Assembly: GCA_018819105.1 (NCBI GenBank)
Contig: JAHJQV010000056.1
Span: 1 to 42,986, forward strand
Direction of reading: 5' to 3'
Source: Gammaproteobacteria bacterium
GTDB taxonomy: Bacteria; Pseudomonadota; Gammaproteobacteria; Xanthomonadales; Wenzhouxiangellaceae
Length of the DNA stretch: 42,986 nucleotides
Part shown: positions 1-42,986 of the stretch, in pieces
How positions within the stretch are numbered: the first letter of the stretch is position 1
Layout: the number at the start of each line of letters is the position of its first letter
Made by a program: the position numbers and the translations under genes
The notes under the pieces: model-generated
Database searches by the model: none
The model's input: only the letters and a program-made list of their open reading frames with translations
Told to the model about the DNA's origin: nothing

Positions 1-152
1 ATGCTGCCAGTGCCTGTAGCTGTGGTGTTTCACGACCGAACGAACCGCAGGCGTACTTGACAGTACGTTGAGGATTCGTGACCGAGCGAAACGCCGCAGA
101 TGCGGGTATTGGCGGCATCGCAGTAGTCGGTTTCATGAATAATGCGGGCTAG
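1..152. repeat. Truncated miniature inverted-repeat element (left window edge)
   Basis: Bases 12-100 are identical to 42898-42986 at the other end of the window. The outer arm 131-152 (reverse complement begins CTAGCCCGCATTATTC) is the inverted counterpart of 42829-42848. The core holds an internal hairpin, GCGTAC-ttgaca-GTACG, followed by TGAGGATTC. The window starts inside the element, so its other arm is missing here. No protein is encoded that I can support. It looks like a non-autonomous fold-back or MITE-like element of about 190-210 bp. Confidence 0.7.
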
Positions 153-209
153 TGTACCCCATCTCAATGTGATTTTTATGACCTCACCAGGCATGACTAA
201 AGCCATGCA

Positions 210-264
210 TTGACCATATGACATGAGTCAAAATCATTGACAATGACCAGAGAGCGTATAAACT
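210..264 (+). promoter_or_regulatory. Candidate promoter/operator of Phd-PIN module
   Basis: A perfect TTGACA lies at 237-242, with TAAACT (259-264, 16-nt spacing) or TATAAA (257-262, 14-nt spacing) as possible -10 boxes. Just upstream the inverted pair TTGAC (210-214) and GTCAA (227-231) could be an antitoxin-binding site. It lies 30-85 nt before the antitoxin start. This is inferred from sequence only. Confidence 0.35.
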
Positions 265-294
265 AAGTCCGTTAAACCAACTGGGCATCAGAAC

Positions 295-552
295 ATGGAA
301 ATTGTCAATATCCACGAAGCCAAGACCCACCTATCCAGATTGCTGCAGCAGGTCAGTCGCGGTGAGTCATTCATCATCGCCAGGGCCGGTCAGCCCATAG
401 CCAAAGTTATCGCCGTGACCAGCGCGGAGCAGGAGCCGGCCCGTCGGCTTGGCTTTTTGACCGGTGAAATCGAGGTGCCGGACGATTTTGATCGCATGGG
501 TGAGGCAGAGATCGCTGCAAGCTTCGGAGCTACGGATGATCCTGCTGCTTGA
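295..552 (+). CDS. Phd/YefM-family antitoxin
   Basis: An 85-residue protein with the classic Phd/YefM N-terminus: EIVNIHEAKTHLSRLL (residues 2-17), then a GE.FIIARAGQPIAKVI segment that forms the DNA-binding fold. The family binds its own operator and neutralises a cognate toxin through the C-terminal tail, here the acidic stretch from about residue 55. The downstream PIN toxin gene overlaps its last 17 bases, which points to translational coupling. The length is normal for the family. The toxin partner is a PIN-domain protein rather than Doc or YoeB, a common mix-and-match arrangement. Confidence 0.88.
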   Translation: MEIVNIHEAKTHLSRLLQQVSRGESFIIARAGQPIAKVIAVTSAEQEPARRLGFLTGEIEVPDDFDRMGEAEIAASFGATDDPAA

Positions 553-922
553 CACCCACTTGCTGCTGTGGGCTGGTGGCACGCCGGAACGACTGTCCCC
601 GGAAGCTCGCAGCATGATTGCGGATGCGCGCAATGAGCTTTGGTTCAGCGCCGCCAGTCTGTGGGAGATCTCCATCAAGCATGGTCTGGGGCGTCGCGAC
701 TTCAGAGTCAACCCGCATGTTTTCCGGCGCGCGCTTCTGGGCAGCGGCTATTCCGAGCTGGTCGTCACCAGCCAGCACGCCATTGCCACCACCCATCTGC
801 CACCCATTCACAAAGATCCCTTCGACCGCATACTCCTCGCCCAGGCCGAAGCAGAAGGCGCACTGCTGCTGACCCCCGATGAGCTTGTGGCGCAGTATCC
901 TGGGCCGGTGCGACGGGTTTGA
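536..922 (+). CDS. PIN-domain toxin (VapC-like ribonuclease)
   Basis: A 128-residue PIN-domain protein. The N-terminal LLLDTHLLLW supplies the first acidic residue, SAASLWEISIK (about residues 40-50) carries the conserved Glu, and the C-terminal DPFDRILLAQA carries the conserved Asp pair. These are the metal-binding acids of VapC-type RNases. I chose the ATG at 536, preceded by CGGAG, because it begins directly at the PIN core and overlaps the antitoxin by 17 bp; an upstream ATG at 464 would add 24 residues that do not look like the family. With the preceding Phd-type gene it forms a type II toxin-antitoxin module. Confidence 0.88.
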   Translation: MILLLDTHLLLWAGGTPERLSPEARSMIADARNELWFSAASLWEISIKHGLGRRDFRVNPHVFRRALLGSGYSELVVTSQHAIATTHLPPIHKDPFDRILLAQAEAEGALLLTPDELVAQYPGPVRRV

Positions 923-979
923 GGTCTGTTCAAGTGAAGAATGCTAAAAACTTTCGGTAAGTGGATATTCCGGCCCATT

Positions 980-1103
980 GTGAACACACATACTGGCCGA
1001 AGGTGAGCGCTGATTCTGGATTATCGTGAACACCCATTCTGATTCAACGTGAACATTTTTGCCGATTTACCAGAATCGGTGTTCACCTTGCCAGAATCAA
1101 TGT
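980..1103. repeat. Tandem 23-bp repeats and inverted copies: possible IS21-type end remnant
   Basis: Three consecutive 23-nt units start with GTGAACAC or GTGAGCGC at 980, 1003 and 1026, and a fourth partial unit starts at 1049. Inverted copies (CCAGAATCGGTGTTCACC, 1070-1087, and CCAGAATCAATG, 1091-1102) follow. Multiple GTGAACAC-type repeats of this spacing resemble the ends of IS21-family elements as I remember them. No transposase ORF is present, so this would be a scar or solo end. The rest of the 923-1331 gap holds only the RHH operator described separately. Confidence 0.45.
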
Positions 1104-1298
1104 ATCAAACACCACCCTGAGCCGTTCCTTGGACGCGGCAAAATCAATTATGCCTTCGTCGCATTGGTAGTGTACCCCGCCATGCTCCTGCAAGATCAGC
1201 CCCTGTGCACAAACCTGGATGCGCTCGGATTGATCCTTCGAGAAACACCTCTCCGGTCAATTTTGGATTTGCTTCGTCCCAACACATGTCGTATATTT

Positions 1299-1317
1299 GT
1301 AATACGTTTTGTATTAC
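1299..1317. promoter_or_regulatory. Palindromic operator before RHH antitoxin
   Basis: A perfect dyad GTAATAC-N5-GTATTAC lies 14 nt upstream of the RHH antitoxin start at 1332. Ribbon-helix-helix antitoxins typically bind such short inverted repeats and repress their own operon. The assignment follows from position and symmetry. Confidence 0.5.
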
Positions 1318-1331
1318 ATCTGGCACTATCA

Positions 1332-1634
1332 ATGGCCAACATCAGCATCCGCCTGTCTCCCGAAATCGAGCGCGAGCTTGCCGAAGAAGCCCGCATTACC
1401 GCGCGCACCCGATCCGACCTGGTGCGCGAGGCCGTTGGCGAATATCTGACCTACAAACAGAAGGCACGCATGATTGATGCCATGCGTGAGGCTGCGCGCG
1501 CATTGTATGCAAACCCCGACGCGGCCCGTGCCGGGATCGAGACAGCCGAAGATGGCCTGCAAGACTGGCTGCAAAGCATCGAGCGTGAAGAACGTGCCGC
1601 CGGCATGGATCCCGATGCCAAGTGGTGGGACTGA
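1332..1634 (+). CDS. Ribbon-helix-helix (CopG-like) antitoxin
   Basis: A 100-residue protein beginning ANISIRLSPEIERELAEEA, the N-terminal beta strand and first helix of a CopG/RHH DNA-binding domain, followed by RTRSDLVREAVGEYL (helix 2, about residues 25-40). The C-terminal half is charged and ends DPDAKWWD, a plausible toxin-binding tail. The ATG at 1332 is chosen because the RHH fold begins immediately there and the palindromic operator lies just upstream; the open frame extends further 5' to 1059 but that stretch has no family character. No strong ribosome-binding site is visible. Its stop overlaps the PemK start (TGATG). Confidence 0.85.
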   Translation: MANISIRLSPEIERELAEEARITARTRSDLVREAVGEYLTYKQKARMIDAMREAARALYANPDAARAGIETAEDGLQDWLQSIEREERAAGMDPDAKWWD

Positions 1635-1975
1635 TGCGCAGGGGCGAAATCCGGGTAGCCAGCTTTAAACCATGGCGCGGCAAAGAAATCGGTAAGGCGC
1701 GACCCTGTTTGATCATGCAGGCAGACTGGCTGACCACGGTGTCGCCAGGCACGCTGATCGTGTTGCCATTGACATCGCAACTCTGGCAGGGCGCGGACAT
1801 GCTGCGGGTTGCAATTAGCCCGCGTGAGCGCTTGCGCAAACCCTCCTGGGTGATGATCGACAAGATTCAGACGCTGGATGCCAGTCGATTCGGTGATGGT
1901 CCGCTGGCGGCCCTGAATGAACCCGAAATGAGCGTTATCGAGCAAAAACTTCAGGCAGTGCTGGGGATGTTGTAG
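1634..1975 (+). CDS. PemK/MazF-family toxin (mRNA interferase)
   Basis: A 113-residue PemK/MazF fold protein. The N-terminal RRGEIRVASFKPWRGKEIGKARPCLI is the diagnostic first strand-loop, with GK.RP as the conserved catalytic-loop motif. PGTLIVLPLTSQ follows at about residues 40-55 and PSWVMIDKIQTLDASRF at about 75-90. The family cleaves mRNA at short sequences. The ATG at 1634 shares one base with the TGA of the RHH antitoxin, so the pair is translationally coupled. A start at 1622 would add four residues but lies inside the antitoxin gene. Confidence 0.88.
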   Translation: MRRGEIRVASFKPWRGKEIGKARPCLIMQADWLTTVSPGTLIVLPLTSQLWQGADMLRVAISPRERLRKPSWVMIDKIQTLDASRFGDGPLAALNEPEMSVIEQKLQAVLGML

Positions 1976-2036
1976 ACGAATTTCCATAAGCCAAAATCAT
2001 CCACAACAACCAAGATTGGCTGACCGCCCGGGCTGC

Positions 2037-2939
2037 TCATGATGTTTGCTTCCCTAGCCCTGACTTAAGCCATTCCAGCGCACCGGATGTTTGCTTCCAG
2101 ATGAGTTTGTAGTCGGCCGCATAGGCGATTGCTTCGTTGTTGTCGCCAGGGCCGAACATCGCTGGCAATTCCCGGGGTATCCGCCGCCGACCCAATAGAT
2201 ATGCGGGAACGAATGCATTGCACTCCAGCGCTGCCTGCAACAGCCGGTCGGCCATCACCGATACACCGTGCTGCCGATATGCCAGCAGAGCCCGGCCATA
2301 CACCCACTCGGAAAGACAATCTCCAGCATACTCGTCGAGCAGCACGGCTGTCTCATCATCGTGCCCTGCTGCAAGCAGCAGATGCAGCAACAGGTAACGG
2401 TTACCCTGATTGTCGCCAGGGTTCAATCTCAGCATCTCACGCAAATGGCCAGCGGCTTCGTCAGTACGACCCATTTCTTTCAACAGCCGCGCCAAACCCT
2501 GGCGCGCGCGCATGTAGGGACGGGTGGCAAGCAAGCCCCAGAAATGCCCGACATCGTCAACAAATGCCTGCTTGCCCAGAGCACGCTCGCCGGCTGCGAC
2601 AGCCTGCTGGTAACATTCGCAGGCCTGAGCCAGTGTATTCGCCTCATCCTCGGCAAGAATCAGCCAGGCATCGGCACAATCGGACCACAGTGCCAGCGCC
2701 TGTTTCGCCAGTTCCACGCGATCACGCGCATGCACCATCTCCCAGGCATGGTAAATCAGCTGCTGCGCCTGATGCTCAGCGTCTGTGTGTGTGCTGGCAC
2801 CAGGTTCAAGTGCGTGGAGCAGAGTCTCTGCCACTGCTTGCGCTGACCTGGTTGGCGGCGAGCTTGGCGCTGGTTTACTCCTGCCTGCTGAGGACTTGCG
2901 CGGTTTGCTGTTTTTACGCTTGTTGCGTGATTTTGGCAT
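2037..2939 (-). CDS. TPR-repeat protein (ST7-like)
   Basis: A 300-residue protein with a very basic, low-complexity start (PKSRNKRKNSKPRKS, residues 2-16) and then helical tetratricopeptide-like repeats. Clear repeat segments include AKQALALWSDCADAWLILAED (about 80-100), RQGLARLLKEMGRTDEAAGHL (about 150-170) and DRLLQAALECNAFVPAYLLG (about 230-250). The arrangement resembles bacterial proteins matched to the ST7 family, whose function is unknown. It is on the same strand as the cas operon, 41 bp after its last gene, but has its own basic N-terminus and no overlap, so it is probably not part of that operon. No signal peptide or membrane segment. Confidence 0.7.
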   Translation of the reverse strand: MPKSRNKRKNSKPRKSSAGRSKPAPSSPPTRSAQAVAETLLHALEPGASTHTDAEHQAQQLIYHAWEMVHARDRVELAKQALALWSDCADAWLILAEDEANTLAQACECYQQAVAAGERALGKQAFVDDVGHFWGLLATRPYMRARQGLARLLKEMGRTDEAAGHLREMLRLNPGDNQGNRYLLLHLLLAAGHDDETAVLLDEYAGDCLSEWVYGRALLAYRQHGVSVMADRLLQAALECNAFVPAYLLGRRRIPRELPAMFGPGDNNEAIAYAADYKLIWKQTSGALEWLKSGLGKQTS

Positions 2940-2980
2940 GGTGCATCATCATGTCTTGACTGACGGTATGTTAACAACAT

Positions 2981-3739
2981 TCAGCACTGGCTTTCATTGG
3001 TGCCCACTGGACGAAACATGCCCAATCCGTAGTGACAGGCGAAGCCCAGCGCCAGCGGACCTGCGACATCTTTGGAGAATTCCAGTTGCCAGAAACTGCC
3101 GATGCGGTCTGGCTGTTGCACACCTCGCCGCGTGCGAAAACGCTTGAAGTGGATCGGTCGTAGTGACCGATTTCTCCCCACTTTGATGGTTTCGCGCCTG
3201 GCCAATTTGATGGGTTGCGGCAGACCGCGCTCGATGCACTCGCGTCTGATTTGGTCCTCCACGCTGAAACCCTTTTTGCAATGCCATGGATGCAGATACG
3301 GCGTTACTGACGCCCATACCCTGCCGGGCTGGGTGAGGGCATTGTTGCTATGTGGGCCACCAATGCTTTCCAGCACCAATTGCCATTCACCGCCATCGCG
3401 ACGCCATAGCCTGTTGACGCTTTCCACGACACGCTGCGCTTGTGCCTGCATGCCATCAGGAACATGCACCATTACCCGGTCGATGCGGCCATCATGGTGA
3501 CTGTCCCAGGGCAGATAAAAGGCATGGCCGTGACGGTTGCCGTGGGGCATGCCGTGGCCTGAGAATATTGAAGGGATGCTGTCTTCACCGCAGATGTGCT
3601 TGGCCCGACTCATGACAGCCATGCGCATCAGTTCACCGATACGCAGTGTGTCCTCAACACGTGGAAGGGGTTTGCCCACAATGATGAAGTTTGCTGTGGT
3701 GGCGGCTAACCCGACCATCGCGGATGTATGATGGGGCAT
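2981..3739 (-). CDS. Second Csb2-like protein, N-terminally short (Cas6-like half)
   Basis: A 252-residue protein matching the C-terminal half of Csb2 (type I-G Cas5-Cas6 fusion). It has GKPLPRVEDTLRIGELMR (about 22-39), IPSIFSGHG...HGHAFYLPW then DGRIDRVMVHVPDG (about 56-94), a SVTPYLHPW segment (about 144-152), and the end LGFACHYGLGMFRP. The neighbouring 508-residue Csb2 ends in a similar way (SVTPY and SSFGLGLFRP) but the two differ greatly elsewhere, so this is not a recent duplication. The whole Cas5-like N-terminal domain is absent, with only 25 bp between this gene and csb2. It could be a free Cas6-like crRNA nuclease or a remnant of another I-G system. Confidence 0.7.
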   Translation of the reverse strand: MPHHTSAMVGLAATTANFIIVGKPLPRVEDTLRIGELMRMAVMSRAKHICGEDSIPSIFSGHGMPHGNRHGHAFYLPWDSHHDGRIDRVMVHVPDGMQAQAQRVVESVNRLWRRDGGEWQLVLESIGGPHSNNALTQPGRVWASVTPYLHPWHCKKGFSVEDQIRRECIERGLPQPIKLARRETIKVGRNRSLRPIHFKRFRTRRGVQQPDRIGSFWQLEFSKDVAGPLALGFACHYGLGMFRPVGTNESQC

Positions 3740-3764
3740 AGCGGCTGAAGCGCAGCGCGATTCA

Positions 3765-5291
3765 TCACTGATGATCCAACTCTCTCGCGGGTCGAAACAG
3801 ACCTAAGCCAAAGCTGCTTGAATGGCCCAATCGGATGGGGCCGACCACGGGCCCTGAGAACCGCAGTCGGACCCTCTGCCCTAGACGATCACCGATCGAT
3901 GCGCGCCTTATTGCCACCCGTCGAGGAACATGCACTGATAACCACTGGGGAGATCCAACAAGATCGACGGTGACGTTCTGCTCGATTCCGCTTCGCACAA
4001 GCTCGCGACGGATCTGATCAACGATCGATTCCCCTTTCCGTTCCTTACCGCGACGGAATCTATGCCGGGGGGGCACATACGGCGTTACGGATTCCCACGT
4101 GGTCGCAGGGTTATCATCGAATCCGGGCGGCGGTGGCACGCGTCGATCAAGTGGCACAAGGCGCACCTTCCACTCGTCGATGTCAGGCCCAGCTGCCGCC
4201 CACGACAAGTCTCGCGCAGCTCCGAGCAAAATGGCCTCCTGCTCGTCGGCATCGAACGGCCGTGAGCCTCGCCAGACAAGAAGTCGCGTCGGCTGATCGT
4301 TTTCGCACCACGCAAGGAACTCGGTGTGACGATGTCCTTTCAGCGGCTTGCCATTCGAATCTTTTCCGATCATATCCGCGACCGCCTCCCGTATATTGTG
4401 ACCCGACCGCGTCCAGGTCGCCGAATCGTCACCCGTCTTGAACCGCAGAAGATGGCGGAGTACGGTGCCTCGGAACCTTGATGTGAGTCGCACGACCGCG
4501 CGCGGATCTGGCGCGACATTCCACCCAATCGCAAACTGCATCAGGTGGCAATCGAACCGATGCACCGGCGCACGCCTTCGCTCACGGGATGCGGGTCGCG
4601 GAGGTCGAACCGCGTAGAGCCACTGCGCGCCGGGAGGGACGGCTCGCTTCACAGCTTCGGGATTGTCGGTCGTGCGCTCAATGTCGTCGCGCGTCGCCTC
4701 CTTGAGGGGCGATAGCACGGGGGCAGCACCGCCTACCCGCTTGTCTGCCAGCTCGCAGTTGGGCGCTGGGATGTCGTCGGCCGATTCCACGACACCAATG
4801 CGCGTGAACGTCTCGGCGCGTCCGAAGTACGTCATGCGATCGAGGCATTGCGCGAGCAGTGCGCGCAGGTCATCGGTCCAGTCGTCGCCCTCGATGAACC
4901 ACCACACCGGCGACTCCGTTGGAACGCACCAGTAGTTGTCCTGCACGAGGCTTGTGCCGTAGCTGCGGATGCCAGGCTTCTGTGCAGCCTTTGGATTCCA
5001 ACCGAAATCGGTCGGGTGGTACTGCCTGAGTGGGCTTCCCTTGCGTGCATCCGGTGGAAGATGGAACGCATACGCACTGTTGCACAACGCGGACTGCAGT
5101 TGTTCGAGCTTCGCAATGTCCGGCACTCCTCCCACCTCGCGAGCCCATTGATACCAGCGTGCGGTCACCGCGCGAACCAATCGCCAGGGACTGGGAGGCC
5201 ACTCGCCGTGTGGGTCGTCATACGGGTTCGCGCGCCACGGCGTGGCGTGGAAGCGGCCCAGCGGAAACTCTTGTCGAAGAACAAGTTTCAT
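3765..5291 (-). CDS. csb2: Type I-G Cas protein Csb2 (Cas5-Cas6 fusion)
   Basis: A 508-residue protein. The N-terminus MKLVLRQEFPLGRFHATPWR followed by EWPPSPWRLVRAV is typical of Csb2/GSU0054, the fusion that supplies the Cas5-like backbone subunit and the Cas6-like crRNA-processing domain in type I-G. The C-terminal half has LKGHRHTEFLAW (about 320-331), with histidines that could act in RNA cleavage, then SVTPYVPPRHRFRRGKERKG and a C-terminal SSFGLGLFRP glycine-rich loop typical of Cas6-like RAMP folds. It overlaps csb1 by 4 bp (ATGA) and must be co-translated with it. Confidence 0.88.
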   Translation of the reverse strand: MKLVLRQEFPLGRFHATPWRANPYDDPHGEWPPSPWRLVRAVTARWYQWAREVGGVPDIAKLEQLQSALCNSAYAFHLPPDARKGSPLRQYHPTDFGWNPKAAQKPGIRSYGTSLVQDNYWCVPTESPVWWFIEGDDWTDDLRALLAQCLDRMTYFGRAETFTRIGVVESADDIPAPNCELADKRVGGAAPVLSPLKEATRDDIERTTDNPEAVKRAVPPGAQWLYAVRPPRPASRERRRAPVHRFDCHLMQFAIGWNVAPDPRAVVRLTSRFRGTVLRHLLRFKTGDDSATWTRSGHNIREAVADMIGKDSNGKPLKGHRHTEFLAWCENDQPTRLLVWRGSRPFDADEQEAILLGAARDLSWAAAGPDIDEWKVRLVPLDRRVPPPPGFDDNPATTWESVTPYVPPRHRFRRGKERKGESIVDQIRRELVRSGIEQNVTVDLVGSPQWLSVHVPRRVAIRRASIGDRLGQRVRLRFSGPVVGPIRLGHSSSFGLGLFRPARELDHQ

Positions 5292-6364
5292 CCTTCGGGC
5301 TTCCCTTCCCGATACAATCCCTCGCGCGTCCAGAACACGTCGGTGCCCGCCGGCTTGCCGAAGTCAGCAACCGAGATCGCGGTCATAATGTCGACCTCGA
5401 GTGACACCTCCTGCTCGTAGCTCTTGAGGGCGGTGCACCGCAGGTGACAACCGGACCGAAAGCGGAACGGCGACTCAAGAAGCTTCTGAATCTTCCAAAG
5501 CGCAAGCGCGACGAGAAACTCCTGCTGGTTCTCCGAGAGACCGACCGTGCTCTCGTCTTTTTTGCGCCCAAATGAGCGGATCAGGCCAACGTCGAGAACA
5601 AACGTCGCGCGAATCGACTCCGCAGTGGCGTCATCAACTGCGAAGATCGGCTGGCCGGAGGTCGTCTTTCCCAACCGGTCGAACTTCACGCCGGAGCGGT
5701 CCACGCGGCCAGCACCGAAGGCTTCGAGGTGTGCCGTCAGGGCGCGCGGGATCTTGATCTGCCACTTCGGGAAGAGTACCCCGTGAACGAGTGAGTTCGG
5801 ATCGACCTCGAAAATGGTCTTGAAGACGTTCCACCACTTGTCGGGTGGCGGGTGTGCCTTCGGGCTCCCGGGCAAAACGATGCCGAACTTGTTGAGAAGT
5901 TCGGCATCGAACTTACCGCCCCCCGTTGCGCCATCGTTATTCAGCACAGCGCCATCCAGGAAATAGGACGACGCGATGCGGTGGCCCTCGGTAAGGCTCG
6001 TGACAACCACCTCGCGCTTGTCATTTGGCAATTTGCCGTCGGCGAGGTCGCCGGTTACACAGCGGATGAAGGGCATTCCATCGAGGTCATCGACCAAGTC
6101 GAGATCGTGAGCGCCGCGCTGGCAGACCGTCTCGAGGTGGTTGGCCATGCTTGCCGCGCTGTCGACGATGCAGACATTCTCGGTGCTGCCGTCCTTGCGT
6201 GGCGCCTTGTAGATGACGTGGCCGATCTCGGGGAACCCGGCAGGCTGGAACCGGTCGCCGGCGATCGGCTCAAGTGTCGCGGTCAGGACGAGCGGCGACT
6301 CACCCTTCAGAACATTGGCGGGCGTGAGCTTCATCGGGGGACTCTTCTTAGCTGCTTCAGACAT
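5288..6364 (-). CDS. csb1: Type I-G Cas7 protein Csb1
   Basis: A 358-residue Csb1, the Cas7-type subunit that forms the crRNA-binding filament. Recognised by the N-terminal LEPIAGDRFQPAGFPEIGH region, the SAASMANHLE segment near residue 65, the SLTEGHRIASSYFLDG block and the late SPFRFRSGCHLRC motif. The ATG at 6364 is chosen because it has a strong ribosome-binding site (GAGGAGAAG) and starts MSEAAKKSP; an open frame continues upstream to 6562 but only inside csx17. It overlaps csx17 by 8 bp and csb2 by 4 bp. Confidence 0.88.
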   Translation of the reverse strand: MSEAAKKSPPMKLTPANVLKGESPLVLTATLEPIAGDRFQPAGFPEIGHVIYKAPRKDGSTENVCIVDSAASMANHLETVCQRGAHDLDLVDDLDGMPFIRCVTGDLADGKLPNDKREVVVTSLTEGHRIASSYFLDGAVLNNDGATGGGKFDAELLNKFGIVLPGSPKAHPPPDKWWNVFKTIFEVDPNSLVHGVLFPKWQIKIPRALTAHLEAFGAGRVDRSGVKFDRLGKTTSGQPIFAVDDATAESIRATFVLDVGLIRSFGRKKDESTVGLSENQQEFLVALALWKIQKLLESPFRFRSGCHLRCTALKSYEQEVSLEVDIMTAISVADFGKPAGTDVFWTREGLYREGKPEG

Positions 6365-8558
6365 GTGCTTCTCCTCTTTGTGGCCGGCGTCGAGGGCGAA
6401 GCCAGCGATTGAACAAGGCCGCCCGATCGCGGTCCTGGATGGTGAACAGCAGGGCCGCAACAAGGCGGTCAGGGTCATGCGTGGCGAAACTCGCGTCGAA
6501 CGTCGCAAGCCGCGCACCGGCCATCGCGTAGCGACTGCGTGCGAGCCGTAGCGCGGCGTCAAGGTTTCCCGCGCGGATCAATGCAACGAGCGAGCGCGCC
6601 GACTTCGTCGTTCGAGCGCCCGTCTCATCCGACAGCAGGTCGTCTGGCGAATGGTCTCGAATGACCAATGAGCGCTGGTCGATGAGTGGTTGGAGCAGCC
6701 CGAGCAACGCCTGCTCGCCATCGGCTCGGGGCACACCGTCCTCCCTGTTGGCGAGCGCACGCACCACTTGCGGAACTCTTCTCCAGTCGAAGAGGGCGAG
6801 TCTCGAGAGCCATGCCGAGAACAGTGACTCGTCGAGATCCCCATCGAGCCAATGCCGAATGTGCGAGACCGTTGCAGGTATTGGCGCACGGCCCCTGGGG
6901 CGTTTGCTCTGGCTCGAGTCCAGTCTTGCCTCCTCGAGGATTTGACGCGAGAGAACCGCGCCGAGAACACGCGCAAGTCTTCCCGGCCCCCATACCCAAC
7001 GCGCTGGGGCTACCTTAACGTGTTCGAACCGTCTCGGTTGGGTCTTCCAATCATATTCGTACTTGCCGTTCTGCGCGCGGGCCCACTCCACGCCGAAGCG
7101 AAAGGCCGCAAACGGCAGCGACTCGGGAAAGGCTGACACGAGCGACAAGGCAAGCCGTGCCTCCACGCCAGGCTGTTCATCAGCGAACAACGAAGGTAGC
7201 CACTCAATCGGCAGCGGCTCCCAACGGCTCTTGCCCGCTCGGAAACTCCGGTTGCGATCGATGCGATCCAGCGCAGTAACGATCGCGTCTAGCAGCGCGA
7301 TGCCCGCTTCGGAGCGATTCGGCTCCGCTGCGACGTCGAGGAGCGCTGATTCGATCGGACCGCGGAGTCCGACGAAGCGCTTGCCGTCCTGCGGGAAGCC
7401 GCGCTGCTCAATCAGGGCGGTGACGCGCTCAAGCGTCGATGAGGTTGCCCTGCTCGCCAACTCAGGATCGATGTCGAGAGAGAAGCGAGCCTCCAATCGG
7501 GGCTCGAATGTGTTGGCGCTTGTCGTTCTGCCTAGCGAAAAGCGACGAAACTCGCGGACGCCGGCGTCCACTCCTCGCTGTCGAATAGCCGTCGCGAATG
7601 CAGAGGGCGTCACAGCGCCGCGCCCGTGCATCTCCGCTCGTCCACGCGAGAACAGAGTTGTCGCCTCAGCAAGGGTCATTGGGCGAACCCAGAGGGGCGT
7701 CCAGATCTCGCCCAGTATGCGACCGGCCTCGCCAGCAGCCACGGGAGCAACCGGCTGGGTGACGAAGGGGAACGCGCCGATGGCACGCGCACGAACGCCG
7801 AGGCGCCGAGAAACACTACCAGCGAGAATCGACAGCCCTTCGCACGCCAGCACCATGGCCCAAGGCGAGAGATACCCCTCGCGTGCAGGGGCTTGGCCGC
7901 TGTTGTACAGTTTTGTGGCTTCGCTAAACCAGGAGCCTGCTGCAAGCTTGTCAAGCAGCCAAGTGAGCGGCTGCCCGAGGAGGAAGGCGTTTAGTTCGGT
8001 TCGCCGGATATCAGGAGCGGCGACCGCGTTGCCGTCTCGGGCCAGCTTTTTCTTTCCCCGGCCCTTAGCTACCTTGGGTGCAGCTGTCAGTGCATCGACG
8101 GCTTGCTTCCAGCCAGCCGAAAAGTCACGACGCCCCGCGTTCCCTCCGCTGCCAAGGAGCGGGTTGAAACTCACTCGCGCGTGAGGGACCGCATGTGCAG
8201 CGAAGAATTGAATCTGGCTCTCCGGAGCCTCAGCTTGCCACAGCGCTAGCGGAGTCCCCGACTTGGCCTTCGTGCCTTTCTTTTGCGCGTCAGACCACGC
8301 CTTGTCATACTGGGTCCACTCGCGCTTGCTGAAGTCCGAGTCGACCTGTGTATTCGCGATCCGCACCAACTCGTCGAGCAGTTCATCGAGCGTCTGCGGT
8401 CCGCCGACCACCTGCAACACCTCGTCTCGCCACGCGATTCGCGTGCTCGGCCATCTTCGAGACAGCACCCGCAAGAGACCGAGCGACGCGAGGTAGTTGC
8501 CGAGGCTGTCGGGAGTCAGACCGGGCAGGGCGAGGGCAGAGAGCCGAACTTCAATCAT
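6357..8558 (-). CDS. csx17: Type I-G Cas8-like subunit Csx17
   Basis: A 733-residue protein with the Csx17 signature start LALPGLTPDSLGNYLASLGLLRVLSRRWP. It is followed by a long arginine-rich body with LLGQPLTWLLDKLAAGSWF (about 220-238) and an FAAFRFGVEWARAQNGKYEYDW segment in the C-terminal half. Csx17 acts as the large (Cas8) subunit of type I-G Cascade, so PAM recognition and Cas3 recruitment are the expected roles. It begins in a 4-bp overlap with the KilA-N gene and ends 8 bp inside csb1. Length agrees with the family. Confidence 0.85.
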   Translation of the reverse strand: MIEVRLSALALPGLTPDSLGNYLASLGLLRVLSRRWPSTRIAWRDEVLQVVGGPQTLDELLDELVRIANTQVDSDFSKREWTQYDKAWSDAQKKGTKAKSGTPLALWQAEAPESQIQFFAAHAVPHARVSFNPLLGSGGNAGRRDFSAGWKQAVDALTAAPKVAKGRGKKKLARDGNAVAAPDIRRTELNAFLLGQPLTWLLDKLAAGSWFSEATKLYNSGQAPAREGYLSPWAMVLACEGLSILAGSVSRRLGVRARAIGAFPFVTQPVAPVAAGEAGRILGEIWTPLWVRPMTLAEATTLFSRGRAEMHGRGAVTPSAFATAIRQRGVDAGVREFRRFSLGRTTSANTFEPRLEARFSLDIDPELASRATSSTLERVTALIEQRGFPQDGKRFVGLRGPIESALLDVAAEPNRSEAGIALLDAIVTALDRIDRNRSFRAGKSRWEPLPIEWLPSLFADEQPGVEARLALSLVSAFPESLPFAAFRFGVEWARAQNGKYEYDWKTQPRRFEHVKVAPARWVWGPGRLARVLGAVLSRQILEEARLDSSQSKRPRGRAPIPATVSHIRHWLDGDLDESLFSAWLSRLALFDWRRVPQVVRALANREDGVPRADGEQALLGLLQPLIDQRSLVIRDHSPDDLLSDETGARTTKSARSLVALIRAGNLDAALRLARSRYAMAGARLATFDASFATHDPDRLVAALLFTIQDRDRAALFNRWLRPRRRPQRGEAHV

Positions 8559-9442
8559 TTTCGCTTCCCCTTCTTGGTCGTCGCATGCCCCGGGCGGGGG
8601 CTGCTTGAACCTTGCTGCCCGGCGTCCAGGCGTTGCACCGTCATCGATGAAAGCAGCGAGCGCATCTGCACGATGGCAATGGCGTTGAGCTGTTCGAGTC
8701 GCTCAGCTGCCGGCAGCCGCTGTTGGATCAGCACGGAGTTGAGGCTTTCGAGGTTCGAAAGCACAACGAGCTGCTCCAGCGTGGCGTGGTCTCGCATGTT
8801 GCCCGACAGCTTCGAGTTCTCCTTACGCCACTCGGCTGCGGTCTTGCCGAACAGTGCGACGTTCAACAGATCCGCTTCAGAGGCGTAAACGAAAGATGTC
8901 TGGGCTTTGGTGAGCGTGGGCGGGATGAGGTGCTCTTGAATCGCATCCGTGTGGATGCGGTAGTTTATCTTCGCCAGCGTGCGCTGAAAGCTCCACTCGC
9001 GGGAGCTGCGCGCTGCCTCGTCGTCCTTGAGGCGCTGGAATTCTTTGATGAGATAAAGCTTGAACTCGGGGCTGAGCCACGATCCGAACTCGAAGGCGAT
9101 GTCCCGATGAGCATACGTACCGCCATAACGCCCTGCTGCGGCATAAATCCCGATCGCGCTTGTTTTCGTGGCCCATTTCTTCACTGACAAGAAGAAGCTG
9201 TTACGGCCGGCCTCGTTTCTAATTCCCTCGAATTCGAGGGAATTAAACCTTGGGTTGTTGAGCTGCTCCCACACCCCAAGAAAGATCACAGTATCCTTAT
9301 TCTTCAGCCACTGCTCGATGAGCGCGCCTTGACCATCAAAGTTGCGAACCATATCCGAGAGCGAAATGTAGTCATGCTCGTTGCGTGTTGCGATGCTGAC
9401 GGTCGTTCCCTGCACGACGATACTGCGGCTTTTGGTAGTCAT
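8555..9442 (-). CDS. KilA-N domain protein embedded in the cas operon
   Basis: A 295-residue protein. The N-terminal ~110 residues form a KilA-N domain: IVVQGTTVSIATRNEHDYISLSDMVRNFD, then WLKNKDTVIFLGVWEQLNNPRFN and AGRYGGTYAHRDIAFEFGSWLSPEFKLYLIKEFQRL. KilA-N is a DNA-binding domain known from phage antirepressors and large DNA viruses. The C-terminal part is helical and ends in a lysine-rich tail. It sits between cas3 and csx17 with 4-bp ATGA overlaps on both sides, so it is co-translated with the effector. I do not know KilA-N as a standard type I-G component. A 26-bp perfect palindrome lies inside the gene at 9220-9245. Roles as regulator, accessory nucleic-acid binder or passenger are all open. 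Confidence 0.85.
   Translation of the reverse strand: MTTKSRSIVVQGTTVSIATRNEHDYISLSDMVRNFDGQGALIEQWLKNKDTVIFLGVWEQLNNPRFNSLEFEGIRNEAGRNSFFLSVKKWATKTSAIGIYAAAGRYGGTYAHRDIAFEFGSWLSPEFKLYLIKEFQRLKDDEAARSSREWSFQRTLAKINYRIHTDAIQEHLIPPTLTKAQTSFVYASEADLLNVALFGKTAAEWRKENSKLSGNMRDHATLEQLVVLSNLESLNSVLIQQRLPAAERLEQLNAIAIVQMRSLLSSMTVQRLDAGQQGSSSPRPGHATTKKGKRK
9220..9245. repeat. 26-bp perfect palindrome within KilA-N gene
   Basis: The half-site TAATTCCCTCGAA is followed by its exact reverse complement, centred on GAATTC. In the coding strand it specifies FNSLEFEGIR, in a region where KilA-N proteins have a conserved N.eF segment, so protein constraint may explain part of it. A perfect 13-bp dyad in coding DNA is nevertheless unusual. 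Confidence 0.75.
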
Positions 9443-12243
9443 GGTCGTGTTCCCAAGTCGGCAGGAGTGACACGCCTGCTCGGTCGTTCACTCGCTCGCC
9501 AGTCGGCGATGCGGACGAGCGCCTCCAGGTACGCCAACTCGAACGGCCCAAGCTGACGCGGCTCCGTTTCCGGCACAACGCCGGCGTCGCTTGTCTCTTT
9601 GGGGCGCCACGGGCCGAGCAAGTCGGAGACCAGGCCTGTCCAGCCGTGACCGGTCAAGACGAACGAGTCACCTTCCCAGCGACCGTCGGCACCGTCCTTT
9701 GCGATGGAGAATTCCAGTGGCCACTGGTCGGCACCGATCACGAGCTTGTCCTGATCGCGTTGCACGCCGAACACGTCGTTTCCCTCGTCAGTCGTCGAGC
9801 GCAGGACGGTGCGCGCCTTCCCATGGTGCGCGGCGGCCAGGTAGACCGCGAGCGCCGGGTACGGCTTGGTCTCGCTGGCGCGGTAGTTCCTCCACATCGC
9901 CAGAGCGGAGGCGACCTCGTGGCGCAGACCGGGGCGAAACTGGAGGTGTCCTGCCCAGCGCACGCCTGCGACACTGCGCAGCGTCTTCAACTCGCCGTCG
10001 CTGAGTTTTTCGTCGATGGCCCACCGAAGACGAACGACGTCTTCGCGACCCCTTCGGCGAGATTCATCCGGCAGCGCGTGCGCCTGCGAGCGAAGGTTCG
10101 TGAACGCCGTCCGGACAGCGGAGTCGTCGCCGACCACGTCCGCGGCGAAGACGCGCGGGCTCTTGGCGAGCAGCGCGTCGGGGATGCCAGAGCGATCGGG
10201 CAATGCGGCCTGCCACTGGGGGTGCGCCTTGCCGAGATCGTGATGCCCTGAAGCCTCGACGACCGCTTGTCGCGCGTCGCCAGTCACAGAAAGCGCCCCG
10301 CAGAGCGTCTCGGCCTCGGCTCGCGCGTCCTGGAGGTGGTCTTCGAGTCTTGACCAGTAGCCGATCTCGGTCCAGGCATCGTCTCGCAAGGCGGCACCGC
10401 GTCCGGCGCGAGGCGCTTCGGTGAGTGCGTTCGCCTTGTCACCCGTCCAGCCTTCGGTGCCGTCGTAGCCGCCGACGTCGCGCTTCAGCATCAAGAGCAT
10501 ACCGGGACGGATATCCCAGTGGTTCACTCGCGCCCAGCGGTCAGCCTCGTCGTCCCACAGCCATGCCTTGCCTTTGTTGGACTCAAGCATCTTCTGAACC
10601 CGAACGAAGGAGACGGGGCAGCCCTCCTTCGCGGGCTCCAGCAGGGGCCCGTCGAGTTCTTCACCGCGCGGCGGAGAGTCGCCCGACCACTCGCGCCAGA
10701 AGACCGTCGCGTCGAGGTCGGGGTCGGTGCCGCGCACGAAGGCGCTGACGTCGGTGAAGCCGCCGTGCACGTCACGCTCCGTGGAAAAGAGCCCGTGGAC
10801 GTCGAGTGCACGCGGAAGAGCGCTTGGCTTGGGCTGAAGCGCTTCCTTGAGTTCCTTTGCGCAGGTCTTCGTCAGCTCGGCGATGGCCTCCGCGAAGGGG
10901 CTCTCCTGCGAAAAAGAAGCAAACGCCGCCACGAGCTTCTTCGCGCGCGCAATGTCTACCATCTCGTAAGGCCCGATTCGTTCGAGCTTCTTGTTGCCGG
11001 CCTGCTTGGGCCTCTCCCAGACCCACGCACTTGCGTCCTGGTCGTCTCCCTTTCGGTTGAGACGACCGAGACGCTGCAGCATCGACGGCCACGGCGCGAG
11101 CTCGGTCCAGAGGTGATGCGCCGAGATGTTCACGCCGGCTTCGATAACCTGGGTGCTCACGCAAATGAGGCCAGGGTCGCCATTGGGCAGGTTGCCCGCC
11201 TTGCGGTTGACGTCAAACTCGAGCAGACGTTGCTCGTGACGCATGCGATCCTCACGACGGAACCGCGAAGTCAACAGAACCTTGTACGACGGCGCTAACG
11301 CGCGGTACACCTCGCGCGCCATGTCAACGGTGTTGCAGATGACAAGCGAGAGCGTGCCGCTTACATGCTTTTCCTCAACGTCGTTGGCGATGGCATCCGG
11401 CGTGACCGTCGCATTCGACGATTTCGCGGAGCCTCGCTTCTTCGAGCCTGTCGTGCTGCCCGATACGGCCGGCTGCCACCACGCCACCGGTCTTTTCGCA
11501 TCTCGCCACCATGCGAGCCCGGTGTCGGCCTCAAAGGTGGTTTTCAGTTCCACTTCGAATTCAATCTGCTCAGATGACGGCTCGCCGAGTCCATCCCGTG
11601 TTCGATCGGTGGTACTGAGGAACGAGGTGCCGACGGTTGCGCTCATCCATGTCGTCAGGCAAGGCTTCAGCGGCGGGAACCGTCTTCTGCGCATCCAGTC
11701 GAGCTGTGACGTCGTCCAGAGTCCCGGCCCCATGAGCTGAACCTCATCGATGAGCCACCGGCAGTCGTTGTTGAGAAAACCGAAGTGGACCGGCCACTCA
11801 AATCGGCTCATGGCGTAGCCACGATTGAGTGCGCGCGAGAGAAGCTGATCCTGCGTGCCCACGAGAACCCAGGGCTTGTCAGGCTGGCCAACCCATTCGT
11901 CCTCGATTGCACCGCCCATGAGTTGATGAACGCCAACCTCAAGCTCCGGATTGCTTGTCTTTAGCGCATCGAAGTAACTTGCCAGCCGTTGCGCAGTCTG
12001 GGTCACGAGACTACGCATCGGCAGACAGACCACGAGGTGACGGGGTTCGGGCTGTTCGTCTACCAACAACCGCCAAGCCCAAGCCAACGCAACCTCCGTC
12101 TTGCCGAGGCCCGTTGGAACAGGGAGCACGTCGGGCAAGCCATTCATTGCTACCAGCAGTTGCCAACTGTAGGGGGTGAACCCGTCGGTTGCGGTCTCAA
12201 AGAAGTCTTCGAAGGATGCCTCTCTAGGACATTTCGTAGTCAT
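9439..12243 (-). CDS. cas3: Type I-G Cas3 helicase-nuclease (helicase-HD order)
   Basis: A 934-residue protein with an N-terminal superfamily 2 helicase and a C-terminal HD nuclease, the reversed order that marks type I-G Cas3. Helicase motif I is PVPTGLGKTE (41-50), motif II is WLIDEVQLMG (about 165), and motif VI is in the LQRLGRLNRKG stretch. HD nuclease residues are EASGHHDLGKAHPQWQ (about 660-675), LAAAHHGKAR and LVRIADWRASE near the end. It degrades target DNA after recruitment by Cascade. Its ATG overlaps the stop of the upstream nucleotidyltransferase by 4 bp, and its stop overlaps the KilA-N start by 4 bp. Confidence 0.92.
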   Translation of the reverse strand: MTTKCPREASFEDFFETATDGFTPYSWQLLVAMNGLPDVLPVPTGLGKTEVALAWAWRLLVDEQPEPRHLVVCLPMRSLVTQTAQRLASYFDALKTSNPELEVGVHQLMGGAIEDEWVGQPDKPWVLVGTQDQLLSRALNRGYAMSRFEWPVHFGFLNNDCRWLIDEVQLMGPGLWTTSQLDWMRRRRFPPLKPCLTTWMSATVGTSFLSTTDRTRDGLGEPSSEQIEFEVELKTTFEADTGLAWWRDAKRPVAWWQPAVSGSTTGSKKRGSAKSSNATVTPDAIANDVEEKHVSGTLSLVICNTVDMAREVYRALAPSYKVLLTSRFRREDRMRHEQRLLEFDVNRKAGNLPNGDPGLICVSTQVIEAGVNISAHHLWTELAPWPSMLQRLGRLNRKGDDQDASAWVWERPKQAGNKKLERIGPYEMVDIARAKKLVAAFASFSQESPFAEAIAELTKTCAKELKEALQPKPSALPRALDVHGLFSTERDVHGGFTDVSAFVRGTDPDLDATVFWREWSGDSPPRGEELDGPLLEPAKEGCPVSFVRVQKMLESNKGKAWLWDDEADRWARVNHWDIRPGMLLMLKRDVGGYDGTEGWTGDKANALTEAPRAGRGAALRDDAWTEIGYWSRLEDHLQDARAEAETLCGALSVTGDARQAVVEASGHHDLGKAHPQWQAALPDRSGIPDALLAKSPRVFAADVVGDDSAVRTAFTNLRSQAHALPDESRRRGREDVVRLRWAIDEKLSDGELKTLRSVAGVRWAGHLQFRPGLRHEVASALAMWRNYRASETKPYPALAVYLAAAHHGKARTVLRSTTDEGNDVFGVQRDQDKLVIGADQWPLEFSIAKDGADGRWEGDSFVLTGHGWTGLVSDLLGPWRPKETSDAGVVPETEPRQLGPFELAYLEALVRIADWRASERPSRRVTPADLGTRP

Positions 12244-12935
12244 TGATCACCACCAACACGGTACTTGTTGGATGTACATCGCATTTTCCTAAGTCGCTTG
12301 CATACTTCCCTGAGATCATCAAGACATTCAAGCCGCTGGCGCACGGAAAGCTTCTTGGCCTGTATGAGCTGCATTTTTCGGGCACCTTCAAAGCTCGTCA
12401 TGCTCCAGAGGAAGTCTTCGTCATTTTCATCGATGTGACTGTAATCCTCTTGCAGCCACTGGAGGTGCTGAATAGCGTCCAGGTCCCGGAGCCGATTGGT
12501 GATTTGCTTCTGCCGGATTAACGTGGCGATGCAAATGAAGCAGACTTCCACATCTGGCAGAATTTCGCTACGCAAAGCCTGTGCATGTTCCTGGGCGAAA
12601 TCCATGTCGGAAGTCACAAACAGGTTTACGTGAGTCGACTCATCGTCAACGCATTGAAAACCGATCAAGTCCGCGACTGGCTGCTTCCCGCTCATGTGCA
12701 TTTTACTGGCGGCGAGCGCCTCGGCGTCAATCTGTGTAGCAGAGTGATAGCCAATCGTAGCAAGTGCCTGAATTGCGAAAAGTATGTTGTCAGCTTTTAC
12801 ATCGATCGCCAGATCAATGCCGGGCGTGTAGTGGATATAGCCATGCGCGTTGACAGCGACACCACCAGCAACCAGGTAGCTAACCTGTGCGCGGTGGAGC
12901 GCCTGGATGACGGTATCGAATGCAGACATCCTCAT
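12240..12935 (-). CDS. Nucleotidyltransferase-fold protein leading the cas operon
   Basis: About 231 residues with a minimal nucleotidyltransferase (Pol-beta) core: YLVAGGVAVNAHGY, then YTPGIDLAIDV, where the family normally has T-x-D-x-D. Here the first Asp of the pair is Gly, so only part of the metal site is retained and activity is uncertain. The C-terminal IRQKQITNRLRDLDAIQHL segment is typical of the AbiEii/MNT-like group. Candidate starts are ATGs at 12947, 12935 and 12929; 12935 has GAGG six bases upstream. Its stop overlaps the cas3 start (ATGA), making it the first gene of the operon. Base composition is visibly more AT-rich than in the cas genes. Confidence 0.7.
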   Translation of the reverse strand: MRMSAFDTVIQALHRAQVSYLVAGGVAVNAHGYIHYTPGIDLAIDVKADNILFAIQALATIGYHSATQIDAEALAASKMHMSGKQPVADLIGFQCVDDESTHVNLFVTSDMDFAQEHAQALRSEILPDVEVCFICIATLIRQKQITNRLRDLDAIQHLQWLQEDYSHIDENDEDFLWSMTSFEGARKMQLIQAKKLSVRQRLECLDDLREVCKRLRKMRCTSNKYRVGGDQ

Positions 12936-13246
12936 CTCAAACCTCATGCTGGTGCAAGCGATGTCCTGACGTTATCGGACTTGTTGCTGATTGCTGACTG
13001 ATCTTGCATGACTCCCCTGGAAGTGCTGTCCCTGTCTGTGACGCCTGAGCGGGTGAATCATCCCACCGGCAAGCGCCTTGTATGATTCTGCACTTAAATG
13101 CGCTTGTGTGCAACCGGCTTTCTCGGGTTGGCCGCAAAGGATTGCTGTGGTGGCTTCAGCTCGTGTCTATATTGCTGAAATCAACGCTGTGGAGCGCCAG
13201 CGTCACCGCTGGCATTTGTCCAATAATCTCTGCATACAGAAGGTTT

Positions 13247-13275
13247 CCGGATGCGCTGCGCTTATCCGACCTACA
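13247..13275. repeat. REP-like sequence
   Basis: The sequence CCGGATGCGCTGCGCTTATCCGACCTACA is a well-known style of repetitive extragenic palindrome in Gammaproteobacteria (CCGGAT pairing with ATCCG around a short loop). It lies between the cas operon promoter region and the SEC-C gene. The rest of 12948-13318 shows no gene I can support. Confidence 0.5.
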
Positions 13276-13318
13276 TGCCGGATTGTCGTACTGGCCCGAT
13301 CAGTGATGTGACGGTACG

Positions 13319-13439
13319 GTTCGTGTGCGAGCACGCTCCTACGATCAGCGTTGTTTTGGTAGCGAGATCAACCGATCTGTTCGCGTGCTGGCATGCGCCT
13401 GCAGGCAGCGTTGTTTTGGCTGTGTGATCAGAAAGCAGT
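13319..13439. repeat. Two copies of a ~60-bp repeat
   Basis: Two adjacent units begin GGTTCGTGTGCGAGCACGCTC at 13319 and GTTCGCGTGCTGGCATGCGCC at 13379. Each has a GCGTGC..GCACGC-type dyad, then TTGTTTTGG and GTGATCA/GAGATCA. They are the same family as the array at 14996-15277, on the other side of the SEC-C gene. Confidence 0.7.
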
Positions 13440-13468
13440 TGTCGTCCCCGGTGTGCAGCTGATCGTGT

Positions 13469-14863
13469 TCAATCCGGCGGCAGGCCAAGCTGGTCCCATA
13501 AAAACCGGTAGGAAACCGGTTCACGCCCCTGTTCTCTGGCCGCTTCATTTTCTCCGCTCTGGTAGCTGCGCAGCAGGCCTTTGACGCGTTCCATGCCACT
13601 GGCGGTGCTAATGGCTTCACGCGGGGTCTTGTTTTGCAGCACCGGAATGGGTTCGTCAGCCCAGTTGGCGTATTGCTTGTGGATAAACTCGGTGATGATT
13701 GATGACATGTCATCCGCATCAATGTCCGGGCTTATGGCTTGCTGCCGTGGGCTGCTGTCTGGACCACCGATGCTGCCGATGGGATCAGACAGTTCCCTGG
13801 TCAGATGGCGCACGCTGTCGCCAGCCAGTTGTTCAAACCAGGGGCGGCCTTCATCGGCCAGTTTGAGTGTGCGGCAGAACATGCTTAGACGATCAGGATG
13901 ACGATCTTTGGGTTTGGCGAAGTTAAGCGTCAGGCGCGAGCGCGTCATGCCATCGTCATGTTCTTCCAGATAATCCCAGCTGTACTCACCGGTCTCCTCC
14001 ATCTCATCACTGGCGTCCAATGCTGCCATCAGTGCATCGCGATCGGTGATCTGGTAGTGATCGGTCACCAGCAGCACAGGTTCGCCGCTGGAGACGTCCA
14101 TGATCGGCGGCATTAACGGTGCAGCCACCAGTTGCTCGAACCAGCGCTCAACCAGCCACTGTTCAAAAATCAGTTCAGGGTCGTGTTGTGGAAATTTTTT
14201 GCGCGCTGCCTGCAGCATTTCGGGAGCCAGCCCGAGTAAAGCGCCAATGAACATATTGCCGATCGGATAGATGGCACCGGTCAGCTCCAGATGATCATCG
14301 ACCCGCACAATGCGGCAGGCCAGGTAATCGCCAGCGGCCAACGTCTGGCTGCCAGTTTTTTCCTGCACCGTCAGGGGTTCGGCGCCTTCTTTGATGGCAT
14401 CAATCAGGGTAAGTCCATCGCCCGGTCGTGATTCGGTGATGGCATACAAGCGCAAAGGATTACTTTCGAACTGGCGCAGATAGTCTTGCTGTGCCTCGCT
14501 CAGCCGTGGTCCGCCGGGGCCGAGCAGCAAATCCTGCACCACAACGTATTCATCGTTGATCAACAACTCGCCGCGTGCCAGCAGCCATTCGAGCATATTG
14601 ATCTCGATCATGCCCCAGAGTTCTTCAGAGATGTCTGACAGATCCTGATCCTTCTCAGGCCAGAATCTGCGCAATAAGAGGTCTTCGAATTCGCGCTGGA
14701 ACGGTTTGCGGTGCATTTTTTCCAGCCATTTCAACGAGCGCTTGACGGCTTGCTCTGTGTCACCGGCAATGGGGTGGACGGCTGCTGGTTTGCCATGACA
14801 TTGTTTGTACTTGCGCCCGCTGCCGCATGGGCAGGGTTCGTTGCGACCGATCTTGTTGCTCAT
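13469..14863 (-). CDS. SEC-C metal-binding domain protein
   Basis: A 464-residue protein beginning with a SEC-C zinc motif, [17 protein letters not shown] (about residues 8-24), the CxCx8CH metal site first known from the SecA C-terminus. The remainder is a large acidic and hydrophobic domain with no motif that I can name; it ends [12 protein letters not shown] start it at the ATG at 14863 because the SEC-C motif follows at once; the frame stays open to 14977 but that part covers low-information sequence. No export signal. Stand-alone SEC-C proteins of this size are common in Proteobacteria and mostly uncharacterised. Confidence 0.75.
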
Positions 14864-14995
14864 GCGCTGCTTGCTGTTGGAATGCGTGACCAGTGTACTG
14901 CCCGGATATGACCTGCGTCCATGGGTGGCCGGTTGCATTTCCACTCGGAGCTTCAGCGAGCCAATCATTGTCGCCATTTGCCACCCTGCTCATCT

Positions 14996-15277
14996 GGTTC
15001 GCGTGCCGGCATGCTCCTGTAATCAGCTTTGTTTTGGCTGCTTGATCAAGCGCTGGATTCGCGTGCAAGCACGCTCCTACAATGAGCGCTGGTTTGGCAG
15101 CGAGATCTACCGTTGGATTCCGTGCGAGCACGCTCCTACAATGAGCGCTGGTTTGGCAGCGAGATCTACCGTTGGGTTCCGTGCGAGCACGCTGCTGCAA
15201 TAAGCATAGTTCTGGCGGTGTGATATGCCTATGGATCGCCTACGGGCACGCTCTTATCAATCTGAGCGATGTCCATG
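14996..15277. repeat. Tandem array of ~60-bp REP-like units
   Basis: Units start at 14996, 15056, 15116, 15175 and 15234 (60, 60, 59, 59 and a partial 44 bp). Each contains a REP-like dyad such as GTGCGAGCACGCTCCTAC and a TTTGGCAGCGAGATCTACC block. Units 2 and 3 are almost identical and units 1, 4 and 5 are diverged. Because the whole unit repeats, including the part between the dyads, this is not a CRISPR array. It occupies the space between SEC-C and the crt genes and no gene is visible in it. Confidence 0.8.
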
Positions 15278-15346
15278 GGTGACCGGCTGCAGCATTGCTC
15301 AGCAGGAATACGAGCGAATCATTCGCGGCACCGGGTGCCAGCAAGT

Positions 15347-15469
15347 TTACTTCTGATCCTGGTCTGCCTGCTGGCGGCGTCTGATGGTGCGGTTAACCCG
15401 CACCAGCTCCCACACTGCCAGCGCAACGACGCTGCCAGCCAGCAGCAGTTCTATCAGCATGCCCGACAT
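15347..15469 (-). CDS. Predicted 40-residue single-pass membrane protein downstream of crtB
   Basis: A 40-residue frame starts 6 bp after the crtB stop. It has a short hydrophobic stretch, MLIELLLAGSVVALAVWELV (residues 4-23), then a basic segment RVNRTIRRRQQ and an acidic end. This is the shape of a small single-span membrane protein with a cytoplasmic basic tail, similar in layout (not in clear sequence) to CcmD-type proteins. The ribosome-binding site is weak, but the position directly after crtB in the superoperon favours co-expression. I do not recognise the family. Confidence 0.5.
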   Translation of the reverse strand: MSGMLIELLLAGSVVALAVWELVRVNRTIRRRQQADQDQK

Positions 15470-15475
15470 CTCAGA

Positions 15476-16459
15476 TCAGGACTTGCCGCGGGTCAGCGCG
15501 GTGGTCACGGCTTCGACCAGAAACCGGTTTTCCTGCAGCGGCGGGGTCATGTCGCGGGTGCGCTGGCGGATGCCCGCTGCCACCGAGCGGCTCAGCAGCA
15601 GCAGCTTGCGTGCGGTGGGCACCACCGCCCGGTGGTTGATCGAATCGTACTGCAGGCGGCGCAGTTCGGCACCGATTTCGGCATAGATCAGACGTGCCGC
15701 ATTGATGCCTGGACGACAACCGGCAGGCAGGTAGGCCAGGCCGCTGCGCGAGCGCTGGTAAAGCTGTTCTGCAGAGTCCAGCAGGCGCTGGATGACGCTG
15801 GCAATGGCCGGGCCGTGTTGGGGGTTGGCGAGAAACGCGTCTGGTGACAGACCGGCTTCGCGCAGCCACTGGCGCGGCAGGTAGAGTCTGCCGTTGCGGG
15901 CATCCTCACCGACATCGCGGGCGATGTTGGTCAGTTGCATGGCCACGCCCAGATCACCGGCACGGGCCAGTGCGCTGGGATGCCGGGCTCCCATGATCAT
16001 CGCCATCATGACACCGACGCTGCCGGCGGCGCGCGCAGCGTAGGCGTTGAGGTCGGACAGGGTTTCGTAATGGCGTTGCTGCAGATCCCAGGCAAAGCCC
16101 TCCAACAGGGCGGCCGGCAATCGCTGCGGTATGTCGAACTCGCGCACCACGCGGGCCAGTGCGCGATCGGCCGACACCGCTTCCGGCTCGCCACGATAAA
16201 TGCCATCCAGCCGCTGATTCAGTCGCGCCAGTGCCTGCTGGTCGCCGTCGCGGCAGTCAATCGCGTCGTCGGCCAGCCGGCAGAATGCATACAGCGCCGT
16301 GGCCGGTCGCCTGACCTGCTTTGGCAGCACCTGCGAGGCGGCATAAAAGGAGCGTGAACCCAACCGCAGTTGCCGGTTGCAGACCTCCAGGTCATGCCGG
16401 TAGCGCAGGTAGCGACACAGCTCGGATTCAAACGTCAACGTGGGTGAAAGTGTGGGCAT
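15476..16459 (-). CDS. crtB: Phytoene synthase CrtB
   Basis: A 327-residue enzyme that condenses two geranylgeranyl diphosphates into phytoene, the first committed carotenoid step. It has the first Asp-rich motif LADDAID (62-68) and the second TNIARDVGEDARNGRLYLP (177-195), which together bind Mg and diphosphate, and GSRSFYAAS (34-42). The start overlaps the 3' end of crtI by 32 bp; the residues before GSRSF fit the family, so the overlap appears real. Part of the long minus-strand pigment superoperon. Confidence 0.93.
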   Translation of the reverse strand: MPTLSPTLTFESELCRYLRYRHDLEVCNRQLRLGSRSFYAASQVLPKQVRRPATALYAFCRLADDAIDCRDGDQQALARLNQRLDGIYRGEPEAVSADRALARVVREFDIPQRLPAALLEGFAWDLQQRHYETLSDLNAYAARAAGSVGVMMAMIMGARHPSALARAGDLGVAMQLTNIARDVGEDARNGRLYLPRQWLREAGLSPDAFLANPQHGPAIASVIQRLLDSAEQLYQRSRSGLAYLPAGCRPGINAARLIYAEIGAELRRLQYDSINHRAVVPTARKLLLLSRSVAAGIRQRTRDMTPPLQENRFLVEAVTTALTRGKS

Positions 16460-18035
16460 CGGGAACCACCTGATCCAGTACTCTTGCTGAAGATATCACA
16501 CCCGGCACGCCTGCGCCCGGATGTGTGCCGGCACCAACGATGTACAGATTGCGCACATCCTCGCTGCGATTGTGTGGTCGGAACCAGGCGCTTTGTTGCA
16601 GCACCGGCTCGGGACCGAATGCCGCACCCTGCACCGACAGCAGTTCATCGTGAAAATAATCCGGGGTGATGAAGCGCGAACTGATCACCTGGGCCGGCAG
16701 ATCCGGCAGCACCGTTTCGCTGAGATATTGCTCGATGGCACGACGATAGGGCTCGGCACGGGTCTGCCAGTCAATGCCGGCAGCCAGATTGGGCACCGGG
16801 GACAGCACATAAAAGGCATCGCAACCTGGCGGCGCCAGTGACGGATCGGTGGCGGTGGGCCGATGCAGGTAGAGGCTGAAATCTTCGGCCAGCACCTTGT
16901 GATCAAAAATGTCGCGCAACAGCTCGCGGTAACGCGGTCCGAGCATGATCATATGGTGTGGCACGTCCTCGTAGCGTTTGGCGGTGCCGAAATACCAGAC
17001 AAACAGACTCATGGAAAACTTCGTGCGCTTGAGTTTGCCATCGCTCCAGCGCTGCCGTCTGCTGCGCGAGAGCAGCTTGCCATAGGTCCAGCCGACATCG
17101 GCGTTGGACACCACCAGATCGGCAGCAATGTGCTCGCCATTGGCCAACTCGACGCCGGTGGCGGCACCTTCGCGGGTAATGATCTGGCCGACCTCGGCAC
17201 TGCAGCGGACCTGGTTGCCCTGGCTGTGGATCAGCTCTACCAGCCCGCTTACCAGCCGGCCGGTACCGCCATTGACGAAATGCACGCCCCAGTGCCGCTC
17301 CAGATACGAGATCAGCGTGTAGATGGAGGTGGTGGTGAACGGATTGCCACCCACCAGCAGCGGATGAAAACTGAACACCTGACGCAGCTTGTCATGCTGG
17401 ATGTACCGGCTGACCAGGCCATAGACACTGCGGTACCCCTGCAGCTTGAGCAGATCCGGCAGGATCTTCAGCATGTCACTGAAGCGGCCGAAAGAAACGT
17501 GTCCAAGCTGCTCGAATCCGATGCGGAAGATGCGCTCGGTCAGGGCCACGAAGCGATCATAGCCGGGCACGTCCTGCGGCGAGAATTTCGCCACTTCATC
17601 ACGCATGGCCTGGGCATCGCCATTGTAGTCGAAGTGGCTGCCATCGTCGAAGCGGATGCGGTAGAACGGATCCATCGGCACCAGCTCGATGTCATCGGCC
17701 AGCCTGCGGCCCGCCAGCTGCCACAACTCCTCCAGCAGAAACGGTGCGGTGATGATGGTCGGGCCGGCATCGAAGGTGAAGCCGTCCTGGCGAAACACGC
17801 GCGCGCGACCGCCTGGCTCGCTGAGCCGCTCCAGCACGGTGACACGAAACCCGCGCACGCCCAGCCTGACCGCTGCAGCCAGCCCGCCGAATCCACTGCC
17901 GATCACCACCGCGTGCGGCTTGTGCACGGGCTGTGCGTGGCGAGCGGTGTCCATGCTGGCGGTGTCGGCAGTCCGGTCAGCGGATGCTGCGGACGTCTGC
18001 TCAATGTTACTGCCGGGTGGTGACGCTTTGTCCAT
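16428..18035 (-). CDS. crtI: Phytoene desaturase CrtI
   Basis: A flavoprotein that desaturates phytoene stepwise to neurosporene or lycopene at the membrane. The FAD-binding motif AVVIGSGFGGLAAAVRLGVRG is followed by VLERLSEPGGRARVF, DGFTFDAGPTIIT and the C-terminal signature LYIVGAGTHPGAGVPGV. The start is uncertain: a GTG at 18092 directly follows the bchO stop without a ribosome-binding site, ATG 18035 gives a 37-residue polar leader before the FAD motif, and ATG 17954 would give 10 residues. I list 18035. The 3' end overlaps crtB. Confidence 0.92.
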   Translation of the reverse strand: MDKASPPGSNIEQTSAASADRTADTASMDTARHAQPVHKPHAVVIGSGFGGLAAAVRLGVRGFRVTVLERLSEPGGRARVFRQDGFTFDAGPTIITAPFLLEELWQLAGRRLADDIELVPMDPFYRIRFDDGSHFDYNGDAQAMRDEVAKFSPQDVPGYDRFVALTERIFRIGFEQLGHVSFGRFSDMLKILPDLLKLQGYRSVYGLVSRYIQHDKLRQVFSFHPLLVGGNPFTTTSIYTLISYLERHWGVHFVNGGTGRLVSGLVELIHSQGNQVRCSAEVGQIITREGAATGVELANGEHIAADLVVSNADVGWTYGKLLSRSRRQRWSDGKLKRTKFSMSLFVWYFGTAKRYEDVPHHMIMLGPRYRELLRDIFDHKVLAEDFSLYLHRPTATDPSLAPPGCDAFYVLSPVPNLAAGIDWQTRAEPYRRAIEQYLSETVLPDLPAQVISSRFITPDYFHDELLSVQGAAFGPEPVLQQSAWFRPHNRSEDVRNLYIVGAGTHPGAGVPGVISSARVLDQVVPDAHTFTHVDV

Positions 18036-18095
18036 ACTGTGCTCTGGGCCTGGTGTTGTACTCTGGGCTTTATCGGTTATGTGTGCTGGCACTGA

Positions 18096-19037
18096 TCACA
18101 GCAAGCCGGCGGCCTGCGCCTGCTCGACAATCAGATCGGCGATGCGCTGTGGTTGCTCTTCATGGGCCAGATGACCCACACCTGACAGCCGCTGCATGCT
18201 CACTGCCACCGCTGCCGACTGCAGTCGGCGCTGCAGCGCCTGCGCCTGCGCCGGCGGCACCGCCCGATCATTGTCGGCCACCAGCAGATGCAACCTGCCC
18301 GGCAATTGCGGCAACAGCGGCTCCAGTTCGTGCAGATTCCAGTTGGCCATCATTTTCAGCACTGCGGCAACGTGTGCCGGATCCTGAAACAGGCGCTGAT
18401 AGAGCTGTGCATACGGTGCGCCGACCACTGATCCAGTGCCTTGCAGCAGCCGCTGCACGGCGCGCTCATCGCGTGCGCGGCGGGCAATCATCTGCGGCAG
18501 CAGGCTGCTGCCGGCCAGCAGTCGTGCCAGCGGCCCGAACAGCTGCCCGGGCAGACCGGCAAAGCCCTGCAGGGCACCGTTGATGGCGATCAGCAGGCGG
18601 CTGTCAAGCTGCTGCTGCAAGGCCATGCGACACAGAATGGCGGCACCGGCGGAATGTCCCACGGTAATTTGCGGAGACAGTGCCAACCGGCTCAGCAATG
18701 CGCTGACACTGTTGGCCATGGCAGTCATGGAGTAGCTGTAGTGTTCCGCAGCCTGGGTATGGGCGTGACCTGGAAGATCCACGCTCAGCACCTGAAAATG
18801 GCGGCACAGCAGCGGCAGCAGGCCGGCGAATGAATGCGTCGATGCCGCCGTGCCATGCAGCAACAGCAGTGTTGGGCCAGTACCGCACAGTTGCAGATGC
18901 CAGCGCATGCCGGCATGCTTGAGCAGTCGGCTGTGGGCGCGGTTGGGCCAGTCAGCCAATGGTTCAGGTAACCCGACAGCGCCCGCTGCAGCCACATCAG
19001 CACTGCGTTTGCGCGACATGATGCCGGTGCTGCCCAT
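18096..19037 (-). CDS. bchO: BchO, alpha/beta hydrolase of Mg chelation
   Basis: A 313-residue alpha/beta-hydrolase: LLLLHGTAASTHSF is the oxyanion-loop region, VDLPGHAHT follows, and VGHSAGAAI holds the nucleophile Ser. The HLAHEEQPQRIADLI end carries the catalytic His. BchO is associated with magnesium chelatase genes in purple bacteria and its exact reaction is unsettled. It sits two bases after the bchD stop, as in Rhodobacter (bchI-bchD-bchO-crtI). ATG at 19037 or 19019 are possible starts. Confidence 0.88.
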   Translation of the reverse strand: MGSTGIMSRKRSADVAAAGAVGLPEPLADWPNRAHSRLLKHAGMRWHLQLCGTGPTLLLLHGTAASTHSFAGLLPLLCRHFQVLSVDLPGHAHTQAAEHYSYSMTAMANSVSALLSRLALSPQITVGHSAGAAILCRMALQQQLDSRLLIAINGALQGFAGLPGQLFGPLARLLAGSSLLPQMIARRARDERAVQRLLQGTGSVVGAPYAQLYQRLFQDPAHVAAVLKMMANWNLHELEPLLPQLPGRLHLLVADNDRAVPPAQAQALQRRLQSAAVAVSMQRLSGVGHLAHEEQPQRIADLIVEQAQAAGLL

Positions 19038-19039
19038 GT

Positions 19040-20926
19040 TCAGGCAGCCGCCTGCAGCACTGCTGCCGACAGCCGCTGCGCTTCCACTCTGGGCAGCGGC
19101 AGATACAGTCCCTGCATCTGTTGCGCCAGCTGTTTGCCGTCATCGCGCGGGCGTGCTGAGGTGTCCACCAGCAGTGTGCTGCAACCCAGCATGGCCAGTT
19201 GTCTGGCCGCCAGATGGGCATCCTCGCGCGCCTGTTCGCGCCCCGGCTGACCATCCAGGCCAATGTTGGCACGACCATCGGTAAGCACCACGATGACCAC
19301 ATGCTGGCCGCGTTTCTGCAGTGTCGTGGCCAGTTCGGCAGCAGCCTGCAGGCCCGCCGCCAGCGGCGTGCCACCGCCACCCGGCAAAGCCGCCAGCGAA
19401 CGCTTCGCACGCACCAGTGACCTGGTCGGCGGCAGCAGGGTTTCGGCGTGTTGTCCGCGAAAGGCGATCAGCGCGACACTGTCCCGGCGTACATAGCAAT
19501 CGGCCAGCAGCAGCTCCACCGCACCTTTGGCTTCGGCCAGTCGCTGCGCCGCCTGCGAGCCGGAGGCATCAACCACAAACACGGTGGTGGTTTCACGCTG
19601 CTGCTGGAAGCGCTGCACGCGAAAGTCATCCGGCAGGATATGCAGTCGGTTGCGCTTGCCTGCGGCCACGGCGGTGGCGCTGTTGCCGGCAGCATGCCCG
19701 GCTGCAGCGCTGTGTTGTTTGCTCTGGCACTGACTGGCCTGGCGCAGCTTCTGCCAGGGCGCTGCCGCCTTCAGCGTGGAGGGGATGTGCAGACGCTGTC
19801 GGGCGATGTTGCGGGCCAGGCCGATGCCCACCGGGCGACCGCGCGTGGTGCCCTGCTGCAGACTGCCGGCACCCTGCCCGCCGGAAGCCTTGCGGCGCTG
19901 CTGCTGCATGCTCAACTGCAGGCGATCCAGCAGTTGCTCGGGTATCGCCGCCGCTGCAGCGGCCAGCACCAGATCATCCGGCAGTTCATCCGGACTGGGC
20001 TGTTGCTGCTCGTCATTGGGCTGCTGATCTGTCTGCTCCGACTCCGGCGGTGGTGTCTGCGGTTCCTGCTCCGGGGGTGACTCTGCGGGTGTCTGCTCGG
20101 TCTCATCGTCCTCTGCCGCCGCCGGCATGCGGGTTGCCCGTGGTGCCAGCACCAGCTGGGCGGCCTTGCCGGCGTGTTCGCTGCTCACCTCTTCGGCATC
20201 TTCCAGCACGGCCAGCAGAGTGGCCACGCGCACGGCATGCTGGCTGGCGCGCAAGGAATGCAGCCCCAGTCCGACCGCGGTCGCGCACAGTGCCCGCAAT
20301 AGCGCTGCGGGGAGGTGCACACTGGCCAGTTTGTGCGGCAGCTCGGCGCGCAGTTCGGCCAGTGCCTCGGCGGCAATGCCCGGCTCGCTGTCGAGCAGGC
20401 CTCGCATGCCGTCCAGATGCACGGTGAATGCCAGCCGATCCAGCAGGTCGGCTGCAATGTGCTCGTCGTCTTCACCTTCGTCTACCGCAAGCACCGCAAA
20501 GCGGCTCGGTTCACAGGCATGAATGCCGTCGCGCGCCACCTGCACCTGGTGCTGATCAATCACCGCGCACAATCGGGCGCTGATCGATTGCGGCAGCCGC
20601 TCTGCCATGTTGATGTGCAGATAACCCTGATCCACCTCGGCCAGCAGACCGCGCGCGTACACCGCGCGCCCCTGCTGCAGACTGGTTTCCAGATCGATGC
20701 CGCCGAGCAGGCGCTCATCACTGATCTGCAAGGGCATGCGCCGCCAGGGTTGCTGCGGCATGCTGAGGGTGCGAAACTGCTGCAGCCAGCAGCGGCTCAG
20801 TTCGGCATCGCGACTGCGCAGATGTACGCCGCCCAGCGCCAGCGGATCCAGCTGCAGCAGCAGCATCACCAGCAGCGCATCGTCCAGACCTTGCTGCTGC
20901 GCCGAGGCTGCTGACGACGCCGGCAT
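19040..20926 (-). CDS. bchD: Magnesium chelatase subunit BchD
   Basis: A 628-residue protein with an AAA-like N-terminal half lacking a complete Walker A. A Pro/Glu/Gln-rich linker follows at about 275-325 (for example PPEQEPQTPPPESEQ), then a C-terminal von Willebrand A domain with the MIDAS motif VVDASGSQAA and DTSARPRDDGKQL. With BchI it forms the ATPase ring that drives Mg insertion by BchH. The ATG shares one base with the bchI stop (TGATG). Confidence 0.93.
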   Translation of the reverse strand: MPASSAASAQQQGLDDALLVMLLLQLDPLALGGVHLRSRDAELSRCWLQQFRTLSMPQQPWRRMPLQISDERLLGGIDLETSLQQGRAVYARGLLAEVDQGYLHINMAERLPQSISARLCAVIDQHQVQVARDGIHACEPSRFAVLAVDEGEDDEHIAADLLDRLAFTVHLDGMRGLLDSEPGIAAEALAELRAELPHKLASVHLPAALLRALCATAVGLGLHSLRASQHAVRVATLLAVLEDAEEVSSEHAGKAAQLVLAPRATRMPAAAEDDETEQTPAESPPEQEPQTPPPESEQTDQQPNDEQQQPSPDELPDDLVLAAAAAAIPEQLLDRLQLSMQQQRRKASGGQGAGSLQQGTTRGRPVGIGLARNIARQRLHIPSTLKAAAPWQKLRQASQCQSKQHSAAAGHAAGNSATAVAAGKRNRLHILPDDFRVQRFQQQRETTTVFVVDASGSQAAQRLAEAKGAVELLLADCYVRRDSVALIAFRGQHAETLLPPTRSLVRAKRSLAALPGGGGTPLAAGLQAAAELATTLQKRGQHVVIVVLTDGRANIGLDGQPGREQAREDAHLAARQLAMLGCSTLLVDTSARPRDDGKQLAQQMQGLYLPLPRVEAQRLSAAVLQAAA

Positions 20927-21951
20927 CAGCCAAACAGCTCCTGCATGGCACGCTCTACGCGGGTCATGGCACCGGATTCATCCAGCGGATTGCGGCGCAG
21001 GCGATGATGCAGGGTCATTGGCGCAATCTCCAGCATGTGCGCCAGCTCAGCCTGCCCGGACTTGCGCAGCGCAGCCAGGGCACGCGCTGCCCGCACCAGC
21101 GTCAGTTCGCCGCGCAGACCATCGATTTTGAGGTGGATGCACAGCTGGGCCGCCTGGCGCAGCAGTTGTGGATGCAATTGCACCTCCGGCAGTTGCTTGC
21201 GCGCTGCGGTGATGGCACTGCGCACCTTGCCCTGCTGGCGCTGCCAGCGCTGCATGAAGGCTTCCTGATCACGCTCAAATTCATCGCGCCGCTGCACCAC
21301 CAGCATGCGCTGCTCAATGTCTTCAGGGGTGCGCACCTCCACCGACAGGCCGAACCGGTCCAGCAGTTGCGGGCGCAGCTCACCCTCCTCCGGGTTGCCG
21401 CTACCGACCAGCACAAACCTGGCCGGGTGCTGCACGCTCAAGCCCTCACGCTCAACCACGTTCTCGCCAGAGGCAGCCACATCGATGAGCAGATCGACCA
21501 GATGATCTTCCAGCAGGTTGACCTCATCGACATACAGAAAACCGCGGTTGGCACGCGCCAGCAGACCCGGCTCAAAGTGTTTTTCCCCGTGCACCAGTGC
21601 TTTTTCCAGATCCAGCGCACCGACCACGCGGTCTTCGGTGGCTCCCAGCGGCAGATCGACCACCGGCACCGGCTGCATGCGGCTTTTCGGCGGCGCAGCA
21701 TCCGCCGAGCGCTGCCGGCACTGCTGGCACAAACCGGCCGGCTGTTGCGGATCGCAGTTGTACGGGCAATCAACCACCATGCGCATTTTCGGCAGCAACG
21801 CCGCCAGTGCGCGCACGCTGGTGGACTTGCCGGTACCGCGATCGCCAAACACCAGTACGCCGCCGATGCTGGCATCCACGGCCGCCAGCTGCAGCGCCAG
21901 CTTCATGTCATCCTGGCCAACTATGGCGCTGAAGGGGAAACGATAAGTCAT
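20926..21951 (-). CDS. bchI: Magnesium chelatase ATPase BchI
   Basis: A 341-residue AAA+ ATPase. Walker A is GDRGTGKS (36-43), Walker B is FLYVDEVNLL, and LVGSGNPEEGELRPQLLDRFGLSVEV is the sensor/arginine-finger region. A CDPQQPAGLCQQCR cysteine-bearing loop lies near 66-79. It powers insertion of Mg into protoporphyrin IX with BchD and BchH. The upstream gap to puhE (21952-22074) contains no other gene that I can support. Confidence 0.95.
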   Translation of the reverse strand: MTYRFPFSAIVGQDDMKLALQLAAVDASIGGVLVFGDRGTGKSTSVRALAALLPKMRMVVDCPYNCDPQQPAGLCQQCRQRSADAAPPKSRMQPVPVVDLPLGATEDRVVGALDLEKALVHGEKHFEPGLLARANRGFLYVDEVNLLEDHLVDLLIDVAASGENVVEREGLSVQHPARFVLVGSGNPEEGELRPQLLDRFGLSVEVRTPEDIEQRMLVVQRRDEFERDQEAFMQRWQRQQGKVRSAITAARKQLPEVQLHPQLLRQAAQLCIHLKIDGLRGELTLVRAARALAALRKSGQAELAHMLEIAPMTLHHRLRRNPLDESGAMTRVERAMQELFG

Positions 21952-22074
21952 GTCTGGTTGGAAAGGTCCCTGGAATTGAAAATCATGGTCGGTGGCACCC
22001 GCGCGCAGCGACCGTGCTGACAGGCATGCTGCAGCGCTGCCTGTTGCCCGGCGGACAGTCTGCCTGGTTTCGCT

Positions 22075-22923
22075 TCAGGCCGCCTTGCTACCGGCTGCGC
22101 TCAGCCGGTGATCCGCTGCCGTCTCGCGGCTCAGACGGCTGGCCATGCGCCGCTCATGCGCAGCATAACCCCACTGCCACAGCCTGCTGTCTGACAAGGG
22201 CAGCACCAGCAGCCAGTGTTCGAGCAGTCCAAGCAGAGAGATGGTGGCCAGCAGCATGGCCTGGGTGCCGACAAAGTCGTCGCTGCGCGCCTGCCAGGCC
22301 AGCACCATGAACACTGCCGTAAGCAGTGTGGCCAGCGTGACCGACAGCGGAAACAGCAGGTTCATCGGCTTGTTGCTGACATAACTGGACAGATAGCGCA
22401 GATGCTCGGGCCAGAACTCTTCATGCAGATTGGGCACACCGAGGAAGATGTTCAGCTTGGTGCTCCAGCGCATCAGCCAGAGTATGACGAAGGTCCAGCT
22501 GCCAAGCTGATTGACTTCTCCCCAGGTCAGCGCGAGCAGCAGTGCGGCAGTGGCGACGATCGCCAGTTCGTGCCACAGACTGGCCAGCAGGCCGTAACGG
22601 AAGCGCTGTCCGGCACTGCAGTCATCCGGACAGGCTTGTGCCCGCGGGCCGGTGATCAGACCGGTGTAGTAACTGACTTCGTGCCAGCCCCACAACAACA
22701 CTCCGGCAGTGAACGACTGCAAGGCTGCCATCACCGTATTGCTGGCTGCGGCATGCACCAGCGCCAGCACCGACAGCAGTGCCAACAGGGTGGCTGCCAG
22801 CATGGTGCCCAGATAGGTGCGTTCGGGCAAGCCGGTGCGATACAGCATGACCACCGTGGTCAGCCACCACAGCAGCACCACGAAAAGCAGCGGCCACAGC
22901 AATTGCCAGAGTGTCTGCAACAT
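22075..22923 (-). CDS. puhE: Photosynthetic complex assembly protein PuhE
   Basis: A 282-residue integral membrane protein with about seven hydrophobic spans, including LLFVVLLWWLTTVVML near the N-terminus and TAALLLALTWGEV in the middle. Conserved family features are LLWGWHEVSYYTGLITGP and STKLNIFLGVPNLHEEFWPEHL. PuhE modulates reaction centre/bacteriochlorophyll assembly in purple bacteria. It lies between acsF and bchI in the superoperon, the usual neighbourhood. The cytoplasmic C-terminal tail is polar. Confidence 0.88.
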   Translation of the reverse strand: MLQTLWQLLWPLLFVVLLWWLTTVVMLYRTGLPERTYLGTMLAATLLALLSVLALVHAAASNTVMAALQSFTAGVLLWGWHEVSYYTGLITGPRAQACPDDCSAGQRFRYGLLASLWHELAIVATAALLLALTWGEVNQLGSWTFVILWLMRWSTKLNIFLGVPNLHEEFWPEHLRYLSSYVSNKPMNLLFPLSVTLATLLTAVFMVLAWQARSDDFVGTQAMLLATISLLGLLEHWLLVLPLSDSRLWQWGYAAHERRMASRLSRETAADHRLSAAGSKAA

Positions 22924-22944
22924 GTGTCTGCGCAGCCGGAGTGC

Positions 22945-24015
22945 TTACCAGGCCGGTGCCATGCGCACGGTTTCCGGCAGCTCGTTCGGCACCGTTGGCA
23001 TCATGTACAGGCGCGCGAACACCCCGAACGACAGCACCGAGCATTTGGCCCGGGTAAGCAGTCCGCCGAGACCACCGCGCGCCCTGGCCGCCTCGTTTAG
23101 TTGCGACAGGGCGCTGAGGCGATCCAGCCGCTGCCAGAATTTCTCGTTGTCCAGATCCAGCGCAAAGGGGAAAATCTGTTTGCTGATTTCCGAGGTGATG
23201 TGCAACACCTTGCGATCGTATTCGGTGGTATTGATACCGAAAGCATTGTGCAGTTCTTCGCGCGAATGATCGCGCACATACATGGTGGCAAACACTGCCA
23301 GCAGGAAAAACCGGATCCACAGCTTGTTGTGACCGCGCAGCAGATGCGGGTTGGCTTTCATCATCAGGGCAAACGATTCACCATGGCGGAATTCGTCATT
23401 GCACCAGCGCTCGAACCAGCGGAAGATCGGATGAAAGCGGTTTTCCGGATGCTTCTCCAGATGCCGGAAGATGGTGATGTAGCGGGCATAGCCGATTTTT
23501 TCCGACAGATAGGTGGCGTAAAAAATGAATTTGGGACGGAAATAGGTGTATTTCTTTTCCTTGCGCAGAAAGCCCAGATTCACCTGCAGATCAAAATCCT
23601 TCAGCGCGCTGTTGATGAAGCCGGCATGACGGGATTCGTCACGCGCCATGTAGCCCATCAGTTCTTTCAGCTGCGGATGCTTGATGTGTTTTTTGATGTC
23701 GGCATAAAGCACACAACCGGAAAACTCCGAGGTCACCGAGGAAATAAGAAAATCCTTGAACTCCTCATGCAGCGCCGGCGGTAGCTCCTTGACCTCTTCG
23801 GCGAATTTTTCATCGCGCACGAAGTGATTGCTGTTGCTGTCGTTGCGGTACTCGTCCATCATCGCTTCCCACTCATCGTGGACCGAACTCAGATCCATCT
23901 TTTCCAGTGCCTTGATGTCGGTGCGATAGAACCTGGGTGACAGCAGCGTTTCAGTTTTCGCGCGCTCGGTGCTCTCGTTGATCAGGGCGGCGTCGGTCGC
24001 TGTGGCTGTGTTCAT
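22945..24015 (-). CDS. acsF: Mg-protoporphyrin IX monomethyl ester oxidative cyclase AcsF
   Basis: A 356-residue diiron enzyme that uses oxygen to form ring E of (bacterio)chlorophyll. Iron ligands are visible in TSEFSG (Glu97), RDESRHAGF (Glu127-His130) and NDEFRHGES (Glu208-His211). A strong AGGAG site lies before ATG 24015. The oxygen-dependent cyclase means the organism can make pigment under at least microoxic conditions; the oxygen-independent BchE is not in the window. It lies between puhC and puhE. Confidence 0.95.
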
Positions 24016-24065
24016 GTTGTCACTCCTGTATTGCTTGCCCGGTTTCGGTGCATGATTGCGTTCAT

Positions 24066-24623
24066 TCAGTTGTTGTCCGCCCTGTCGCCAGAGCCGGCAG
24101 CGGCGGCGCTCTGACTGGCCACCTGTTGCCTGTTGCCACCCAGAATGGCCTGGGTCTCATTGAAAAGATTGATGAAATTCATGGCATTGGTTTCACCAAA
24201 TGCCCACAAATCGACTTCCCGATCGATTGCCGGATCCACCAGCAGGGCGCGACCGTTGTCCAGAATGCGGATTTCAAACGGCTCATCGGGGGTCAGATTG
24301 CGGCGCATGCGCTCGCGCCCCAGACCGCGCAGGGTGGAGCGCATGAAACCATTGGTTCCCGGCTCGATGGTGGTCAGCTGCTTGCCGCTGGCGGGGTCGA
24401 ACACCCCCACGGCACCGTTCTCGAGGTCACGAAAGATCAGTGCCTGGCGTTCAACCACCTGGCTTGCTAGCTGCTCCGCAGCGATGCCATCGACACCCGC
24501 TTCGGGTGCCCCAAAGCGCACCACCGCCACCGCCACCAGACTGAACAGCAGCAAACCGCTCACCGCGTACAGCGGCAAGCGCGGAAACTGCTCAGCACTG
24601 GTGTCGGCGTGCGGATTGCTCAT
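24066..24623 (-). CDS. puhC: Photosynthetic complex assembly protein PuhC
   Basis: A 185-residue protein with one N-terminal transmembrane span ([21 protein letters not shown], about 19-39) and a periplasmic domain containing [18 protein letters not shown]-like and [17 protein letters not shown] segments typical of PuhC. It helps assemble the RC-LH1 core. ATG 24623 is used because it overlaps the puhB stop by 4 bp (ATGA); the frame extends 18 bp further upstream. Confidence 0.9.
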
Positions 24624-25318
24624 GACGACGCGCCGCTCCACTGATTCATCTGCCAGTCACCCTCAACCGCAGCCGCTTGCGACGGCGGCATGGCCTGCAC
24701 CCTGCCCGGCTGCGGCCTGGCCTGGTTGGCTTCGGCAATGGCACTGGCGAGAATTTCCGCCACCTGCCGGGCCTCGGGCACCGCGCGCAACATGGCCTGG
24801 GTCTGCGCAAAGGTCCAGGGTTTGGTATGCGGCCACATGACCACATACGACAGCTTCTCGGATTCTGCCAGCGCCAGCGGAATGTCTCCGCTCACCGCTG
24901 CGTCGTCGTGGTCGGCATGCAGGCGCAGATCCACCCGGGTGATCTTGCTGAACGGCAGGTTGATGGTCATCGGCAAGGCCACGCCGATGCGCATCAGCAG
25001 ACGCTTGTTGGTGATGGTGTACACCGTGGTGCGTTCGATCAGCCACGCCATCAGCAACAGAATGCCGATTGCCGTCGCCGCCAGCAGCACGAACCAGCTT
25101 GCCGCCAGCCCTACTTCAGCCAGCGAGGCACCGGCATTGGCCACCATCCACACCCGCAACAGCAGCAGCACCGAGAAGTAGATCAAAAGCTTGCGCACGT
25201 GAAACGCGGTGACCGCAAACGGCCGCCACGCCGGGGCCCCCTGCCAGAGAACCTGTTCGTCCTCTGGCAGCGGTTCCGGCAGCCCGGCTTCGTCCTCGTA
25301 ATGGTCGTGCTCGGTCAC
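24620..25318 (-). CDS. puhB: Photosynthetic complex assembly protein PuhB
   Basis: A 232-residue membrane protein with PH-like (bPH) character: EQVLWQGAPAWRPFAVTAFHVRK is the N-terminal signature, followed by two hydrophobic spans (LLIYFSVLLLLRVWMV and WFVLLAATAIGILLLMAWLI), then VYTITNKRLLMRIGVALPMTINLPF. PuhB is an assembly factor for the reaction centre. It overlaps puhA by 4 bp and puhC by 4 bp. Confidence 0.93.
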   Translation of the reverse strand: MTEHDHYEDEAGLPEPLPEDEQVLWQGAPAWRPFAVTAFHVRKLLIYFSVLLLLRVWMVANAGASLAEVGLAASWFVLLAATAIGILLLMAWLIERTTVYTITNKRLLMRIGVALPMTINLPFSKITRVDLRLHADHDDAAVSGDIPLALAESEKLSYVVMWPHTKPWTFAQTQAMLRAVPEARQVAEILASAIAEANQARPQPGRVQAMPPSQAAAVEGDWQMNQWSGASS

Positions 25319-26088
25319 AGGATCGGCTCGGTGCGGGACGGCTCGGCATACAGCTTGCCGCCGGCGTAGTAGGCACAGATCTTGTCTTCTTCCAGCAGCG
25401 TGACCTGATCCGGATGCTTGGTCTTGGGTACGGCAGAAAACTGGTCAGACATCAGCGAGCTGACCTTGACCTCGCCGCGACCGGCGTTGATGCGGCAGAA
25501 GTAATACGGCAACAGCACATTGCCACCGCCGATGCGGTCATCCAGGCTGATCTCCATATAGCGTATCTGTGGCTCGATGCGATCCACCCACAGATCACGG
25601 ATCTTGCCAACGACGTAGTTGTCGGCGGCAACCACGTTCATGCCGCGCGGATCCACATCGCGGGATTCAACATGGTAGTCATCGGCAATGCGCAGCGGGG
25701 CGATCTGCGGCAGACCACGCATGGTCATGTCGGGATGATCGGCTCGATCACACCAGGCCGCCAGGCCAACACCATCCAGCATCGGGTTGCCGGTGGGCTC
25801 AAGCGGGGCGCCGGGGAAGCCGGCCGTGGCCACTGCGGCAACAGATTCGGCCGGTTCGGCACGCGGCAGCGACACCGTGGAGCCATCGCGCAGATGATAG
25901 GTCTTGGGCTTGGGCACACCGGGAAAGCCTTCGATGCTGGCCGGTCTGCCAAAGCGGTCGGCCTGCAGCGGATAGCCTTCACGTTTGCTCTCGCGGTGCA
26001 GGTAGAGCACCAGGAAGGCGAAGAAAATCCAGAACAGAGTGAATAAAATCTCCGCCAGATCAATTGAGCTTGTTAGCAAGTAGTCCAT
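25315..26088 (-). CDS. puhA: Photosynthetic reaction centre H subunit PuhA
   Basis: A 257-residue H subunit. The single N-terminal span is IDLAEILFTLFWIFFAFLVLYL (about 9-30), then the basic REGYPLQ turn and a cytoplasmic beta domain with DGSTVSLPR, VVAADNYVVGKIRDLWVDR and NVLLPYYFCRI. It caps the L-M pair on the cytoplasmic side. GAGAGG precedes the ATG. The pufLM genes for the partner subunits are not in the window. Confidence 0.96.
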   Translation of the reverse strand: MDYLLTSSIDLAEILFTLFWIFFAFLVLYLHRESKREGYPLQADRFGRPASIEGFPGVPKPKTYHLRDGSTVSLPRAEPAESVAAVATAGFPGAPLEPTGNPMLDGVGLAAWCDRADHPDMTMRGLPQIAPLRIADDYHVESRDVDPRGMNVVAADNYVVGKIRDLWVDRIEPQIRYMEISLDDRIGGGNVLLPYYFCRINAGRGEVKVSSLMSDQFSAVPKTKHPDQVTLLEEDKICAYYAGGKLYAEPSRTEPIL

Positions 26089-26109
26089 AACGTGACCTCT
26101 CAGTGGTTT

Positions 26110-27573
26110 TCAATTGGGAAACTCGGCCATACCGAATTTCGCCTGTTGCGATCTTGTAGCACCGCTGCCGGCGTACTTGACCAATGGGCCGATCACTGCC
26201 AGCGCAGCAAACAGCAAAACAATTTCCAGATAATAGACAAAGCCATACCCGGTGGATGGTGATTGCAGGGCCTGTCCCAGTGCCCCGCTGAGTGCCAGCG
26301 AGGAAACCAGATCACGCACGCCGCCGCCGATGGCGACCGCCAGACCCACCGCCGTTGCCTGCACCGCACCCCATGCACCCAGTGCGATACCGGCCTGCAT
26401 GTGCTCGGCCAGCCGCATCGCCGCAGTCAGTGTGCCGACCGCAAACAAACCACCCCCAAATCCTATCATCAAAGTGCCGACGCGGAACAGATTGGCCGCC
26501 TGCAGCACGTCCGCCAGCAGCACCGCGCTGAACGCGGCGATGCCGACCAGCACACCGATCGCCGCCAGCAGATTGGCATCGGTGCCATGGCGCAGTTTCT
26601 GCGCGGCAAACATGAACGCCAGCAGCATACCGCCTGCCAACAGCGCGGTCAGCAGTGTGGTCTGCGCCACACTGAGACCAAGTATTTCACCACCGAACGG
26701 CTCCAGCAGCACGTCCTGCATGCTGAACGCAGCGCTGCCTATGGCCACTGCCAGCAGCAGACGCAGCGCACCGCTCTGCGCCAGCAGTTCGCGCCAGGCG
26801 GCCCGAAACGGCACGCGTTCGCGATCGGCCCGGGTCTGTTGTGGCTGGCGTGCTTCCTGTTTCCACAGGGCGATGCCATTGAGCACCACGGTGACAGCGG
26901 CCGCGCCCTGCACCACCTTGATCAGCTTGAGTTGGGTGAAATCGCTCAACAGCCAGCCAAACAGCAGCGCACTGCAGAACATGCCCAGCAGCAGCATCAC
27001 GTACAGCAATGCCACCACCTGGGCGCGGTTGTCGTCGTCGGCCAGGTCGGTGGCCAGTGCCAGACCGGCGGTCTGTGTGGTGTGCAGGCCGGCACCGACC
27101 AGCAGAAATGCCAGCGCAGCGCCAATCTGACCATACAGCACCGGACCATGCGTGTCGCCGGACAGCACCAGCAGGGCAAATGGCATGATCGCCAGACCGC
27201 CGAACTGCAGCATGGTGCCGATCCATATGTAGGGCACGCGACGCCAGCCCAGCGCCGAGACGTGCATGTCCGAACGGTGCCCGATCAGGGCCCGGAACGG
27301 TGCCACCAGCAAGGGCAGCGAAATCATGCTGGCGACCAGCCAGGTGGGCACCAGCAACTCGACAATCATGACCCGGTTCAGGGTGCCGGTCAGCAACACC
27401 ACCGCCATGCCCACAGAAACCTGAAACAGCGCCAGGCGCAACAACCGGCGCAGCGGCAGCCGTTCGCTGACAGCATCGGCAAACGGCAGAAACTGTGTGC
27501 CGATCTGCGACCACATACCAGCCAGACGCGCGTTGACGCGTTGCAGGGTCGCTTGGCTGGCGCGCTTGTTCAT
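26110..27573 (-). CDS. lhaA: LH1 assembly protein LhaA (PucC/BCH-family MFS)
   Basis: A 487-residue membrane protein with about 12 spans. The diagnostic FQVSVGMAVVLLTGTLNRVMIVEL early loop and RALIGHRSD motif place it in the PucC/LhaA branch of the MFS, which delivers bacteriochlorophyll or assists LH1 assembly. ATG 27573 overlaps the bchM stop by 4 bp; an upstream extension to 27642 lies inside bchM. It sits between bchM and puhA as in Rhodobacter. A paralogue of the same family is at 39843. Confidence 0.92.
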   Translation of the reverse strand: MNKRASQATLQRVNARLAGMWSQIGTQFLPFADAVSERLPLRRLLRLALFQVSVGMAVVLLTGTLNRVMIVELLVPTWLVASMISLPLLVAPFRALIGHRSDMHVSALGWRRVPYIWIGTMLQFGGLAIMPFALLVLSGDTHGPVLYGQIGAALAFLLVGAGLHTTQTAGLALATDLADDDNRAQVVALLYVMLLLGMFCSALLFGWLLSDFTQLKLIKVVQGAAAVTVVLNGIALWKQEARQPQQTRADRERVPFRAAWRELLAQSGALRLLLAVAIGSAAFSMQDVLLEPFGGEILGLSVAQTTLLTALLAGGMLLAFMFAAQKLRHGTDANLLAAIGVLVGIAAFSAVLLADVLQAANLFRVGTLMIGFGGGLFAVGTLTAAMRLAEHMQAGIALGAWGAVQATAVGLAVAIGGGVRDLVSSLALSGALGQALQSPSTGYGFVYYLEIVLLFAALAVIGPLVKYAGSGATRSQQAKFGMAEFPN

Positions 27574-28280
27574 GCCGATTTCCGCAGCACCATGCTCTGT
27601 GAAGTGTAGAAGCCACTGCTGATGCGTTCGCTGCGGCCGCACTGCCAGCCCTGCAGCGGCGCTGCGCTGGCGCAGGCCCGACGCAGGCTGCGTTCTGCCA
27701 CCGGCACAATGGCCGGGGCGCGATGTTCACGATGTGGAATCAGACGCCCGCTCAGATGCATCAGTGTCAACGCCGGGGTGCGCGGGGCAAAGGTGAACAC
27801 GATGCTGTCACGCACCCGCGGCGTCAGCGCGGCGAGCACGGCGATGATGTCCTCCAGCGCATAATGAATCAGCGAATCCATCGCCAGCACATGGTCAAAC
27901 TCGCCCAGACTGCTGTCGAGCATGTCGCCACTGCAGAAGCGGATGCTGCCGGCACTGGCGGCAGCGTCGTTGCCGTGCCGCTGTTCGGCGATCTCAACCA
28001 GACTGGGCGAAATGTCGATGGCGACCACTTCGGCTCCACGTCGGGCCAGCTCGATGGCACCAGCGCCGGTGCCACAGCCGGCATCCAGCACGCGCAGGCC
28101 GGCCAGCTGATGCGGCAGGCTGTCCAGCAGCAAAGCGCGCATGCGATCACGACCGGCGCGGACGGTGCGGCGGATGCCGCTGACCGGCGCGTCCGAGGTC
28201 AACCTGGCCCAGGTTTCGGCCGCGGTCTCGTCGAAATACGTGCGCAGCTGGCTGCGGCGTCTGGCGTAACTGCTGTCCAT
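27570..28280 (-). CDS. bchM: Mg-protoporphyrin IX O-methyltransferase BchM
   Basis: A 236-residue SAM-dependent methyltransferase. The glycine-rich motif I is VLDAGCGTGAGA (64-75), the acidic motif VVAIDISPSLVEIAEQR follows, and DHVLAMDSLIHY is the BchM/ChlM signature. The early YFDETAAETWARLTSD segment is typical. It methylates Mg-protoporphyrin delivered by the chelatase, before AcsF. Confidence 0.94.
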   Translation of the reverse strand: MDSSYARRRSQLRTYFDETAAETWARLTSDAPVSGIRRTVRAGRDRMRALLLDSLPHQLAGLRVLDAGCGTGAGAIELARRGAEVVAIDISPSLVEIAEQRHGNDAAASAGSIRFCSGDMLDSSLGEFDHVLAMDSLIHYALEDIIAVLAALTPRVRDSIVFTFAPRTPALTLMHLSGRLIPHREHRAPAIVPVAERSLRRACASAAPLQGWQCGRSERISSGFYTSQSMVLRKSA

Positions 28281-28299
28281 TCGGGCGTTTTACTCCAGC

Positions 28300-32934
<4,635 letters not shown>

Positions 32935-32948
<14 letters not shown>

Positions 32949-34590
32949 AATGTGCCTTGGCCTCGTATAAGGTATCCAGCGTCACCTCGGCCAGCCCCTG
33001 CTCCCTGGCGTAGGCTTCGGTGTTGCGGCGCGCCTTGCCGCGTACAAAAAACGGAATCTTGCGCAATTCCTGTTGCGCCTCATCATCCCATGTCATGTCC
33101 TGTGCAGCCGCTGCGGTGTCGGTCTGAGTCGCCGGCGTCGTCGCCTCGGCTACCGCGACGCTGGCCGTTGCGTTGACAGTGTCAGCTGCGGCTGCAGCAT
33201 CGCTGTCAGCGACTGCCGTGGGCCGGCTCACCGCATGGCCGCCTTCGCTGGCCAGATGTGAGGCGGTGGCGCCATCGTGGAATTCGAAATCTTCTCTGAA
33301 CATGCCCAGCAGGTGCTCTTCCAGCCCCATCACCAGTGGATGCACCCAGCTGTCGAAAATCACGTTGGCGCCTTCAAATCCCATCTGCGGCGAATAGCGC
33401 GCGGGGAAGTCCTGCACGTGCATGGGGGCCGAGATCATGGCGCAGCCGATGCCCAGACGCTTGGCGATGTGGCGCTCCATCTGCGTGCCCAGAATCAGTT
33501 CCGGCTGCAGTTCGGCAATGCGCTCTTCCACTTCCAGATAATCGTCTGTAATCAGCGCCTCGACAGCAAACTCTTTTGCCACCGCGCGCACATCACGGGC
33601 AAACTCGCGGCTGTAGGTGCCCACGCCACACAGATCAAAGCCCATTTCGTGCACGGCAATCCGCGCTGCGGCGACGGCGTGGGTGGCGTCACCGAATACA
33701 AACACGCGTTTGCCGGTGAGGTAGGTGGAATCCACCGAGCGCGAGTACCACGGCAGACGCGAAGCTTCGCTGGCCAGCACCGGCTCGGCGTCGACGCCGG
33801 CCAATTCAGCCACCTCACGAATGAACTGGCGTGTTGCATTGATGCCGATCGGCACGGTTTTCACCGCCGGCTGGCGGAAGGTGCGCTGCAGCCAGGTGGC
33901 GGCGGTGTCGGCAATTTCCGGATACATGACGACGTTGAAATCGGCCTCGCCGAGTCTGGCGATGTCAGCCGGTGTGGCCCCCAGTGGCGCTGTCACCACA
34001 ATGTCGATGCCCAGTTGCTGCAGCAGACGGGTGATTTCGGTGACGTCATCGCGATGGCGGAAGCCCAGCGCAGTTGCCCCCAGCAGATTGCAGCGCGGAC
34101 GCTGGCCCGGCTCACGCGGCGGACGCTCGCTGCCCGGCGGCGGCGCATGCGCACCCGCAAGCTTGCGCACCAGATGGTAAAAGGTTTCTGACGCGCCCCA
34201 GTTTTCCTTGCGCTGGTATGCCGGCAGCTCCAGCGGGATCACCGGTACCGGAAAATCCATGCCATCGGCCAGACCACCCGGATCGTCCTGAATCAGCTCT
34301 GCGGTGCATGAGGCACCAACCAGCATGGCCTGTGGCTGGAAGCGGTCATAGGCTTCCTGGCAGGCGGTCTTGAACAGACCGGCGGTGTCGGCACCCAGAT
34401 CTCTGGCCTGAAACGTGGTGTAGGTCACCGGGGGACGCTTCGGCAGACGCTCGATCATGGTGAACAGCAGATCGGCATAGGTATCGCCCTGCGGGGCATG
34501 CAGCACGTAATGCAGCTTGTCCATCGCTGTGGCGATGCGCATGGCACCAACGTGCGGGGGGCCTTCATATGTCCACAGGGTCAGTTTCAT
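32935..34590 (-). CDS. bchB: Dark-operative protochlorophyllide reductase subunit BchB
   Basis: A 551-residue nitrogenase-like subunit. The N-terminus [18 protein letters not shown] and [23 protein letters not shown] bear the Asp cluster ligand. [12 protein letters not shown] and [15 protein letters not shown] carry cysteines. Between about 440 and 497 there is an Ala/Thr/Asp-rich linker ([15 protein letters not shown]) joining the catalytic body to the C-terminal [25 protein letters not shown] domain; this makes it longer than usual. It starts one base after the bchN stop. Confidence 0.94.
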
Positions 34591-34591
34591 G

Positions 34592-36402
<1,811 letters not shown>

Positions 36403-36481
36403 TGTTCAGTTGCACCTGTTGCTCGTTGCCAGCATTGTCAGACTGCCCATTGACATCGCTCGATTGCGTAACCATGGGTAC

Positions 36482-36510
36482 AATCTAAATGGAATGTCTG
36501 CCGGTGTCAA
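36482..36510 (-). promoter_or_regulatory. bchF promoter (sigma70-type)
   Basis: On the minus strand, TTGACA (36510-36505), a 17-nt spacer and TAGATT (36487-36482) form a good sigma70 promoter 80 bp upstream of bchF. It would drive the whole pigment superoperon. The -35 box forms one end of the symmetric operator listed separately. Confidence 0.6.
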
Positions 36511-36538
36511 CCAAACTATACGTAAACTTTTCTTGACA
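36505..36538. promoter_or_regulatory. Symmetric PpsR/CrtJ-type operator candidate
   Basis: The sequence reads TGT-N12-ACGT-N12-ACA. On each strand it contains TGT-N12-ACG, one base from the PpsR/CrtJ consensus TGT-N12-ACA, and the two half-motifs share a central ACGT. The outer ends are TGTCAA and TTGACA, which are the -35 boxes of the two divergent promoters. Binding would occlude both. Confidence 0.5.
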
Positions 36539-36561
36539 TTTATTCCGAATGGGTGTTTAGT
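36533..36561 (+). promoter_or_regulatory. Promoter towards aerR remnant/ppsR/bchG
   Basis: TTGACA at 36533-36538, a 17-nt spacer and TTTAGT at 36556-36561 (four of six -10 bases) face the plus-strand genes. The start of the aerR remnant lies about 90 bp downstream. Confidence 0.5.
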
Positions 36562-36649
36562 AGTGTCACCGGAATATTAAAGTGGCTTTGCAGACGGTCA
36601 GCACAAACGGCAACAAGGTTGATGTGAATCACGTCTTGTTCTGTGTAAG

Positions 36650-37320
36650 ATGGTGATCCGCGATTCCGGGGTTCCTCAAATGAGACAGAGTCAAAGCAGC
36701 AATGATGTGAACAGAGACCAGGCGGTGGACAGCACAAGCGGACAGAACAGCCAAGGCAACAGCGCAAGCCAGCGCACTCAGCATTCCAGTGCCGAGATGC
36801 TGATGCTGAGCCAGACGCTGGAAAGAGAGCTGATCCCGCGCCTGATGGAAGCACTCAAAACCTCCACTGAAAACGACATCGCTCTGCAGCGACCGTCTGA
36901 CGGCGATGACACGCAGACCGATCCCGACGCCGGCAGCAGGGTCAGAACCCCATCCGCCACCGAGGTCGAGGAATTCATTCACCTGATCATACACCACGAT
37001 GCCAGCATCGGTCGCGGATACGTGCAGGCACTGCGCGAACGCGGCATGACCCTGCCGGTGATTTACATTCGTTTGACGCGGTTGGCGTATCCATCAGCGC
37101 AGAACGCAATCAGCAGGCGCTGCATGATCAGATCACCAGACTGCGAGAAGTTTCACGCAACAAACAGCTGCTGATCGTGGCCGGCGGCAACCTGATCAAC
37201 TGCCACCCGGAAAAAGCCCAGGAACTGGGTGCCGACTGCGCTGCCCGAGATGGTGACGGCGCGGTGACCCAGATTACTGAATTACTGCAATGCAAACAGG
37301 AACTCTCCCAACAACCATGA
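36650..37320 (+). pseudogene. Degenerate aerR/ppaA (PpsR antirepressor), internal deletion and frameshift
   Basis: The first frame (from ATG 36650) has a Gln/Ser-rich start, then the AerR/PpaA N-terminal signature LSQTLERELIPRLMEAL and VEEFIHLIIHHDASIGRGYVQALRERG, ending LPVIYIRL near 37073. At that point the family should continue LLAPAAR.LG..W. Instead another frame takes over directly with FDAVGVSISAERNQQALHDQI (from 37072), SRNKQLLIVAGG and HPEKAQELGADCAARDGDGAV, the C-terminal B12-binding half, ending TGA 37320. The central ~75-90 residues, including the E-x-H region, are missing and the frame shifts. Without correction the first frame ends at 37174. It lies directly before ppsR, the usual place for this gene. 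Confidence 0.7.
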
Positions 37321-37366
37321 ACAGCATCTGGAACAGGCTGTGGTCGCGAGAGCTGAGCTAAGTCGC

Positions 37367-38797
37367 ATGGATGGCGCCTCAGCAATTGCCTTCGAGCACC
37401 CGGAGGAATTTTTCCAGCATCTGGCTGCGAGCACCACTTCGGCACTGATGACTGCCGCCAGTGACATTGCGCTGGTATTGGATGCCAAAGGCGTGATCCT
37501 GGACTTCACCCTGCGTCACGCCGGTGTGTTCGTTCAGGACCGCAGCAGCTGGGTGGGCAAAAAGTGGCTGGAGACCGTCACCGCCGAAAGCCAGCACAAG
37601 GTGGAGACCCTGCTCTCTGATGCCAATCCCAACCAACCGTCCAAGTGGCGCCAGATCAACCATCTGGGCATGGAGCAGGAGGATATTCCGGTCTCCTACA
37701 CCACCATCAAGACCGCCGAGAACGGCAACACCATCGCCATTGGCCGCGACCTGCGGCCACTGTCCACGCTGCAGCAGCGCCTGCTTGATGTGCAGCATTC
37801 CATGGAGCGCGATTTTGCCAACATGCGGCATGCCGAAATGCGTTACCGCATGCTGTTTCAGATGTCATCCGAAGCCATTTTCATTCTGGACGCCGCCACC
37901 CGGCAGATTCAGGAGGCCAATCCGGCGGTGATGCAGATGCTGGAGCGCAGCGAAAAGCAGCTGATCGGCAGGGTGTTTCCCAAAGCGCTGGACGATGAAT
38001 GCCGCAGTGACATCGACCAGTTGCTCAGCGACGTCCGGCAATCCGGTCAGAACAGCGACATCCTGGTCCGCGCCAAGGGTTCCAAACGCCCGCTGATTCT
38101 GTCCGCAGCACTGATCCGCAATGAGCGGGGTTCATCGTTCCTGATTCGCCTGCGTCCGCAGCCGGGACATGACGGTGCCAAGCTGTCCACCGAATCATCC
38201 CAGATGCTGGCCATCATCGAGCAGTCCACCGATGGTTTTGTCATCACCGATGCCGATGGCCGCATCCTCAGCGCCAACCAGGCGTTTCTGAACATGTGCC
38301 AGCTCAACACCCGGCAGCAGGCCATCGGCGAATCGCTGGATCGCTGGCTGGGACGGCAGGGCATTGACATGAACGTGCTGAAGAACAACCTGGCCAATCA
38401 TGGTTCGATACGCCTGTTCCAGAGCAAGCTGTACAGCGAGTTCGGCAGCGAGCTGGATGTCGAGCTGTCCGCCGTGTCGGCGCTGGACAGCAGCTACCCA
38501 TGTCTGGGTTTCAACATCCGCCACATCGTGCAGAAGCAGCGCGCCAGCGGAGACAGCGAATCGCCGTTGCTGCGGCCGATATCCGAGCTGACGCAGATGG
38601 TGGGCAAGGTATCACTGAAGGAACTGGTTTCAGAAACCACCGAAGTGATGGAAAAGCTGTGCATCGAAACCGCGCTCAAGCTGACCAACGACAACCGCGC
38701 ATCGACCGCGGAAATGCTTGGCCTGAGCCGGCAAAGCCTGTATGTGAAGCTGCGCCGTTATGGTCTCGGGGATCTGGAAGACAGCAAGAACCCGTGA
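37367..38797 (+). CDS. ppsR: Transcriptional regulator PpsR/CrtJ
   Basis: A 476-residue repressor of photosynthesis genes. It has three PAS-like segments (about 25-130, 160-270, 285-390; for example IEQSTDGFVITDADGRILSANQAFL) and a Fis-type helix-turn-helix at the C-terminus, LTNDNRASTAEMLGLSRQSLYVKLRRYGL (about 438-466). Cys432, in KLCIETALKL just before the helix-turn-helix, corresponds to the redox-active Cys reported in R. capsulatus CrtJ. ATG 37367 is used; GTG 37340 is an alternative start. It would bind TGT-N12-ACA-type sites, probably including 36505-36538. Confidence 0.93.
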   Translation: MDGASAIAFEHPEEFFQHLAASTTSALMTAASDIALVLDAKGVILDFTLRHAGVFVQDRSSWVGKKWLETVTAESQHKVETLLSDANPNQPSKWRQINHLGMEQEDIPVSYTTIKTAENGNTIAIGRDLRPLSTLQQRLLDVQHSMERDFANMRHAEMRYRMLFQMSSEAIFILDAATRQIQEANPAVMQMLERSEKQLIGRVFPKALDDECRSDIDQLLSDVRQSGQNSDILVRAKGSKRPLILSAALIRNERGSSFLIRLRPQPGHDGAKLSTESSQMLAIIEQSTDGFVITDADGRILSANQAFLNMCQLNTRQQAIGESLDRWLGRQGIDMNVLKNNLANHGSIRLFQSKLYSEFGSELDVELSAVSALDSSYPCLGFNIRHIVQKQRASGDSESPLLRPISELTQMVGKVSLKELVSETTEVMEKLCIETALKLTNDNRASTAEMLGLSRQSLYVKLRRYGLGDLEDSKNP

Positions 38798-38890
38798 GCC
38801 ACGGCCAGCACCATCAATCCCGATGGTTCACCAGCAAACCTTGATGACATGAGATCCTGATCCTGTGCGCACAGCAGACAGCAAGACAGC

Positions 38891-39817
38891 ATGAGCGACG
38901 CCACCACAGTCGATGACAAGCACAACCCGTCGCTGCCGACCGCCAGCAAGCCGCTGCCGCTGTCGGTGCTGGAGCTGCTCAAACCGATCACCTGGTTTCC
39001 TCCGATGTGGGCGTTTGCCTGCGGCCTGGTGTCGTCCGGACTGGCGCTGCAGCAGCGCTGGCTGCTGGTGGCTGGCGGCATCGCCCTGACCGGACCGCTG
39101 GTGTGCGGCACCAGCCAGGCGGTCAACGACTGGTTTGACCGTCATGTCGACGCCATCAACGAACCCAATCGCCCGATTCCCTCCGGCCGCATTCCCGGAC
39201 GCTGGGGACTCTACATTGCCATCATCTGGACACTGCTGTCGCTGCTGGTGGCCGCCGCGCTGGGCCAATGGGTGCTGGTCGCCACCTGCTTCGGTCTGCT
39301 GCTGGCCTGGGCCTACAGCGCACCACCGGCGCGACTGAAACTGAACGGCTGGTGGGGCAACGCCGCCGTCGGCATCTGTTATGAAGGGCTGCCCTGGTTC
39401 ACTGCGGCAGCGGTCATGGCCGGCACGCTGCCATCCATGCCAGTGATCTGGATGGCGCTGCTGTACAGCGCTGGAGCGCACGGCATCATGACACTGAACG
39501 ATTTCAAGGCCATTGAGGGTGATCGTCAACTGGGCATCCGCACCCTGCCGGTACAGCTCGGCCCGGAGCGCGCGGCGGTGTTTGCCTGCTGGGTCATGCT
39601 GGTGCCGCAACTGCTTGTCTCCGGCCTGATGCTGCACTGGGACCGGCCCTGGCACGGGCTGGCGATTTTCATCATCGCCTTTGCCCAGTGGCTGCTCATG
39701 CAACGGCTGCTGCAGGACCCGGAAAAGCATGCCCCATGGTACAACGCCACCGGCATCACTTTGTACGTTTCCGGTATGATGGTGGCAGCATTCGCCATTC
39801 GTCATTTGGGCCTGTAA
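38891..39817 (+). CDS. bchG: Bacteriochlorophyll synthase BchG
   Basis: A 308-residue UbiA-type membrane prenyltransferase that esterifies bacteriochlorophyllide with geranylgeranyl diphosphate. The Asp-rich motif is NDWFDRHVDAINEPNRPIPSG (79-99), and the second region is TLNDFKAIEGDRQLGIRTLPVQLG. About eight spans. It follows ppsR by 93 bp and precedes a PucC-family gene by 25 bp. Confidence 0.96.
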   Translation: MSDATTVDDKHNPSLPTASKPLPLSVLELLKPITWFPPMWAFACGLVSSGLALQQRWLLVAGGIALTGPLVCGTSQAVNDWFDRHVDAINEPNRPIPSGRIPGRWGLYIAIIWTLLSLLVAAALGQWVLVATCFGLLLAWAYSAPPARLKLNGWWGNAAVGICYEGLPWFTAAAVMAGTLPSMPVIWMALLYSAGAHGIMTLNDFKAIEGDRQLGIRTLPVQLGPERAAVFACWVMLVPQLLVSGLMLHWDRPWHGLAIFIIAFAQWLLMQRLLQDPEKHAPWYNATGITLYVSGMMVAAFAIRHLGL

Positions 39818-39842
39818 ACGTGGACTTCGCGGAGCACAAATC

Positions 39843-41198
39843 ATGAACCGGACCGCAGCCGCATCCGCACAACACTACCTGGGCTGGGCCGGCATCGTGC
39901 GGCTTGGCCTGGTGCAGACTGCGCTGGGTGCGATTGTGGTGCTGACCACCTCAACGCTGAACCGCGTCATGGTGGTCGAACTCGGTCTGCTGGCCATGCT
40001 GCCAGGCGCGCTGGTCGGCCTGCACTATGCGATTCAGCTGACGCGCCCCAAACTCGGCTATGCCTCTGATGTGGGCGGTCGGCGCAGCCCGTGGATCATC
40101 GGCGGCGTCGGCGTGCTGGCCCTGGGCGGCGTGCTGGCCGCGCTGGCCACTGCCTGGATGAGCACGCATTTGATGGCGGGCCTGATCCTGGCCGTGCTGG
40201 CGTTCACGCTGATCGGGCTGGGTGTCGGCGCTGCCGGCACCTCACTGCTGGCCCTGCTGGCAAAAACCGTGGCACCGCAACGGCGCGCTGCTGCCGGCAG
40301 CATAGTCTGGGTGATGATGATCGCCGGCTTCATTCTCACCGCCGGCATTGGCGGACATTTTCTGGAACCGTTCAGTCTGCAGCGGCTGATCACGGTCACC
40401 GGCACGGTCTGTGCCCTGGCTTTCGTGCTGACGCTGCTGGCCATCGCCGGCATCGAGCAGAACCGCTCGGCTGCGGCCACCGCCAGCATGGAACAGAACA
40501 AGCTGCCGTTTCGCCAGGCGCTGGCGGAAACCTGGTCAGACCCGCGTGCGCGCCAGTTCACCATTTTCGTGTTTGTGTCCATGCTGGCCTACTCGGCCCA
40601 GGATCTGATTCTGGAACCGTTCGCCGGACTGGTGTTCGGCTATTCGCCGCGCCAATCCACACAGATGGCCGGTCTGCAGAACGCCGGTGTGCTGCTGGGC
40701 ATGATCGTGGTGGCGCTGGGCGGTACCTTTCTGCGCGGCCGGCTGGGATCACTGCGACTGTGGACCACCGCTGGCTGCATTGCCTCCGCGCTGGCCTTGT
40801 TCGGACTGTTGCTGGGCGGTCAGATTGCCAGCCATGGTGGCGACTGGCCGCTGCAGATCAATGTGTTTGCGCTGGGTCTTGGCAATGGCGTGTTTGCAGT
40901 GGCTGCCATCGCCTCAATGATGGCCCTGGCCGGCGAAGGTGGTGAGCACCGCGAAGGCGTGCGCATGGGTTTGTGGGGCGCAGCGCAGGCGTCGGCGTTC
41001 GGCATCGGCGGCTTTATCGGTGCTGTCGGAGTGGATCTGTTCAATCATTTTTATCAGACTCCGGCGCACAGCTATGGCGCCGTGTTTCTGATCGAAGGGC
41101 TGGTGTTTTTGCTCGCCGCCTGGCTGGCATCGCGCATTCGTCAGCAGACACAACTGCCGCAGTCAGACCGTCTGCACGAGGCCATAGCAGCCAGTTGA
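39843..41198 (+). CDS. PucC/BCH-family MFS transporter between bchG and bchP
   Basis: A 451-residue, 12-span MFS protein with the family signature GAIVVLTTSTLNRVMVVELGL (about 25-45), PKLGYASDVGGRRSPWI and DLILEPFAGLVFGYSP. It corresponds to the gene called orf428 between bchG and bchP in Rhodobacter. A role in bacteriochlorophyll delivery or antenna assembly is likely by homology with LhaA and PucC. About 30% of the residues are Ala, Gly or Leu, as expected for a membrane protein. Confidence 0.92.
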   Translation: MNRTAAASAQHYLGWAGIVRLGLVQTALGAIVVLTTSTLNRVMVVELGLLAMLPGALVGLHYAIQLTRPKLGYASDVGGRRSPWIIGGVGVLALGGVLAALATAWMSTHLMAGLILAVLAFTLIGLGVGAAGTSLLALLAKTVAPQRRAAAGSIVWVMMIAGFILTAGIGGHFLEPFSLQRLITVTGTVCALAFVLTLLAIAGIEQNRSAAATASMEQNKLPFRQALAETWSDPRARQFTIFVFVSMLAYSAQDLILEPFAGLVFGYSPRQSTQMAGLQNAGVLLGMIVVALGGTFLRGRLGSLRLWTTAGCIASALALFGLLLGGQIASHGGDWPLQINVFALGLGNGVFAVAAIASMMALAGEGGEHREGVRMGLWGAAQASAFGIGGFIGAVGVDLFNHFYQTPAHSYGAVFLIEGLVFLLAAWLASRIRQQTQLPQSDRLHEAIAAS

Positions 41199-41277
41199 AG
41201 TCCGCTGGGCCCGGCACCTGACTGCATCCAGCGGCAGCAGTTGATCGATTTTATCTGCAAGCACAGGAGGACATGCG

Positions 41278-42489
41278 ATGACCACAATGAACATTGACGC
41301 TGAATACGATGCCGTTGTGGTCGGCGGCGGTCCGGCCGGTGCCACCGCGGCGCAGACGCTGGCCGAGCGCGGCCACAAAGTGATGCTGCTGGATCGCTGT
41401 GATCGCATCAAGCCCTGTGGCGGCGCCATCCCGCCGCGGCTGATCCGGGATTTTGCCATCCCCGATGAACAGATTGAAGCCAGGGTCACGCAGGCCCGCA
41501 TGATTGCTCCCTCAAACAACGCCGTGGACATGGAGATCGGCGGATTCGTCGGCATGGTGGATCGCGAGTTCTTCGACGAGTGGCTGCGCGAGCGGGCACG
41601 CAAGGCGGGTGCCGAACGCGCGCTGGGTCGCTTCCAGCAACTCAGTCACGACCCTGCAGACGGCAAACCGGTGATCAGCTACCAACCCGGCAAGGCCAGC
41701 GAGCGCAGCAAGGATCATGTGCTCAACATCAAGGCCAAAGTGGTGGTCGGCGCCGACGGTGCCACCTCGGTGATCGCCAAACAGTGCGTGCCCGGAGCGG
41801 ACAAGATTCCACATGTGTTTGCCTATCACGAAATCGTCAAGGCACCACCGGCGGGCACGCCGGGGTTCGAGCCGCATCGCTGCTCGGTCTACTACCAGGG
41901 CGAGATGTCACCGGATTTTTACGGCTGGGTGTTTCCCCATGGTGACAAGGTCAGTGTCGGCACCGGTTCAGCGGTGAAAGGTTTTTCCCTGCGCCAGGCC
42001 TGCACGCGCATGCGCGATCTGTCCGGCATGGACGGCTGTGAAACCGTGCGTACCGAAGGCGCGCCGCTGCCACTGAAACCGATGAAACGCTGGGACAATG
42101 GCAAGGACGTAATCCTCGCTGGTGATGCCGCCGGGGTGGTGGCCCCATCATCCGGTGAAGGCATTTATTACGCCATGGTCTCCGGCCAGTATTCCGGCGA
42201 GGCGGCCAGCGAATTCCTGCAAACCGGCAAGGCCAGTGCGCTGCAACGGGCGCACAAGCGTTTTCGCCGCGAGCACGGCAAGGTGTTTTTCATTCTTGGC
42301 ATCATGCAGCGGTTCTGGTACACCAGCGACAAACGCCGCGAACGCTTCGTCAAGATCTGCGAGGACAAGGATGTGCAGCACCTGACCTGGGAAGCGTACA
42401 TGAACAAGAAACTGGTGCGCGCCAAGCCACTGGCACACATGCGCATCTTCTTCAAGGACATGGCCTACCTGCTAGGTCTGGCACGTTGA
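41278..42489 (+). CDS. bchP: Geranylgeranyl reductase BchP
   Basis: A 403-residue FAD-dependent reductase that saturates the geranylgeranyl tail to phytyl. The FAD motif is VVVGGGPAGATAA (13-25), then LLDRCDRIKPCGGAIPPRL and LAGDAAGVVAPSSGEGIYYAM. AGGAGG precedes ATG 41278. It is the last photosynthesis gene on the plus strand. Its TGA stop lies in the TTGA target duplication of a miniature transposon, so the insertion did not change the protein. Confidence 0.96.
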   Translation: MTTMNIDAEYDAVVVGGGPAGATAAQTLAERGHKVMLLDRCDRIKPCGGAIPPRLIRDFAIPDEQIEARVTQARMIAPSNNAVDMEIGGFVGMVDREFFDEWLRERARKAGAERALGRFQQLSHDPADGKPVISYQPGKASERSKDHVLNIKAKVVVGADGATSVIAKQCVPGADKIPHVFAYHEIVKAPPAGTPGFEPHRCSVYYQGEMSPDFYGWVFPHGDKVSVGTGSAVKGFSLRQACTRMRDLSGMDGCETVRTEGAPLPLKPMKRWDNGKDVILAGDAAGVVAPSSGEGIYYAMVSGQYSGEAASEFLQTGKASALQRAHKRFRREHGKVFFILGIMQRFWYTSDKRRERFVKICEDKDVQHLTWEAYMNKKLVRAKPLAHMRIFFKDMAYLLGLAR

Positions 42490-42679
42490 CCCAACAGTTG
42501 CATAAATTCCCGGATGCAAGAGCCCGGAGAGTAGTGTTTACGGGGCGTGGCGCGGAGATTTTCCAACCGGAGCATAGTTCACACTATGTGAGGATTGCAA
42601 AATCGAGCACGCGCCACGGAAGCGCTGCTATTGCGGGCAGTGAAGCGGTCTGGCGCCGGGAATTTATGCAATTGTTGGG
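42490..42679. mobile_element. Complete 190-bp MITE-like element with TTGA duplication
   Basis: Terminal inverted repeats of 24 bp (42490-42513, beginning CCCAACAGTTGCATAAATTC, and 42656-42679) match with one mismatch. TTGA flanks the element on both sides (42486-42489 and 42680-42683) as a target-site duplication. Internally GTGGCGCG pairs with CGCGCCAC, and CATAG-ttcaca-CTATG forms the apex, so the whole element folds into one long hairpin. No transposase is encoded. It is inserted exactly at the bchP stop and could act as a terminator. Confidence 0.85.
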
Positions 42680-42764
42680 TTGAGCCATGCGCTTGAAAAC
42701 TCGCCCGCAAGCAGGCTTACCACAGGAGCCAGGATCAAACGAAGTCATCCTCTCCAGTGATGAA

Positions 42765-42792
42765 CCAGCAGGAGCGTGCGTGCACGCGAACC
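42765..42792. repeat. Single REP-like copy (inverted)
   Basis: On the minus strand it reads GGTTCGCGTGCACGCACGCTCCTGCTGG, the same core as the 60-bp units at 13319 and 14996. A solitary copy between the MITE and the window-edge element; 42680-42828 contains no gene I can support. Confidence 0.6.
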
Positions 42793-42828
42793 ACTTGCAT
42801 TCATCAATCAAATTCACCCATTCGCTTG

Positions 42829-42986
42829 CTAGCCCGCATTATTCGTGAGTCGACGTCGCGAGATGCTGCCAGAGCCTGCCCCGGACTTGATCCGGGGGCC
42901 TGTAGCTGTGGTGTTTCACGACCGAACGAACCGCAGGCGTACTTGACAGTACGTTGAGGATTCGTGACCGAGCGAAACGCCGCAGA
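42829..42986. repeat. Truncated miniature inverted-repeat element (right window edge)
   Basis: The arm CTAGCCCGCATTATTCGTGA (42829-42848) is the inverted counterpart of 131-152, and 42898-42986 is identical to 12-100. Relative to the copy at the left edge it has 24 extra bases around 42873-42897 that form a perfect hairpin, CCCCGGA-cttga-TCCGGGG. The window stops inside the element. Confidence 0.7.

Follow-up and report, generated by a model that had tools for sequence, protein, structure and literature searches.

The window analysed here is a stretch of 42,986 nucleotides (G000:C49:1-42986) from an assembly of 3.14 Mb with a rated completeness of 98.68%, and it carries a photosynthesis gene cluster. 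Within this cluster, the remnant of an aerR/ppaA gene is flanked on one side by bchF, encoded on the minus strand, and on the other by ppsR and bchG on the plus strand. AerR/PpaA is a vitamin-B12-based light sensor that is normally the partner of the main photosynthesis repressor CrtJ/PpsR, and the remnant adjoins ppsR/crtJ as expected of AerR/PpaA by descent. The divergent neighbour bchF (35869-36402, minus strand) is intact and matches TIGR02020 over positions 1-144 of 145. Downstream, ppsR/crtJ (37340-38797, plus strand) is likewise intact; with its PAS and Fis-type helix-turn-helix (HTH_8) regions it matches TIGR02040 over positions 1-442 of 442 with 439.7 bits, above the curated cut-off of 275.4, which identifies the product as a full-length PpsR/CrtJ. 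It is followed by an intact bchG (38891-39817, plus strand; TIGR01476 positions 3-283 of 283). The order bchF-aerR-ppsR is common to most of the related loci that we collected (the best 80 of 402, and four more; see below).

The remnant consists of two halves on the plus strand. The N-terminal half (36680-37069) comprises 130 codons, is recognised both by an AerR profile (positions 8-101) and in an alignment with 77 homologues, and retains its reading frame and the PRL motif; an in-frame ATG upstream, at 36650, would lengthen it by 10 codons. Two bases, 37070-37071, form the deletion junction between the aligned halves, where some 102 codons are absent. The C-terminal half (37072-37320) holds 82 codons and a stop, encodes the second half of the B12-binding fold and lies in another frame, which is open from 37072 to its stop at 37318-37320. 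The N-terminal frame continues past the junction as foreign sequence up to a stop at 37172-37174, so that the currently translatable open frame (36650-37174, plus strand) specifies 174 residues, the final 34 of them out of frame. The C-terminal half also gives a weak match to PF02310 (positions 50-119 of 121), under the curated cut-off.

To characterise both halves we used a profile, denoted A1, of 280 positions built from 15 intact AerR homologues; locus L011 was omitted for its stop. Against the whole of the window's own genome at E<=10, A1 yields exactly two matches, both at this locus: 36749-37075 (profile positions 8-101 of 280, E 9.1e-16) and 37066-37302 (positions 200-278 of 280, E 1.2e-19). 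Both are far above chance, and both ends of the protein are thus AerR by descent. They also align to the intact AerR of Rhodobacter capsulatus (PDB 7te2), the solved structure that the family profile matches best. A functional AerR would occupy a single continuous frame across the full domain; here the halves are in different frames, with profile positions 102-199 missing. An earlier sequence-only reading had recognised the two halves and placed their direct join, in different frames, at about 37072; on these points, and in its coordinates for the locus, it was right.

The extent of the loss was gauged against 84 loci, 80 of them reached through BchN (the best 80 of 402 encoding a relative) and four from genomes of the same order reached through PpsR. 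Among the open reading frames of these loci there are 79 AerR profile matches; 77 of them were aligned with the halves from the window, and the two that scored under 160 bits, L021 (cut by its contig end) and a short upstream piece of L011, were omitted. In 76 of the 77 homologues, the middle segment is present and 99-110 residues (median 103) separate the last aligned N-terminal from the first aligned C-terminal residue; the 77th, L076, runs off its own contig. The 75-90 central residues that the initial reading took to be lost are therefore too few: compared with intact R. capsulatus AerR, about 102 are missing and the remaining halves are out of frame. Conservation follows the same boundary. 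Among 22 columns conserved in at least 90% of the 77 homologues, 13 belong to the lost segment and are all absent, and the nine in the retained halves are all kept, as expected for a clean, recent deletion.

Mapped onto R. capsulatus AerR by alignment to 7te2, with the offset set by residue numbers quoted in passages of PMC9144470 and PMC6199135, the lost segment should span approximately residues 81-182. It contains several features described for AerR in that organism. His145, within the ExHxxG motif, serves as the lower ligand of cobalamin, and its replacement by Ala largely disrupts cobalamin binding by the short isoform (PMC6199135); a cap formed by W94 and F101 shields the upper ligand side, and, in a structural model, the fourth cap helix could form bonds to the linker of CrtJ through Thr105, Ser109 and Gln112 (PMC9144470). 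By the alignment to 7te2, the His145 motif with its axial histidine, the W94/F101 cap and the CrtJ-contacting fourth cap helix with Thr105, Ser109 and Gln112 all map inside the lost segment. Among the 76 homologues that possess this segment, it bears a PxxxHxxG motif in 69 and a VT in 73. The proposal that aerR is broken is borne out, with the motif-bearing segment absent and the halves out of frame; as assembled, the gene cannot yield AerR.

Such a lesion is unusual among the loci collected (the best 80 of 402, plus four). A PpsR match above 200 bits is found in 71 of the 84, and AerR is present in all 71, in a single open frame in all but one; loss of aerR here runs against this trend. In L074, some 4 kb separate aerR from ppsR, and L077 has two copies; L065 and L090, whose scores are identical, may represent the same genome. 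In 11 of the 13 other loci the contig ends near bchN (six with all or part of AerR, five without), and in the last two, L009 and L061, neither AerR nor PpsR is matched within the 3.6 kb and 10 kb, respectively, upstream of bchN. L009 (1-3600) also has bchF, beside which toxin-antitoxin-like and dehydratase-like frames, as judged by eye, occur instead; in L061 (1-10000) bchN is present, and the upstream stretch is free of AerR and PpsR matches. The single exception to an uninterrupted frame, L011 (1552-2508, minus strand), comes from a betaproteobacterial metagenome-assembled genome, in which aerR is interrupted by an in-frame TAG, located after the PRL helix and before the cap, and is thereby split into an upstream piece and a downstream frame holding the entire B12-binding part. 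L011 is possibly a second aerR lesion, or an error of that assembly. No homologue examined lacks the middle segment or is divided between two frames in this way. A search of 369 genomes of the class with A1 gives matches in 26 at E<=1e-10, the window's own among them. Four others (G716, G503, G515 and G653; E <1e-60) span most of the AerR profile and have no stops; the remaining weaker ones, one of which contains a TAG, may be other B12-binding proteins. Two adjacent AerR pieces occur in no other genome of the 369.

No intact second aerR or displaced middle piece was detected in the assembled genome with A1 at E<=10, which returns just the two halves; the possibility of a second copy elsewhere, raised by the earlier reading, is answered in the negative at this threshold. 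A PF02310 search of the same genome at E<=1 produced three matches that pass the cut-off (the open frames have 602, 1258 and 1151 residues) and two weak ones. The PF02310 search is insensitive, because it missed the known C-terminal half, and A1 is the better test. There is likewise no PF04940 match in this genome at E<=0.1 that would indicate a BLUF (AppA-type) substitute.

The remainder of the cluster appears sound. Of 20 other cluster genes tested, 18 have NCBIfam matches that are essentially end to end; 17 of these exceed the cut-off for one or more such models, and crtB remains below that of its best model (395.6 against 500). The two genes that match no model at E<=1e-10 are long open frames, at 26110-27642 and 39843-41198, which we take to be lhaA-like and pucC-like, respectively. 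Contig C54 carries two complete Photo_RC frames resembling pufL and pufM. Judged by these comparisons, aerR is the one tested cluster gene that is clearly broken.

In PpsR, five of the six linker residues that face AerR are kept, and the sixth is changed from Tyr to Phe, a change also found in 8 of 71 PpsR homologues; this retention does not suggest a long period without AerR. Among 73 columns with a conservation of at least 90%, PpsR departs from the consensus at 8, high but still in the range of the 71 homologues (0-10). At the 95% level it shows six departures, four of which are concentrated at residues 420-456 (38597-38707), in and just before the HTH; two of the columns concerned are invariant across the 71 homologues. 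If anything, these departures weigh slightly against a very recent loss. Sites of the form TGTN12ACA, as recognised by PpsR, number 10 in the window against 8.05 expected, with none between bchF and aerR, and are uninformative here.

We interpret the locus as a recent loss-of-function allele of aerR/ppaA, which arose by deletion of some 300 bases and deprives PpsR of AerR, and assign this reading a probability of roughly two in three. A deletion of this length, not a multiple of three, would have taken out the last part of the helical cap together with the first half of the cobalamin-binding Rossmann fold, and the product would now be at most 174 residues long, the last 34 foreign, devoid of the axial histidine and of the PpsR-contacting helix. 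The deletion itself probably exists in the organism. The main competitor, unlikely but deserving real weight, is that the organism's aerR is intact and that the contig dropped some 300 bases, for example by mis-joining or strain merging. The assembly is fragmented into 68 contigs, AerR accompanies PpsR at every locus with a full PpsR match in our sample, and both halves are undecayed, just as they would be had a stretch been dropped in assembly. Nevertheless, the junction is internal to the contig, no long direct repeat lies across it, and at E<=10 none of the other contigs carries the missing piece. General indel noise is an unlikely source too, the neighbouring cluster genes being clean.

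Two further explanations accept the sequence as it stands and would preserve some function. A truncated N-terminal product could still contribute to regulation, its N-terminal extension being one possible means, given that this half keeps its frame and PRL motif and that the N-terminal extension of the long R. capsulatus isoform matters for CrtJ regulation (PMC9144470). Such a product would, however, end in 34 foreign residues and would lack the helix modelled in that work to contact CrtJ through Thr105, Ser109 and Gln112, and we regard a residual role as very improbable. Even less credible is a compact AerR made by ribosomal frameshifting from one half into the other. The frames on the two sides of the junction are open and conserved, but no classical slippery heptamer is apparent there by eye, the read-through product would still be without the axial-histidine segment and the contact helix, and no homologue examined has such a form, given the 99-110 intervening residues in 76 of 77 and the absence of paired AerR pieces from the other class genomes searched.

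If aerR has indeed been lost by deletion, the event is probably recent, but no close relative with the cluster turned up by which to date it or to tell it from an assembly error: PpsR is present in only 1 of 43 genomes of the family, the window's own (E<=1e-30), and in 5 of 398 genomes of the order (E<=1e-50). Among the genomes searched, no other lineage of the family has a detectable PpsR. In the one genome of the same genus (88% complete), neither PpsR nor BchN was found, and the N-terminal half of aerR, sought in 41 genomes, matched only the window's own. From PpsR in 1 of 43 genomes and its absence, with that of BchN, from the same-genus genome, the distribution of the photosynthesis cluster within the family appears sporadic.

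A PpsR that operates without AerR is not new in kind, and the surprise is limited by described precedents. In the passages of PMC8877833 drawn on here, Halorhodospira has a cluster with ppsR and without ppaA, ppaA is described as absent from Chromatiaceae, and among phototrophic gammaproteobacteria it is assigned to Ectothiorhodospira only. AerR is in fact also encoded at, for example, L016, L066 and L068 (labelled Woeseiaceae, Gammaproteobacteria and Nevskia), a wider distribution than those passages state. An account of the NOR5/OM60 clade likewise mentions crtJ and, in the part consulted, not ppaA (PMC3176799). The present locus resembles Halorhodospira-type gammaproteobacteria in having PpsR without a functional PpaA/AerR in the cluster; unlike Halorhodospira, for which the same source reports ppaA as absent, it keeps a legible remnant. 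This is its distinctive feature, and it suggests a more recent loss than in phototrophs devoid of ppaA. A targeted literature search, judged by titles and the openings of abstracts, turned up no report of natural aerR pseudogenes.

By analogy with Rhodobacter, the deletion would leave the cell with no cobalamin photoreceptor and PpsR without AerR input, to act on redox or other cues. The outcome, if the deletion is real, would be that of laboratory R. capsulatus aerR-deletion strains, in which no AerR stands beside an intact CrtJ/PpsR; in that species, more than 1500 genes change expression under photosynthetic conditions when aerR is deleted (PMC6199135). Translational coupling between aerR and ppsR could change as well, as the stop at 37174 now ends translation about 165 bases ahead of the first listed ppsR start at 37340. 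More tentatively, and on balance doubtfully, the lineage may represent a natural recent aerR knockout in which PpsR control runs, or is being rewired, without B12-dependent light input while phototrophy is otherwise kept. If true, PpsR behaviour without AerR would be open to study outside laboratory mutants.

Elsewhere on the contig, a type I-G (I-U) CRISPR-Cas set occupies 2981-12243, with matches to Cas56g (csb2), Cas7g (csb1), Cas8g (csx17) and Cas3g and a PDC-S22 protein between Cas8g and Cas3g. Cas1 and Cas2 are not named among the matches listed for the ten proteins tested in this interval, and no CRISPR-like array is seen in window positions 1-15400. Two Cas56g-type frames adjoin, at 2981-3739 and 3765-5291; one gives a full match (3-448 of 449) and the other reaches only the C-terminal half of the model (224-447), as a partial duplicate or a split second copy would. 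Further along, 13319-13430 and 14997-15238 contain six imperfect copies of a 52-nucleotide unit, 67-83% identical to the reference copy. Within the two clusters, which flank a SEC-C-like open reading frame, the copies are spaced 59-60 nucleotides apart, and presumably they are akin to the REP-type intergenic repeats that they resemble.
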